57,987 nucleotides of DNA, from the IMG/VR virus record IMGVR_UViG_3300032265_000041, positions 1 to 57,987 of that record, one strand, 5' to 3'. Positions 1 to 57,987 of the stretch are shown here, piece after piece (within the stretch, counting starts at the first letter, position 1; the number at the start of each line of letters is the position of its first letter). Origin of the DNA: a virus. The position numbers and the translations under genes were made by a program. Under the pieces are notes generated by a model. It worked only from the letters and a program-made list of their open reading frames with translations. It made no database searches and was not told the DNA's origin.

Positions 1-2
1 AG

Positions 3-2159
3 AACAAAGAGATGGATATGGCGGAAGGTGACAGTAGTGCAAAATATAAAGTAAAAAGTATCGGGCATGATACCCGAGGTGATTACTATATTAGCCCAAG
101 CACTAGAAAGAAAGTTTATAAAAGTGGTGTCAAAGTCAGTGATCACGAAAACCCTAAAACGGGTGAGCACAAAGGTGTGGCGGAAGGTGAAGTAGTTCCA
201 TTAGGTAAAAAACATCGTGGTGATTTAGCAGGCATACATTCATGTCCCAAGTGCGGGGGCGAATTACAAGGTGGTAATTATATGGGTCAACGTGTGAAAG
301 TATGTCAACCATGTAAGCAAGTTTATCTACCACCAAATTCAGGTATTGATCAACAGGGTAATAAAACTAACGAGCAAGGTGTGGCGGAAGGCAAGGACGA
401 CAAAATTGCTCAACTAAAGAAAGACCATGACACCGCAGTTCATTGGAGTAAGAATGAGACAAGCCCGCAGAAGCGTGAGGCTGCTCGTCAGAAGGCTGAG
501 AAGATTAAAGCACACCTAGAGAAACAATATAAGCAAGGTGTGGCGGAGGACGATGCTGGTGATGTTGAACAGCGGTTTGCTGCTAAAATGGAAAAAGAAA
601 AACAGCGTTTAGCAAAAATAAAACAGACTGATCCAGAAGCATACAAGCGTGAAATAGCCAAGCGTAAAACTTCATCCAACATTCCCCCTGTGTCTACATT
701 TGAGCAACAAGGTGTGGCGGAAGAAGCCAAGCATGGCCTATATTATAATGTAAACAAGCGCAAGAAGGCCGGCACCAGTAGACCTGCAAGCAGTCCCAAA
801 GCACCCACAGCACAGGCGTGGAAAGATGCTGCTAAAACTGCTAAAAAAGAAAGTGTAGCAGAAAGACAACTTGACGAATTTGTACCAGCATTGGCAGCGG
901 GTGCAGGTGCATTAGCACGTGGTGCAGCAATGGCTGGAGGTGCTGCACTAAAAGGAGCTCAAGCATTAGGTGGCGTAGCATTAAAGGGTGCTCAAGCAGT
1001 TACACCGAGCCTAGTAAAAGGCGTACAATCAGCAGGCAATGCTGTTACAAAAGGTGTGCAAGCAGTTACACCTGGTGTTGCAAAAACTGGACAAGCAATT
1101 CAAAAAGTTCCAGGTCAAGTTGAAAAAGGATTGATAAAAGGATTTGACATGCTGAATGCTCTTGTTCCTGGGGGAATCTTTAATCCTGATGGAAGCATGA
1201 AAGGGTCGCAATATCTAACAAAATATCTAACGCCACAACAAATTCAACAAGCACAGCAACAACCGGCACAAAAGCAACAGCAAGGTGTGGCGGAAGGCAC
1301 AGAAAAACGCTGTATGCAGTGCGGCATGAAAAGTTGTAAATGCCCAGGTACTTCATGTAAGTGCAAGCCTATTGCAGGCTGGGTGCCTGGCAAGGGATTC
1401 AAGAAGGCTATGGACGAAGCTGCCAATGCTGCACAGCAGGCCGCTATTGCTATTTCTAAAAAGAAAGCAATGTCAGAAAACCCAGACTGGTACAATGACG
1501 AAGCAAACAGCATGTCCAGTAGCCAATTAAAAAGCCTATATAAACATGCGATGAAATTACGCCAAGCAGTTAAACAAATGCAGGCACAAGGTGATACATT
1601 AGAACCATGGCAGCAAAGTAAAGTTACCAAAGCCGCTGATTACCTAGATGCTGTGTTCAATGCAGTGGATGACGAGCATGACATGGGCGAGCAGACTGAA
1701 TTAGAAAGTGTGGGCGTTCCATCATACGGTGTAGGCGGCTATCGTAATCGTGGTGATGACGAGAGACACGATCTAGATGATCCAGAACTACAACAAAATC
1801 GTCAAGAAGTCACATCCTACAATATTACTATCGACGGCAAACCAATCAATCCCAAACCAATCTTTGGACGCAGTGCTACTATTGCCTGGGGCAAGAAACA
1901 TGCTGCCACTGGCGTAGATCTTTCCAATGCTATGATATCTCCAGTTAAGCATACTGAAGATGCCTATATGGAGTCACTACAAAATATGTTAGAGCGTTCT
2001 GTTAGTCAGGCACAACATAATCTAATGGTAGGTGTTGCACACAATCCAGCATTTGCCCAAAAGGTAAAAGTTAAACGAGCTGTTGGACAAGAATTTGCTA
2101 ATGCAGATCAAGGTCACGACATTAGCAAACTACCAATACGTGTTCCAAAAAAGAAATGA
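3..2159 (+). CDS. modular polyprotein with repeated VAE|G sites, probable capsid-internal protein (5' end may lie outside window)
   Basis: Function not established. The frame is open to the left edge of the window and no clear ribosome site precedes the first Met (base 12), so the true start is probably upstream. Numbering from that Met gives 715 residues. The motif (Q)GVAEG or a close variant ends at Glu5, 58, 126, 179, 237, 284 (SVAER) and 428. It divides the chain into unlike modules: a zinc-ribbon-like piece (CPKC at 78-81, CQPC at 98-101), two charged helical pieces (127-179, 180-237), a basic piece (238-284), a Gly/Ala-rich segment (about 290-380), a Cys cluster (434-451), and a helical C-terminal part. 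Hydrophobic-x-Glu before Gly matches the cleavage rule of T4 prohead protease gp21, so I infer processing inside the prohead. It overlaps the next gene by ATGA. Alternative: a structural scaffold or spacer protein whose repeats are not cleaved. Confidence 0.6.
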   Translation, partial: NKEMDMAEGDSSAKYKVKSIGHDTRGDYYISPSTRKKVYKSGVKVSDHENPKTGEHKGVAEGEVVPLGKKHRGDLAGIHSCPKCGGELQGGNYMGQRVKVCQPCKQVYLPPNSGIDQQGNKTNEQGVAEGKDDKIAQLKKDHDTAVHWSKNETSPQKREAARQKAEKIKAHLEKQYKQGVAEDDAGDVEQRFAAKMEKEKQRLAKIKQTDPEAYKREIAKRKTSSNIPPVSTFEQQGVAEEAKHGLYYNVNKRKKAGTSRPASSPKAPTAQAWKDAAKTAKKESVAERQLDEFVPALAAGAGALARGAAMAGGAALKGAQALGGVALKGAQAVTPSLVKGVQSAGNAVTKGVQAVTPGVAKTGQAIQKVPGQVEKGLIKGFDMLNALVPGGIFNPDGSMKGSQYLTKYLTPQQIQQAQQQPAQKQQQGVAEGTEKRCMQCGMKSCKCPGTSCKCKPIAGWVPGKGFKKAMDEAANAAQQAAIAISKKKAMSENPDWYNDEANSMSSSQLKSLYKHAMKLRQAVKQMQAQGDTLEPWQQSKVTKAADYLDAVFNAVDDEHDMGEQTELESVGVPSYGVGGYRNRGDDERHDLDDPELQQNRQEVTSYNITIDGKPINPKPIFGRSATIAWGKKHAATGVDLSNAMISPVKHTEDAYMESLQNMLERSVSQAQHNLMVGVAHNPAFAQKVKVKRAVGQEFANADQGHDISKLPIRVPKKK
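13..1296 (+). repeat. dispersed 15-base in-frame repeat AAGGTGTGGCGGAAG
   Basis: Near-identical copies at 172-186, 376-390, 535-549 (AGG end), 709-723 and 1282-1296, with weaker copies at 13-27 and 850-864. All are in the same frame and encode (K/Q)GVAE. Spacings are multiples of three (204, 159, 174, 141 and 432 bases). The codons GTG GCG are retained although nearby Val and Ala codons are mostly GTA/GTT and GCA/GCT. The copy at 850-864 has drifted to GTA GCA. Conservation at the DNA level suggests recent spread, or use as a joint for recombining modules. Confidence 0.85.
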
Positions 2160-2947
2160 AAATCAACGATTTATTAGAGTCAGACGACTACGAAATACAT
2201 AACCAAGAAAAACTAGATCGAATACTGGTCAAGTTATGTGAGATGGTCATCGAAGCACAACAAGAAGATAGTGAATACTATGGTATGGTTGCTGCCGGTG
2301 TCCTCGATCCTGATAATAATTTAGCTGCTGGAGTAAACTACCCACATGAAGAAGGCGGTCGTGTCCATGCAGAAAGAGCCGCAATGGAATTATATGAAAG
2401 CCAATATGGATCACCTGTTCCCAAAGGCAGTATCATTATTACAACATTAAGTCCATGTAATGAACACGCAGATAGGACAGCAGACGGACGCCACGGCGAA
2501 AGTTGCACTGAACTAGTAAACAATTCTACAGTTCATAAAGTCTATTGCGGATATCAAGATCCAAGCCAAGGTGACGACGAACACGATGAAAGAACATTCA
2601 CTTTAGAAGAAACTCGCAATCCTGTCATCCGTGCTCTTTGCAAAAAGTTTGCAGATACATTCCTAGATGGTCATGTTTCTGAATCAGCAGCTTGGCATCG
2701 TAAAGCTGGTAAAAGTAAAACAGGTGGGTTGAATGCCAAGGGCATTGCCAGCTATCGTAGAGAACATCCGGGTAGCCACTTACAGAAAGCTGTAACAACT
2801 AAACCCAGTAAACTAAAGCCTGGAAGTAAAGCAGCTAAACGCCGTAAATCATTCTGTGCTAGAATGGGCGGCAGTAAAGGTCCAATGAAAAAGCCAAACG
2901 GTGAGCCTACCCGTAAAGCCCTAGCATTGCGTAAGTGGAACTGCTAA
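2156..2947 (+). CDS. deaminase-like zinc enzyme fused to a basic C-terminal domain
   Basis: 263 residues. The N-terminal half looks like the cytidine/deoxycytidylate deaminase fold: HAE at 71-73 (zinc His71 and proton-shuttling Glu73), then SPC at 99-101, with Cys117 as the likely third ligand. The gap between the two Cys is much longer than the usual PCxxC. The C-terminal part (about 183-263) is very basic, with a KSKTGGLNAKG-type motif and SFCARM, a domain I have seen in other T4-like environmental phages without known function. Residues 6-9 (LLE|S) and 174-177 (VSE|S) both fit a T4 prohead-protease site, one at the N terminus and one exactly between the two domains. The start is set by the ATGA overlap with the upstream polyprotein. 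Substrate unknown. It could act in nucleotide metabolism in the cell, or be packaged. Confidence 0.65.
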   Translation: MKINDLLESDDYEIHNQEKLDRILVKLCEMVIEAQQEDSEYYGMVAAGVLDPDNNLAAGVNYPHEEGGRVHAERAAMELYESQYGSPVPKGSIIITTLSPCNEHADRTADGRHGESCTELVNNSTVHKVYCGYQDPSQGDDEHDERTFTLEETRNPVIRALCKKFADTFLDGHVSESAAWHRKAGKSKTGGLNAKGIASYRREHPGSHLQKAVTTKPSKLKPGSKAAKRRKSFCARMGGSKGPMKKPNGEPTRKALALRKWNC

Positions 2948-3141
2948 TGCGTATTTCTGAACTTGTAGAAAACTTTGCAGATGGGCGTCATCCTGAAGAT
3001 AAAGGTGACAGTAAACGTCACGGCATCAATACCAAGGCCGGCGTAAGTAGTCTGCGTAAGACTGCCAAACAAGGCGGACGCAAAGGACAACTGGCACACT
3101 GGCTGGCCAACATGAAAGCTGGCCGAGCAAAAAAGAAATAA
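2947..3141 (+). CDS. small basic protein with LVE N-terminal motif
   Basis: 64 residues, rich in Lys and Arg, ending in KKK. An upstream in-frame ATG at 2935 exists, but the start at 2947 is preferred because it overlaps the deaminase stop as TAATG. It also gives MRISELVE, which lines up with the MKINDLLE start of the preceding protein. The Glu at residue 8 falls where a T4-type prohead protease would cut, although the next residue is Asn rather than Gly, Ala or Ser. Basic composition fits a DNA-associated internal head protein, but nothing in the sequence proves it. I recall similar sequences in environmental T4-like phages, always as hypothetical proteins. Confidence 0.6.
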   Translation: MRISELVENFADGRHPEDKGDSKRHGINTKAGVSSLRKTAKQGGRKGQLAHWLANMKAGRAKKK

Positions 3142-3267
3142 AATCAAGTGCCGATTTACCTTTAAGCCACATTGGCTGTACTACGAAAAAACAGGGAAAG
3201 CTCATAGTTAGGGGTCCTCGGATGCCCGGTTAACCACTTGACATGATATTTAACAATAAATATATCC
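3142..3267 (+). other. 126-base intergenic region
   Basis: This is the longest gap in the window. It holds a 5-bp hairpin (AGCCA / TGGCT, 3165-3177) without a T-run, so it is a poor terminator. It also holds the palindrome GGTTAACC at 3229-3236, TTGACA at 3238-3243 and the late box at 3255-3262. I see no tRNA or small gene in it. Confidence 0.5.
3255..3262 (+). promoter_or_regulatory. T4-type late promoter box AATAAATA before the superoxide dismutase
   Basis: AATAAATA differs from the T4 late consensus TATAAATA at one base. Five bases separate it from the ATG at 3268. T4 late transcripts start about six bases after the box, so the predicted start is the A of the ATG. No ribosome-binding sequence lies between. 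A TTGACA at 3238-3243 is also present, but no good -10 lies 17 bases downstream before the ATG. Confidence 0.55.
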
Positions 3268-3810
3268 ATGTATAACTTTATAAAACAACTGCAAGAAGGC
3301 AGAGTAATTAAAAAATTAGAGCAGGTAGCCTTGCCCTATGCTCGTGACGGTCTTGGTCGTAGTTTGAGTAAAAAAGCAATAGACTATCATTATGGTAAAT
3401 TATACGGCGGATATGTGACTCGATTCAATGCTGGAGAAGGTGACCCAGATTTTAATGAAGCCGGTGCATTCTTGCATAGCATTTATTTTCCACAAATGCA
3501 ACCACCGAAAGGATCAAACCAACCTAGTGGTAAATCTCTAGAATTTATCAATCAGCATTTTAAAAGTTTTGATAAGTTTAAAGAAAAGTTTGAAAAAACT
3601 GCCATGGGCATACAAGGCAGTGGTTGGGCCTATCTTGCCAAGAATGGTGAAATCAAAACCATTGTCAATCACCAAATTAAAAACGATATTATACTATTAA
3701 TAGATTGGTGGGAACACTCTTGGGTGATGGATTATCAAGCCGATAAAAAAGGTTATTTGAATAATCAGTGGAAAATTATCAATTGGAATATCATAGACGC
3801 CCGTTTATAA
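3268..3810 (+). CDS. iron/manganese-family superoxide dismutase
   Basis: 180 residues. Converts superoxide to hydrogen peroxide and oxygen. All four metal ligands of the family are visible: His41 (DYHYGK), His70 (FLHSIYF), Asp146 and His150 (DWWEH). The gateway Tyr is Tyr49. Gly66 and Gln136 sit where MnSOD has its Gly77/Gln146 pair rather than the FeSOD Gln69, so a Mn or cambialistic enzyme is predicted. The usual His after YGK is Leu45. The spacing between domains is shorter than in E. coli enzymes (about 195-205 residues). An N-terminal extension of about 20 residues precedes the LPYA motif. It reads MYNFIKQLQE followed by Gly, so Glu10 falls where the T4 capsid-targeting peptide is cut. 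A late-type box lies 5 bases upstream. This suggests a virion-packaged enzyme (inference). Confidence 0.87.
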   Translation: MYNFIKQLQEGRVIKKLEQVALPYARDGLGRSLSKKAIDYHYGKLYGGYVTRFNAGEGDPDFNEAGAFLHSIYFPQMQPPKGSNQPSGKSLEFINQHFKSFDKFKEKFEKTAMGIQGSGWAYLAKNGEIKTIVNHQIKNDIILLIDWWEHSWVMDYQADKKGYLNNQWKIINWNIIDARL

Positions 3811-3818
3811 AATAAACA

Positions 3819-3847
3819 TTGACACTGCTCCTTGTATAGCGTATACT
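3819..3847 (+). promoter_or_regulatory. sigma70-type promoter
   Basis: TTGACA (3819-3824), 17-base spacer, TATACT (3842-3847). A Shine-Dalgarno AAGGAG lies at 3855-3860, seven bases before the ATG at 3868. Confidence 0.85.
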
Positions 3848-3867
3848 AGCTAACAAGGAGATTTTTT

Positions 3868-4140
3868 ATGAGTAAAGCGTTCGGAGCCCCAGAGCAGGCC
3901 AAAATTAAACAAATCGTTGCAGAGGGAATGACGGTAATGCAGGAAATTCAAGACCTAACTGAAGGTCTCAACGAAACCATCAAAGCTGTGGCGGAGGAAT
4001 TGGAAATCAAGCCCAGTGTTATTAAGAAGGCAATTAAAATTGCACAGAAAGATACATGGGATCAAGTGTTCCGAGAATTCGACGACTTGGAAACTATTGT
4101 AGACATTAGTGGTCACAGCTTCCGTCGTGAAGATCAATGA
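3868..4140 (+). CDS. dsbA: DsbA-like small DNA-binding protein
   Basis: 90 residues, helical and charged. The pattern of an ETIKAVAEELEIKPSVIKKAI-like segment, followed by a conserved Asp/Glu-rich stretch, resembles the small double-stranded-DNA-binding proteins of T4-like cyanophages that are annotated as DsbA or late-transcription accessory proteins. The segment at about residues 39-60 looks like a helix-turn-helix. The call rests on remembered family resemblance, not an alignment. It has its own strong promoter and Shine-Dalgarno, and overlaps the next gene by ATGA. Confidence 0.5.
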   Translation: MSKAFGAPEQAKIKQIVAEGMTVMQEIQDLTEGLNETIKAVAEELEIKPSVIKKAIKIAQKDTWDQVFREFDDLETIVDISGHSFRREDQ

Positions 4141-4433
4141 TTGAAATATTCAAGCCAACGATAGACTGGATCAAAGATGACTACCGTACTAATCCTTTTC
4201 GCTTCTGCATTGAGTTGCTTGCTTGGGCTATTAGCATTGGGTGTTCGATTACAATGGCTATTACAGTCCCCAACCCGCCCTTACTATCTCTCTATCCTAT
4301 TTGGATCCTCGGCTGCGGTCTCTATGCTTGGGCTGCTTTTACTAGGAAAAGTTTTGGCATGCTGGCTAACTACATCCTGCTGGTCAGTATAGATTCTATT
4401 GGCCTAGTTAGAATGTTGGCTAAATATTTTTAA
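4137..4433 (+). CDS. small membrane protein with three predicted transmembrane segments
   Basis: 98 residues. Hydrophobic segments at about 23-44, 49-68 and 73-94 predict three membrane passes. The N-terminal 20 residues are polar, with an acidic stretch (WIKDDYRTNP). Similar short membrane proteins with an opening polar helix and TRFLLE-like motif occur upstream of gp43 or near it in T4-like cyanophages; their role is unknown. ATGA overlap with the DsbA-like gene suggests co-translation. A holin-like role cannot be excluded, but nothing specific supports one. Confidence 0.7.
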   Translation: MIEIFKPTIDWIKDDYRTNPFRFCIELLAWAISIGCSITMAITVPNPPLLSLYPIWILGCGLYAWAAFTRKSFGMLANYILLVSIDSIGLVRMLAKYF

Positions 4434-4454
4434 GAATGGTACGATCAGCCATAA

Positions 4455-4479
4455 TTGATCATCAAGGTATGTGTATGCC
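4455..4479 (+). promoter_or_regulatory. palindrome plus RNA hairpin upstream of DNA polymerase
   Basis: TTGATCATCAA (4455-4465) is a perfect inverted repeat. It is followed directly by GGTAT-GTGT-ATGCC (4466-4479), a 5-bp stem with one G-U pair and a 4-base loop. This lies 11 bases before the Shine-Dalgarno AAGGGA (4491-4496). T4 gp43 represses its own translation through a hairpin near its ribosome site, so this is a candidate for a similar control element. Confidence 0.3.
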
Positions 4480-4503
4480 GCAAATTACACAAGGGAGAAA
4501 AAT

Positions 4504-7173
4504 ATGAGTTATGTAGATGCTCGGTGGGACCGAGAGAAGGACATTGTTCAGGTTATTGAACGTGATCCAAAGAAAGGCAGGTTGTATCAAGAATATCCTG
4601 CAAAGTATATGTTCTATTACCCAGATCAACGGGGTAAGTATAAATCCATTCACGGAGAGAATCTTTCAAAAGTTACCGCACGTAACTGGAAAGAGTTCAT
4701 TAAAGAACAGAAAATTCACAGCGCACACAAGTTATACGAAAGTGATATCAATCCTGTATTCCGCTGCCTAGAAGAAAACTATCTAGGTAAAGATGCTCCA
4801 AAACTAAATGTAGCGTTTTTCGACATTGAGGTAGACTTTGATCCAGAACGTGGTTATAGCACCCCAGAGGATGCGTTCATGCCAATTACTGCTATCGCTG
4901 TTCACCTACAATGGTTAGACACACTTGTATGTCTTGCAGTGCCTCCAAAGACTCTTACGATGGAGCAGGCAGTAGAACAAGTTAAAGATTTTCCCAACAC
5001 TATGTTGTTTGAAACAGAATACGAAATGTTGGATACATTCTTAGACCTTATACAAGATAGTGATGTACTAAGTGGTTGGAACTCAGAAGGTTTTGATATT
5101 CCATATACAGTAAATAGAGTAACAAAGGTTCTCAGCAAGGAGGATACACGTAGATTCTGCTTGTGGGACCAAATGCCTAAGAAACGAGAGTACGAAAAAT
5201 ATGGAAAAGCGGCTGTTACTTATGACCTCGTTGGTCGTGTTCATATGGACAGTCTCGAGTTGTATCGCAAATACACCTATGAAGAACGACACACTTACCG
5301 ATTGGATGCTATCGGAGAAATGGAGGTAGGCGAAACAAAGACTGTATATGAAGGTACACTGGACCAACTATACAACAATGACTTTCGTAAGTTTATCGAA
5401 TACAACAGGCAAGATACTGCACTATTAGATAAGTTAGATAAGAAATTAAAATTCTTAGATCTCGCCAGCACTATTGCACATGAGAACACTGTGTTGATTC
5501 AAACCACAATGGGTGCTGTGGCTGTAACTGAACAGGCCATTGTAAACGAAGCCCATCACCGTGGATTAATTGTGCCAAGTCGTCCTAAACGTGATGAAGA
5601 TGCTATCAATCAAGCGGCCGGTGCATATGTTGCATATCCAAAGAAAGGTCTTCATGACTGGATTGGATCAATGGACATTAACTCACTATATCCATCTGTT
5701 ATTCGAGCATTGAACATGGGTCCGGAAACTATTGTGGGGCAACTACGACAGGATTATACCAAGTCAGAGATCGATGCTAAGATTGCTAAAGGTTCTAGTT
5801 TTGCGGCTGCATGGGAAGGTAAGTTTGGTAGTAACGAATACGAATTTGTTATGGCACAGGATCGAACTAATGATATTATTATCGATTGGGAGAATGGCGA
5901 AACGGATGTAATGAGTGGCGCACAGATCTACGAACTAATATTTGAAAGTAACAAGCCTTGGATGATGAGTGCTAATGGCACAATCTTTACACACGAACGT
6001 GAAGGTATTATCCCCGGACTACTAAAACGCTGGTATGCTGAACGTAAAGAGATGCAGGCCAAATTAAAAGAATGTATTAAAGCGGAGAATAAAATTGAAG
6101 AAGAATATTGGGATAAAAGACAGTTGGTTAAGAAGATTTTACTTAACAGTTTATACGGTGCTATTCTTAATGCTGGTTGCCGTTTTTTCGATAATCGCAT
6201 TGGTCAGTCAACCACCCTTACAGGGCGTGGAATTGCCAAACATATGGCAGGAAAAATCAACGAAGTAATTACAGGAGAATACGATCACGTGGGTAAGGCC
6301 ATTATCTACGGTGATACAGACTCTGCATATTTTAGTGCTTACAATTCGTTAAAAGTTGAAATTGCCAAAGGTCAGATACCGTGGGATAAGAATACAGTGG
6401 TACAACTGTATGATACAATTGCCGACGAGGTCAATTCAACTTTCCCACAATTTATGCTAGATGCACATCACTGTCCAAAGTCACGTGGTGATGTTATTAA
6501 AGCAGGACGAGAAATCGTTGCTATCAAAGGCCTGTTCATTACCAAGAAGCGTTATGCTGTATTGTATTATGACAAAGAAGGAAAACGCAGTGATATTGAT
6601 GGCAAACCAGGTAAGATTAAGGCCATGGGCCTGGACTTGAAGCGTAGTGATACTCCGGAATTTATGCAAAAGTTCTTGGAAGAAGTACTGACCAAAGTGC
6701 TGAATAATGCACAAGAAGAAGAGATCTTAGGCATGATTACAGAGTTTAGAACTGAGTTTAAGGCAAGACCTGGTTGGGAGAAAGGCAGTCCTAAACGTGC
6801 CAACAACATTGCCGAGTATCAAAAGAAAGAAGAAAAACAAGGCAAGGCCAATATGCCCGGACACGTTCGTGCTAGTATTAACTGGAACACTCTAAAGCGC
6901 ATGAACGGTGACAAATACAGTCAACAGATTGTTGATGGTATGAAAGTTATTGTCTGTAAGGTAAAGGCAAATCCATTAGGTTATACAAGTATTGCATATC
7001 CAGTCGATGAATTGCGTTTGCCGAAGTGGTTCCAAGAACTGCCGTTTGATCATGCAGAAATGGAAGCTACTATTATTAATAACAAGCTAGATAACCTCAT
7101 CGGTGTTCTAGACTGGGATCTCAATTCCACAACTGAAACAAATACATTCCACAGCTTATTCAGCTTTGACTAA
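4504..7173 (+). CDS. 43: DNA polymerase, family B, T4 gp43-like
   Basis: 889 residues from the ATG at 4504 (T4 gp43 has 898). An earlier in-frame Met at 4471 is rejected because AAGGGA at 4491-4496 is correctly spaced for 4504. The 3'-5' exonuclease domain shows Exo I with Asp107 and Glu109 (FFDIEVDFD), Exo II (SGWNSEGFDIPY) and Exo III (YNRQDTALLD). Polymerase motifs: A with Asp391 (MDINSLYPS), B (KKILLNSLYGA) and C, YGDTDS at 602-607, with both catalytic Asp. A KKRY motif follows. All catalytic residues are present, so it should be an active replicative polymerase with proofreading. It works with the clamp encoded immediately downstream. Confidence 0.97.
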   Translation: MSYVDARWDREKDIVQVIERDPKKGRLYQEYPAKYMFYYPDQRGKYKSIHGENLSKVTARNWKEFIKEQKIHSAHKLYESDINPVFRCLEENYLGKDAPKLNVAFFDIEVDFDPERGYSTPEDAFMPITAIAVHLQWLDTLVCLAVPPKTLTMEQAVEQVKDFPNTMLFETEYEMLDTFLDLIQDSDVLSGWNSEGFDIPYTVNRVTKVLSKEDTRRFCLWDQMPKKREYEKYGKAAVTYDLVGRVHMDSLELYRKYTYEERHTYRLDAIGEMEVGETKTVYEGTLDQLYNNDFRKFIEYNRQDTALLDKLDKKLKFLDLASTIAHENTVLIQTTMGAVAVTEQAIVNEAHHRGLIVPSRPKRDEDAINQAAGAYVAYPKKGLHDWIGSMDINSLYPSVIRALNMGPETIVGQLRQDYTKSEIDAKIAKGSSFAAAWEGKFGSNEYEFVMAQDRTNDIIIDWENGETDVMSGAQIYELIFESNKPWMMSANGTIFTHEREGIIPGLLKRWYAERKEMQAKLKECIKAENKIEEEYWDKRQLVKKILLNSLYGAILNAGCRFFDNRIGQSTTLTGRGIAKHMAGKINEVITGEYDHVGKAIIYGDTDSAYFSAYNSLKVEIAKGQIPWDKNTVVQLYDTIADEVNSTFPQFMLDAHHCPKSRGDVIKAGREIVAIKGLFITKKRYAVLYYDKEGKRSDIDGKPGKIKAMGLDLKRSDTPEFMQKFLEEVLTKVLNNAQEEEILGMITEFRTEFKARPGWEKGSPKRANNIAEYQKKEEKQGKANMPGHVRASINWNTLKRMNGDKYSQQIVDGMKVIVCKVKANPLGYTSIAYPVDELRLPKWFQELPFDHAEMEATIINNKLDNLIGVLDWDLNSTTETNTFHSLFSFD

Positions 7174-7181
7174 AATATTTG

Positions 7182-7210
7182 TTGACATTTACCCTAAATC
7201 TAAATAAACT
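7182..7210 (+). promoter_or_regulatory. sigma70-type promoter for the sliding clamp
   Basis: TTGACA (7182-7187), 17-base spacer, TAAACT (7205-7210). AAAGGAAA follows, eight or so bases before the ATG at 7228. Confidence 0.75.
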
Positions 7211-7227
7211 TATACAAAGGAAACATT

Positions 7228-7962
7228 ATGAAAGATATTCTACAAGACATCGTTGCTCACACCAACAAACTGGGCTTCTTAAACATTGTAAAAATTACAG
7301 GTACAGAAGCTAAAACATTGATCGACTCTATGGCAGATGACCGTAGTGTTATCATGTATGCAGAGACTACCAATCCGCATCCCGACATGATTGGCACATT
7401 TGGTATGCCACAGCTTGAGAAACTTCGCTATCTAGTAGATGGTAAAGAATATCAGGAAGATGCTAAAATTGAAGTTGTCACAGGTCAACGCAACGGTGAA
7501 GAAATCCCAGTCGGTCTCCACTTTGAAAACAAAGATGGCGACTTCAAGAATGACTATCGCTTTATGAATCAAGACATTATCAACGAGAAATTAAAGACTG
7601 TCAAGTTCCGCGGTGTTAACTGGCATGTTGAAGTTGCTCCAACTGTTGCATCTGTTCAGCGTTTCCAATTCCAAGCGGGTGCTAACACAGAGCATACAAC
7701 ATTCTTGGCTAAAACAGATGGCGACAAGTTGATCTTTACATTTGGTGATGCTGCAAGTCACGGTGGTGAGTTTGTATTTGCCACAGGCGTTACAGGTAAG
7801 ATTACCAAAGCATGGACATGGCCTGTTGCTCCTGTATTAGGTATCTTGAAGATTGCAGATGCCAACAATGCTAAAATTGGTTTTAGTAACGATGGTGCTA
7901 TGCAGATTGAATTAGACAGCGGCATTGCAACCTACAAATATATTATTCCAGCACAGGCATGA
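7228..7962 (+). CDS. 45: sliding clamp, T4 gp45-like
   Basis: 244 residues (T4 gp45 has 228). Placed directly after DNA polymerase, as in many T4-like phages. Sequence similarity to T4 is low, but the layout matches: an early helix followed by strands, a segment with FGMPQLEKLRYLV where T4 has its GFLGILSLV helix, and a C-terminal strand pair ending in a hydrophobic YKYIIPAQA. In T4 the clamp tethers polymerase and also links gp55 and gp33 to activate late transcription. The gp55 gene in this window needs such a partner. It has its own promoter, so it can be made separately from gp43. It overlaps the next gene by ATGA. Confidence 0.75.
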   Translation: MKDILQDIVAHTNKLGFLNIVKITGTEAKTLIDSMADDRSVIMYAETTNPHPDMIGTFGMPQLEKLRYLVDGKEYQEDAKIEVVTGQRNGEEIPVGLHFENKDGDFKNDYRFMNQDIINEKLKTVKFRGVNWHVEVAPTVASVQRFQFQAGANTEHTTFLAKTDGDKLIFTFGDAASHGGEFVFATGVTGKITKAWTWPVAPVLGILKIADANNAKIGFSNDGAMQIELDSGIATYKYIIPAQA

Positions 7963-8330
7963 TAAAAGGGATATCCCAGGGCGGGCGTTATATTACGGTA
8001 ACTGGAGGTAGTCCTTCCAACCCCTATATTTCGCCTGGCAGTCAATCAGCAGGCATGATGCGCTATAATACCAACATGAATACTGTAGAAGTGTATGACG
8101 GAGTATCATGGAAAGAGATTGGTTCAAGTTACGCCGGCATATCGCTAACTTCCGAGGCCGAGGCATTACTTGATTGGGCTCGTAAGAAGCGTGACGAAGA
8201 ATGGCAAATGCAATCATTGGCTAAAGATCATCCTGCTGTTAAAATTGCCCTGGACAATTTAGAGAAGGCAAAACTACAATTAGATGCTACAATAATATTA
8301 AGTAAAGAACATGACACATCAACAAGTTAA
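7959..8330 (+). CDS. conserved phage protein of unknown function with fibre-like motif
   Basis: 123 residues. The first 55 residues are Gly/Ser/Tyr-rich, with a MMRYNTNMNTVEVYDGVSW stretch. This resembles the QLWYDTTARRLKVYDG motif of the fibre proteins encoded at 22-27 kb. The second half (about 66-115) is a charged helix (LLDWARKKRDEEW and onward). I recall homologues in environmental T4-like phages, all uncharacterised. It overlaps gp45 at its start (ATGA) and the DpdA-like gene by 20 bases at its end. A minor virion protein is plausible but unproven. Confidence 0.6.
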   Translation: MIKGISQGGRYITVTGGSPSNPYISPGSQSAGMMRYNTNMNTVEVYDGVSWKEIGSSYAGISLTSEAEALLDWARKKRDEEWQMQSLAKDHPAVKIALDNLEKAKLQLDATIILSKEHDTSTS

Positions 8331-9942
8331 CCTAACACCACTACAGAAGGATTATGCTGTATATCTTCCCGCAATTTCCTCGTTCTACAGCACCTATATT
8401 GCTAAACAACGCCTAGAAAAGTTTATTGCCGACGATCGTATTCCTGCCGGATTTGATCGAGGTATTGAGGGTATGAACTTTCTTAATCCAGAACAAGGTT
8501 ACTTCACTTACAAATATGGTTTGTATTCTGCAGGTCACGCACAATTAGATCTACAAAAGAGTCTTGTACAAGAATCTATGATACAACAACGTGATCGCAA
8601 TAACACAATGATTCTAGGTGACTCCGGTGGATATCAGATTGGTAAGGGCGTTCTTAAGTTTGACTGGTTAGACTTCGAAGGCAAGGAAGCTACAAAGACT
8701 CGTCAAAAGATTCTAGAGTGGTTGGAAGTGACTGCTGATTGGTCAATGATGCTGGACGTTCCAACATGGGCATGTGATCACATTCACAGTCCAAAGACAG
8801 GGTTAAAAACATTTGAAGACTGTTTAGACAAGACTCGTTATAACAACGATTACTTCTTAATGAACCGGTTAGGTCAGACTAAATGGCTTAATGTGCTACA
8901 AGGTGGTGATTGGGAAACTGCCGAGAAATGGTACGACGGTGTTAAAGAATTTAGCGACCCTAAAGGTAAGTATGCAGGGCGCGAAGCAGAAGGTTGGGCC
9001 TTTGGTGGTGCCAACATGTGCAAGATGGATATTACTCTCAAGCGTATAATGACCTTGAGAGAAGATGGTTTGCTGAAGGGCAAAAACTGGATCCACTTCT
9101 TGGGAACAGCGCAACTTGACTGGAGTTGTTACTTGACGTTAATTCAAAGACAAATTAGGAAACATATCAATGAAGAGCTTACCATATCTTTTGACTGCGC
9201 CTCACCGTTTATTGCAACAGCGCACGGACTTGTCTATACGAACGCCCAACACACGCCAAAAAGGTGGAGTGTTATTATGGACAAAGCCCCAGACAACAAA
9301 TCACTATCAGGATCAGACATCCCGTTCCCATTCGAGTCAAGTATTGGTCGCAGATTAACAATGGCAGATATTGCCTATTACAATCTAGGTAAACGCAAGA
9401 CTGATGCAGAATTAGGTAGTGTTAAGTTCGATCATTTGAATCCAGATCATTATAATGTTGTTCCACGCCTTAACAAACTAGGTAGAATTCCAAATAAAAC
9501 ATCGTGGGATAGTTTTGCCTATGCACTAATGATGGGTCATAATGTAGAGTGCCACATTGTTGCGGTGCAACGTGCTCAGCAATTAATGGACATTGAAATT
9601 GCTAAAGTCAAAGATCGACTAACGTGGAAACAATGGAAGAAAGTCAAAGGTTCTGATATGAGTGATGAACATAGCGACTGGGTTCCCCGCAACATTTTAT
9701 ATTTTGCTAGCCTAATTGAGGACCTGTTTAACACAACAACTAAAGCAGAAGCGTTTGACATGATTGATAAAGCTGGTCCTTTCTTACGCAGTTTAGAAGG
9801 TGCTCGCTTACAGGGCGGTCCTGCTCAAAATACATTTGGAAGTTTATTTGAAATTGAACAAGTTACATCAGTTGATGAAATTGATCTAGCTAATCCAGAT
9901 GATGACGAATTGAGAGCACTCGAAGAAGCTATAGGAGAATAA
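8311..9942 (+). CDS. dpdA: DpdA-like DNA 7-deazaguanine transglycosylase
   Basis: 543 residues. DpdA proteins are relatives of tRNA-guanine transglycosylase that replace guanine in DNA with a 7-deazaguanine base. Motifs in order: DSGGYQ at 104-109 (TGT DSGGFQ, base recognition), a conserved MLDVPT with Asp149, QGG at 197-199, FGGAN at 231-235, and SFDCASP with Asp295, matching the nucleophilic Asp of TGT. The C-terminal zinc site of bacterial TGT (CxCxxC) is not visible, as expected for DpdA. The C terminus is acidic. Nearby queD-like and queE genes, which make the precursor, support the DNA-modifying role. The exact modified base (preQ0, preQ1 or another) cannot be inferred. Confidence 0.8.
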   Translation: MTHQQVNLTPLQKDYAVYLPAISSFYSTYIAKQRLEKFIADDRIPAGFDRGIEGMNFLNPEQGYFTYKYGLYSAGHAQLDLQKSLVQESMIQQRDRNNTMILGDSGGYQIGKGVLKFDWLDFEGKEATKTRQKILEWLEVTADWSMMLDVPTWACDHIHSPKTGLKTFEDCLDKTRYNNDYFLMNRLGQTKWLNVLQGGDWETAEKWYDGVKEFSDPKGKYAGREAEGWAFGGANMCKMDITLKRIMTLREDGLLKGKNWIHFLGTAQLDWSCYLTLIQRQIRKHINEELTISFDCASPFIATAHGLVYTNAQHTPKRWSVIMDKAPDNKSLSGSDIPFPFESSIGRRLTMADIAYYNLGKRKTDAELGSVKFDHLNPDHYNVVPRLNKLGRIPNKTSWDSFAYALMMGHNVECHIVAVQRAQQLMDIEIAKVKDRLTWKQWKKVKGSDMSDEHSDWVPRNILYFASLIEDLFNTTTKAEAFDMIDKAGPFLRSLEGARLQGGPAQNTFGSLFEIEQVTSVDEIDLANPDDDELRALEEAIGE

Positions 9943-9943
9943 T

Positions 9944-10201
9944 ATGGCAACACGTAAAAAGAAAGTAGATGTTATTATGTCTGCTGATATTGCAGAAATG
10001 ACAGGACCTAAAGTAGTTAAAGGTAATCACTTAACAGTAACTACACACCCGGACGGTCGTACTGAACTTGTTTGGGACGACAATGCATTGTTAGCAGAAG
10101 TTCGAACAGCATTGGAATCAGCAGAACTAGCGGCAATGAAACCTGCTGTTCGAGCAAAGGTATCAACACGTAAGAAAAAGGAAAAAGCAAATGGCAACTA
10201 A
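9944..10201 (+). CDS. small hypothetical protein
   Basis: 85 residues with basic ends (MATRKKK start, RKKKEKANGN end) and an ordinary central segment. It begins one base after the DpdA-like stop with AGGAG upstream (AGGAGAATAATATG), and overlaps the next gene by 11 bases. No family recognised. Its position suggests co-expression with the DNA-modification enzyme. Confidence 0.6.
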   Translation: MATRKKKVDVIMSADIAEMTGPKVVKGNHLTVTTHPDGRTELVWDDNALLAEVRTALESAELAAMKPAVRAKVSTRKKKEKANGN

Positions 10202-10403
10202 AAAATCAGCAGTAAAAAAGATTAGCGATAAACTAGTTAAAGTAAATGAATCATTTACCGTTAATATGTATGACAACGGTTACATGATTGAAATCGGCGG
10301 GCGTAAAGCAGATGATGATTGGGGCAATGCTAAAATCCTTGTCAGCACTATTGAAGAACTAGTAGAGCTCATCAAAGAAGCTAGCGAGATGGAGAGAGAC
10401 TAA
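10191..10403 (+). CDS. small hypothetical protein
   Basis: 70 residues: a basic N terminus (MATKKSAVKK), a predicted beta section (SFTVNMYDNGYMIEI), and an acidic C-terminal helix (IEELVELIKEASEMERD). AAGGAAAA precedes the ATG inside the upstream gene. I recall similar small proteins with a YDNGYMIE motif in other T4-like phages, with no function assigned. It is translated in series with its neighbours. Confidence 0.6.
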   Translation: MATKKSAVKKISDKLVKVNESFTVNMYDNGYMIEIGGRKADDDWGNAKILVSTIEELVELIKEASEMERD

Positions 10404-10405
10404 TC

Positions 10406-10921
10406 ATGACACAGTATACCGTTAGAACATACTATAAGAAATCTTGTGAACAACATGAGTATTTTTTTAATCGTAAAATCAAAGGTGCAAAGATCATTGT
10501 TAAAGATGGTTTCCGCAGTGCAGAATTTACTGTAGAAACTAGCGATGACAAGTTTCCAGAGTTTAACTTTACAGAAGTCTCAGGTGGTGATGGTAGGAAG
10601 GATAGCGTTAACTTGTTTGATTGCTTCGGCGACAATGTTGAGAGCACAGAACTTATAGAAATGTTTGACGGTGGTTGCTGGGGCGATATCGAGTTTGAAG
10701 GTCTTACTTTAGAACAAGAAGAAGAACTTGAAGAACTCATTAATGAGGAAGGTGCATACGCTCTAGAAGAACACGGTGACGGTGATTGGTACCTCGACGA
10801 AACAGAATGTTGGGTATGGGGTCCATTAGAAGTTGAAGATGAAGAAGGCAATGTTCGTATTGTATGTGCAGATGCAGACGGCAATATGGTTACTTTTGAC
10901 GACGAAGAAGATGAAGAATAA
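10406..10921 (+). CDS. strongly acidic hypothetical protein
   Basis: 171 residues. The first 75 residues are mixed, with several Lys. From about 85 onward the chain is extremely acidic (many EE, DE and DD runs, ending DDEEDEE). A FDGGCWGDIEF motif near the middle recurs, as I recall, in cyanophage hypotheticals. No catalytic motif is visible. Such charge would allow DNA or RNA mimicry, as in some anti-restriction or anti-nuclease proteins, but this is only a physical argument. It starts two bases after the preceding stop and ends the dpdA transcription unit, because a new promoter follows at 10938. Confidence 0.65.
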   Translation: MTQYTVRTYYKKSCEQHEYFFNRKIKGAKIIVKDGFRSAEFTVETSDDKFPEFNFTEVSGGDGRKDSVNLFDCFGDNVESTELIEMFDGGCWGDIEFEGLTLEQEEELEELINEEGAYALEEHGDGDWYLDETECWVWGPLEVEDEEGNVRIVCADADGNMVTFDDEEDEE

Positions 10922-10937
10922 TTGGGCAATCAATATA

Positions 10938-10966
10938 TTGACTCATACTATAAAACCTGCTATACT
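10938..10966 (+). promoter_or_regulatory. sigma70-type promoter with extended -10
   Basis: TTGACT (10938-10943), 17-base spacer, TATACT (10961-10966), with TGC immediately before the -10 (extended -10). The ATG at 10973 lies only 7 bases after the -10, so the transcript would be nearly leaderless. Confidence 0.8.
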
Positions 10967-10972
10967 TAATTT

Positions 10973-11485
10973 ATGAAACGAGATTACACAACTGGTGAAG
11001 CAGACAACATTCAATTCTTTACAGGCGTAGAGGTTGAGCACACGCCTGCATTTGGAATGATGACCTTGTTTGTAACAGGAGTGCATCCTATAGAAGAAAT
11101 TGCTCTAAACTTAAATGGTGCAGAGCATATCTTCTTCGGTGCCAACCATAGTTTCAATCCACAAAATAATTTAGATTGGCAACGTTGGGAAACTATGATT
11201 GAATTCTTTTTACGTAAAGAATATCTATGTAGTTTAGATATTCCAATGAGTGCTGTAGAAGAATTTAATGAAAACGGTCTAAATGATTACAATAACTTTA
11301 TTCCGCAAATTCGTGTTCCTATTCCTTACATTAAATTGTGGAACTACAATACAATGATTAAAATTGATGATAAAGATTTTAATGCAACTAACCCGGGTGT
11401 ATGGTCTCACAGTCTACATACACTTAAGGATCGTAGTAAGTTTACAGACTGGTCACAATATAAAGATGATAAGATATTAAAGTGA
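10973..11485 (+). CDS. conserved hypothetical protein co-transcribed with the QueD-like gene
   Basis: 170 residues, no family recognised with confidence. It starts MKRDYTTGE and has an early FFTGVEVEHTP segment, a FFGANHSF segment near 55, a RVPIPY stretch and a KIDDKDFNATNPGVW segment that looks conserved-core in character. Several Asp, His and Glu residues could bind metal. It opens its own promoter unit and overlaps the QueD-like gene by GTGA, so the two proteins are probably made together and may work together. A role in 7-deazaguanine metabolism is therefore a guess from position only. The start is 7 bases after the -10 element, with no Shine-Dalgarno. Confidence 0.65.
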   Translation: MKRDYTTGEADNIQFFTGVEVEHTPAFGMMTLFVTGVHPIEEIALNLNGAEHIFFGANHSFNPQNNLDWQRWETMIEFFLRKEYLCSLDIPMSAVEEFNENGLNDYNNFIPQIRVPIPYIKLWNYNTMIKIDDKDFNATNPGVWSHSLHTLKDRSKFTDWSQYKDDKILK

Positions 11486-11856
11486 ATAAAACTTACATTA
11501 GAGTACGTACAGAATTTGAAGGATTCCACTTCTATCCAGGTGCAGGTAAAATTAATCCTAAAATTGCATTCCTAGAAAAAGAACATCGTCATATGTTCAA
11601 AGTAGAAGTAAAGATTTCAGTCGACCACCTTGATAGAGAATTGGAGTTTTTTCTAGTCAAGTGGGCGCTACAAGATTTCATCAAATCAGGCAATCAAAAT
11701 CATAAGAGCTGCGAAATGATGGCAACAGATATTTTACAACAGCATCTAATTCCTAACTACGGAGACCAGCGATACTACGAGATCACAGTTTCCGAAGATG
11801 GAGAATCAGATGGTATTGTAGAATATATCCCAACTTTATCAATAACTTCCAATTAA
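11482..11856 (+). CDS. QueD-like (6-pyruvoyl-tetrahydropterin synthase fold) protein lacking the catalytic cysteine
   Basis: 124 residues, GTG start set by the GTGA overlap. QueD makes 6-carboxytetrahydropterin, the step before QueE in 7-deazaguanine synthesis. The zinc-binding His set is present: His16 (FEGFH), His35 and His37 (EHRH). Glu105 lies in VSEDGES, where QueD has its substrate-binding Glu. However, the catalytic Cys of E. coli QueD (Cys27, four residues before HGH) is Leu31 here, and no Asp-His pair like Asp70-His71 is seen. The protein may thus catalyse a different step or be non-catalytic. The same pattern exists, as I recall, in a phage-encoded QueD subfamily. It sits between dpdA and queE, which supports a place in that pathway. 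Confidence 0.65.
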   Translation: MNKTYIRVRTEFEGFHFYPGAGKINPKIAFLEKEHRHMFKVEVKISVDHLDRELEFFLVKWALQDFIKSGNQNHKSCEMMATDILQQHLIPNYGDQRYYEITVSEDGESDGIVEYIPTLSITSN

Positions 11857-11866
11857 GGAAATTCAA

Positions 11867-12094
11867 ATGGCAAATCTTTCTGCCCATGTTCAAAAAACTC
11901 TCCGCATGAAACCCGAAGTTACTCGGATCTTTGACGATCTCGATAACTGGTTGGACTATTGCCGGTTCAATATGATTGCATTTAATCCTAGTGATTTGTA
12001 TCGCAGTCAAGATTATCGCAACTTCCAACGTGGTCAAGAATATCTTGAACGTAAGGCTCGTCGAGAAAATCGAGCACCACGTCAGGACTATTAA
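11867..12094 (+). CDS. small conserved phage protein
   Basis: 75 residues, basic C terminus. The central IFDDLDNWLDYCRFNMIAF segment and a QRGQEYLERKARR helix resemble short hypotheticals common in T4-like phages of cyanobacteria and other aquatic hosts. Function unknown. AAGGAAA lies just before the ATG. The next gene starts one base after the stop. Confidence 0.6.
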   Translation: MANLSAHVQKTLRMKPEVTRIFDDLDNWLDYCRFNMIAFNPSDLYRSQDYRNFQRGQEYLERKARRENRAPRQDY

Positions 12095-12095
12095 A

Positions 12096-13193
12096 ATGGC
12101 AAACGTCTTTCTAGTTGACCTAGAAAGTGTTTCGACTAGGTACACGGGTGAATGGAAAATTCATGTACCTAGTCTGCTTTCAAAGGAAGGACACAATGTT
12201 CAAATTATCTCTGGCCCTACGGATATTCCTTCTGCCACTACTCCTGGCGCTTTCCTTAATTTTGGTGGTACCAATATATATAAGGCAGACCAGGTTGGGC
12301 AGATGGGTCGACTATTTTGCAGTGGAGCCGTTCATCCCGGCGATCACTTTGTGTTTACTGATTCTTGGCACCCAGGTATCATTAACCTAAAGTACATGAG
12401 TGAACTGTTACAGATTCCTGTAACTACACACGGATTATGGCACGCTGGCAGTTATGATACACAGGACTTTTTAGGTCGTCTTGTTGGTGCTAAGAAATGG
12501 GTTAGACATGCTGAGAAGAGTTTCTTTTACGCATTTGATCACAACTACTTTGCTACAGACTTTCATATTAGAATGTTTGTAGACAACTTGTTAGAAAATG
12601 GTTACAAATCTGAAAATGCTTGGTATGAAGAAGATTTTGCTGATTACCAAACTAGTGGCAAGATTGTACGTACTGGCTGGCCTATGGAGTATATGGACAA
12701 TACATTGACCATGTATAAAAATATGCCCAAGCGTGATTTAATCTTGTTCCCACATCGTATCGCACCTGAGAAACAGGTTGAGATATTCCGCAATTTAAAA
12801 GAACACTTACCACAATATGAGTTTGTTGTTTGTCAGGATCAACAACTATCTAAAAATGAATATCATAACTTGCTAGGCGAATCTAAACTAGTTTTTAGTG
12901 CCAACCTGCAAGAAACATTAGGTATTAGTTGTTACGAAGGCGCCATTGTAGATGCTATTCCTATGGTGCCAGATCGATTATCTTACAGAGAAATGTATTA
13001 CGATACATTTAAGTATCCTAGTATATGGACTGAAAGTTATGAAGCATATGAGGCTGCTCGCCCTGCATTATGCTACAAGATTATTCAATATATGAATAAC
13101 TACGAACAGTTTAAATATCAGGTTCGTAGACAAGCAACAGACTTAACAGAACACTTCTTTAGTGCAACTACATTGTTGGAGAATATTAAATGA
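12096..13193 (+). CDS. GT-B type glycosyltransferase
   Basis: 365 residues. A longer frame opens at 11976, but the ATG at 12096 follows the upstream stop and gives a normal MANVFLVDLES start. The C-terminal half has the features of GT-B (GT4-like) enzymes: FPHRIAPEKQ at about 237-246, where the family has its P-x-R-x-x-P-E-K type nucleotide-sugar segment, then GISCYEGAIVDAIPMVPDR, the E-x7-E-like donor loop. The acceptor is unknown. Within a DNA-modification region, glycosylation of the phage's own DNA is possible, but a cell-surface or protein target is equally possible. It overlaps the next gene by ATGA. Confidence 0.75.
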   Translation: MANVFLVDLESVSTRYTGEWKIHVPSLLSKEGHNVQIISGPTDIPSATTPGAFLNFGGTNIYKADQVGQMGRLFCSGAVHPGDHFVFTDSWHPGIINLKYMSELLQIPVTTHGLWHAGSYDTQDFLGRLVGAKKWVRHAEKSFFYAFDHNYFATDFHIRMFVDNLLENGYKSENAWYEEDFADYQTSGKIVRTGWPMEYMDNTLTMYKNMPKRDLILFPHRIAPEKQVEIFRNLKEHLPQYEFVVCQDQQLSKNEYHNLLGESKLVFSANLQETLGISCYEGAIVDAIPMVPDRLSYREMYYDTFKYPSIWTESYEAYEAARPALCYKIIQYMNNYEQFKYQVRRQATDLTEHFFSATTLLENIK

Positions 13194-13651
13194 ACTGGTT
13201 TTTAAATATGCTTGAACGTCTAGGACGTAAACGTATTGTAATGGATAGACAAGATAATGAACCTTACCTTGAACGCTACTACATTTTTCTTAAAGATCGA
13301 AAGCACTTCCCCTTTAATGTGTTCATTCACAAGTTTCTTAAGTCAGACCCCGATGATGTGCATGATCATCCATGGCCTTACGCTACGATTATCTTAAAGG
13401 GCGGATACTATGAATGGACTCCTATATTCGATGGAGAAGGAAAGAAGATTGCAGAAACATGCACATGGCGCGGCCCGGGGCACTTCCGTACTTGTAGTGC
13501 TGATAGTTATCATCGTATTGAGCTCGATCCTGCTGTAGAATGTTGGACTATGTTTATGCCCGGACCACAAAAACGTGAATGGGGATTCCTTGTCAATAAC
13601 AATTGGATCCACAATGATGTTTATCTTACAAACCGTGCAACTCATGAATGA
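13190..13651 (+). CDS. cupin-fold protein
   Basis: 153 residues. The order DDVHDHPWPYATIILKGGYYEW, then GHFRTCSADSYHRIEL and ECWTMFMPG, matches a single cupin domain. His56 and His58 of the first motif and the later His are candidate metal ligands. The reaction cannot be named: cupins include dioxygenases, isomerases and binding proteins. The N terminus is a short basic helix. ATGA overlap upstream and an 8-base overlap downstream put it in the same unit as the glycosyltransferase, so a role in sugar metabolism is a reasonable guess. Confidence 0.6.
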   Translation: MNWFLNMLERLGRKRIVMDRQDNEPYLERYYIFLKDRKHFPFNVFIHKFLKSDPDDVHDHPWPYATIILKGGYYEWTPIFDGEGKKIAETCTWRGPGHFRTCSADSYHRIELDPAVECWTMFMPGPQKREWGFLVNNNWIHNDVYLTNRATHE

Positions 13652-13919
13652 CAAAATTAAAGAAGCATTGGGCATTTTACAAGAAGAATGTGCCGAAGTT
13701 ATTGTAGAGGTTAGTAAGTGTAATAGGTTCGGAATTGATTCATTACATTACAAAACAGGCCTAACACATAACAAAATGCTCGAAGCAGAAATAGGCGATG
13801 TTCTTACAATGGTTGATATTTTGATCGAGCAAGGTGTATTAGATATACAGGCATTAGAACAGGCCAAGGTTGCAAAGAAAGAAAAATTAAAAATTTGGTC
13901 CACGATTTATGCACAATAA
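13644..13919 (+). CDS. MazG-like nucleotide pyrophosphohydrolase
   Basis: 91 residues. A longer frame opens at 13575, but the ATG at 13644 gives MNDKIKEALGILQEECAEV, the usual MazG-type start. EECAEVIVE and later EAEIGDVL supply the EExxE and ExxD metal-binding pairs of all-alpha NTP pyrophosphatases. These hydrolyse (d)NTPs to monophosphates. Phage MazG is thought to adjust nucleotide pools or alarmones; which applies here is unknown. The overlap with the cupin gene is 8 bases. Confidence 0.8.
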   Translation: MNDKIKEALGILQEECAEVIVEVSKCNRFGIDSLHYKTGLTHNKMLEAEIGDVLTMVDILIEQGVLDIQALEQAKVAKKEKLKIWSTIYAQ

Positions 13920-13923
13920 CTTG

Positions 13924-13952
13924 TTGACAGGCCTAAATAAACTCTATATACT
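13924..13952 (+). promoter_or_regulatory. sigma70-type promoter for queE
   Basis: TTGACA (13924-13929), 17-base spacer, TATACT (13947-13952). The ATG of queE follows at 13962, 9 bases after the -10, giving a very short leader without a Shine-Dalgarno. Confidence 0.85.
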
Positions 13953-13961
13953 ATACATATT

Positions 13962-14816
13962 ATGAAAATTAAAGTATCTGAATTATTCTATTCTATCCAA
14001 GGCGAAGGACGCTTTATGGGAGTCCCGTCTGTGTTCTTGAGAACATATGGTTGCAATTTTACCTGTCAAGGATTTGGTATGCCTCGCGGAACATTAAGCA
14101 CAGAGGCAGATGATATTGCTAAACGGGCTGTTGAATTTACAGAATATAAATCACTGCCGCTTGTTAGCACAGGTTGCGACAGTTATGCAAGTTGGCATCC
14201 AGCATTTAAAGATTTAAGTCCAACAATCGAAGTTGAAGGACTTGCTAACAACATTGTAGCTACATTACCATTTAAAGAATGGCGTGAAGAACATTTGGTT
14301 ATTACAGGTGGTGAGCCATTGCTAGGTTGGCAACGTGCATATCCAGAATTGTTGGATCAGCCCTGTATGAAGAACTTAAAAGAAATTACTTTTGAGACTA
14401 ACGGCACAATGCGTTTGACAAAAGACTTTCGGCAATATCTACTTAACTGGACATTAGGCAACAAGTCGAGAGGCAAGGATGCACTTACATTCTCAATCAG
14501 TGCTAAACTGCCTTCAAGTGGCGAGTCGTGGGAAGATGCAATCAAGCCAGAAGTGGTATTGTCATATGAAGATGTTGGACATGCATACCTTAAATTTGTT
14601 GTAGCAACAGAACAGGATATTGAAGATGCATTAAAGGCAACACAACAATATCGTGATGCTGGATTTAAAGGCAATGTATATCTAATGCCGGTCGGTGGTG
14701 TAGAAAGTGTATACAGCGTTAATAATAAAACTGTTGCATTGGCTGCAATGAAACACGGTCTCCGTTATAGTGATCGGTTGCAGGTGCCGTTGTTTAAGAA
14801 TGAGTGGGGAACTTAA
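13962..14816 (+). CDS. queE: 7-carboxy-7-deazaguanine synthase, radical SAM
   Basis: 284 residues. QueE is a radical SAM enzyme that converts 6-carboxytetrahydropterin to 7-carboxy-7-deazaguanine. The start LFYSIQGEG is the diagnostic N-terminal motif, and FLRTYGCNFTC carries Cys31 and Cys35 of the cluster. The usual next Cys (CxxxCxxC) is not at position 38; a CDSYASW motif, as in normal QueE, appears at Cys72, so about 34 residues are inserted between the second and third cluster Cys. The glycine-rich SAM site is VITGGEP (about 112-118). FETNG follows. This insertion fits what I recall of a phage QueE subfamily. It has its own promoter. Confidence 0.9.
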   Translation: MKIKVSELFYSIQGEGRFMGVPSVFLRTYGCNFTCQGFGMPRGTLSTEADDIAKRAVEFTEYKSLPLVSTGCDSYASWHPAFKDLSPTIEVEGLANNIVATLPFKEWREEHLVITGGEPLLGWQRAYPELLDQPCMKNLKEITFETNGTMRLTKDFRQYLLNWTLGNKSRGKDALTFSISAKLPSSGESWEDAIKPEVVLSYEDVGHAYLKFVVATEQDIEDALKATQQYRDAGFKGNVYLMPVGGVESVYSVNNKTVALAAMKHGLRYSDRLQVPLFKNEWGT

Positions 14817-14817
14817 T

Positions 14818-15255
14818 ATGAAAAAATTTGTTAAAAAACTGTTTGGCATTAAAGAGCCATATGTGCGGACTTTTGAAGAAGAAGAACGTATTAAAGCAAT
14901 TGGCGATGCAGCCGCAGAAGAATCTAAACGGATTGCTGAAGAAAAGAGGATTGCCGCTTTATCTCCAAAAGAAGCTGCAACTGAAAAGAAAGAGCCTTAC
15001 ATTATGGTTCTCAATACACATGTCAATATGGACAATGTGCGTAATGGATTCTTTGAGCTTGACTGGAACGAATACTTTGTGTTACAATTAAAGAGTGCTG
15101 GATACACAGGTGAATCAGATGAAGCTGTTGTGGATCAATGGTTTAGTGAACTTTGCAGAAATGTTGGTGCCGAAGAAGGCGTTAATATGGACCGTAGAGG
15201 TGCTGGATATATCAACGTAAATAATTTAGGTAACGGAAAGTCAGAGGTTTCTTAA
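14818..15255 (+). CDS. conserved hypothetical protein
   Basis: 145 residues from the ATG at 14818 (an earlier in-frame Met at 14770 lies deep inside queE). Residues 15-50 form a charged coiled-coil-like helix (EEEERIKAI, AAEESKRIAEEK). The C-terminal half has a compact conserved-looking core with NTHVNMDNVRNGFFELDW and a later WFSELCRNV. I recall the core in several environmental T4-like phages, function unknown. TAATG overlap with the nuclease gene. Confidence 0.65.
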   Translation: MKKFVKKLFGIKEPYVRTFEEEERIKAIGDAAAEESKRIAEEKRIAALSPKEAATEKKEPYIMVLNTHVNMDNVRNGFFELDWNEYFVLQLKSAGYTGESDEAVVDQWFSELCRNVGAEEGVNMDRRGAGYINVNNLGNGKSEVS

Positions 15256-16247
15256 TGTCAAAGACATATATTCTCGTGGATACTGCAAATACTTTCTTCC
15301 GTGCTCGTCACGTTATTCGTGGCAGCTTGGAAGATAAAGTCGGTATGAGCCTAGCTACAGTATTAGGTAGTGTACGCAAAGCATGGCGAGACTTTAAGGG
15401 CAATCACGTTATATTCTTTCTCGAAGGTCGAAGCTGGCGTAAGGACTTTTATGCTCCGTACAAGCGACAACGCACAGAAGCTCGTGCGGCACAAAGCCCG
15501 CGTGAAGCAGAAGAAGATCGTGTATTTTGGGAAACATTTGATAACTTTAAAGATTTTATTACTGTAAAGACTAACAGCACAGTCCTGCAACATCCACAAT
15601 TAGAAGCAGATGATTTAATTGCAGGATGGATACAAAATCATCCAGAAGACACCCATGTGATTATTTCGACAGATGGCGACTTTGCACAATTGATCGCACC
15701 TAACGTGAAACAATACAATGGTGTGATGCAGATTACAACAACACATCAGGGATACTTTGATGAAAAAGGTAAGTATGTTGTTGATAAAAAAACTGGATTA
15801 CCAAAAGGGCCACCGGAGCCAGAATGGTTATTGTTTGAGAAGTGTATGCGTGGCGATACTTCAGACAACATCTTTAGTGCATATCCAGGAGTACGCGAGA
15901 AAGGTACAAAAAACAAAGTTGGTCTACGTGATGCATTTGCCGATCGTGATTCCAAAGGCTATAATTGGAACAATCTCATGTTGCAACGTTGGACCGACCA
16001 CGAAGGTGCCGAACATCGTGTACTAGATGATTATACTCGTAATGTTAAATTATGCGATTTAACAGCACAGCCCGAAGACATCAAAGCACTAATGAAAGAA
16101 ACAATTGAAACGGCAACTACAGCTGATAAGAATATTTCACAAGTCGGTATCCGTTTGTTAAAACTTTGCTCAGAATTTGATCTAGTAAAGATTAGCGAAC
16201 AGATACAGAGCTATGCAGAACCGCTTAATGCAAGGTACATCAAATGA
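15255..16247 (+). CDS. rnh: FEN-family 5'-3' nuclease, T4 RNase H-like
   Basis: 330 residues (T4 RNase H has 305). It removes RNA primers and flaps during lagging-strand synthesis. The metal-binding acidic residues of the family can be placed: Asp9 (ILVDTAN), Glu57 (FFLEGRSWR), the ADD of LEADDLIAGW, STDGDF, and GDTSDN in the helix-hairpin-helix region with YPGV. The segment SWRKDFYAPYKRQR is the helical arch entry. The neighbours agree with a replication role. It overlaps both neighbours (TAATG upstream, ATGA downstream). Confidence 0.9.
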   Translation: MSKTYILVDTANTFFRARHVIRGSLEDKVGMSLATVLGSVRKAWRDFKGNHVIFFLEGRSWRKDFYAPYKRQRTEARAAQSPREAEEDRVFWETFDNFKDFITVKTNSTVLQHPQLEADDLIAGWIQNHPEDTHVIISTDGDFAQLIAPNVKQYNGVMQITTTHQGYFDEKGKYVVDKKTGLPKGPPEPEWLLFEKCMRGDTSDNIFSAYPGVREKGTKNKVGLRDAFADRDSKGYNWNNLMLQRWTDHEGAEHRVLDDYTRNVKLCDLTAQPEDIKALMKETIETATTADKNISQVGIRLLKLCSEFDLVKISEQIQSYAEPLNARYIK

Positions 16248-16726
16248 TCTCAACTGCTAAAGTATTAATACCCAATAAAGAATGGTTAGTCCGCGACGAG
16301 AGTCGTAAAATTGGCAGTATTGCCAAAGGTAAAAAGGGCTATAGCTTCTTACATAAAGGATATCAAATAGACTTTAAGAATCTAGCAGATATTAAAACAC
16401 AATTTGGTATTGCAATATTTGAAGAAGGTATTAAGAAGGTTAAAAAAGATATAGTGGAAGGCAAGAATTATTACATCTACGATTTTCCATGTAGTAGTAA
16501 ACCTTACGAATCTGTATACAGCGTTAAAAAGAAACTGCCGTTATATGCCAAAAGTGCTAAAAGTAAGAGTCAATATTGTGCAGGGCATTACATTATCCAA
16601 TTTAGAAAAGGTTGGGTAAAGAGTTTCTGTCCAAAGTTGATTACCTTAGAACGGTATCCTTATCAGGGGCCGTTTAAAACTGAAGCAGAGATGAAGTCTG
16701 CATTAAATAATGTGAATAAAGCATGA
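16244..16726 (+). CDS. hypothetical protein
   Basis: 160 residues, basic (Lys-rich), with aromatic segments such as YYIYDFPCSSKPYESVY and a GHYIIQF stretch. No signal peptide or membrane segment. I recall equivalents in T4-like environmental phages without assigned function. ATGA overlap on both sides puts it in the nuclease operon. Confidence 0.6.
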   Translation: MISTAKVLIPNKEWLVRDESRKIGSIAKGKKGYSFLHKGYQIDFKNLADIKTQFGIAIFEEGIKKVKKDIVEGKNYYIYDFPCSSKPYESVYSVKKKLPLYAKSAKSKSQYCAGHYIIQFRKGWVKSFCPKLITLERYPYQGPFKTEAEMKSALNNVNKA

Positions 16727-16944
16727 AACAACTTAACACATTACCTATAGAAGACTTCCTAGACAAGGCTCGTGTAGCAATTAAGTCAAATCAAAAGAAT
16801 CTTACATTAACTATTAAAGAAGTGACAGATCTTCAAAATAGTTTAAGTGTGGTTATGACTAGATTAGCAGGAGAACTAGACCAAATGACATCAACTGCAC
16901 AGCCCAGTACTGTAGAAATTAAGATGGACGGTGGCAAATTCTAA
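16723..16944 (+). CDS. small hypothetical protein, helical
   Basis: 73 residues. A long predicted helix (about 10-55) with heptad-like hydrophobics suggests a coiled coil. No family recognised. ATGA overlap with the preceding gene; the unit ends here and a new, weak promoter region follows. Confidence 0.55.
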   Translation: MKQLNTLPIEDFLDKARVAIKSNQKNLTLTIKEVTDLQNSLSVVMTRLAGELDQMTSTAQPSTVEIKMDGGKF

Positions 16945-16954
16945 TTAAACCTGC

Positions 16955-16978
16955 TAAATATATACGCACTTTTCGGAG
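16955..16978 (+). promoter_or_regulatory. possible extended -10 promoter and Shine-Dalgarno
   Basis: CCTGC TAAATA (-10 at 16955-16960) matches the CCTGC-TATACT context of the 10938 promoter and the 54387 promoter, but no TTGACA is found at the right distance. CGGAG (16974-16978) sits 10 bases before the ATG at 16989. Confidence 0.35.
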
Positions 16979-16988
16979 AATGTATATA

Positions 16989-17288
16989 ATGAGTCGTCCT
17001 AAGCCCAGAGTTATTTTAGAAGTCACTAGTAAAAAGACCTATAAAACAGAACAAGTACTAGAAGCTGATGCTATCTGGGCTGTATTCTTTCAGGATAAGC
17101 CTATCAATTTAAAGACCAGCAGTATTGTGGCTCAACAATTAGGTCCAAAATATAAGAAAGTTAGTTTCTCAAATAGTGGACATGCAATTAATCTTGCCGA
17201 AAAGCTCAATAAGCAATTCAATACCACAGAATTCGCTGTTTTTAAATTGGTAACTGGAGATAAGTTAACCAATGAATCAAAAGACTGA
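16989..17288 (+). CDS. hypothetical protein
   Basis: 99 residues. The ATG at 16989 is preferred over an in-frame ATG at 16980 because GGAG at 16975-16978 is spaced for it. Begins MSRPKPRVILEV; a later SGHAINLAEKLNKQF helix and FAVFKLVTG strand suggest a small alpha/beta fold. No family recognised with confidence. It overlaps the next gene by 17 bases. Confidence 0.6.
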   Translation: MSRPKPRVILEVTSKKTYKTEQVLEADAIWAVFFQDKPINLKTSSIVAQQLGPKYKKVSFSNSGHAINLAEKLNKQFNTTEFAVFKLVTGDKLTNESKD

Positions 17289-17649
17289 CATAACCAAATA
17301 CGTAGCAGAACAATCTGAGCTGCCCACGGACGACAAATCCCTTAGAAAACTGATTAGAGACTGGTGGATCAATCCTCGCCAAAAGGTCAAAGGTGGGTTG
17401 AGACTGTCCGACGACGGGTTTGCCAGACTAACTACACAATTCAAATCATATAAAGTAGCATTTGATCAACCTGTAGAGTATACAAATCAACTGATTATTC
17501 GGTTGGATAACTTTATAGACTGCCCTTGGTATCTTACCAAAAAAGAAATTTATGTTTTTAATGACAAAATGGCTGTGCAATTAGTGTTGTTTTCTGGCAA
17601 CATTGCAAAATTTAGCACCGCAAAGGCAAAAAGTCTCAAATCCGCTTGA
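17272..17649 (+). CDS. hypothetical protein with DWW/GLRL motif
   Basis: 125 residues. The segment IRDWWINPRQKVKGGLRLSD, followed by FARLTTQF, looks like a small DNA- or RNA-binding helix-turn pattern. It is shared, as I recall, with hypotheticals in T4-like phages. Function unknown. It is the last gene of its unit: the TGA is followed immediately by the TTGACA of the next promoter. Confidence 0.6.
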   Translation: MNQKTDITKYVAEQSELPTDDKSLRKLIRDWWINPRQKVKGGLRLSDDGFARLTTQFKSYKVAFDQPVEYTNQLIIRLDNFIDCPWYLTKKEIYVFNDKMAVQLVLFSGNIAKFSTAKAKSLKSA

Positions 17650-17674
17650 CATAGATACTGTTTCCGTGTATAAT
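17646..17674 (+). promoter_or_regulatory. consensus sigma70-type promoter
   Basis: TTGACA (17646-17651), 17-base spacer, TATAAT (17669-17674): both hexamers are perfect consensus. It drives the MoxR gene, whose ATG is at 17737. Confidence 0.9.
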
Positions 17675-17680
17675 TAATAC

Positions 17681-17706
17681 ATACTGAAGCATAAGGCAAT
17701 CAGTAT
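17681..17706 (+). promoter_or_regulatory. inverted repeat at the predicted 5' end of the MoxR mRNA
   Basis: ATACTGA (17681-17687) and TCAGTAT (17700-17706) form a perfect 7-bp inverted repeat with a 12-base loop, beginning about 7 bases after the -10 element. It would form a hairpin at the extreme 5' end of the transcript, or act as an operator. No Shine-Dalgarno is evident before the ATG. Confidence 0.45.
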
Positions 17707-17736
17707 TTAAATTAACCCAAACACTGAAAGTTTAAA

Positions 17737-18816
17737 ATGGCAGAGCAAATTAGTTCAAACCGCACCGTTACACCTAACGAAGCCAAGCGCTCTATTCGTA
17801 AGTGTATTAAAATCCAACGACCTGTGTTCATGTGGGGCCCTCCCGGTATTGGTAAATCCGACATTGTTAAACAACTTGGCGACGAACAAGGTCGCGAAGT
17901 TATTGACGTTCGTTTGTCACTGTGGGAACCTACTGACATTAAAGGTATTCCATATTACAATAGCACTGAAAATACTATGACTTGGGCTCCTCCTGCAGAA
18001 TTGCCCACAGATCCAGAGTCTACTGCTATCTTGTTCTTGGATGAATTGAACTCTGCGGCTCCTGCTACACAGGCAGCGGCTTTCCAGTTGGTACTGAACC
18101 GCCGTGTTGGTACGTATGTATTGCCAAAAGGTGTTGCTATTGTTGCCGCAGGTAACCGCGAAACTGACAAGGGTGTTACTTATCGTATGCCTGCTCCGTT
18201 GGCAAACCGGTTTGTTCACTTGGAATTGAAAACTGATTACGAAGATTGGTTGAATTGGGCAACTGCTAATCGTATCCATGAACAAGTGGTAGGTTATGTC
18301 GGCTTTGCTAAACAAGACTTGTATGACTTTGATCCAAAGAGCTCAAGCCGGGCATTTGCTACCCCACGTAGCTGGTCATTTGTTAGCGAATTGTTGACAG
18401 ATGACGACTTGGACGAGGGCACATTGACTGACCTGGTTGCAGGTGCAGTTGGTGAAGGATTAGCATGTAAGTTTATGGCACACCGTAAAGTGGCAAAACA
18501 AATGCCTAAGCCAGAAGATATCTTAAGTGGAAAAGTTAAGAAGTCCGATATCAAAGAGATCTCAGCAATGTATTCTTTGACTGTGTCACTATGCTACGAA
18601 CTCCAAAGTGCCGATCAGAAGAAGATCAAAGGTTGGGATGCTATGGCAGACAACTTCTTTGGCTTTATGATGGATAATTTCCCAACCGAATTGGTTGTTA
18701 TGGGTGCAAAGGTTGCGTTGACTAACTATCAACTGCCGTTCGATGCTAGTAAGATGCAGAACTTTGATCGGTTCCATGCAAAATATGGCAAGTACATTAT
18801 CCAAGCAATGGAATAA
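17737..18816 (+). CDS. MoxR-family AAA+ ATPase
   Basis: 359 residues. Walker A GPPGIGKS at 34-41 and Walker B ILFLDE at 98-103; a later AAGNRETDKG segment holds the sensor 1 Asn, and ANRFVHLEL the following arginine region. MoxR ATPases usually act as chaperones with a partner carrying a von Willebrand A domain. Exactly such a gene follows at 18900. In phages the pair is common but its target is unknown. The gene is led by a consensus promoter and followed by a clear terminator, yet the VWA gene has its own promoter, so the two may be made in different amounts. Confidence 0.9.
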   Translation: MAEQISSNRTVTPNEAKRSIRKCIKIQRPVFMWGPPGIGKSDIVKQLGDEQGREVIDVRLSLWEPTDIKGIPYYNSTENTMTWAPPAELPTDPESTAILFLDELNSAAPATQAAAFQLVLNRRVGTYVLPKGVAIVAAGNRETDKGVTYRMPAPLANRFVHLELKTDYEDWLNWATANRIHEQVVGYVGFAKQDLYDFDPKSSSRAFATPRSWSFVSELLTDDDLDEGTLTDLVAGAVGEGLACKFMAHRKVAKQMPKPEDILSGKVKKSDIKEISAMYSLTVSLCYELQSADQKKIKGWDAMADNFFGFMMDNFPTELVVMGAKVALTNYQLPFDASKMQNFDRFHAKYGKYIIQAME

Positions 18817-18820
18817 AATT

Positions 18821-18840
18821 GGCCCGTAAGGGCCTTTTTT
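18821..18840 (+). terminator. Rho-independent terminator
   Basis: GGCCC (18821-18825), loop GTAA, GGGCC (18830-18834), then six T. It ends the MoxR transcript 5 bases after the stop codon. Confidence 0.9.
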
Positions 18841-18850
18841 ACTTGCTCTT

Positions 18851-18878
18851 TTGATAAATTCAATGTATAATATATACT
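18851..18878 (+). promoter_or_regulatory. sigma70-type promoter for the VWA gene
   Basis: TTGATA (18851-18856), 16-base spacer, TATACT (18873-18878). A TATAAT (18866-18871) overlaps and could be used instead with CTTGCT. AAGGA lies at 18890-18894 before the ATG at 18900. Confidence 0.65.
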
Positions 18879-18899
18879 TAGACACTAACAAGGACCAAT

Positions 18900-20150
18900 A
18901 TGACAAGCGTAATGAAAACTGAAAAAGTTAAAAAACCCGTAGCTACCAAAGAGTATACACAGGCAGAAAAGAATAAGATTGTTGAGAAGTTGGTCACAGC
19001 CCGTATTGGTCTGCTGTTGCGCCACCCTTTCTTTGGCAATTTGGCAACACGTATGAAGCTGATTGATGCGTCAGACTGGTGTGCTACATTGGCCACAGAT
19101 GGTCGTAACTTCTATTACAATAACGACTTTGTTAATAAACTTAAACCCAAAGAAGCAGAGTTTGGATTTGCACACGAAGTTCTCCATAATGTATTTGACC
19201 ACATGGGCCGTCGTGATCATCGTGACCCTACTCTATCAAACATTGCCGCAGATTATGCCGCTAACCAAATTCTTAAAGATGAACGTATTGGTGAAGTACC
19301 TACATTCATTAAAATCTATCAAGATAACAAGTATCGTGGCATGAGCTATGAACAGATCTATGATGACATTTACGAAAAGGCCGACAAGATTGACATCGGT
19401 TCGCTAGGCGAACTATTGGACGAGCACTTAGACGGTGATGACGAGAGTGACGGGGAAGGCGATGGAGAAAACAAGGGCAAAGGTCGCCCAAAGTTGACTG
19501 CTGAAGAAAAGAAAGCTATCCGCGACGAGATTAAGGAAGCTATGGTAGCGGCTGCACAGGCGGCAGGTGCTGGCAAAGTTCCTGCAGGTATCCAACGCAT
19601 GATCAGTTCTTTCACTGAACCTAAAATGGACTGGCGTCAAATGTTGCGTATGAATATTCAAAGTATTCTGAAAAGCAACTTTAGTTTTAGCCGCCCTAAT
19701 CGTAAGTCACAGCACTGTGGTGCTATCTTGCCAGGCATGATGAACGAAGAAACAATTGATGTTAGTGTAGCAATTGACATGTCTGGTTCTATTAGTGACT
19801 CTATGGCAATGGATTTCCTAAGTGAAGTTAAAGGCATCATGGATGAATATCAAGACTTCAAATTGGACTTGTGGACATTTGATACTCGAGTGTATGGCTA
19901 CCAACGTTTTACAGGTGATACGGCTGATGAGATCTTATCTTACAAGTGCCAAGGTGGTGGTGGTACTGACTTCGATGTAAACTATGACTTTATGAAGAAT
20001 GAAGGTATTGAGCCAAAACGATTTATTATGTTTACTGACGGTTATCCTTGTGGTAGCTGGGGTGATGAGAACTACTGCGAATCTTTGTTTATTATTCACG
20101 GTAACGACTCAATCGTTTCTCCATTCGGCCAGACTGCGCATTATAAATAA
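18900..20150 (+). CDS. VWA-domain protein with HExxH motif, MoxR partner
   Basis: 416 residues. The N-terminal domain has HEVLH at 92-96 with His101 (the HExxH of a metallopeptidase-like domain found in the VWA-like DUF2201 group). A linker of Asp, Glu, Gly and Lys (about 178-205) follows. The C-terminal VWA domain has the metal site DMSGS at 293-297 (DxSxS), a later Thr-rich GGGGTDF and FTDGYP. This domain order is that of bacterial VWA proteins paired with MoxR ATPases. The likely role is as adaptor for the MoxR ATPase encoded just upstream. Whether the HExxH is catalytic is unknown. Effect on host or phage unknown. Confidence 0.85.
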   Translation: MTSVMKTEKVKKPVATKEYTQAEKNKIVEKLVTARIGLLLRHPFFGNLATRMKLIDASDWCATLATDGRNFYYNNDFVNKLKPKEAEFGFAHEVLHNVFDHMGRRDHRDPTLSNIAADYAANQILKDERIGEVPTFIKIYQDNKYRGMSYEQIYDDIYEKADKIDIGSLGELLDEHLDGDDESDGEGDGENKGKGRPKLTAEEKKAIRDEIKEAMVAAAQAAGAGKVPAGIQRMISSFTEPKMDWRQMLRMNIQSILKSNFSFSRPNRKSQHCGAILPGMMNEETIDVSVAIDMSGSISDSMAMDFLSEVKGIMDEYQDFKLDLWTFDTRVYGYQRFTGDTADEILSYKCQGGGGTDFDVNYDFMKNEGIEPKRFIMFTDGYPCGSWGDENYCESLFIIHGNDSIVSPFGQTAHYK

Positions 20151-20161
20151 GTAGGTAGATA

Positions 20162-20458
20162 ATGCCATTAAGCAGAGGTGAGATCAATCCATTAGGTGTT
20201 CTGAAGTTAAGGAAACTCTCCTTTATTCCAGAACACTTTGGTAAAATCTCAGTGGACCAATACGTCGATATCAAACTTATCGACCATTGGATTAGCTACA
20301 ACTTAAATAGTAGGTATGCAATAAAGAAGAAGATAACATTAGACCCTAATAAAAAAATGGTCGATGTTATTGAAATAGGTATAGAGGATCCCAGAGAGAT
20401 TACTATGTTAACTTTAGGGTGTCCCTACTTACATAAAACAATAAAGGATAAATTTTAA
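20162..20458 (+). CDS. hypothetical protein
   Basis: 98 residues, basic. It starts MPLSRGEINPLGVLKLRKLSFIPEHF and contains a VDQYVDIKLIDHWI segment. No known family recognised. AGGTAG precedes the ATG. I recall similar sequences in aquatic T4-like phages. Likely transcribed from the VWA promoter. Confidence 0.6.
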   Translation: MPLSRGEINPLGVLKLRKLSFIPEHFGKISVDQYVDIKLIDHWISYNLNSRYAIKKKITLDPNKKMVDVIEIGIEDPREITMLTLGCPYLHKTIKDKF

Positions 20459-20459
20459 A

Positions 20460-20708
20460 ATGGAAAATCAAGAACAAGCTCAAGTAGCAACTGAAGAAGG
20501 TGTAGCACCTCAAGCAACTCAACCAGAGTTAAGCATTAATGATCTTCAAAATCTACGTGGCATTATTAATGTAGCAGTCAAGCGTGGTGCATTTGAAGCC
20601 GCAGAACTAACCGCAGTTGGTAGCGTGTATGATCGATTAAATGCGTTTTTAAATGCAGTAACACCTGCACCGCAAGCACCTGCACCAGAACAGGCTCCAG
20701 AAGCCTAA
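20460..20708 (+). CDS. small conserved phage protein
   Basis: 82 residues. A central conserved-looking segment, SINDLQNLRGIINVAVKRGAFEA, is flanked by Gln/Ala/Glu-rich N terminus and Pro/Ala-rich C terminus. I recall this core from many environmental phage hypotheticals. No function can be given. It starts one base after the preceding stop. Confidence 0.6.
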   Translation: MENQEQAQVATEEGVAPQATQPELSINDLQNLRGIINVAVKRGAFEAAELTAVGSVYDRLNAFLNAVTPAPQAPAPEQAPEA

Positions 20709-20720
20709 TAGGAGAATCAC

Positions 20721-21332
20721 ATGAAACATGTGGGAAAAATGAAGAACAATGGAGCTAAGGTAGTAGTTGCATATCGTACATTACCGGGCGATCCGCTAAG
20801 TGCCTTAGTTGTAGGTACTAATAATCTAGGTGATACTTATCATGACTCATTGATGAGTACTGTTCAAGATAATAGCGCACAACAGGCAAACGAACTTGCA
20901 GATATTCTTGCTGTTCGCAGATTCCCCGATGGTAGCAATATGTTAGAATTCTTACACAGACGTGGAAATCTTAAAAAAGTTTCCACTAACGGTGTATTGA
21001 TGACTCCTACTCCGCAAACAAGCATTTCGTTAGATGAACTGAATGTTTTGATTGCAGAACAAAAAGGTATTACGTTAGATGAGTTAGCCGTTACTGATGG
21101 CATTACTCCTAATCCAAAGAGTAAGAAATCCGATCCTACTAAAACTACCAGTGCTAGCGTAAATGGTGAGGAAGAGATTGTAGTTGTCGAAACTGCTGAA
21201 GAAGATATGACTCCTGCGCAACTTCGTAGCAAGGCAGATGCATTGTTCAAGCAAGCCCAAGTCTTGCGTAAGCAAGCAGACGCTATCGATCCTCCGAAGA
21301 GCAAGAAAAAAGCCTCCGTAGAAGTTGAATGA
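20721..21332 (+). CDS. conserved hypothetical protein
   Basis: 203 residues. The N-terminal 95 residues look like a folded domain, with MKHVGKMKNNGAKVVVAYRTLPGDP, a YHDSLMSTV segment and a TAQQANEL-like helix. A charged, Lys/Pro/Thr-rich linker and a helix with repeated KADALFKQAQ follow. Function unknown; similar domains occur in T4-like environmental phages. AGGAG (AGGAGAATCACATG) precedes the ATG. ATGA overlap with thymidylate synthase. Confidence 0.65.
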   Translation: MKHVGKMKNNGAKVVVAYRTLPGDPLSALVVGTNNLGDTYHDSLMSTVQDNSAQQANELADILAVRRFPDGSNMLEFLHRRGNLKKVSTNGVLMTPTPQTSISLDELNVLIAEQKGITLDELAVTDGITPNPKSKKSDPTKTTSASVNGEEEIVVVETAEEDMTPAQLRSKADALFKQAQVLRKQADAIDPPKSKKKASVEVE

Positions 21333-22213
21333 GCCAATCTGAAGTAGTATACCTAAACGCACTGCGAGACATTTTAGATCACGGTGAGGATCGTCCTGAT
21401 AGAACAGGAACAGGTACTCGCAGTATCTTTGGTCTCCAAATGCGTTTTGATTTGACAGAGGGCTTTCCTGCTATCACTACAAAGAAGTTAGCATGGAAGG
21501 CCTGTGTCAGCGAACTGATTTGGTTTATCGAAGGTAGCGGTGACGAATATCGTTTGAGAGAAATCCTACACGGTGATCGTTATACTGATAAGAAAACCAT
21601 TTGGACTGATAACGCACAATCTGACTATTGGGTCAAGCAACGTCTCCAACGTCATCCAGGTGATCTAGGTCGTGTATACGGGGTGCAATGGCGCAGGTGG
21701 CGTAAGCCGTTGATCCGTGTCAACAAGGTTGTGCTACAAAATCACGATCAGTTAATTGAGTTGATCAATAGTATTAAAGATGATCCGTACAGTCGCAGGC
21801 ACATTATCAGTGCATGGAACCCAGGAGAACTGGACCTAATGGCACTTCCGCCATGTCACATGATGGCACAGTTTTATGTTAGCAACGGGAAGTTAAGTTG
21901 CCAAATGTACCAACGTAGTGCTGACATGTTTTTAGGAATGCCCTTTAATATTGCATCATACGCATTGTTTACGCATATGATAGCACAGGTTTGTAATTTA
22001 GAAGTTGGCGAGTTGATTATAAGCGTAGGTGATGCTCACATTTATGACAATCACTTTGATCAGGTAAAGGAACAATTAGCTCGTAAGCCATTTGCATTAC
22101 CAACATTAAATTTGAATCCAGAAATTTCTGTTATTACAGAATTTGATATGAATGATATTAATCTAGACGGTTATGAAAGCCACGAAGCCATTAAGGCTCC
22201 AATGGCTGTTTAA
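21329..22213 (+). CDS. thyA: thymidylate synthase, ThyA family
   Basis: 294 residues. Makes dTMP from dUMP with methylenetetrahydrofolate. Motifs in order: RTGTGT near 24-29 (phosphate-binding Arg), GDLGRVYG, SRRHIISAWN, PPCHMMAQFY with the catalytic Cys, QRSADMFLG and PFNIASY. The Asn in PFNIASY is the residue that selects dUMP; the related dCMP hydroxymethylases have Asp there, so this enzyme should make dTMP and not hydroxymethyl-dCMP. It is the last gene of the rightward run and converges with the tail block, its stop overlapping that of the fibre gene on the opposite strand. Confidence 0.95.
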   Translation: MSQSEVVYLNALRDILDHGEDRPDRTGTGTRSIFGLQMRFDLTEGFPAITTKKLAWKACVSELIWFIEGSGDEYRLREILHGDRYTDKKTIWTDNAQSDYWVKQRLQRHPGDLGRVYGVQWRRWRKPLIRVNKVVLQNHDQLIELINSIKDDPYSRRHIISAWNPGELDLMALPPCHMMAQFYVSNGKLSCQMYQRSADMFLGMPFNIASYALFTHMIAQVCNLEVGELIISVGDAHIYDNHFDQVKEQLARKPFALPTLNLNPEISVITEFDMNDINLDGYESHEAIKAPMAV

Positions 22214-23451
22214 ACTACTAATACTTCAATAACTCCGACAGGCCCTTGGAAATCTTCAAGGGCCTTTCCTATTACAGCGTTAGAACTATCTGTAGGTAGT
22301 TTAGCACAAGCATGTCCTAGACGGGCACTAGTTACTAGAAGATCACCCTTTTTAATACTGCCTATAATTTTGCACGGAACACGGCCTTTTAAGGCAATAT
22401 AGGGGTGAGTTTCGTCGGTTCCGGCGTCGGAATTCATCATATAGGCTGGGTTTTTACTCACTATGCCTGCAACTGCGGTACTGGCACGTTCTTCACATGC
22501 TGTCACTTCTTTAGCTCCGCCAATTACAACTACGGTTCCAACTTCATATGGCATGTCGGCAGCATAGCGTTCTGCCAAATCAGCGTAACGTGCCTGAGAT
22601 GCAATAGTGTTTAGGACTCCTGTGCTAGGGTTAAACGTAATACCAGCATTTTTATATATGGTACCATTATTAGAAATAAACGGAACGTTAAATGCAATGT
22701 TGTCTGTAGAATTTTGGGCAGTAATACCGGTAGTTGATACAGCAGTAGTAGCACTAACTGCAACTAATGCCTCGGCAGCAGTTCCCCAAAATACATAACC
22801 TTGTTGTGTTTGCGGGTTATACGAAGATCCGGTTATTGCATCAGCACCGGCTAATGTAATACCTTTTTTAATAATTTTAAATTTAGAATATAAATCCGAT
22901 GTAGTTGTAGGAATAAAATCAGTTCCGCCATAACTTGAAATGGTAACAACAGGATTAGTACCAATTTTAGCTTTAAGTATTGTGTAGCGGTTTGTTTCAT
23001 CTTTCGGTTCATTAACTCCTGTCCATGCTGCATTAACAGCAGCCGATGTAGCTGGTCCAACTAATACAAAACTGCTACCATCAAATGCACTTAGCTGAGA
23101 GTTAGTAGAATCCCACCATAAGTCACCTTGAACAAAATTATTAACTGATTCTCGATTAACATCAGTTGATATTCTTAAACTAGCAAGTCCTTTAAAAGAC
23201 TTACCATCATACGAAACAGTTAGTTGTCGAGTTGTGCTATTAAACCAAAGCTGACCTTGTAACGGTTTGGAAGGAAAATTTGCCGAAGTGTTTGAAAAGT
23301 TTTCTAAAAGTTTTACAAAGTTTTCATTAACTATCTCTCCGTATCCAGAATAGTTTCTACCAACAAATGTTAAGTTAGTAGTAAGGTCAGTAGAAGCATC
23401 GTTAACTGTAGTAAGAACGCTTCCGTTGGTTTTATTTAAAATATATGGCAT
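22210..23451 (-). CDS. tail fibre / structural protein, paralogue 3
   Basis: 413 residues. The N terminus (about 1-130) shares its plan with the two following proteins: a LTFVGRNYSGYGEIVNENF stretch, then a QGQLWFNSTTRQLTV motif, and GDLWWDSTN. The C-terminal 120 residues begin RYADLAERYAADMPYEVGT, a DLAExY type domain found at the tip of many aquatic phage structural proteins. This domain is sometimes related to autoproteolytic tail-spike tails; no cleavage residue can be assigned here. No T4 late box is seen right before this gene, so it is probably transcribed with the genes behind it. Confidence 0.65.
   Translation of the reverse strand: MPYILNKTNGSVLTTVNDASTDLTTNLTFVGRNYSGYGEIVNENFVKLLENFSNTSANFPSKPLQGQLWFNSTTRQLTVSYDGKSFKGLASLRISTDVNRESVNNFVQGDLWWDSTNSQLSAFDGSSFVLVGPATSAAVNAAWTGVNEPKDETNRYTILKAKIGTNPVVTISSYGGTDFIPTTTSDLYSKFKIIKKGITLAGADAITGSSYNPQTQQGYVFWGTAAEALVAVSATTAVSTTGITAQNSTDNIAFNVPFISNNGTIYKNAGITFNPSTGVLNTIASQARYADLAERYAADMPYEVGTVVVIGGAKEVTACEERASTAVAGIVSKNPAYMMNSDAGTDETHPYIALKGRVPCKIIGSIKKGDLLVTSARLGHACAKLPTDSSNAVIGKALEDFQGPVGVIEVLVV
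22240..22265 (+). terminator. possible terminator hairpin between convergent units
   Basis: AGGCCCTTG (22240-22248) and CAAGGGCCT (22257-22265) form a perfect 9-bp stem with an 8-base loop, just after the thyA stop. Only a short T-run follows (TTCCT), so termination may be weak. It lies inside the 3' coding end of the opposite-strand gene. Confidence 0.4.
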
Positions 23452-23467
23452 AGTTTATTCTTTAATA

Positions 23468-25714
23468 TTAATATAATGCATTCCATGTGGATCCGTTATA
23501 GAATACAGGGTATGGGAATGCAGGGAACCCTTTACTTGCAGGATTCCACAAAGTACCATCCGCAACAGCAAACATTCCTGCTACAGGATTCGAAGGAGCC
23601 CATATTGATACCTCCAGTGATAATACATTACCTAAGGATATTTTACTTACATTAAGATCACCACTTATATTAACATTCCCCACAGTAGTAATATTACCAT
23701 TGACTGTTAATTGACCTATATAACTAGGTAGTCCAATTGTCATAACTGACGAAACAGGTGCTGTACCAGTAAAATATATAGTGTACCCAGTTGGATCATT
23801 AGCACGAACTGTGAAGGGACTACTATCTAATAGAACAATATTGCCGGAATGCAATTGTGATATTACATTTCTTAGATTTTTTGTAGGACCTGCTACAGCA
23901 ATTTTACCAAGACCGGCACCATCGTCATTGTCAGCAATCCTAGCTACAAAATCAACACCATATGTATAATTGACCACGGTTGTGGCAGTTGTTCCAATTG
24001 TTGCAGTACTACCAACATTTAATTTTCCGCCAATACCAACACCACCAGTTACTACTAATGCGCCGGATGCCGTACTTATACTAGATGATATATTATTGAT
24101 TGTAAGGGTACTTGTTGTACTTGTACTAGCACCAATAAATGGTATACCATTTTGATATAAACTGCCCAAAACATTTAAGTTTGCGCCAATACCAACATTT
24201 CCACCAAAAAACACATCAGCAGTTGATGTACTTGCTGTTAATACATCAGTAATCCCGCCAGATGCGTTTTGTGAAAAAATTCTAAGATTATTACTGCTAT
24301 CAACATCAACATTCCATGTGCTGTTAGATTGGCCAGATATATTATTGATGCCAGGCCAACCCAATATAATCTGACCACCTTCGCCAGTAGTTGATCCAAC
24401 AATTAAATTATCGTTAGCATATACTATCCCGTTTGCAATAACATCTACATCAAAAGTTGCAGTACTTGTAACATTAAACCTATGTGCATCTATTTCTATA
24501 CCGGTAACATATCCAGGACTGTCCATATGCCCAGGTATTGGATCAATAATAGCACTAATTCTGTTAACAAGAGAATTACTAATATTCCAATCTTCTTCAA
24601 AATAAATAGCAGCACCATCAAGGCGGGTTGTTATAGGACCCGCTAACCCATTTGTTGGTTTTATTACTAAAATATCTTTGTTAAAAGTTGAAGTATTAGT
24701 AGCAGTTAAACTTGATACAATAATGCTAGTAGCAGTTATGTTAGTTGATGTTAGACTTGTTATTGCACCAGTAGTAGCGGTTATGTTAGTAGCTGTTAAT
24801 GTTGTTACATACATGCTAGTAGATACAACACTAGTTGCGGTAACAGTACCGCCCACAAAGATACCTTTTCCAACACCAATACCGCCAGCAACTACTATAG
24901 CACCGGTTGTTGTACTAGTTGAAGACGAAGTATTAGATGAAGTATAAACGTCATCAGTTTTAATAGAAATAGTAGTTACAGTGGTATATTGAATGTCCAA
25001 TTCTTGTGCAATAATTTTTCCTGCAGTAATTATATTACTATATATAGTATCACTGTATATAGATCTTCCTGTAATTGTTCCATTAGACCTTAAATCACCA
25101 AACATAGTTAAACCTTTGGTGATACTAAAAGTTAATCCCGCAAAATCTGGGGATAGATAATTAACTGGAAAATCCAAATTAGTTGTAAATGATGCGGTTG
25201 TTATTAAACCAATTGTTTCTCCATAGTTTTTCAATAATGTAACTTTTTGAGTTACTCCATCTATATTTTGAACAGGATGTTGATCCGAAGGAAGTATCCA
25301 TCCATTATCGCCTATGCTTTTCTTAAACGGTGGTCCTACTATTGTCCAAACACTTCCATTCCATGCACTTAATTGAAAATTACCCGAATCCCACCATAGA
25401 TCCCCAGTTGACGGATCTGTAGGAACAGTCGGGGAAACTATTGCACCTGTTACTGGTTTAAATTTACCGTCGTATACTTTTAATCTTCTTGCTGTTGTAT
25501 CATACCATAACTGACCAACTAATGGACTACGGGGTTGCTTACTTGTAGAGTTTGCAGAATTTGCCAATAATTTTACAAAATTATTATTGATATATTGACC
25601 ATATGCATTAAGGTTTTTGCCAACTAGGCTAAGACTAGTAACAGATTCGTCTACTGTATTATCTGCTAATATCAGTAATGTAGTACCGTCAGTGTTTGAA
25701 ATTTTATAGGCCAT
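23468..25714 (-). CDS. tail fibre / structural protein, paralogue 2
   Basis: 748 residues. The N terminus (about 1-135) is a paralogue of that of the neighbours (SLSLVGKNLNAYGQYINNNF, then VGQLWYDTTARRLKVYDG, then GDLWWDSGN). The middle is rich in Thr, Ser, Ala and Ile. It has direct repeats of a TATNITATTG-type unit (about residues 295-345), and TTGAIVVAGGIGVGKG and TASGALVVTGGVGIGGK as two related glycine turns. This suggests a beta-rich trimeric fibre shaft. The C terminus has ILWNPASKG-like residues and is not recognised. A late-box-like TATAAAGA lies at 25724-25731. Confidence 0.65.
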   Translation of the reverse strand: MAYKISNTDGTTLLILADNTVDESVTSLSLVGKNLNAYGQYINNNFVKLLANSANSTSKQPRSPLVGQLWYDTTARRLKVYDGKFKPVTGAIVSPTVPTDPSTGDLWWDSGNFQLSAWNGSVWTIVGPPFKKSIGDNGWILPSDQHPVQNIDGVTQKVTLLKNYGETIGLITTASFTTNLDFPVNYLSPDFAGLTFSITKGLTMFGDLRSNGTITGRSIYSDTIYSNIITAGKIIAQELDIQYTTVTTISIKTDDVYTSSNTSSSTSTTTGAIVVAGGIGVGKGIFVGGTVTATSVVSTSMYVTTLTATNITATTGAITSLTSTNITATSIIVSSLTATNTSTFNKDILVIKPTNGLAGPITTRLDGAAIYFEEDWNISNSLVNRISAIIDPIPGHMDSPGYVTGIEIDAHRFNVTSTATFDVDVIANGIVYANDNLIVGSTTGEGGQIILGWPGINNISGQSNSTWNVDVDSSNNLRIFSQNASGGITDVLTASTSTADVFFGGNVGIGANLNVLGSLYQNGIPFIGASTSTTSTLTINNISSSISTASGALVVTGGVGIGGKLNVGSTATIGTTATTVVNYTYGVDFVARIADNDDGAGLGKIAVAGPTKNLRNVISQLHSGNIVLLDSSPFTVRANDPTGYTIYFTGTAPVSSVMTIGLPSYIGQLTVNGNITTVGNVNISGDLNVSKISLGNVLSLEVSIWAPSNPVAGMFAVADGTLWNPASKGFPAFPYPVFYNGSTWNALY

Positions 25715-25718
25715 AATT

Positions 25719-27230
25719 TTATGTCTTTATAATATAGTAAGTAGTTACTGTTCCGCCCTGTGGAAGTGTACTCGATGCAGATAACGACGGAATATAAAAC
25801 ACAGTGGTACTGAGCGGTGTACCATACTTGACTCCAATTACTGAAAACAGCCCTGCATAAGTAATTCTCGACACCTGTGATCCGTCACATTTTAACCATC
25901 CGCCCGGAGGAACATCTCCTGCATAAAGTTGCAATGTGCCTGTCGTAGCATTGTAGGTTGACGAAACTACATTGGATGAATATATGTTTGAAACATACAT
26001 GGATCTAAAATAGTTAGTTGCTGTTCCAATGTCATAACTGTTATGATTATTAGATACCATTGCAACGCCAGATCCATTTGATGTACCAACTGTTATTCTA
26101 CCAGTAGAGGTTGTTATTCCTCCAATTTTTATTCCGCCCGTTATATAAGTGTTACTTCCTATTGTAGTAGTACCTGATATATTTGCGGTAGATGTAACTG
26201 TAAATGCTCTGTTAATAGTTACTTCACCATCAATTGATGTAGCTGTACTTATGGTAACTAAAGAATTTCCAACAGTTACTATATCTTTACTAATTCTAAG
26301 AGAAATCTTTCCAGAAGATTTATTGTTTAATAAAACCGCATCATCCCCATCTTTATATAATTGAATATAATCAAGAGTTGCACCACCGACTACATCAATA
26401 ATCAATCCATACTGGCCTTTAATATTAGATGATAAAGAATTAGGCTGTCTATACTTAACTCGTCCTGTTATAAGTTGACCATCTTTTGAAATATCACTTT
26501 TTCTTAAAAATTCACTACCCGAATATGGAGTATTAGAAACTTGCAAAGATAACGCAGTATTTGCAATTCCATTAAGAATTGCATAGTTTCCCGTATTTGT
26601 ATCATTAAAGAAATTAATTCCAGGAACAAGTGTAGTAAATCCCGAAATCACAGGATTAGGATTAAACGTATCGTTAGAAATAATAGATACAATTTGTCCA
26701 CGTATATAATTAAATATTAAAGGATATTCTACAGGAGGATCAGTATTACTTAACCATGACCCTGCTTCAACTCCGGTCTTATCACCACCAGTTCCTACAG
26801 TTGGACCAACTGTGGTCCATATATTACTATTGTATATCTTAAGTTGATTAGTAGAAGTATCTACCCAAATATCTCCGTTCTTCAATACCACACCGGTAGA
26901 ATTTCTTGGATCAGTGCCTTGTTGATAAATTCCATTAGCACTTGGCCAGCGGGTAGCACTTGCAGTGCCGTCCATAATACGTAAAACTTTTTTGGAAGCA
27001 TCACTAGTATCATACCATAGCTGGCCTTCTATTGGATTTTCTGGAGGGATGGGGCTGGCAAAGTTTTCTAATAGTTGTAAAAAGTTACCAGCAATCTTTT
27101 CACCGTAGTTAGGATAGCCGCGGCCTACTAAACTTAAACTTGTATCAACAGTATTAATTCCTGGTGGCATATCTGGTACTGTAACTGTACCAGTCTTAAT
27201 AGGATCTGAAAATCGTAGTGTATATGACAT
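25719..27230 (-). CDS. tail fibre protein with collar-type C terminus, paralogue 1
   Basis: 503 residues. N-terminal domain paralogous to the two proteins downstream (SLSLVGRGYPNYGEKIAGNF, then EGQLWYDTSD). The C-terminal 75 residues, starting LYAGDVPPGGWLKCDGSQV and ending with a YIPSLSAS segment, match the phage tail collar domain (GxxPxGWLxCDG). So this is likely the distal receptor-facing fibre of the three. GGAG precedes the ATG, and the next upstream gene ends 2 bases away, so it is translated from the same message. Confidence 0.75.
   Translation of the reverse strand: MSYTLRFSDPIKTGTVTVPDMPPGINTVDTSLSLVGRGYPNYGEKIAGNFLQLLENFASPIPPENPIEGQLWYDTSDASKKVLRIMDGTASATRWPSANGIYQQGTDPRNSTGVVLKNGDIWVDTSTNQLKIYNSNIWTTVGPTVGTGGDKTGVEAGSWLSNTDPPVEYPLIFNYIRGQIVSIISNDTFNPNPVISGFTTLVPGINFFNDTNTGNYAILNGIANTALSLQVSNTPYSGSEFLRKSDISKDGQLITGRVKYRQPNSLSSNIKGQYGLIIDVVGGATLDYIQLYKDGDDAVLLNNKSSGKISLRISKDIVTVGNSLVTISTATSIDGEVTINRAFTVTSTANISGTTTIGSNTYITGGIKIGGITTSTGRITVGTSNGSGVAMVSNNHNSYDIGTATNYFRSMYVSNIYSSNVVSSTYNATTGTLQLYAGDVPPGGWLKCDGSQVSRITYAGLFSVIGVKYGTPLSTTVFYIPSLSASSTLPQGGTVTTYYIIKT
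25724..25731 (-). promoter_or_regulatory. weak T4-type late box TATAAAGA
   Basis: TATAAAGA on the minus strand differs from TATAAATA at one base. The expected start is about base 25718, leaving a leader of 4 bases before the ATG at 25714. Confidence 0.35.
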
Positions 27231-27232
27231 TA

Positions 27233-27862
27233 TTAAACTCCGCTAGTCAGGCTCTGAACACGCACAGTATAATCAATTTGGATCATTCTGTTTAGTGACT
27301 TTTGCACAGGATGGAAAATTACATGAGTCAATAAATCACCAAGACCTGCACCATCTAGACTATACCCTTTGAGTCCTAATTCGTCAAATACAAATGCACC
27401 GTCGGAATTTGTAGAATTATCAAATGCTGCTTGATTACTAGGTTCACTAAAATCCAACAAACAACTAACTAAAATATCAGTATAGGATGCGCCTGCAACG
27501 TGTCTAGTTTCCATAAAATTTCTAGAAGGATCTAAATCACTGGGCCGCTTGGCATCAACTGTTTTAACATACGTTTGGTTATATAGTTGAGCCGCAGTTC
27601 CAATAACGTTCGGAGTAAGATATGTAATAATACCTGTCTGATCTACCCGTGTCCCTCCGTTACCAAACACCATTTCTGCAATAGTGCCGTATCCCTGATT
27701 ACTAATACCACGAGCTAATGCAATACTAAAGTTTTCATAATGAATAGCATTACGTTTATCAATAAAAACTTCTTTAGTTTCGGGATCAAATATCTTAATG
27801 TGGCCCTGAACACTTACAGTTCCTTGTTCATTTGGCTTAGTGGTCGATGTTGTATTATTCAT
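27233..27862 (-). CDS. structural protein of unknown role
   Basis: 209 residues, no membrane segment. Segments such as GHIKIFDPETKEVFIDKRNAIH and FGNGGTRVDQTG are typical of short fibre or wedge-linker proteins next to collagen-like fibres in aquatic T4-like phages. A perfect T4 late box (27868-27875) lies 5 bases before its ATG, with no Shine-Dalgarno, so it is probably made from a leaderless mRNA or a near-leaderless one. Specific function unknown. Confidence 0.6.
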   Translation of the reverse strand: MNNTTSTTKPNEQGTVSVQGHIKIFDPETKEVFIDKRNAIHYENFSIALARGISNQGYGTIAEMVFGNGGTRVDQTGIITYLTPNVIGTAAQLYNQTYVKTVDAKRPSDLDPSRNFMETRHVAGASYTDILVSCLLDFSEPSNQAAFDNSTNSDGAFVFDELGLKGYSLDGAGLGDLLTHVIFHPVQKSLNRMIQIDYTVRVQSLTSGV

Positions 27863-27867
27863 AATGA

Positions 27868-27875
27868 TATTTATA
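27868..27875 (-). promoter_or_regulatory. perfect T4-type late promoter box TATAAATA
   Basis: TATAAATA on the minus strand, exact consensus. Five bases separate it from the ATG at 27862. T4 late transcription starts about six bases after the box, so the predicted start is the A of the ATG. Confidence 0.7.
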
Positions 27876-27880
27876 CTGTA

Positions 27881-28759
27881 TTAAAATGCGGATGTTGTAG
27901 ATCTGTGCCATAAATTAGTAGCAACACATATGTAAGTATATGTATTATCATATGATATATTTCCAACTACTCCTGTACTAGTGCTATGGAGAGGAACAGC
28001 TACTGAAACTATACCCGGACCGCTCGGACCGGATGGACCCGATACTCCAGTAAATCCTTGATTCCCTTGTGGTCCTTGTGGTCCTTGTGGTCCTTGAGCT
28101 CCGACTGGGCCGCTTGGTCCCAGAACACCAGCAGTACCCGATGCTCCGCTTGGACCAGATGGTCCTGCTGCCCCAGTTGGCCCTTGTGGTCCAGTTCCGC
28201 CCGGACCAGATGGTCCAATTGCTCCGCTTGGGCCAGTTGTCCCAGGTAAGCCATTCGGGCCTGACATACCTTGTGGGCCGGATGGGCCGGATGGACCGCT
28301 TGGGCCAGATGGACCAGATGATCCGTTTGGACCAGATGGACCTAGATTACCTGTTGTTCCTGGATTACCAATCGGGCCGCTTGGGCCGCTTGGTCCAACA
28401 CTTCCAACAGGTCCCGATGCTCCCGATGGTCCACTACCTCCGGTTGCACCAGATGGTCCCGATGGTCCAATACTGCCTGCTCCGCCAGGGCCAGATGGTC
28501 CACTTGGGCCAGTTCCGCCCGGGCCAGTTGGCCCCGATGCCCCCGATGGTCCACTTGGGCCAGTTCCGCCCGGGCCAGTTGGCCCCGAGTTTCCCTGCGG
28601 GCCGCTCGGCCCAGTAGGTCCCGCAGAACTGATAATATTCAACTGATTAGATAATTGTTGAAAAGACAACCGTTTTGCTAATCTGTTATCAGACACTATG
28701 AAATAAGTTTCGCTAGTGCTGTTAGTGGATAATATCGGTAATTGGTTAATATTTGGCAT
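27881..28759 (-). CDS. collagen-like fibre protein
   Basis: 292 residues. A folded N-terminal part (1-46), then about 200 residues of Gly-X-Y repeats, mostly GPSGPSG, GPTGP and GPQGP (about 47-249), then a short C-terminal domain (250-292) ending LWHRSTTSAF. Such repeats form a collagen-like triple helix in phage fibres. AAGGA lies 10 bases before the ATG, so unlike its neighbour it has a ribosome site. The repeat tract holds a 44-base direct duplication (see separate entry). Likely a long thin side fibre. Confidence 0.85.
   Translation of the reverse strand: MPNINQLPILSTNSTSETYFIVSDNRLAKRLSFQQLSNQLNIISSAGPTGPSGPQGNSGPTGPGGTGPSGPSGASGPTGPGGTGPSGPSGPGGAGSIGPSGPSGATGGSGPSGASGPVGSVGPSGPSGPIGNPGTTGNLGPSGPNGSSGPSGPSGPSGPSGPQGMSGPNGLPGTTGPSGAIGPSGPGGTGPQGPTGAAGPSGPSGASGTAGVLGPSGPVGAQGPQGPQGPQGNQGFTGVSGPSGPSGPGIVSVAVPLHSTSTGVVGNISYDNTYTYICVATNLWHRSTTSAF
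28494..28588 (-). repeat. 51-base tandem duplication in the collagen-like gene
   Basis: The 44-base sequence at 28494-28537 recurs identically at 28545-28588, with a 51-base (17-codon) period. The identity points to a recent slippage or unequal-exchange event that lengthens the Gly-X-Y shaft in register. Confidence 0.85.
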
Positions 28760-28772
28760 TTTTTAAAAATCC

Positions 28773-31700
28773 TTAATTTGACGTTAATGGGTTATTATTT
28801 TCGTCTAACAAAGGTGATCCATTTTCAGTAGTTAATGTGTTAACACTACGAGCGATGCGATCTCCTCCGTAGTAGTATTTATCGGGTAATTCTGCAGGTC
28901 TTTCTTGCAAGAATTTAGCCGGAAGTGTAGTACTATCCATGAGTGACACAGTTTTATTCGGATCAGTTAGCGGAAGGGCAATACCATTCCACTCTGTTGA
29001 TCTATCAAAACCCTTCTTAACAAGTGTTAATTTAATTCTGTCGTCAACTCCATTAGCAATATTTAACACTAACCTCTGATCAGCTGGTAGATAAAAAGAC
29101 AGCGGCCACGCTATCGTTATTTCTGCTGCAAATCCAATGCCCCATCCATTAAACATAGTGTTGTGACCAACACTAGTTACGGTATACTCATTACCATTAT
29201 TAGTTTGCATTATCCATCCGGGTTGTATTTGAGTTGTATAGGAATTTTCCACTATTACAAATCCCGATCCTATTAGCGGTTGATTACCGGTTACATCATT
29301 CCTAATAACAATTGGACCTTTTTTTAGAATAACAGTAATATCAAATTCTGGAGGTAGATAATTTAATCCTCTGTATACGTAACCATTTACTGCATCAGGT
29401 TCAACAGATCCGGTATATACCCAAACTTGATTTGTTGTAGTCACAATATATGATGTACCAATTATATTAGTATTTGGAATATCCTGTACAGTTGCAGTCG
29501 ATTCAATAGTTATATTTTTAGTATCGGGACTATCATAAGATAAAGTGGTATCATGAACAAATATTCCGTCTTTTCTTAATAATCGACCACCGTAAAATAC
29601 TTGTACTTGATCAACAGTACGAATTGGTAAACTAGTAAGCGGTGCAGTTTGTAATGCTATTCCATCACTAACAATAACATCAGTAGTGTTAGGTATTGTT
29701 ATTGTCTGTGTATTGAGATTAATAATGTATGTAGATGTATTAGCAGTTGTATAATGAACTTGTGTACTAATTGTTTCAGCAAATGGAATAGTTTGATCAG
29801 GACTCTGATCAATTACTTTAGTTCCGGCAATGTAATAAAGTCCGGGAGATGTACCCAATGTACCTCTTCGTAGCTGTCTTAAAACATTCTTATCTGCCTT
29901 CATAAATTCAATACGCTCGCCGTCAATAATAACAACGCCGGGAATATTTTTACTTATTAGAGGCGGAGTAAGTGCTGCAGAATCATCAACATATATTTCA
30001 GTATCAGTAAACGATAATGCACGAGTTAACTGTGTGGTATTTTCTTTAGACAATCGTTTAAAATGTGTTCGGTTAAACATATCGTTAAAGATTCGATAAC
30101 CTAAAACAGCAGTAGCTAATCGTTGATCAACCATGCTTCTAATAACAATAGAATCAGTAGATACTATAGGATTTGCATCGCTAATTTGTATTGTCATTTG
30201 ATCATCTAATATACCAAAATCTAATCCACTAGTTAATGGGGTTCCATTTAATTGTACCCAAACATAATTTATATTAGTTACCGGACGAGATATTTTAAAT
30301 CGTCTATTTGGATTTCCATCAAACCGTTCTGTCCTTATTACCATATCATCAGCATCATTATATGTAAGAACTTTAATTTCACCAGTAGATGTACTTAGGC
30401 TTAGATTTAATGTTGTTCCGACAATATCATATTCATAATCTTTATCAGCACCAGTTGGTAAATCTACAATTGCAATTACATCTCCAATCGATAGTCTTAC
30501 AGAAGATGTATCAATTGTTACAACTTTTCCAGAAACTGTAAAATCAAATCCAGCAGTTATTTTAATTCCGTTTCTATAAACACGAATTGTTTGGTCCGGA
30601 GGATAATGATTAAATGTTCCTTGATTATTAATTAAGAATACATTGTTAGTAGGTGATGTTACTTGATAGTAATCAATATGCGGAGGTATTAATTGTTTGC
30701 GTACCTGTGTGATAGGATCATAGTGCTCAACTATAGTTTCGGCAACAACTGGTTCTATGTTACCCGGACTGTGAGTAAGAGAGGTTGAAGTAGTAGATGT
30801 GTTAATAACAATAACCTGCTCACTAATCTCATTAAAGTAATCATGAAATGTTCCAAAGAACCAGGCTTGTGCAGTATTTACAAAACCATCAGGCAAATTA
30901 AATACCTTAACAGCAGCACGATGACTTGTTTCATCAACTGGTTCAAACTTATAATATATAGTACTCGAAGTTGTTATTGCAAGTCCATTAACTGTCACGT
31001 ATACACTCTTAACAGAATCAAAATCTGCTAAACTAACTACAGTGGCAGTTACATCTACCGTAGTTGTTATTGCATTGTCAATTACACCAATTTCGGTATA
31101 AGTATCGGAACGGCCGCCGCCGATACTAATAATAGTATATCCTAAATAACCACTAACAGATTGAGGACCTACTACAATTTCATTAGTTTCCCAATCAATA
31201 TAAAAGAACGGACTATCTAAAACAGTAGGAATATCTGTACTTATACTAAACATTCTACCATCAAATGAAACTGTAATATTATTATTGCTAGGTGGAACTA
31301 TTCCTAATTTTCTACGGGTAGTAACATTCGGTAAAATATCTACAGAGTGAGTAAACACCACAGGGGCACCGTGGAATGTTTTTGTATAAACATTTATTCC
31401 AATGCTATCAGATGCTTGTCCGGGTACAAATTCTTCCGGGGCATGACTGGTATTGGCTGTATAGAATCCATCACCGTCAATAATGATATCTTCGGGATTA
31501 ATACCTAATGCAAGATTGCGAGTTAATCCAGTCCAGCTCCCACCGGATATATTACTATCAAGAAGATTTGAATTTTCATCATATGTCCAGAACTCTATCT
31601 GATAAGTAGTATCGCTCGGATTTAATGCTTTGGACAGAGTAGAGTTAAATGCTACAGCCCTAGTAGACGTATGAACTTCTGTAACTATTACAGTTGAGGT

Positions 31701-34700
31701 GTTAAATCCATTGGTAGTAGTGCTAATAATATTAGCATGTTGACCCACCGTAATACCAGTAGTGGTATTTAATATAACAATATTATCACCCATAACAGCC
31801 GTAGCTGCTACTTTGGCTTTTGTATAATACCCAATATTATCAGCATATGCAAAAGTATCAAATGGATTTAAATCAGAGCCTTGCATCCATGCTAAAGTAC
31901 TGCCAAATGGCAACCCTTCGATTTGTGTTTTAGGATAATCAATACCGGTCATTAATTGACCCAAATCCATCCCCGGCATACTAGATGTTGCAGTATAGTA
32001 ATTTAAAATACGTTCAGTTGCATTAAACAATTCAACGCTCTTATGATAACTTACTTCTAACAATTGAGAATCAGTCGGAATATAATTTAAAAATATTAAC
32101 TTGCTGAATTTCTTTTCATAACCATTATACTCAGAAGTATAATACTGAATACTATAATCCGAACTCATTGCAACCCGACCGTCTACATACACATCAATCT
32201 TAAACTTGTCTTTCTCTGCTACCCAATTTAATACAAACTCATTAGTATAACCGTTACAAATAAATCTATCAACTACAATAGTGTCGCCAATTTGATTAGT
32301 ATCACTAATACGATCAAATTTCATACCAATTAAATTAGTACGAACTTTTCCATTAATTAGATTTGCATATGCAGTACCGTTAGTGCCCAATGTGCCGCCG
32401 ACTAATGTAATTATTGGAGATTTTGTATATCCGCTTCCGGGATTAGCAATTTTAATAGATGTTACTTCTCCAGATCCAATATATGCAACTGCGGTTGCAG
32501 TGGTTCCAACATCACCATCGGCATGAGTGATTTGCACCGCAGGAGCACTTGTATATTCAGATCCAGGGTTGCTAATTGAAATACTACCGATTGTATATTT
32601 GTAATTGTCTGCCCAAGCCTTCCAAGGATACGATGTTAGTTGACTGCTTTGTTCAAACATACCTGTAGATTTATTATATACAGACGGTAGATCAAAGTCA
32701 GATGTAAATGTTTGTGTCGGTTCAATCACTGTATGATTAGCAGTAAAACTACGAACAGTTGTATGATAAGGTTTAACCTCAGCTAGATATTGTTCATAAT
32801 AATCACTACTAGAGATCTTATATACAGGACGTTGATCCAATGTACCTGCATAATTAACAACAGTAATGAAAGATGTCTTAAATGCCCAATCTAATAATTT
32901 CTGTTCAGACAATGCATACTTAACGGCTTTGAAGAAGAACAGATTCCAATTGATCTTAAGATCGTTAACAAATATATTATCACGCAATGCCGCTAATATA
33001 TACTGAAGTTCGATATCGGGTGTTTGGTCAAATAGTGTTTGGTCAAACGTACTGCGTTGGTCAAATCCGTATGTACTTGCAGAAAGGTTCCAAATGGTAT
33101 CTAATATTTGTATTGTACCATTTTCACTATAAACAATATTGTAGTCGTTGCTAAAAGAACCATCAATAGCTGTCTTTTCTAGGATGATATAATTGCCCAA
33201 ACCACCATTCTTAACTTTAACATACTGTCCGTTAGTTAACGTTAATTCATTAACTTGGTAAACATCGTCAACAGTAGCAACATAGTCTAAAAAGGGATTG
33301 TAATCAGTGCTAGACCAATCTACATATTTCCAATATAAAGGAGTGTTGTACTGCTGAGTTCCTGTACGTGTCCATTGATCAGTGCTTAAATCATAAACAA
33401 ATTTAGACCACTTGCCATTAAACTGGGTATCAGCTATTACGATAACAGTATATTGACGTACTAACAAAGTAGGTGCTACAGTAAATCCAGAACCTGCATT
33501 AACAATAGTGGCAGAAATAACTCTACCCATACTGTCAATCTCTGTAGTAATTAATGCATCAGATTCAACATCATTAACAATTTTAACTGTTGGAGAAATC
33601 TTATATCCAAATCCGGAACTAATGATTTGTACACTGCGGATTCTTCCATTATCAATAGTACATGTTAATTTAGGTAATTCAAATAACCTAGTATTAATAA
33701 CCAATAATCCTTCATTGTCTTCTACTGTTTGATCGTATTCATGAGTATATGGACTAGGAATAGTATCTTGTTTGTTTAAATTTATAAAATCATAATTTCC
33801 AGAAATTCTATTCTTAATCAAAATATTGTTAGTAAATTCGACTAAATTTCTTAATGCTTCTAATCTATCTTTAAACAATGTTTGCTGAGGTCTGATACCA
33901 ATACCATAACGTGTTCTAGATGTTAATTTAGGATCAGGAACAGAATTTCCTAATTTATCATGACCTAATAAACTATCAAGCAATTTCTTTTCAAGTAAAG
34001 CGTTTGGTCTGCTGATTGCAGATCCTTCTTGTAACAATAACCATTCTGTATGTCGAAGTGTACTAGTTGCCGGATTATTTTTATTTGTAGAATCAGATGC
34101 AATGTTTAAATGTATTCTATCACCTACTAACATTGACCCAACATTAGCTAATGCCACTGAATCACTATCTAATATAGCGGCATACTTTAAACCATATACT
34201 GTGGGATCTGCAATCATAGAAGCAACTTGATATGCATTTGTTCTTCTGTTTGTCGAGTCAGGTACTGTAATTTTATTCTTAACCCAATAATAGTAACGAT
34301 TGCTAAATGAATTAGTTACAGAACTATAAACTTGTTTGACAGAAATAACACTGTTATCAGCAAATTTAGGTTGGCCACTAATGCCTTCTGTTAGACCGGC
34401 AGCAGTATCGGCAATAGAACTCCATTCGCTAGGAAGATATGACGAACCGACCCATTCATAAACATCAATAGTTGCTCCGGGGAATAGTTTGCCCCAATTA
34501 TTCTTTCTATATGATAAATCACTTTGCTCGTACCATTGATACTTAACAGTGCTTAAATCCCACCATAGTTCACCGACATGTTCATGCAACCAGTTAGTAT
34601 CTGTGTCATTTACTGTTCCTGCTATACCTATAGAATATACAGCAGGATCAAACGCTGATTTATATTTCAATTCTTGATCAGCAAGTCCTGCAATTTTTCC

Positions 34701-37700
34701 TTTTAAAGGATCAATGATATCTAAATAATCAACTACTTCTTCTGTGAAAGAATTAATCAATGTTACTTTCTGTATAGCATTGGTCATTATTAGACTATCT
34801 TGCTCTCTTAATACATTATAACCAAATACAGATTTATCAATCTTATTAAATTGATAGACCGCATTTGTAGTAGCGTTAGATGATTTAGCAGGTGCTCCAA
34901 CATATATAACATCATCATCTACTGCAATACTAGTACCGTAATAAGAACCTTCTACAATTACTTCGGTTTCTAAATCATCTGCTAATACATATCTAGTATG
35001 TCGTTTATGATAAACATACACAGTACCTATATTTTTAATTACCCCATAGAACGTTGTTGATTTAGCATCAAATGTAGATTCAGAAGTTGATTTTGTTTTA
35101 TCAAACGTAGTATGTAAAGATTTATTATCACCGATCGCAGAAATAATTAGTGTATTGTTATCGGTACTTATGTCAACATCGTGCCCAAATTTCATTCCAT
35201 CACCAGATATAGGATTAGATAAAATTGCATCTAATACAAATAATCCAGATGTTGCTGTATATATTGCAACTGCGCCAATTGATAAATCTTCATTTACATA
35301 AGTAGGAGCAGATATTGCCAAATACGACCCATCTCCGGATACAGTTACTTTTTCACCAAATCTACCTGTACGAGTTGTTAAGGTAAAGAATGGGGAAATT
35401 ATAGTCTGTAAAAATGTTACGTTAGTTCCTGTGAATATACTTACAAGTCCAATACCGTCTGAATAACCAGGAGCACCGATTGCTATTACGCCTGCATTAT
35501 CAGACCCACCGATACTATATCCCCATTGGCTACTAGTTGAAACTGTAGAAGTTGTAATTTTTTTAACATAATTGACACGAACTGTAGATGTCGTTGCATT
35601 TACGTTAAACGAATATACTGTCCCAGTCCCTGTTGTTAATGTACCAGGTGCTCCAACTAATAATAATTTTGTACTTGTATTTCGTTGTACATAAATTGAA
35701 GAGCCAAATCGTTGAAAGTTAGTTGCATCTGGGGCTCGTACCACCGCCTTAGTAGATGCTTCTAATATAGAGATATCGACACTACTAATTTTTACTATCC
35801 CTTGCTGAATTAAAGATGACGGAGTAGTTGTGCCTGGATTATATACGTGACTAACCCCGGGGGCTCCTACAAATATCAATCCATAATTAGTATTAGTAAA
35901 TGTTATATCATCATAAACAACACAACTACCAAACTCAGTAGCAGGTGTCGTGATATCATAATAAGGAGTTACATCATCATTTAAGAAATACGAGAATAAT
36001 CCTTGAGATTCTTTATCTATTTTTTTATATACAGCAACTTTACCAAAGATGCTACCATCGTTATATGCAGGTGATCCTATAACAAAAATGTCATTACCTT
36101 TTCGTTTGCTGATACTATAACCAAATTGTTCATGGTTAGTAGAGACAGAGGTAGCAATTGAACTATAGTTATTAACCTTTTCATATACCGCCCACGTCTC
36201 GGGCAAATACTTATTGCCAGCTTTTGATCTGTCAACAGTATCATTAATCCAAAATTTTGTATTATCAGGTAAGTTCAATAATTCGGTATCAGAAGGAAAA
36301 CTATCGTAATTAGACACTCGAGCAGATGTAAATTTAAACAATGCGCCCGGTTCAGGCAACTCAGCATTTGTTATAGATGCCAGTGTCGATGCTACTGTAA
36401 ATCTTGTTTTTAAAGGAACACCCGTAACTCGATAGACTCCATTAATTTGAGTGTTAAACTGAGATACAGACACAATATCACCTACTGATAAGTTATGGTT
36501 GATATTAGTTATAAATGTAATCTCAGCAGTCGGTGAACTAACAAATACTCCCGTAACCCCAACATCGGATCTGACGTATCTAACAACATCCCAACCACCA
36601 TTTGGTTTAAATCCTATCCATATAGTGTCGCCTTCGTTTATATTATTGTTATTAGCAATGTCTAACAAACTGTTTTCGTTATATGCTGTTGCAGTTACAT
36701 CATCTAATCTTACATAACCCGCAGTGACTAGCTTAAATTCAAAATCAATATCTGTCTCGACGGAGAATGTTGATGCAGGAGTATAATCTTCTGGAACAAT
36801 GATTCTATCGCTACTAGTGCTATAGTAAATTAAATCATTAGCAATTATAGGTTTAGAATCTACAAATTTAATAATTTGTGGATTTTCAATAAACCTGCCC
36901 TCTGCTAAAGGTACTTCTAATTCTTGATAAGTTTCATACGATCCATAATGACCGATACGAAATGCCCATTCTTCTGAATAGTCTAGTCTACCTTGCAAGT
37001 TATGGAGACTAGCTTTAGCTAGTTTAGTAATAGCATTACGGGTGCCTTTTTCTTTAATAAATCCTTGATAGAATTTATATTGAGCAATAGGATTTGTAAA
37101 AATATTATTTAGATATACTCGCGGTGTATAACCAGTTAAATGCTGTGCCATCTTTTGTTGGGCACTGTCAAAGTTATCAATATCCGAACTATAAAAATCT
37201 TCAAATTGATTGATCTTATAATCAAAGTTTGGTAATAACCCTGCAACTGGTTTTTCTCCCAACTTAGTCCACAATATAAAATCAAATTTAACAGAACCCA
37301 CTACATTCTTAATGGCCGAATAGTATTGGCTATTAAAGCGAACAATATCTCCATATTTGTAATCAGTGTATTGTGCCCAATCTGTTATCTGGGCGCTGTC
37401 GTATACAAAGCCAGGACTAAAATAATCACCGTTCCAATTTGCTGTACGGAATCCTGTTAACTTCATCCTGCGCTGACGATATCCGGTTTCAATGTCATAG
37501 ATAACATCTTTAAACACTGTTGCATTGTTAAAAACCATTGCGTGTTCTTTCTGAACAGAATGGATAGTAGCAAAATAAATGCCATCTGTGGAGTTTACTG
37601 TTTCAATTGTACAGATACCGTTATCTCTATTAACAGAAATATTATTTTGAGGGAATGAAATGCCATCAGCCTTTAATAAACTATATTCATAAAAACTATC

Positions 37701-40700
37701 AAATATATTATCTACTACCGTATTAATAAAATTATATTTTATCTTTTCTGCAAATGGACTTAGCGTTATTACGCTTTGATTGGCCCAATTTTGTGTGGTC
37801 CAGTACAAGAATTCTTTGGCCGAGAATGACCAATTGATCGCGGAATTAAGTTCAGTATTGTAGTCATCAAAAATAAATCCCTGATCTGTTAACCATTCCC
37901 CATAACCTATAATCAAGTCATATACTTCTTGTATTGTAGAAAATTCTGTCTTATACGGAATTTGTGTAACTTCAGTTTCAAATTTAATAGCTGTCTGCAC
38001 AACTGCACCACCGGTAATAGGCAATGATGGTAAAATTTGGAAATACGATACATTAAATACTGAACTACTTTGGTGACTAACTGTTACTCTATAAAAATTA
38101 TTACCATAAGAAACAAACTGTCCTACTTGATAAAATTTACCAGTAGTAGCAGAGACTGCTGTAGTAGTATCTGCTGCACTAAGATTAGTTGCTCCTGCAG
38201 ACGATCCACTACTCCATATTACATAAGGTGCAGAAACTCCACCAACTGTTATAGTAGGAGTATTAGAATTTCTAATAGGTGTATAAACATTAAAATAAGG
38301 ATTAACAGTGTCATACCCCTGTACTGCATATTTGTCGTTTATTTTTTGTACAACTAAACCAGATATGCTTGCAGATTTTACAGGATTACTAGTGTTTAAA
38401 ATTAAATTGTAATCTTCTTGAGGCAACAATGCACCCGGACTTGTACTATTAGGTTCGTATGCATCGATAACAATTTGCAATTTATCTTTGCTAACAAACC
38501 CGCCAACTTTATAAAATAAGTTAAAATCAATGTAGATCAAATCTTGTCTTAATTGATCAACATATTTTGTAGATCGTTGTTGACCTATTTCAGATATATA
38601 AACGCTATAACCGCTGGTTTGTGTTTTATTAGCATCGTCGTGAATGTTAACTGCGGTAATATTTAAAAATTCTCCAGCAGTTCCATATGTCCATTGTCCC
38701 GCAGCATTTTTAATTATTCTGCTAGGGTCATACATTAGAGATGCATAGACAGCAGGCTTTGTTAGTGCTAACAATTTTTGTACAACGAACGGCCAATAAC
38801 TGCTACGGCGCCATGCTGTTTCTGCAGGTCCTTGATCACCAAATTTCCATCCTTGCCTCTTATTATATGCGGTAATATTGTTTACTAAACGCACAGATGG
38901 TGTTACTAAATTGCCGGCTGTGTTAACTGGCAACATAGATAATAGACCAGGTCGAGCATAAACAGGATTACTACTGTTATTGTGGCGATTAAAGCCGTTT
39001 GATAAATCAGTCCATAATTGAGTGTTAGTAGATAGGTAAGGGGCATCACCGTATTCTGCAGACCACCATGTCGGTTCTTCTGTAAATCCTAACATTTCCC
39101 AAGGATGAGTATGGGGACGATCGGTATCGTAGAAATATTTAAATACACCTCTCCAATATCCCGGAACATACGTTGAACGGGCTGCATTATAGCTACCTGT
39201 ATAATTCCATGTAAAAGGGTTAGCGTCATTAAACGAATTATTAGTAGTATAATCTATACCGTAAAATCCAGACCATTTTATAAATTCGCCTTGTAGGATA
39301 GAATTAATTTCAGTTACTGAATAATCGGTAGTTCTAAATGCACTAGGTATTATGCTGTTAACATCTATCAATTCTGGTCTGTATTCTGCTTTAATGTTAT
39401 TGTAAACACGCTTTTCAAATTCAATAATAATAGCATCTCTATAATCATTATAGGCTAGCATTATACTGCCATCATGTCCCTGGATAACATTTACAGGAGT
39501 AAGATATGTATTATCTTCAAATAAGCTAGGGATAAATTTTGGGAACAAACCTAATTTAGTAGGAGTAGCAGGTACAAAAGATCCTTCGGTACTATAATAA
39601 TCATCAACAACTAATATATCACCGGTTGTTAAAGATTTTAAAATTTGAATAGACGAATCGTTAGTTACAAATTTATAATCGCGATCTCGTAATATTTGTT
39701 CGCCATTTAAGTAAACAATAATAGAACGTAGGCTTAATGTAGTAAGACTAAAATCACTAACAATAGGATATACAGTATTACGAGAATCTGTTATAGTCCA
39801 TGTTCTAGTAGTTTTATCAGTACCGTATGCGATCATATCTGATAGATAGTACGGAGATAATAAATCTTTGTCTGCATTTATTTCTTTTAATGCTCTATCA
39901 AGACTTCCCACAGGATCAGTTTGTGTATCAATTTCGGAAATCTTTTTTAAGAACGACAACTTAAATTGATTATATTGATCAGCTGATTTAGTTAATGCAT
40001 CAATTACACTGTGTTCTTTCTTACCAATAAAGAAGTTTGCAAATGCTAATGGGTTAGCATTAGATACTAATCTGTTACCATAATAGGCAATATTAGAAAT
40101 ATCTCTTAAATTACTAACGCCAGGATACTTACCAATAAATTTTGGAGATTTAATTATAGCAGTATGTAAATGATCGCTTAACTCACTTAATGTTAGAGAA
40201 GTAATAGGGCCATTTAATGGATTGTTAGTTAACGATAAAGGTAGTTCATAATATCCATTATCATTTGCAGTACGATTTGTATAAATGTTTATTAGTACGT
40301 TGTCGTCAATTGTCAATGATGGATTATTAAAATAGATTTTACCAAGGTGTGGAGGAAATTCGTAATTAGAAGTGAAAACATTATTAACAAATACTTCTAT
40401 TTTCAAAGAATCCGTGGCAGGCAAATCAATAACATCAATTACAATAGTAGAAGTAGTGGATTCTGTAACTGTTAGAGATTGAATAATAGGGATTTGATAA
40501 GGTGCAGAAGTTATCCAAACGTTCCCATATGTACCATCATTTACAAATTTAAAATATGTATCACCGGTTGAAATCGTATTAACTGAATTATTAGATTGTG
40601 CAATTTCAATTGTGTCTGCCATGAAATAATTCTTGAATAGGAAACTTCCAACACCTGAACTATTTTTATATTTTAAAGGAAATCCCAATACAGGATCATT

Positions 40701-42104
40701 GGAACCTGTACCGACATCATAACTAAAAATCTTATTACCTGTAAAATTACTTAAATGATGCGTAATGTCACTATAGCTGTTTCCAGTATTGTCAAATAAA
40801 TCAAATAACGGTGCTTGATTTAGTATATCATGTTGTTGAGCATACTGCCATGTACCGTTATTAAACCACCAATTGGTCCTAGCATATTTCGTACCCGAAT
40901 TTATTCCTACGGTAACATCGCTAGTTATCTCGTTGGCTATCTTTAATGTTAAAGTTAAATTTCCATTTATTTTAATATAGTCAACTTGATAAATTTTATT
41001 ACGAACAGAAGGATCTATATCAGCTGTAAAGATAACCCGATTACCTTGCTCTAAAAGAACACCGTCGACATAATATCCAGCAGTACCAGCTACTTTACTA
41101 AATGCATCAGTTGTTATGTTGTCTATCAAATCAATATTGTTGATACCAAGTGATCCAAAATTAAACAATTTAATATCTGCATTAAATTCAATAATTGGAC
41201 GTTGTGCTCTTTTGTTAGCAGGATAAACTGGAAGACGATTATTAGCAGCGGCACTATCTGCAATTATGCTCGTGTGAACCCATCTATTATAACGCGACCA
41301 TGGGTTACCATCTCGACTTGCACGATTAATGGTTATATATTCCGGTACAATTGGTAAATTTCTAGAACTGTCAAACGGATAATCATCATACTCGTTAACT
41401 CCAAAACTATCGATAAAAGAACTTTTAATACTTTGAGACCCTAACAGTAATTCATAGCTGACTAGTTTAATACTGTTGCCAACTCCTTCTACAATAAACT
41501 CTTTTTCATAATAAGAGGAAGGAATAACTGTTCCTGTAAACCGTAGTTTCATGCCGTTTGATAGCGGCAATGCTAGATCGTATAATGATATTGTTCCAAT
41601 ATTCAATGTATAATTTTGCTTGCCTACTATGTTTGTTTCTATATTTCCTATAGAGGTAGTATCAACAACAATTGTTTCCGGCCCATTGACCATCCAATAG
41701 TATTCTGTATAGTTTACTAACTTATCCCAATCTATTCTAGGATCAAAGGAATACATCTCCGATCTAAACATTTTATCAAAGTTAGTATTTTGTCCGCCCT
41801 TGGTAGCAATTTCGTTAGTTAAATCGTCAATACCGATTACATCATTAACTGTACCTAATTGATCTTTAATTACTAGTGCAGGTTCTAATTGATAATTTCT
41901 ACGAAGTGGTAATGACTCTGCAATATAATTGTCAGTTGAAGAAACATATGTGGGAGTTAATTTAGATCCAATGTACCCATCAATGCGTTCTAGTTGAGGA
42001 GGTTGTATTAGTTGATCAATAGTGCTAGATAAGAATTTTGCATTCTTATCTGTTCTAAATATTTCAGGTAGTAGATTGATAGACTTGATAACTTTATTTG
42101 CCAT
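28773..42104 (-). CDS. giant virion structural (baseplate wedge region) protein, 4443 residues
   Basis: At 13.3 kb this is the largest gene of the window. The N terminus (INLLPEIFRTDKNAKFLSSTIDQL) resembles that of giant structural proteins I recall in aquatic T4-like phages. A region at about residues 2000-2350 has at least five repeated GxPGYxDGxG- and FGxSI-type units (FGYSISKR, GSPAYNDGS, GAPGVSHV, FGSSIYV, GAPGTLT, GAPGYSDG, FGEKVTVSGDGSYLAIS). These are FG-GAP repeats of an integrin-like beta-propeller. Further on, GSGFTVAPT, GSEYTSAPA and GSGYTKSPI recur. It follows gp6 in the place of T4 gp7/gp8/gp10, so it probably forms the outer wedge and may bind the host surface. Confidence 0.75.
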   Translation of the reverse strand: MANKVIKSINLLPEIFRTDKNAKFLSSTIDQLIQPPQLERIDGYIGSKLTPTYVSSTDNYIAESLPLRRNYQLEPALVIKDQLGTVNDVIGIDDLTNEIATKGGQNTNFDKMFRSEMYSFDPRIDWDKLVNYTEYYWMVNGPETIVVDTTSIGNIETNIVGKQNYTLNIGTISLYDLALPLSNGMKLRFTGTVIPSSYYEKEFIVEGVGNSIKLVSYELLLGSQSIKSSFIDSFGVNEYDDYPFDSSRNLPIVPEYITINRASRDGNPWSRYNRWVHTSIIADSAAANNRLPVYPANKRAQRPIIEFNADIKLFNFGSLGINNIDLIDNITTDAFSKVAGTAGYYVDGVLLEQGNRVIFTADIDPSVRNKIYQVDYIKINGNLTLTLKIANEITSDVTVGINSGTKYARTNWWFNNGTWQYAQQHDILNQAPLFDLFDNTGNSYSDITHHLSNFTGNKIFSYDVGTGSNDPVLGFPLKYKNSSGVGSFLFKNYFMADTIEIAQSNNSVNTISTGDTYFKFVNDGTYGNVWITSAPYQIPIIQSLTVTESTTSTIVIDVIDLPATDSLKIEVFVNNVFTSNYEFPPHLGKIYFNNPSLTIDDNVLINIYTNRTANDNGYYELPLSLTNNPLNGPITSLTLSELSDHLHTAIIKSPKFIGKYPGVSNLRDISNIAYYGNRLVSNANPLAFANFFIGKKEHSVIDALTKSADQYNQFKLSFLKKISEIDTQTDPVGSLDRALKEINADKDLLSPYYLSDMIAYGTDKTTRTWTITDSRNTVYPIVSDFSLTTLSLRSIIVYLNGEQILRDRDYKFVTNDSSIQILKSLTTGDILVVDDYYSTEGSFVPATPTKLGLFPKFIPSLFEDNTYLTPVNVIQGHDGSIMLAYNDYRDAIIIEFEKRVYNNIKAEYRPELIDVNSIIPSAFRTTDYSVTEINSILQGEFIKWSGFYGIDYTTNNSFNDANPFTWNYTGSYNAARSTYVPGYWRGVFKYFYDTDRPHTHPWEMLGFTEEPTWWSAEYGDAPYLSTNTQLWTDLSNGFNRHNNSSNPVYARPGLLSMLPVNTAGNLVTPSVRLVNNITAYNKRQGWKFGDQGPAETAWRRSSYWPFVVQKLLALTKPAVYASLMYDPSRIIKNAAGQWTYGTAGEFLNITAVNIHDDANKTQTSGYSVYISEIGQQRSTKYVDQLRQDLIYIDFNLFYKVGGFVSKDKLQIVIDAYEPNSTSPGALLPQEDYNLILNTSNPVKSASISGLVVQKINDKYAVQGYDTVNPYFNVYTPIRNSNTPTITVGGVSAPYVIWSSGSSAGATNLSAADTTTAVSATTGKFYQVGQFVSYGNNFYRVTVSHQSSSVFNVSYFQILPSLPITGGAVVQTAIKFETEVTQIPYKTEFSTIQEVYDLIIGYGEWLTDQGFIFDDYNTELNSAINWSFSAKEFLYWTTQNWANQSVITLSPFAEKIKYNFINTVVDNIFDSFYEYSLLKADGISFPQNNISVNRDNGICTIETVNSTDGIYFATIHSVQKEHAMVFNNATVFKDVIYDIETGYRQRRMKLTGFRTANWNGDYFSPGFVYDSAQITDWAQYTDYKYGDIVRFNSQYYSAIKNVVGSVKFDFILWTKLGEKPVAGLLPNFDYKINQFEDFYSSDIDNFDSAQQKMAQHLTGYTPRVYLNNIFTNPIAQYKFYQGFIKEKGTRNAITKLAKASLHNLQGRLDYSEEWAFRIGHYGSYETYQELEVPLAEGRFIENPQIIKFVDSKPIIANDLIYYSTSSDRIIVPEDYTPASTFSVETDIDFEFKLVTAGYVRLDDVTATAYNENSLLDIANNNNINEGDTIWIGFKPNGGWDVVRYVRSDVGVTGVFVSSPTAEITFITNINHNLSVGDIVSVSQFNTQINGVYRVTGVPLKTRFTVASTLASITNAELPEPGALFKFTSARVSNYDSFPSDTELLNLPDNTKFWINDTVDRSKAGNKYLPETWAVYEKVNNYSSIATSVSTNHEQFGYSISKRKGNDIFVIGSPAYNDGSIFGKVAVYKKIDKESQGLFSYFLNDDVTPYYDITTPATEFGSCVVYDDITFTNTNYGLIFVGAPGVSHVYNPGTTTPSSLIQQGIVKISSVDISILEASTKAVVRAPDATNFQRFGSSIYVQRNTSTKLLLVGAPGTLTTGTGTVYSFNVNATTSTVRVNYVKKITTSTVSTSSQWGYSIGGSDNAGVIAIGAPGYSDGIGLVSIFTGTNVTFLQTIISPFFTLTTRTGRFGEKVTVSGDGSYLAISAPTYVNEDLSIGAVAIYTATSGLFVLDAILSNPISGDGMKFGHDVDISTDNNTLIISAIGDNKSLHTTFDKTKSTSESTFDAKSTTFYGVIKNIGTVYVYHKRHTRYVLADDLETEVIVEGSYYGTSIAVDDDVIYVGAPAKSSNATTNAVYQFNKIDKSVFGYNVLREQDSLIMTNAIQKVTLINSFTEEVVDYLDIIDPLKGKIAGLADQELKYKSAFDPAVYSIGIAGTVNDTDTNWLHEHVGELWWDLSTVKYQWYEQSDLSYRKNNWGKLFPGATIDVYEWVGSSYLPSEWSSIADTAAGLTEGISGQPKFADNSVISVKQVYSSVTNSFSNRYYYWVKNKITVPDSTNRRTNAYQVASMIADPTVYGLKYAAILDSDSVALANVGSMLVGDRIHLNIASDSTNKNNPATSTLRHTEWLLLQEGSAISRPNALLEKKLLDSLLGHDKLGNSVPDPKLTSRTRYGIGIRPQQTLFKDRLEALRNLVEFTNNILIKNRISGNYDFINLNKQDTIPSPYTHEYDQTVEDNEGLLVINTRLFELPKLTCTIDNGRIRSVQIISSGFGYKISPTVKIVNDVESDALITTEIDSMGRVISATIVNAGSGFTVAPTLLVRQYTVIVIADTQFNGKWSKFVYDLSTDQWTRTGTQQYNTPLYWKYVDWSSTDYNPFLDYVATVDDVYQVNELTLTNGQYVKVKNGGLGNYIILEKTAIDGSFSNDYNIVYSENGTIQILDTIWNLSASTYGFDQRSTFDQTLFDQTPDIELQYILAALRDNIFVNDLKINWNLFFFKAVKYALSEQKLLDWAFKTSFITVVNYAGTLDQRPVYKISSSDYYEQYLAEVKPYHTTVRSFTANHTVIEPTQTFTSDFDLPSVYNKSTGMFEQSSQLTSYPWKAWADNYKYTIGSISISNPGSEYTSAPAVQITHADGDVGTTATAVAYIGSGEVTSIKIANPGSGYTKSPIITLVGGTLGTNGTAYANLINGKVRTNLIGMKFDRISDTNQIGDTIVVDRFICNGYTNEFVLNWVAEKDKFKIDVYVDGRVAMSSDYSIQYYTSEYNGYEKKFSKLIFLNYIPTDSQLLEVSYHKSVELFNATERILNYYTATSSMPGMDLGQLMTGIDYPKTQIEGLPFGSTLAWMQGSDLNPFDTFAYADNIGYYTKAKVAATAVMGDNIVILNTTTGITVGQHANIISTTTNGFNTSTVIVTEVHTSTRAVAFNSTLSKALNPSDTTYQIEFWTYDENSNLLDSNISGGSWTGLTRNLALGINPEDIIIDGDGFYTANTSHAPEEFVPGQASDSIGINVYTKTFHGAPVVFTHSVDILPNVTTRRKLGIVPPSNNNITVSFDGRMFSISTDIPTVLDSPFFYIDWETNEIVVGPQSVSGYLGYTIISIGGGRSDTYTEIGVIDNAITTTVDVTATVVSLADFDSVKSVYVTVNGLAITTSSTIYYKFEPVDETSHRAAVKVFNLPDGFVNTAQAWFFGTFHDYFNEISEQVIVINTSTTSTSLTHSPGNIEPVVAETIVEHYDPITQVRKQLIPPHIDYYQVTSPTNNVFLINNQGTFNHYPPDQTIRVYRNGIKITAGFDFTVSGKVVTIDTSSVRLSIGDVIAIVDLPTGADKDYEYDIVGTTLNLSLSTSTGEIKVLTYNDADDMVIRTERFDGNPNRRFKISRPVTNINYVWVQLNGTPLTSGLDFGILDDQMTIQISDANPIVSTDSIVIRSMVDQRLATAVLGYRIFNDMFNRTHFKRLSKENTTQLTRALSFTDTEIYVDDSAALTPPLISKNIPGVVIIDGERIEFMKADKNVLRQLRRGTLGTSPGLYYIAGTKVIDQSPDQTIPFAETISTQVHYTTANTSTYIINLNTQTITIPNTTDVIVSDGIALQTAPLTSLPIRTVDQVQVFYGGRLLRKDGIFVHDTTLSYDSPDTKNITIESTATVQDIPNTNIIGTSYIVTTTNQVWVYTGSVEPDAVNGYVYRGLNYLPPEFDITVILKKGPIVIRNDVTGNQPLIGSGFVIVENSYTTQIQPGWIMQTNNGNEYTVTSVGHNTMFNGWGIGFAAEITIAWPLSFYLPADQRLVLNIANGVDDRIKLTLVKKGFDRSTEWNGIALPLTDPNKTVSLMDSTTLPAKFLQERPAELPDKYYYGGDRIARSVNTLTTENGSPLLDENNNPLTSN

Positions 42105-42105
42105 A

Positions 42106-45100
42106 TTAACTGCCGGTTACAATTGATGTTGTGTTTAGTTGTGATGCAGTAATTGCATCAATAATTTCTATATCAAACACTGTTGCGCCACTAATAAAAA
42201 TCTCGTTAGTTAAACATGCTACTTCGTATAAACTTCCAAAATTATTTGATTTAGAAACTATTACAAAGTTTGTAATATCAGGTGTTAATAAATTCATCAC
42301 ATACGTTACTAACTCGCTAAAGTGGAATGATTGTCCAAAATCCCAATTAGATAGAGCAAAGAAATCATTAATAGCATATAAAATTCTAGTCTTTAACTCA
42401 TTATCACTAACTGGTCTAGATGAATTTTTTACTGCCTTAAATGTTGCTTGTAAATTAGAATCTGCCTTACTACCAAACAATACTTTATATTTTACAGATT
42501 GAAAAACAATTTCATCACTAATAGTTTTAATTGTTTCTAGCGACGACGAAAAGCTATTTTCTAGGCTTTGACTAGTAGGAGCAAGAGGAGCAGTACCGGA
42601 TCCAGTAGATAACCAATTCCTATAAGCTGTATCATATGCCGATGTTAACAAATATACATCTACAATATTACTCTTGCTAGGGTCAATTCTTCTGTCTTCA
42701 CCACTATTATGTACATAGTGGAATTTTAAATCACTACGACCAGGAAATGCAAAATAATTTGGTTCATATGTCCAGCTGTTATTCAATTTTACATAACTCT
42801 TTACTACATTTATAGATGGGTCATAAAAATAATATAAATCACCATCGCTAGGAGTACTGGAAGTTATTTTAACATCATCTTCTGCAGGGTATGATACAAT
42901 ATTGGTAGATGTTAATACATAGCGTAATCCATCTGATAGTTTATAAAAATAAACAAACTTGTCTAGATATCCAGTATTTGTGCTAGTGGTTAACGGATTA
43001 ACTAGATTATTAAATGTGTCAGGATCTGTAATCTGTCCTGTATTATTGTAATCGTAAAAACTTACTTTAACTTTTTTAGGTTCTACATACCCGTCAGGCT
43101 CTACAACTGCATTGTCAATTTGCCATTGATAGTCTTTACGTATACTAACAGTAGATGTCGAAGCATTATCTATATTAATTGAAAGCACTGTAATAACATC
43201 TTTAACCACTGTATCATTAGTAAAATCATAATTAACTGCATTAGGATCAATAAAGAATGCCGTTTCTTTTTTACTTTCAAATATATAATCTGTAATTCTA
43301 TATCTTATTGAGTAATTTTTTCCTGTCCATACAAATGCAATCATCCAACTAGAGTCGTTACCTGCATTATCATAAGTTCCTTGTTTAGCTAAATCAAAAG
43401 GACTTACTAAATCTATATTAACATCAGAAATAATGCTCCAAGTCCGAGTTATTTTAGAAAAAGTTAATCCAAATGTCCGATGACCCATGCAAAGATTTAC
43501 TAATTCAGTTTCAAATTCATAAGAAAATATATTTACAAACTTAGGAATAATACTAACAGGAATGGCATCCCCGGGAATAATATTGTTTAAGATGATAGGT
43601 CCAGTACCATCATTTAATGTGCCAGCACCAAAATTAGATCCATCACCAATGACCTGCATAACAGTAGCCCACAAATAATCAACGGTAGTGGAATTTTTAG
43701 TAGGTGTAAGTTTTCCAGTTTCTGTAAAATAATATTGAACATTGTCCACTATCGGAGGAACAAATTTAATTAACGATCCTGGAGAAACATATTGTAAATT
43801 ATTAGAAGTAAAAATTCCAACGGTAATTGCAATATTAGAATTTTTAAAATAACCTCTAGATTGACCAGATGTTTTATTAACTTGTGTCCATGTTAATTCT
43901 AAATCTTGTAAATTGAGTTGACTATATTGATCGAGATAGAAGGACCGTAACTCAGTAGAAGCAACTACTGGTTCCAATTGTTGTTTAATTGCAGCGAATA
44001 TTTCATTGCGACTTGAGAATTCAAATTCAAAATTATTCTCTAGTGTCTTTTTATACACAATACCATCAGTTGCAAATATATTTGTCTTACTGTATTTGCC
44101 GCTAACATCACTTAGATCAAAATACTTACTTAGGCCACTAGATACTCTATTAATACTTTTAACTTTAAGGATATCACTACCCAGTGTTAATGGTGCGATA
44201 TTATAATCTTCAGCAGTAACCATTCTATTTTGCACATAGAAGGATTGTGGTGCTTTACTTTGTATGCTAGCATTAGATTCTGGACCGGAACTATTAGATA
44301 CTGTATATTGTAATCCCATAGTTAATGTTAATGTCTGACCTTGCCCATTCTTATTATAATAAGGAATATTAATAACAATGCCATTCATCTGTTCAGGCTT
44401 AATAGCATATGTAAGTCCATTACTCTGTCTATAGAATAATCTAAATTGACCTTTTGGTAAATTACCAAAACTACCATCAGCAAAATTCAAATCAATTTGG
44501 TCTTGATCTCTACTTGTAACACTGTAGATATTTCGTACATCATTATTCAAACTATTATAGATAACATTATTACCTACAACATCAGATACTTTAGTCCATA
44601 ATGTAGAATAAGAATTATTATTATCTAATTGCCATAACCATACATCTGTATCATTAATGTCGGCGGTATTAACTCCGACAATTTCGTTAGGAACAGGTGA
44701 GTCAATACTAAAATTTGATAAGTTTAACGACCCTTGACGGAAGTGAGCAAAGAATCCGGTGTTAATACTTCCCGATCCTTGATTATCATTTTTATAGATT
44801 AAACTAAACGTGCTATGGGGACGAGGTGCTTCTTCGTAAATTGATGTTTTTCCAGAGATTGTTGCAGGAACAATCTCAAAATTCATAGATGTGCCGTTGA
44901 TGTTTTTTAAGAAACTATAAACAGGAATATCGGTGTTAGAACTATTAACCCTATATTGTTCTGTTAAAATACCATCAATAGTTTTTCTATCGGCAGGCTT
45001 TCCAAATACTGCACTACCACTCATTGAAGAATTTAAAATTGTAATAAACTGTTGATACCAATTTGAATTAGTAGGATCATTCCATCCGATAGTAGTATTG

Positions 45101-45510
45101 GCTAAATTGACACCGTTACCGTCAATAACATTATCAGTTGTAGAAATACCTGTAACTTTTAAGAAACCATTAGCAGGTGAATTACGCTTAGGTACATAAC
45201 TGATTAATTGTGCTAACCGTAAGATACTGTCGCGGCGTTGTGCTGTTTCTAAAAAGTTTTCACGGGCATTTAAATCAATACGGAAACTTAGGTTCTGACC
45301 TAGATATGCAATAAGATCAATAAGAGCAACATATTCACTACTATCAATAAAATCATTAAAATCTTCTGGAAAGTTTTCCTGAAGATATTGAATCATTGTA
45401 CGGCGTAAGGTTTCAAAGTCGTAACTTTGAAAGTCGGCATTGCGGAAACTCTGATAGATCTTTTTCCAGTCTTCAGCCACTAGCAGTTTGTTATTTGTAG
45501 ATGGAATCAT
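42106..45510 (-). CDS. 6: baseplate wedge protein, gp6-like
   Basis: 1134 residues (T4 gp6 has 660). The N terminus (AEDWKKIYQSFRNADFQSYDFETLRRTMIQYL, then EDFNDFIDSSEYVALIDLIAYLGQNLSFRIDLNAREN) is the typical gp6 start. gp6 joins gp7, gp53 and gp25 in the T4 baseplate inner ring and dimerises between wedges. The extra 470 residues, compared with T4, lie in the middle and C-terminal half. A late-box-like AATAAATA is 20 bases upstream, without a Shine-Dalgarno. Next to gp25, as in T4. Confidence 0.9.
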   Translation of the reverse strand: MIPSTNNKLLVAEDWKKIYQSFRNADFQSYDFETLRRTMIQYLQENFPEDFNDFIDSSEYVALIDLIAYLGQNLSFRIDLNARENFLETAQRRDSILRLAQLISYVPKRNSPANGFLKVTGISTTDNVIDGNGVNLANTTIGWNDPTNSNWYQQFITILNSSMSGSAVFGKPADRKTIDGILTEQYRVNSSNTDIPVYSFLKNINGTSMNFEIVPATISGKTSIYEEAPRPHSTFSLIYKNDNQGSGSINTGFFAHFRQGSLNLSNFSIDSPVPNEIVGVNTADINDTDVWLWQLDNNNSYSTLWTKVSDVVGNNVIYNSLNNDVRNIYSVTSRDQDQIDLNFADGSFGNLPKGQFRLFYRQSNGLTYAIKPEQMNGIVINIPYYNKNGQGQTLTLTMGLQYTVSNSSGPESNASIQSKAPQSFYVQNRMVTAEDYNIAPLTLGSDILKVKSINRVSSGLSKYFDLSDVSGKYSKTNIFATDGIVYKKTLENNFEFEFSSRNEIFAAIKQQLEPVVASTELRSFYLDQYSQLNLQDLELTWTQVNKTSGQSRGYFKNSNIAITVGIFTSNNLQYVSPGSLIKFVPPIVDNVQYYFTETGKLTPTKNSTTVDYLWATVMQVIGDGSNFGAGTLNDGTGPIILNNIIPGDAIPVSIIPKFVNIFSYEFETELVNLCMGHRTFGLTFSKITRTWSIISDVNIDLVSPFDLAKQGTYDNAGNDSSWMIAFVWTGKNYSIRYRITDYIFESKKETAFFIDPNAVNYDFTNDTVVKDVITVLSINIDNASTSTVSIRKDYQWQIDNAVVEPDGYVEPKKVKVSFYDYNNTGQITDPDTFNNLVNPLTTSTNTGYLDKFVYFYKLSDGLRYVLTSTNIVSYPAEDDVKITSSTPSDGDLYYFYDPSINVVKSYVKLNNSWTYEPNYFAFPGRSDLKFHYVHNSGEDRRIDPSKSNIVDVYLLTSAYDTAYRNWLSTGSGTAPLAPTSQSLENSFSSSLETIKTISDEIVFQSVKYKVLFGSKADSNLQATFKAVKNSSRPVSDNELKTRILYAINDFFALSNWDFGQSFHFSELVTYVMNLLTPDITNFVIVSKSNNFGSLYEVACLTNEIFISGATVFDIEIIDAITASQLNTTSIVTGS

Positions 45511-45530
45511 AATTTTATTGTTCTATACCG

Positions 45531-45538
45531 TATTTATT
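45531..45538 (-). promoter_or_regulatory. T4-type late box AATAAATA before gp6
   Basis: One mismatch to TATAAATA on the minus strand. The predicted start is near 45525, giving a 15-base leader without a Shine-Dalgarno before the ATG at 45510. Confidence 0.5.
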
Positions 45539-45558
45539 GTAATAATAAACTTAGTATA

Positions 45559-45996
45559 TTATTGTATCCTTAGGCCAATTGACTGGTCAAATGTTAACTT
45601 CATGTTAGCAGTTTGATCAGTTCCTTTCATTTGCAGAGTTAATTCTAATTGATAACCGTTAGGATATTCTGTTAAATCTATCTGCGTCGGAGTTACTCTG
45701 GGATCAAATGTACAGATACTATTAATATCTGCTGTCAAAGCATCTCGTACTTGATCAGTTAACGGTTCCATTAATAGATCCCAAATAATACTTCCAAATT
45801 TTGGATTCATCAATCTTTCACCTTTTTTAGTATTAAAATGATTTAATATATCCTGTTTGATTAATTCAAAATCATATAGACGAGTATTGGCAGTAGTGTT
45901 ATCAACCGAACTGAACCCTTTATAAAAGTGACTAAGTTTTGTTACCGTTGGTACAGCAATACCGGCATTATTAAGTTCAATTGTTTTGTAGGCCAT
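45559..45996 (-). CDS. 25: baseplate wedge protein, gp25-like
   Basis: 145 residues (T4 gp25 has 132). The core GERLMNPKFGSIIWDLLMEPL is the gp25/lysozyme-like baseplate signature (RxxxPxFG and W/D-L-L-x-E). Gp25 is part of the inner wedge core with gp6 and gp53. A late box 4 bases upstream puts the transcription start at, or next to, the ATG, with only a TAGGA-like sequence upstream of the box. Confidence 0.9.
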   Translation of the reverse strand: MAYKTIELNNAGIAVPTVTKLSHFYKGFSSVDNTTANTRLYDFELIKQDILNHFNTKKGERLMNPKFGSIIWDLLMEPLTDQVRDALTADINSICTFDPRVTPTQIDLTEYPNGYQLELTLQMKGTDQTANMKLTFDQSIGLRIQ

Positions 45997-46000
45997 GATG

Positions 46001-46008
46001 TATTTATT
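46001..46008 (-). promoter_or_regulatory. T4-type late box AATAAATA before gp25
   Basis: One mismatch to TATAAATA on the minus strand, 4 bases before the ATG at 45996. The predicted start falls on the first or second base of the start codon. Confidence 0.55.
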
Positions 46009-48322
46009 TTCCTAAAGATGAGCCGGTTTTGACAGGAGTTCCATCCGATGTTGTTAGAATAGTACCGCTACCTGTACCAACTACACCTCCAGATAATTGC
46101 GCCAAGAAGCATTCATAAAATCCTTTCTTAGTAGAATAGATATCAGGTGTACAGAAGCCAACTGAGTGAATAGCTTTTTCGACATACCCTGGGTCAGACT
46201 GGGGTGCTTTGCATCTATCTAACATATACAAAACACTAACTTGAGCGGCAACTTGCGGAGTGGCTAACAATTCGGGATTATCAACCAAGGCAGTTGCAGA
46301 ATTGACTAGTTTCTTATCAAATAACATCTTGCTGTATCGAGTATAGTTTGCACGGCCAGTTAATTGAATGTATCCTCGACCAACAAACTTTGCGCCATCC
46401 CCTGTTTCTGTATTACCTAGTCCTTTACCCTTACTAGTTGTGGAACCGTATAAGAATTCAGGAAGACTATTGTTAGGATTACCTGCATATTTGGCCGCTA
46501 GATCAGCATCCCCTTTGAATACACTAGGGAATACCTGTAGCAATCTAGCCGCAGTGTAATTAAAGTTTTCTGTTGTTAGTTTCCAGCGACATTCTCCACC
46601 TGCAATACCCAACAATGATGCAACAGCATTAGGTGTTGTTAATCCCAATTCTGCTGCGGCAGCTTTGATTGCAGCAATACCTGCTTGACTTGCACTATTA
46701 TTAATGTCTTTGGCAAATTTAGGATCGCAAGTTCCCGGAACAATTTGAGGAGTATTTGCTGGATCTTGAATACCTGTTGCAGGACTATCTGCTACACCAC
46801 TACTTGCACGACTTTGTAAACTTGCATCAGTTGCGGCGGAACTAAATTGTCTAGGATTAACGTTCTCATGTTGATCCCAAGGTTCATGTGTTGGAACACG
46901 TTGCATGATACTACTGATAGGATCTGCTTTAAAGAAGTTACCATTGGCCCACCCTGCTTCAAACTTTCTATTAGGTAATGAGAACAATGACAACATCGGA
47001 GGAGTCTCTGCTGTATCAGCCGGATCTGCTGCGGCTGCTGCTGGACCATTCATATGTATTAATGCCGCCGATTCATAATAGTTACCAGTAGCACCTACGT
47101 TAAAATTAGCACCGGTGCTTTGTTTCATATCACCTTCAGATGATAGACTCATTGTACCTGCGGAGGTTATCTTAGCATCCTTGCCAGTTAATAAATTTAA
47201 ATCATTTATAATCGTAAGATTGTGTGTATCACCTATTGTAGTATCTAAACTATTACGTATAGCAATCTTAGCATTATCATCAACAACTAGGAAATAATGT
47301 CCTGTAACGTTTGTTTCCATATTTTGCAAAGCACGTATATTGATATTACGTCCTGCTTCCATGTTAATATCCCTATCAGCACGGAAGTTAAAGTCTGCTT
47401 CAGTGTGAATACTTACGCTATCTTGTGCATAGATATCTAACTTGCCGGCACTGGTCATTTCAATCCATGCTGTGCCTTTACTATTAGCAATATAAATTAA
47501 ATCTTGTGTATTGTGTAATAAGATTTGATGACCAGTTCTTGTTCTAATTCTAACTAATTCATTTTGTCCATTAACATCGCCGTCGTCCATAACAAAAGTA
47601 CTACCGCCTAATCGACTGACTGGTGCTTGTGTATTGCCTTCGTACCCAATCTTTCCTCGTTTAGCGCCAGGACTAGTATCTAAAGGACCGGGTGTACTAA
47701 TACCAAATACGCCACTAGGTACTTCTCGTCTAGCACTAGAAGATGTCACTCCACGAACATTATCAATTAATAACCCCTGAGCCAATAATCTGTCAGCAAA
47801 TGGATGAACAGGTTTTGCAGTTCTATCAATATTAGGTGTATCTACTTTTAGACTAGACGAATGTAATTCAGCCACCGGCAAATAATCAGTGCCGTACTTT
47901 TGACGTTGTTCCGCAGTAACCGCAGTTTGTTTAGTGGCGGCAATCCCGGGTATCATGTGATTCTGGAATTCGGATGGTACACAACCTATCCAATAACCTT
48001 GGTTAGGATCTCCGTCAATGAAAATGACCATAACTTTAGTACCTACATCGGGTGGTACCATCCACATACCGTAAGACTTTTGTACATCATTAAAGTCACT
48101 GCTATTAGTTCCTTCGTACCTAACTGATGTCGATCCAGCAAATGGACTTAGATATCTAACAATGTAAGTGTCTGCTTGGATACCTATGTTAGATTTAATA
48201 CCTTTGAACAGAGCAACTTCTACACTACCCATGTAGGTAGGGTCTAATAGGTTAGTAACCTCGGCAATAAATGGACCAGGACTTGGTAATTTAGCGCGTG
48301 ATCTTGAATCAATACCCGACAT
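46004..48322 (-). CDS. 5: baseplate hub / tail needle protein, gp5-like with GH19-type lysozyme domain
   Basis: 772 residues. The N-terminal third (about 1-130) is the gp5 OB-fold (PGPFIAEVTNLLDPTYMGSVEV, then VPPDVGTKVMVIFIDGDPNQGYWIG). A middle section (about 255-410) of short beta repeats (IEMTSAGKLDIYAQDSV, INMEAGRNINI) is the beta-helix needle, as in VgrG. The C-terminal 230 residues form a lytic domain with GGECRW and VGRGYIQLTGRANY, the GH19-like lysozyme/chitinase type. In T4 gp5 a GH24-type lysozyme lies between OB-fold and needle, so both the lysozyme family and its position differ here. The gene overlaps the upstream one by 14 bases, and an AAGGGA precedes the ATG. Confidence 0.87.
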   Translation of the reverse strand: MSGIDSRSRAKLPSPGPFIAEVTNLLDPTYMGSVEVALFKGIKSNIGIQADTYIVRYLSPFAGSTSVRYEGTNSSDFNDVQKSYGMWMVPPDVGTKVMVIFIDGDPNQGYWIGCVPSEFQNHMIPGIAATKQTAVTAEQRQKYGTDYLPVAELHSSSLKVDTPNIDRTAKPVHPFADRLLAQGLLIDNVRGVTSSSARREVPSGVFGISTPGPLDTSPGAKRGKIGYEGNTQAPVSRLGGSTFVMDDGDVNGQNELVRIRTRTGHQILLHNTQDLIYIANSKGTAWIEMTSAGKLDIYAQDSVSIHTEADFNFRADRDINMEAGRNINIRALQNMETNVTGHYFLVVDDNAKIAIRNSLDTTIGDTHNLTIINDLNLLTGKDAKITSAGTMSLSSEGDMKQSTGANFNVGATGNYYESAALIHMNGPAAAAADPADTAETPPMLSLFSLPNRKFEAGWANGNFFKADPISSIMQRVPTHEPWDQHENVNPRQFSSAATDASLQSRASSGVADSPATGIQDPANTPQIVPGTCDPKFAKDINNSASQAGIAAIKAAAAELGLTTPNAVASLLGIAGGECRWKLTTENFNYTAARLLQVFPSVFKGDADLAAKYAGNPNNSLPEFLYGSTTSKGKGLGNTETGDGAKFVGRGYIQLTGRANYTRYSKMLFDKKLVNSATALVDNPELLATPQVAAQVSVLYMLDRCKAPQSDPGYVEKAIHSVGFCTPDIYSTKKGFYECFLAQLSGGVVGTGSGTILTTSDGTPVKTGSSLGK

Positions 48323-51300
48323 GTAATCCCTTATTCATTATCTTATCTAATGGGCTAGTGCCCTGTGTTAAACTTCCAAACTTTGATGTTACTGCACTGG
48401 CCAAACTTCCGCCAAGATTTGATACATCGCCTAAATTAGATTTAACTGATCCTAGCAGTCCTTCTACTGAACCAAGTGATCCAGTAATACCAGATAGTTG
48501 AGATCCTGCAGACATAAGTTTTCCACTTAACGCAGATAGATCAGTAGAGTTTAATTGACTAGTTAAGTTTGACAAAGGATTAGAAGGTAAAGAACTTGCA
48601 CTCAATATGTCCGATGCTACTGAGGCAGGTAAAATATTTCCTGGAATTTTAGATATATCAGCAACACCAAATGCTGCGGCTAAGGACTTAGGACCCTTAT
48701 TTTTAACAAGGTCAGCAAGGAATTGTTGATCAATTGGTGCAGCCGGAGCAACAGTAATTGGTTGAGACGCTGGCAAGTTTGCTAGTTTATCTGCTGATAC
48801 ATAATCTAACACTATACCTTGAGATGCAATTGCCGATAAATCAGTGTTGCTAGGGATAGACTTAGACAATGTAGCCATCTGATCAAGCACTTTACTTTTT
48901 AAATCTCCACTAAGCCCGGATAGTTGAGCAGGATTAATTCCAAACTTGCCCGCTAATGCTGCTGGATCATTCGGTAACCCAGCAGTTAAAGATTTTAATT
49001 TATCTCCTATGCCGCCTGCAAGTGTGGATGCGCCTGTTCCTAATCCTGCAACTGCTGACAATGCATTAGTTCCAACACTAGCTGCTAGACCAGAAAGAGA
49101 AGTAATATTAGTAGGTAATTTAGCTGTCTGAGAAATTAAATCTGTAGCAACTGTAGTAAGACCAGTTGCAGCTGAGGCAGTATCAAGTTTAATAGTTGCC
49201 CCCTCACCTATGCCTGAGCCCGTAACACCGAGTAACGATTGGGCCGCATTAGCTTTAGAAACAATATTAGAAGCTAAATCAGTTGTTGCATTAGATATAG
49301 GAAATGCATTCTGAAGAGTATTACCTATTTGTCCCAAACTAGCTGCTGATCCCAATGCCGATTGTGCGGATGTAAGTAAACCAGATGTTTGTAATCTAAT
49401 ACCCGAGGCCAATTGATCAACCCCGCCCGGAATACTTCCAAATACCGATGACGCTGCGGTAAGCTGGCCTATACCGGCAGAAACTGCACCGCTAACTTGA
49501 GTCAATAACCCGTTAACTGTCCCACCTAGTCCGCCTGCTTGTCCAATAAAGTTACTCAATGCTCCGGGAAGGCCGGGGCTAGGCAAGCCTCTACCCAATT
49601 GGGTTAATAGATTTGCGCCAGATGCCCGATCCCCTGCATTAATAGATTCAGTTGTATCGGTCACTACTGCGGTCAATGGATTTGGAGTTTGCTCTTGTCT
49701 CTTAGAAGGATCAGTAGGTGATTCATTACTACCTAGTTCGAGTTGGCCAGGAACTCTTAAAATTTCTAATGTCTGTTTGAATTGGCCTTCTTTAAAAGAG
49801 CTGTTTACTTTAGTAACTCTATAAACTCCACTAAACGGAACCTTCTTTGTATCAAAATATACTTGGCCGCCGTTTTCAAATGTATCAATGTCTATAGGAT
49901 TTCTAAAATTAACTGTAATTAACACTTCACTAAAATTATGTGCAGCTTCACCATCTGCCGTTTTGCCACGTGCTCCAGGTTTGGGATTATAATTACCTAT
50001 ACCGCCTGTGACTAGAAAGAAAGGATCGCCCAGTATATCCAATTCTCCAGTAATCATAGATGCTTTAGAGTTAATAATAGCATCGTGCATATTTCTAGCT
50101 AATATGCTGTAAGGATCATCGGATGGTTGTCCGGCATTAGGGCCAGTTCTGTGTACCTCAGTAGCTCTAGGGTCTGCACGAGTAGTAGATTGTGCATTTT
50201 GATCAGAAGGTTGACTTTGGTTAGAGTCTCCTTTTACTTTTACATTAGGGCTATTATCTTTGGCTAGACCTGATCCCGGACTATCTGTATTACCCATTGC
50301 ATTGGGCATAGCTTCAAAGAACAATGTATTGAAATTTAATTTAAAATTCATTACATCGATGTTCTTACCAGTATAAACGTAATTGTATTCACGCAGACTT
50401 AATAAATTTAAGGTCGATGCATCGATCTTTGAGGTTCCGTAATTAGGAATTTTAGTATAATGAACCTTATACGGGGATACTACATAGGTAAATTTCTGAA
50501 AAGGTTTACGAGTTATTTCATCGATTGCACTCTGATTCTCAACTTCTATCTTAATCAGAAAATACTTAACCATTCCGTATTCGTCAGGATTTCCCGTTTG
50601 TCCTATAGTTGATAATATATCCCTAACATATTTGCTATCCCTAATTAATGACGCAATACATTCATGAATATTTGCTCCATCTGAGAATTGTACTTGAGGT
50701 GTCTTTGGGGCATATTTTATAGCCTCCGGATCTTTAGACTGTTCTTGAGCACTAGGCTGAGGAGTTTTGTCGGCCTGCATGGCATTGGGTTTAGTGTCGT
50801 TGGCCGGATCATTAAATTTATATAAGGTGTTGTCTTTAAGTAATTCCGAAACCGGGCTTATTGCAATCTCACTATTTTTATTTTCAATGAATCCTAAATT
50901 ATCATCCCAATCCATAAACTTAATAGCATATAGATCGTGTTTGTCTTTATTGGACGTATTTTTACCTGCCTTGTCTGCTTCTACTACCTGTTCCTTAACA
51001 TTCTCGATTAGATCTTCCAATATTTCTCGTACAGTTGTGCCAGCCATATTAGTAGGTTTTTTCAATTTGTTAGGATTTCCAAAACCCTTTTCATTAAAAG
51101 GAACGCCTGCACATCTGTATTTTGTACCTTTTTCAGTAACATCAACTTCTAATCCTGTGAATCCAAATACAAAATACCTAGTAGCATCTGGAACTATTTC
51201 AGGATCTGGAAAACTAGTACTATCAGGATATCCTACAAAATCCATTTTTAAAAGGAAACTAGCTGTAGCATAAGATGGATATCCTGCTGCTACGGCTGCA

Positions 51301-51944
51301 ACTTGAATAGATTCTATAAATCCGTTGATACTGTAGGGTTCTATAATTTCAAATTTAATACCCGTAGGAAGACTTGTATTACTCTCTTCCGAAAATCCCA
51401 TTATACTTTCGATCTCAACATGATCAATAAACATATCAAATCGTCCGGGACTATTTTTATTAAATCCACCTATCAATTGTTTAACAGATTCAGCACTTTG
51501 TATAATATCTGTTTTACTAGAAACGTAATCTCCTAACTCAGATGCTACTACAGTAACTTCTGTTTTAGTTAATGCTGTTGCATTTTTACTATTAATTGAA
51601 TCAGTTCCTTTACCACCAGACTTTGCAATAATGTAATCCAATGCACTATCTCTATATTTTGTAGGATCATTTACATCATCTTTCTTTAATGCGGCTAATG
51701 TAAAATTATAAGTGAATGATCTATAACGATTTAAAACATTTTGAGATTTAGATTGAACAACTTTGGACGGTTTATCGCTTTTAGGAGTTGCAGGAACAGT
51801 CTTACTAACAATTGATGCAGATTGTCTTTTTAATCTAGCAGTTTCTGCGTCACTTTGATCAGGCGCAGGAGGTGGGGCAGGAGTATCATCATATGTCCCG
51901 CTAATGACATTTCCTAATTGATCATATTCTCTAGTATCTGCCAT
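48309..51944 (-). CDS. large baseplate hub protein
   Basis: 1211 residues. The N-terminal 90 residues are disordered (Pro, Ser, Lys). A structured middle (about 90-730) contains GRFDMFIDHVEIESIMGFSEE, then GVPFNEKGFG and a late GVYRVTKVNSSF segment, similar to hub proteins of aquatic T4-like phages. The rest (about 740-1200) is a Ser/Gly/Ala/Leu-rich repetitive tail (LSGLAASV, GLGTGASTLAGG) without known fold. It occupies the place of gp27-type hub genes between gp53 and gp5; a direct gp27 call is not safe. Overlaps the gp5-like gene by 14 bases. TAGGA precedes the ATG. Confidence 0.65.
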   Translation of the reverse strand: MADTREYDQLGNVISGTYDDTPAPPPAPDQSDAETARLKRQSASIVSKTVPATPKSDKPSKVVQSKSQNVLNRYRSFTYNFTLAALKKDDVNDPTKYRDSALDYIIAKSGGKGTDSINSKNATALTKTEVTVVASELGDYVSSKTDIIQSAESVKQLIGGFNKNSPGRFDMFIDHVEIESIMGFSEESNTSLPTGIKFEIIEPYSINGFIESIQVAAVAAGYPSYATASFLLKMDFVGYPDSTSFPDPEIVPDATRYFVFGFTGLEVDVTEKGTKYRCAGVPFNEKGFGNPNKLKKPTNMAGTTVREILEDLIENVKEQVVEADKAGKNTSNKDKHDLYAIKFMDWDDNLGFIENKNSEIAISPVSELLKDNTLYKFNDPANDTKPNAMQADKTPQPSAQEQSKDPEAIKYAPKTPQVQFSDGANIHECIASLIRDSKYVRDILSTIGQTGNPDEYGMVKYFLIKIEVENQSAIDEITRKPFQKFTYVVSPYKVHYTKIPNYGTSKIDASTLNLLSLREYNYVYTGKNIDVMNFKLNFNTLFFEAMPNAMGNTDSPGSGLAKDNSPNVKVKGDSNQSQPSDQNAQSTTRADPRATEVHRTGPNAGQPSDDPYSILARNMHDAIINSKASMITGELDILGDPFFLVTGGIGNYNPKPGARGKTADGEAAHNFSEVLITVNFRNPIDIDTFENGGQVYFDTKKVPFSGVYRVTKVNSSFKEGQFKQTLEILRVPGQLELGSNESPTDPSKRQEQTPNPLTAVVTDTTESINAGDRASGANLLTQLGRGLPSPGLPGALSNFIGQAGGLGGTVNGLLTQVSGAVSAGIGQLTAASSVFGSIPGGVDQLASGIRLQTSGLLTSAQSALGSAASLGQIGNTLQNAFPISNATTDLASNIVSKANAAQSLLGVTGSGIGEGATIKLDTASAATGLTTVATDLISQTAKLPTNITSLSGLAASVGTNALSAVAGLGTGASTLAGGIGDKLKSLTAGLPNDPAALAGKFGINPAQLSGLSGDLKSKVLDQMATLSKSIPSNTDLSAIASQGIVLDYVSADKLANLPASQPITVAPAAPIDQQFLADLVKNKGPKSLAAAFGVADISKIPGNILPASVASDILSASSLPSNPLSNLTSQLNSTDLSALSGKLMSAGSQLSGITGSLGSVEGLLGSVKSNLGDVSNLGGSLASAVTSKFGSLTQGTSPLDKIMNKGLHVGY

Positions 51945-51945
51945 T

Positions 51946-52245
51946 TTAAATTCCTAAGGCCGCCTTAATAGAACTAAGTTTAGGTAGATAAATTTTAACT
52001 CCTGCTACCATATCGTAGGTAGGATCTTTAATTTTACTTTTGTTTCTAATAGCAAATACCCACCATAGATTAACGTCACCATATAAATCATATGCTAATA
52101 AGTCTGGTCTATTATCATAGGTACTGGTAACTTCAAATAAGATATCATCTGCTTCTGCAGGAATATCTCTAAAATTCATTACATCAAGATAACCGTTTGA
52201 ACTATTTGTAGAATAGTAAGGGCTAGTTTTACTGTATGTTGCCAT
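51946..52245 (-). CDS. 53: baseplate wedge protein, gp53-like
   Basis: 99 residues (T4 gp53 has 196, so this is a compact form). The segment YDNRPDLLAYDLYGDVNLWWVFAIRN is the diagnostic gp53 motif, and a later GVKIYLP strand completes the LysM-like region. gp53 clamps the inner wedge ring around the hub. It starts exactly at the last base of the upstream gene, with AGGA as ribosome site. Confidence 0.85.
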   Translation of the reverse strand: MATYSKTSPYYSTNSSNGYLDVMNFRDIPAEADDILFEVTSTYDNRPDLLAYDLYGDVNLWWVFAIRNKSKIKDPTYDMVAGVKIYLPKLSSIKAALGI

Positions 52246-53351
52246 TATAAGATTCCTGATTTTCTAACACTAGCATCTGATAACCAACCAGATACTGTAA
52301 ATTTCTGCATCTCTGCTCTGCTGTACATTGGTACACAGGTAATTGCAATAGTTGATACAATTGGTACGCTAGCTAAACCATAAGGACTAGCAGTCTTTTG
52401 TCCCAGAGTAAAGTAATCTACACCATCCGGAAGTTCTATACGGAAACTGCCAATTGCTACTGGTACATTGGCTAACATATAATCACCATATGCATCTAAT
52501 CGGCAAACTGGAGGAGGTGCCCCACTCATAACTTCACCACCTGATTTCATTTTGGTCAATGCTCTTAATAAATGAACTGTGGCTAGATATACGGCTGCAT
52601 CTTTTTCATTCTGTACTGTAAATTTTCCTGTGATGCTAATACTACTAATAGAACTACGTTGATAAAAATTAATTGCAAAGTTACTATGCATAGGATTAGA
52701 ACTTGCATAGTCGGCTTTTTGTTCATAACTAATTGAAGGGGTGTAGGGAAATATAATTGCACCAAGCGTAGATAATTCTTTAGCAGATCCACTAGTCACT
52801 GATGTTAGATAACTATGAGGAACACGAATCTTAACTCGTAGATCTTTAGATTTAATTTCGCCGCCAATACCTTTAACAGTTGGCTCTGCTGCGGCCACAG
52901 CCGCAGGTTCTGCTCCTGCAGGAACACCGGGGACAGATCTAGTACCGGGAGCATCTACAATTGATTCCCCATTGCTTAATGAATCTTTTGCAGGGACTGA
53001 TGTATCACCTACAACTTCAGCATTGGCTTGTTTATCTGCAGATGCTGCATCGGTTGCAGAAGGATTAGTTGCTTCGGGACTCTTAACTGTAGTAGTAGGA
53101 TCTTCTGCGGCTTTGGCGGCATCAAGTTCTTTTTTCAATGCTGTGAGTTTTTGATTTTCTGCATTAAATGCTAACCTAGCAGCTTCTGCTTCACCTGTTC
53201 TTCCTAATGCCAATCTTTCTGCTTCGGTACCGTTTTGATAGGCGGCAGATTGTGCAACAGCCGTTTGTGCGGCAGTTAGTTCTTGCCGCTTCGCCAATAC
53301 CACTTGATATTGGGCTTCCCATTGTGCGTCTAGTTCTGCCGTCGTAGCCAT
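52245..53351 (-). CDS. baseplate / tail tube junction protein, gp48- or gp54-like
   Basis: 368 residues. The N-terminal 85 residues are an Ala/Glu/Lys coiled coil, followed by an Ala/Pro/Asp linker (about 85-165). The C-terminal 200 residues have LGAIIFPYTPSISYEQKADY, NFAINFYQRSSIS, CRLDAYGDYMLANVPVAI and FRIELPDGVDYF, the pattern of tube-cap proteins (gp48/gp54) in aquatic T4-like phages. Which of the two it is cannot be told by eye. It is the first gene of the leftward tail block; AAAGGA lies 6 bases before the ATG. Confidence 0.65.
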   Translation of the reverse strand: MATTAELDAQWEAQYQVVLAKRQELTAAQTAVAQSAAYQNGTEAERLALGRTGEAEAARLAFNAENQKLTALKKELDAAKAAEDPTTTVKSPEATNPSATDAASADKQANAEVVGDTSVPAKDSLSNGESIVDAPGTRSVPGVPAGAEPAAVAAAEPTVKGIGGEIKSKDLRVKIRVPHSYLTSVTSGSAKELSTLGAIIFPYTPSISYEQKADYASSNPMHSNFAINFYQRSSISSISITGKFTVQNEKDAAVYLATVHLLRALTKMKSGGEVMSGAPPPVCRLDAYGDYMLANVPVAIGSFRIELPDGVDYFTLGQKTASPYGLASVPIVSTIAITCVPMYSRAEMQKFTVSGWLSDASVRKSGIL

Positions 53352-53369
53352 TATCGTTCCTTTGTATGC

Positions 53370-53377
53370 TATTTAAC
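53370..53377 (-). promoter_or_regulatory. possible weak late box before the tail block
   Basis: GTTAAATA on the minus strand, 6 of 8 matches to TATAAATA, with a short leader carrying AAAGGA before the ATG at 53351. Suggestive only. Confidence 0.3.
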
Positions 53378-53411
53378 CAATAAATAAAATGCTAACTTAA
53401 TATCTAAATGG

Positions 53412-53439
53412 TTGACACCATCCATTTATATGTTATACT
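53412..53439 (+). promoter_or_regulatory. sigma70-type promoter for gp55
   Basis: TTGACA (53412-53417), 16-base spacer, TATACT (53434-53439). TAAGGA lies 25 bases later, upstream of the ATG at 53464. An AATAAATA (53379-53386) also occurs further upstream on this strand. Confidence 0.8.
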
Positions 53440-53463
53440 AACATAAGGAATAACAATAATAAG

Positions 53464-54390
53464 ATGAACCTTATACCAACAATACGAAAAGTAAAATACT
53501 TAAACAATAGAGATCTGTTAGCAGAAATACACCGTAGTAAATGTAGTTTTTCAAGTTTTATACAACCTGACTACAATCAACACGATATTATTTTAACAAG
53601 TCTTGACAAAGTTAATATCCGCACAATCGCAGATGCTAAACGTGCAAGAGCTAAAAGAATAGGACTTATTGCATTTGCCATTGCCCGTAACGGCGGCGAT
53701 AAAAAAACCAAACTAGCAGAAGTTACACCAGACTATTCTACAGTAGCTAAGACTGATGTTATTATCCGCATAATGACATTTGATCATATTCCGCTAGCAC
53801 CTGGTCGTAAGAAGACAGTCAAAAGTACAGCAGACGGACATGAGAAAGTAAACTTTCCTCCATTCCAACATTGGAAATATGACGAAGTTACTAATGAACT
53901 AGTTTGTGTTGGTAAATCACATTGGAAAGGCCCGTTAGATACAGGATACTTTAGCAAAGATCACGGCCGCATTACTGAAAATCTAGGTAAGATGTTTATT
54001 AAATTAAGCGAACGCTATGCCCAAAGAAGTAACTGGCGTGGTTATACTTACATTGAAGAAATGCGGGGACAGGCTATTTTACAGTTAAGTCAGATTGGAC
54101 TACAGTTCGATGAGTCTAAATCAGAGAACCCATTTGCTTACTACACAGCAGCCGTAACAAACTCGTTCACCCGCATCCTAAACATTGAGAAGAAAAGTCA
54201 AAATATTCGTGACGACCTGTTAGAAGAAGCTGGACTAACTCCTAGTTCAACAAGACAGAACGCTCACGAATACGCAGACGAGATTGCTCGCCAAGCTGTG
54301 TTATATAAAAATATGCGTATGCCCAAGAGTGAAGAAGAAGTATTTGAAGATGGTGATGGTGACGGTGAAATTGATGAAACTAAACCTTGA
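53464..54390 (+). CDS. 55: late-transcription sigma factor, gp55-like, with a large insertion
   Basis: 308 residues (T4 gp55 has 185). gp55 directs host RNA polymerase to late promoters, with gp45 as the activator clamp. The core (about 162-300) has NWRGYTYIEEMRGQAILQL and NPFAYYTAAVTNSFTRILNIEKK, the signature of gp55 region 2. At the N terminus KYLNNRDLLAEI matches the T4 YVNNKELLQAI start. Between them lies about 130 residues (28-162) absent from T4, with a basic KRARAKRIGLIAF helix and FDHIPLAPGRKK. It may add DNA or polymerase contacts. The C terminus is acidic. Confidence 0.87.
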   Translation: MNLIPTIRKVKYLNNRDLLAEIHRSKCSFSSFIQPDYNQHDIILTSLDKVNIRTIADAKRARAKRIGLIAFAIARNGGDKKTKLAEVTPDYSTVAKTDVIIRIMTFDHIPLAPGRKKTVKSTADGHEKVNFPPFQHWKYDEVTNELVCVGKSHWKGPLDTGYFSKDHGRITENLGKMFIKLSERYAQRSNWRGYTYIEEMRGQAILQLSQIGLQFDESKSENPFAYYTAAVTNSFTRILNIEKKSQNIRDDLLEEAGLTPSSTRQNAHEYADEIARQAVLYKNMRMPKSEEEVFEDGDGDGEIDETKP

Positions 54391-54415
54391 CATTTAAAAT
54401 ACATCCTGCTAGACT
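54387..54415 (+). promoter_or_regulatory. sigma70-type promoter for gp47
   Basis: TTGACA (54387-54392) overlapping the gp55 stop, 17-base spacer, TAGACT (54410-54415) with the TGC extension. AGGAG follows at 54423-54427 before the ATG at 54436. Confidence 0.75.
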
Positions 54416-54435
54416 CGTAACTAGGAGAATAATAA

Positions 54436-55449
54436 ATGCCGTTGTTTAAAAAAGTAGCTTGCATGACAGATATTCATTTTGGCCTAAAGTCCAATAGTAC
54501 AACACACTTACGTGATTGCGAAGAATTTATAGATTGGTTTATTGCAGAAGCTCAGAACGCAGGTTGCGAAACTTGTATTTTTCTCGGAGACTGGAGCCAT
54601 AATCGAAATAGTCTAAACTTGTTTACGCTAGATAGCAGTCTACGCTGTCTAGAAAAGCTAGGTGCTGCCTTTGAACAGTTCTACTGGTTTCCAGGTAATC
54701 ACGATTTGTTCTACAAGGACAAGCGAGACATCCATAGTAGTGCGTTTGGACGCCATATTCCCGGCGTAACTGTCGTAGACTCTATCACCACTCTAGGCGA
54801 TGTTACCCTTGTGCCGTGGCTAGTCGGAGATGAGTGGAAGTCTATGAAGAACTTAAAGAGCAAATATGTGTTTGGACACTTTGAATTGCCCAAGTTCTTT
54901 ATGAATGCAATGATACAAATGCCCGACCACGGTGAACTTAGGGCAGAAGACTTTACAGGACCGGACTATGTATTCAGCGGTCACTTCCATAAACGCCAAA
55001 CTAATCAGAAAGTAATCTATATTGGTAATGCGTTTCCACATAACTTTTCAGACACTGGAGATGACGACCGAGGTATGATGACATTAGAGTGGGGCGGTGA
55101 GCCGCAATTTATCAATTGGCCCGACTGCCCGAAGTATAGAACTGTTAAGTTAAGCGATCTTATCGACAAGAAAGATGAGATTATGAAGTCAAAAATGCAT
55201 ATCAAAGTTAATTTAGATATTGATATCAGCTTTGAAGAAGCAAACTTTATCAAAGAAACATTTATTGCAGATTACGATATCCGTGAAATTAGTCTAATCC
55301 AGGATAAAACTAATCTAGACGGAACTATCGATGACAATCCAGATGCTACATTTGAAAGTGTTGATCAGATCGTGACAGAACAGTTGATCAATATTGAGAA
55401 TGGCCAGTTTGATAAGACTACACTACTTGAGATTTATAATAACTTATGA
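54436..55449 (+). CDS. 47: recombination nuclease subunit gp47, SbcD/Mre11-like
   Basis: 337 residues (T4 gp47 has 339). All five phosphoesterase motifs are seen in order: DIHFG (12-16), GDWSHNR (about 51-57), GNHD (about 84-87), GHFE (about 146) and SGHFHKR (about 181). They hold two metal ions for 3'-5' exonuclease and endonuclease activity. With gp46 it resects ends during recombination-dependent replication and helps degrade host DNA. ATGATAA overlap with the glycosyltransferase gene. Confidence 0.95.
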   Translation: MPLFKKVACMTDIHFGLKSNSTTHLRDCEEFIDWFIAEAQNAGCETCIFLGDWSHNRNSLNLFTLDSSLRCLEKLGAAFEQFYWFPGNHDLFYKDKRDIHSSAFGRHIPGVTVVDSITTLGDVTLVPWLVGDEWKSMKNLKSKYVFGHFELPKFFMNAMIQMPDHGELRAEDFTGPDYVFSGHFHKRQTNQKVIYIGNAFPHNFSDTGDDDRGMMTLEWGGEPQFINWPDCPKYRTVKLSDLIDKKDEIMKSKMHIKVNLDIDISFEEANFIKETFIADYDIREISLIQDKTNLDGTIDDNPDATFESVDQIVTEQLINIENGQFDKTTLLEIYNNL

Positions 55450-56267
55450 TAATTGATGCATTTATGTTCTTCAACGAGTTTGATATTTTAGAAGGAAGAC
55501 TCGAGTACCTGTATGATCATGTAGATTACTTTGTGTTAGTCGAAGCTAATATTACACAAAGTGGCGATCCCAAACCTATGCATTTTATGAATAACATGCC
55601 TAGGTACAAAAAGTATCTAGATAAAGTTTTATATTTTCCATTTATTACTAGTCGTAGTGATTACAACTATGATAAATTGCCCGGCGAGGAAAGAGATTAC
55701 GATACAGGTCCGTGGCAACTAGAAAATGCACAAAGAAATTATATCTCAAAAGCGTTGGATCTATTTGAAGATGATGCTATTATAATGATTAGTGATTTAG
55801 ATGAGATTCCCCATAGAGCATGTATTGATATTACTAAGGACTACTTTTCAAAAGGTTGGGATAGACTAAGTGTTCAACAAGATCATTTTTCCTACAACTT
55901 TAAACAGAAACAAATTGTTCCTATTTTAGGTACCACTATTTCAACCAACAAGGTTGCTAAAGAAGTTACGCCGCAAGGACTTAGAAATGCAAAATACGGG
56001 TTTGGTGTTATTAATAACGGCGGATGGCACCTAACCTATTGGGGTGATGTAGAGACTATTCAATATAAGATACAGACATTTGCGCATCAGGAACTGAATC
56101 AAGAACAATTTAAAGATCCAGACCATATTAAAGAAAAGATTCGTACAGGGCAAGATATGTTTAATAGAAATAATCCGTATGTACTAACACAGCCTGGCGA
56201 AATTCCAGAAGATGTTATGAACATCTTTGGAAAGATTCAAGATAAAATTGCAAATTCTATAAAATAA
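55446..56267 (+). CDS. GT17-like glycosyltransferase inserted between gp47 and gp46
   Basis: 273 residues. The start IIDAFMFFNEFDILEGRLEYLYDHVDYFVLVEA is the family 17 (N-acetylglucosaminyltransferase-type) signature, and MISDLDEIP at about 115-123 is its metal-binding DxD-type motif. GGWHLTYWGD follows. In bacteria and phages such enzymes modify surface sugars or capsid/fibre glycans; the acceptor is unknown here. It separates the two subunits of one complex, which are normally adjacent or near-adjacent, and so looks like a later insertion. It keeps a 4-base overlap with gp47, so translation is still coupled. Confidence 0.82.
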   Translation: MIIDAFMFFNEFDILEGRLEYLYDHVDYFVLVEANITQSGDPKPMHFMNNMPRYKKYLDKVLYFPFITSRSDYNYDKLPGEERDYDTGPWQLENAQRNYISKALDLFEDDAIIMISDLDEIPHRACIDITKDYFSKGWDRLSVQQDHFSYNFKQKQIVPILGTTISTNKVAKEVTPQGLRNAKYGFGVINNGGWHLTYWGDVETIQYKIQTFAHQELNQEQFKDPDHIKEKIRTGQDMFNRNNPYVLTQPGEIPEDVMNIFGKIQDKIANSIK

Positions 56268-56270
56268 TAC

Positions 56271-57987
56271 ATGTTTAAACTAAAGAATATAACCGTAAAA
56301 AACTTTATGAGTGTGGGGAATCAGACTCAAGCAGTCGATTTTGATAAACAAGCACTGACATTGGTGCTGGGCAGTAACCACGATCTAGGCGGCGATGACA
56401 CAGGATCACGCAATGGAACAGGTAAAACTACTATTGTCAACGCATTAAGCTATGCATTGTATGGACAAGCGTTAACTAATATCAAGAAAGAAAACTTGAT
56501 CAACAAGACTAACGGTAAGAACATGTTGGTCACTGTTGAGTTTGAGAAGAACAATACCAAATATCGTATTGAGCGAGGTCGTAAACCCAATGTTCTACAA
56601 TTATTTGTCAATGATAATCAACTGAAAACAGATGAGTCAGAAGATGATAGTCAGGGTGATAGCCGAGAGACGCAAAAAGCAATCGAACAGATGCTGGAAA
56701 TGTCACATACAATGTTTAAACACCTTGTAGCATTGAACACTTATACAGAACCCTTCCTATCTATGAAGGCTGCAGAGCAACGTGAGGTCATTGAACAGTT
56801 GTTGGGCATTACATTACTAAGTGAAAAAGCCGAGGCCCTTAAATTATTAGTCAAAGAAAGCAAGGATCTTATTCAGAAAGAAGAGTTTAAGATTGAAGGT
56901 ATTAAGGCTGCTAACGAAAATGTACAGAAAAGTATCAATAGTCTAGAGATTAAGAGCAGTGCTTGGGAAACTAAAAAAGAAAATGATATTGAAGGACTAG
57001 GTCGTGCTATGATGCGATTAGAGAATGTTGACATCGAGTCTGAGTTAGCTGCTCACTTACAGCTTAAACAGTGGAATGAGAACAATGTTAAGATTCAAAA
57101 CTTGAATAAACAGAAGGCTACATTAGAGTCCGCAATGGGGCAGGCTGAAAAATCAGTTAAGAAGTATGAAAAAGATTTGGCTAGCTTGTCCACTAAGATA
57201 TGTCATGCGTGTGAGCAAAAGCTACATGATCATAAACACGAAGAAATGACTTCCACTGCTACACAGCATCTTGAGGAATCTCAGAAATACTACGATAAGG
57301 TTACGCAAGACTTCACTAAGATTGTCGAAGAAGTTGCGGCGATTGGAGAACAGCCGCATCGCCCTCAGACATTTTATGATACAGAAGCAGAAGCATTAGG
57401 TCATAAGAACAACTTAGACGGTCTTGAAAAGAGTTTGACCGCTAAGATTGATGAATCAAATCCGTATCAGGAACAAATAACTGAACTTAAGAAGACTGCT
57501 ATCCAAGAGATTACGTGGGATCATATTAATCAGCTTACTAAACTGAAAGACCATCAAGAGTTCTTGCATAAGTTGTTGACTAATAAAGATAGCTTTATCC
57601 GTAAGAAGATCATTGATCAGAATTTAAGTTACTTAAACAAACGGTTAGGTTACTATATTGACAAGTTAGGATTGCCACATCTTGTTGTATTTCAAAATGA
57701 TCTAACAGTTGAGATTACTCAACTAGGACAAGATCTAGACTTTGATAACTTATCTCGTGGAGAACGCAATCGTTTGATTTTATCCATGAGCTTTGCATTC
57801 CGTGATGTATGGGAAGGTTTATATCAAAGCATTAATTTATTGTTTATTGATGAATTAGTTGATGCTGGTATGGATGCCGCAGGTGTAGAAAGTGCCCTAG
57901 CGGTCCTAAAAAAGATGGCACGAGAACGCAATAAGAATATATACTTAATATCACACAAGGATGAATTAGTAGGTCGTGTAAACAATG
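56271..57987 (+). CDS. 46: recombination ATPase gp46, SbcC/Rad50-like (3' end beyond window)
   Basis: At least 572 residues, still open at the right edge (T4 gp46 has 560), so only the end should be missing. The N-terminal Walker A reads NGTGKTT (about 47-53), with a Q-loop region YTEPFLS. Coiled-coil arms flank a zinc-hook CHAC (about 308-311). The C-terminal part has the ABC signature LSRGERNRL and Walker B LLFIDE, followed by a D-loop. All catalytic elements are visible. It forms a 2:2 complex with gp47. No ribosome site is obvious; it starts three bases after the preceding stop. Confidence 0.95.
   Translation, partial: MFKLKNITVKNFMSVGNQTQAVDFDKQALTLVLGSNHDLGGDDTGSRNGTGKTTIVNALSYALYGQALTNIKKENLINKTNGKNMLVTVEFEKNNTKYRIERGRKPNVLQLFVNDNQLKTDESEDDSQGDSRETQKAIEQMLEMSHTMFKHLVALNTYTEPFLSMKAAEQREVIEQLLGITLLSEKAEALKLLVKESKDLIQKEEFKIEGIKAANENVQKSINSLEIKSSAWETKKENDIEGLGRAMMRLENVDIESELAAHLQLKQWNENNVKIQNLNKQKATLESAMGQAEKSVKKYEKDLASLSTKICHACEQKLHDHKHEEMTSTATQHLEESQKYYDKVTQDFTKIVEEVAAIGEQPHRPQTFYDTEAEALGHKNNLDGLEKSLTAKIDESNPYQEQITELKKTAIQEITWDHINQLTKLKDHQEFLHKLLTNKDSFIRKKIIDQNLSYLNKRLGYYIDKLGLPHLVVFQNDLTVEITQLGQDLDFDNLSRGERNRLILSMSFAFRDVWEGLYQSINLLFIDELVDAGMDAAGVESALAVLKKMARERNKNIYLISHKDELVGRVNN

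Follow-up and report, generated by a model that had tools for sequence, protein, structure and literature searches.

Are the neighbouring genes at the left end of an uncultivated viral record a set of proteins that would be loaded into the phage head and cut there, and why do the cut-like sites of one of them recur as nearly the same DNA? The record comes from IMG/VR and has 57,987 bp; its whole length is called the window here. The internal proteins of phage T4 are a known route for injecting anti-defence and takeover proteins, and the initial annotation of the window had proposed that four adjacent genes encode capsid cargo of this kind. Judged from the sequences, this reading is likely. It agrees with the leaders of homologues, with the sites in the superoxide dismutase and the basic module, with the presence of an S77 protease in related records and with a relative detected in virions, but the corresponding site is kept in fewer than half of the deaminase orthologues. 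All four open reading frames (ORFs) on which the annotation was built were confirmed at their positions (an arrow marks a putative cut):

3..2159, + strand: candidate cargo polyprotein (ORF call, 718 aa in the window), with modules set apart by GVAE sites and shared with many other polyproteins
2156..2947, + strand: deaminase-like protein with a C-terminal DUF6321 domain and the leader MKINDLLE↓S (PF00383 and PF19846)
2947..3141, + strand: small basic protein of 64 aa with the leader MRISELVE↓NFADG (ORF; E precedes NFADG in 24/24 contexts)
3268..3810, + strand: Fe/Mn superoxide dismutase (SOD) with the N-terminal extension MYNFIKQLQE↓G (PF02777 and PF00081)

The polyprotein ORF is open at its 5' end because the record itself begins there. 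Both the N- and the C-terminal domain of the SOD (PF00081 and PF02777) scored above the cut-off in a Pfam profile search. Furthermore, DYHYGK, FLHSIYF and DWWEH were read in its sequence, which may contain the counterparts of the metal ligands His, His, Asp and His of E. coli SodB. On the 3' side of the SOD follow a small gene matching a transcription-regulator PHROG and then a B-family DNA polymerase. Of 80 SOD loci, 12 have the whole gene order of the cassette and others a part of it; 46 of the 80 displayed the SOD alone, with a short flank or differing surroundings. For a tightly packed cassette, the gap that separates the SOD gene from that of the basic protein (3142-3267, + strand) is unusually long.

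Cut-like sites and leader peptides

The prohead protease gp21 of T4 cuts after L/I-x-E (PMC9026906). In the T4 internal protein IPIII the first ten residues are enough for packaging, and the cut is governed by residues 8 and 10; an altered residue 10 may block processing in T4 and yet permit targeting (PMC9026906). Three of the window proteins had been described as having hydrophobic-x-Glu at residues 8-10. This holds for the SOD (LQE↓G); in the deaminase (LLE↓S) and the basic protein (LVE↓N) the motif occupies residues 6-8. The count of up to seven sites in the polyprotein is a fair one if, besides five GVAE and one SVAE, a degenerate DMAE is included:

15..26, + strand: degenerate site D-M-A-E↓G, with the rare codon GCG and GAAGG retained
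172..187, + strand: DNA-locked site 1, K-GVAE↓G (GVAE from nt 174; sequence, codon lock)
375..391, + strand: DNA-locked site 2, Q-GVAE↓G (GVAE from nt 378; exact 17-mer)
534..549, + strand: DNA-locked site 3, Q-GVAE↓D (GVAE from nt 537; GAG in place of GAA)
708..723, + strand: DNA-locked site 4, Q-GVAE↓E (GVAE from nt 711; sequence)
852..863, + strand: SVAE↓R, which may be a cut site but lacks the DNA lock (AGTGTAGCAGAA)
1281..1297, + strand: DNA-locked site 5, Q-GVAE↓G (GVAE from nt 1284; exact 17-mer)

An N-terminal LxE by itself was rejected as weak evidence: LxE with E at residues 8-12 occurs in about 11 % of the genes of seven related records against 7-11 % at internal control positions. 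With this background, its occurrence in three adjacent genes out of 48 stands out only slightly. Chance falls far short of explaining the GVAE sites, since they are conserved as DNA and not as protein alone.

Conservation of LxE in homologues, which the initial annotation had named as a check, gave a divided result. Among SOD homologues hydrophobic-x-E↓(G/D/S) was found in 27 of 27 distinct N-termini despite varying leader length, in a set collected in part by searching with the N-terminal peptide of the query; the SODs of a PA5oct-like phage and of a Vibrio phage have a different leader or none. For the basic module the E before NFADG is present in all 24 distinct contexts, behind many different leaders. 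Deaminase orthologues possess LxE in only 6 of 13 distinct N-termini, and for that gene this is the outcome which the annotation had said would speak against it. The leaders of DUF6321 relatives, MKSHEFITE↓S, MRASEFITE↓A and MKTTEIITE↓A, closely resemble the leader of T4 IPII and IPIII, which reads MKTYQEFIAE↓A in the T4 record. Among motif-bearing ORFs with a complete 5' end, 76 of 159 have a leader with hydrophobic-x-E and the E at positions 8-12 from the first Met, compared to 7-11 % in controls; the true share is probably higher, because the set includes some chance matches. Orthologues of the window polyprotein with a complete 5' end possess a different leader, M(N/T)NEFKK...VLE↓.

Protease and capsid proteins of the relatives

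The initial annotation had suggested looking for a prohead protease gene outside the window. A Peptidase_S77 (T4 gp21 family, PF03420) is in fact encoded in six of 12 records, comprising 11 motif-bearing relatives and the window. The same six records contain both this protease and a gp23-type capsid gene; the window, a fragment, has neither. The capsid proteins of the relatives resemble those of jumbo T4-like phages, and one that was tested is 62-64 % identical over the first 130 residues to CBB, GAP32 and Vibrio phage 2.275.O. At the position where removal of the propeptide is expected they read LAE↓N, LLE↓N, LKE↓N or LAE↓S, the presumed cut site. At the third position before the cut L or I is preferred by T4 gp21, and GVAE has V, which counts against the explanation favoured below.

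In the polyprotein N-termini L264, L010, L350, L294, L285, L305 and L270 the sequence after the first VLE↓ resembles that after the presumed cut in the capsid proteins of G004 and G009. The polyprotein reads VLE↓TATAGATSAGVVAT and the capsid protein LAE↓SATAGATSAGNIAT, as if the cut context had been copied.

The GVAE site is fixed in the DNA

All five GVAE sites of the window read GGTGTGGCGGA, and four of the five read GGTGTGGCGGAAG. The 17-mer CAAGGTGTGGCGGAAGG is present in at least 120 IMG/VR stretches, and among the matches listed all copies lie in the frame Q-G-V-A-E-G of the longest local ORF. An unbiased set was restricted to sites which the 17-mer search could not select, that is, sites with another residue before or after GVAE. 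In this set GGTGTGGCGGAA was found at 79 of 108 sites, against 0.5 % expected from the codon use of the same ORFs, and the Ala codon was GCG in 88 % against 7 %; ordinary codon choice is rejected by these two comparisons. Where the Gly before VAE is missing, the codons are mixed. An enlarged set comprises 441 sites in 225 ORFs, and 304 of these sites have the exact 12-mer. Conservation around the motif starts climbing at position −6 and is lost beyond +14. When the third positions were left free in a scan, many of the matches were due to chance, and the sites in polyprotein-like ORFs mostly had the same codons or were one change off.

The codon lock may be caused either by selection or by homogenisation through exchange; a wobble test for selection on DNA at unrecombined junctions comprised 11 pairs only. 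Among the polyprotein variants in G000 and the 11 relatives, such as GMAE (L512, L514), forms like GGCATGGCGGAA have the remaining motif codons unchanged. The change from V to M looks like a single-base decay of a locked site.

With one mismatch allowed, the 15-mer core of the 17-mer was found in 11 of 11 relatives with 1-7 copies each, on a single strand per record. It is absent under the same setting from all eight isolates searched, namely T4, CBB, GAP32, 121Q, Callisto (PA5oct-like), S-SCSM1, S-TIM4 and Vibrio phage 2.275.O. Cellular genomes totalling 257 Gb were searched for the 17-mer and gave 70 scattered matches, none of which is a polyprotein of the GVAE-module kind. The assumption that the motif is common to any genome is rejected by the cellular genomes together with the eight isolates. 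No publication on polyproteins of this kind, or on GVAEG in connection with phage, was found in literature searches.

Exchange of modules at the motif

If the ORFs are divided at GVAE, the internal modules have a median length of 76 aa. Pairs of homologous internal modules from different ORFs have unrelated neighbours on both sides in 45 of 51 cases, and nine of these 45 pairs are 90-98 % identical in DNA. The module starting with SNDTIYPNAEVIK exists in 13 copies, which are combined with 11 kinds of left partner and 13 kinds of right partner. At 31 left and 55 right junctions the homology extends as far as the motif; there a DNA identity of about 85 % gives way to one of about 26 % over a few bases at the motif edges. 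In a wider set gapless homology continues up to the motif in 175 of 382 junctions and past it in five; in the other junctions homology ends inside the modules or indels are present, which counts against the favoured explanation.

Because the junctions had been defined by GVAE, the module SNDTIYPNAEVIK was retested by protein search alone. The motif or a one-base variant is situated directly 5' in nine of 12 loci and is missing in three divergent copies, and six copies with a common 3' site are joined to five different modules. The GVAE motif is a DNA-locked junction at which modules have been shuffled. The lock and the shuffling were not part of the initial annotation and are the more novel part of the present analysis.

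Proposed mechanism and alternatives

The explanation that we favour, and regard as probable, is a capsid-cargo polyprotein in which a prohead-protease site doubles as an in-frame junction for the exchange of cassettes; from the evidence above we infer packaging, cleavage, delivery and the mechanism of recombination. The new element of the proposal is the link, namely that one sequence would act as exchange site and as putative cut site. The setting would be uncultivated jumbo T4-like phages in which N-terminal leaders would steer proteins to the core of the prohead. There a prohead protease of the gp21 type (S77) would cut after hydrophobic-x-Glu and release the SOD, probably the deaminase, and the small modules of the polyprotein, and the freed products would remain in the head and be delivered along with the DNA. 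In evolution the polyprotein would have been assembled from modules of about 76 aa that can replace one another. Its main putative cut site Q-GVAE↓G is fixed in the DNA over about 15-21 bp (AAGCAAGGTGTGGCGGAAGGC). Modules would be swapped in frame at AAGCAAGGTGTGGCGGAAGGC through recombination over short homology, for which a UvsX-type system of the phage itself is the probable agent.

An alternative that appears unlikely, although it survives best, is a single uncut multidomain protein in which GVAE is a flexible linker and a shared homology for recombination, the protease not being involved. The linker is predicted to be disordered between folded modules, and for the most mobile module the prediction is a compact domain of four strands and a helix, with low-confidence ends at the motif; a comparison of this predicted structure with the PDB gave no convincing match. 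However, the linker fits the rule of the protease and occurs in proteins with T4-like leaders. In addition, the SOD and the basic protein of the cassette have the same kind of site with an invariant E, which also argues for cutting.

Still less credible is that the lock reflects another role of the DNA or RNA, such as a nuclease target, RNA processing, a translation pause or a Chi-like signal, and that exchange is a by-product. Such a role would agree with the rare codons (GCG) in the motif and with its fixed orientation relative to the gene, but the motif is confined to one reading frame and one ORF class, and the breakpoints lie on it. The most improbable of the three is that a recombinase or homing endonuclease specific for the motif moves the modules. 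The sharp breakpoints on a short conserved sequence and nuclease genes such as the HNH gene at window 18900-20150 speak in its favour. Against it, the motif has no inverted repeat, no gene was linked to the motif, and tyrosine and serine recombinases (PF00589, PF00239) were not found in a search of the 12 records, some of which are fragments. RecA-family genes are present in six of the 12 records; given these and the result of the recombinase search, homology-driven exchange is favoured.

If the combined cut and exchange site is real, a single short DNA sequence would solve two problems at once, the in-frame exchange of modules and the release of each new module in the head. It would explain, in a way open to testing, how injected phage proteins evolve so quickly, and it would be an example from nature of phage heads that deliver multiple proteins; the 17-mer would be a sequence tag for many unknown injected modules in metagenomes. 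A broader proposal, plausible and held more tentatively, is that a widespread lineage of uncultivated jumbo phages maintains an open library of virion-delivered modules, which are swapped in frame at the DNA-locked prohead protease site of 15-21 bp, so that acquired cassettes would automatically be packaged and released as separate proteins.

Virion evidence and possible functions of the modules

The cyanophage protein S-SCSM1_29 was detected in virions by mass spectrometry, likewise an NMNAT, with the caution of the authors that enzymes may have co-purified (PMC9602691). S-SCSM1_29 has two module families in common with the GVAE polyproteins, including DACYHKVKSRYKVWPSAYASGALVKCRK, and it carries DUF6321. 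In contrast to the relatives, S-SCSM1 is a distant isolate without the 15-mer, which limits the weight of its virion protein. NMNAT-like nucleotidyltransferase genes at G008:78073 (− strand) and G001:228765 (+ strand) adjoin or carry a GVAEG site.

Most of the modules are without a match in Pfam and PHROGs. A minority matches GNAT acetyltransferases, nucleotidyltransferases, 5'-nucleotidase (NT5C), LysM, SutA-RBD (RNA-polymerase-binding), cytidylyltransferase or a T7 0.7-like kinase, several of them weakly. These matches would suit a function in host takeover.

Comparison with known systems

IPI, IPII, IPIII and Alt of T4 are similar to the present proteins in their near-identical short leader, the hydrophobic-x-E before the cut (putative in the present proteins), the S77 protease and the diverse small cargo behind one leader (PMC3012670). 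The T4 leader was proposed to be an evolutionary device for bringing varied proteins into the head (PMC9026906). The T4 internal proteins are encoded by separate genes, whereas the GVAE phages have many modules per polyprotein and an internal site that is locked in the DNA, and their putative cargo includes enzymes (for example SOD and deaminase). The head proteins of phiKZ-like phages and SPN3US, with multiple prohead-protease cuts after Glu per protein and with internal proteins that are ejected into the host, are a comparable case; there, however, the cut pieces are propeptides which are largely lost, and neither module exchange nor a codon lock is described (PMC10052503).

PeSL-mediated modular shuffling in T4-type phages (Arbiol 2010; Comeau 2014; both as cited in PMC4503421) resembles the present case in that a short conserved sequence supplies the homology for module exchange between related phages. 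As outlined in that source, PeSLs are promoter stem-loops between genes, whereas the GVAE motif lies within a gene, as part of its reading frame, and is translated into a putative cut site. Identity with PeSLs is ruled out, as all copies are coding, in one frame and inside long ORFs, and the motif is not self-complementary. An integron-like or other site-specific cassette system was likewise rejected, no tyrosine or serine recombinase being encoded in the 12 records, fragments among them.

Further features of the window

Among the tail genes of the window a single ORF of 4443 aa occupies 28773-42104 (− strand), and an ORF of 4524 aa begins at G008:28179. At 46004-48322 (− strand) lies the gene of a baseplate hub protein whose C-terminal domain is endolysin/chitinase-like (phrog_13211, phrog_181). 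A QueE-like radical SAM protein (phrog_2076) is encoded at 13962-14816 (+ strand), which may be a pointer to 7-deazaguanine DNA modification.
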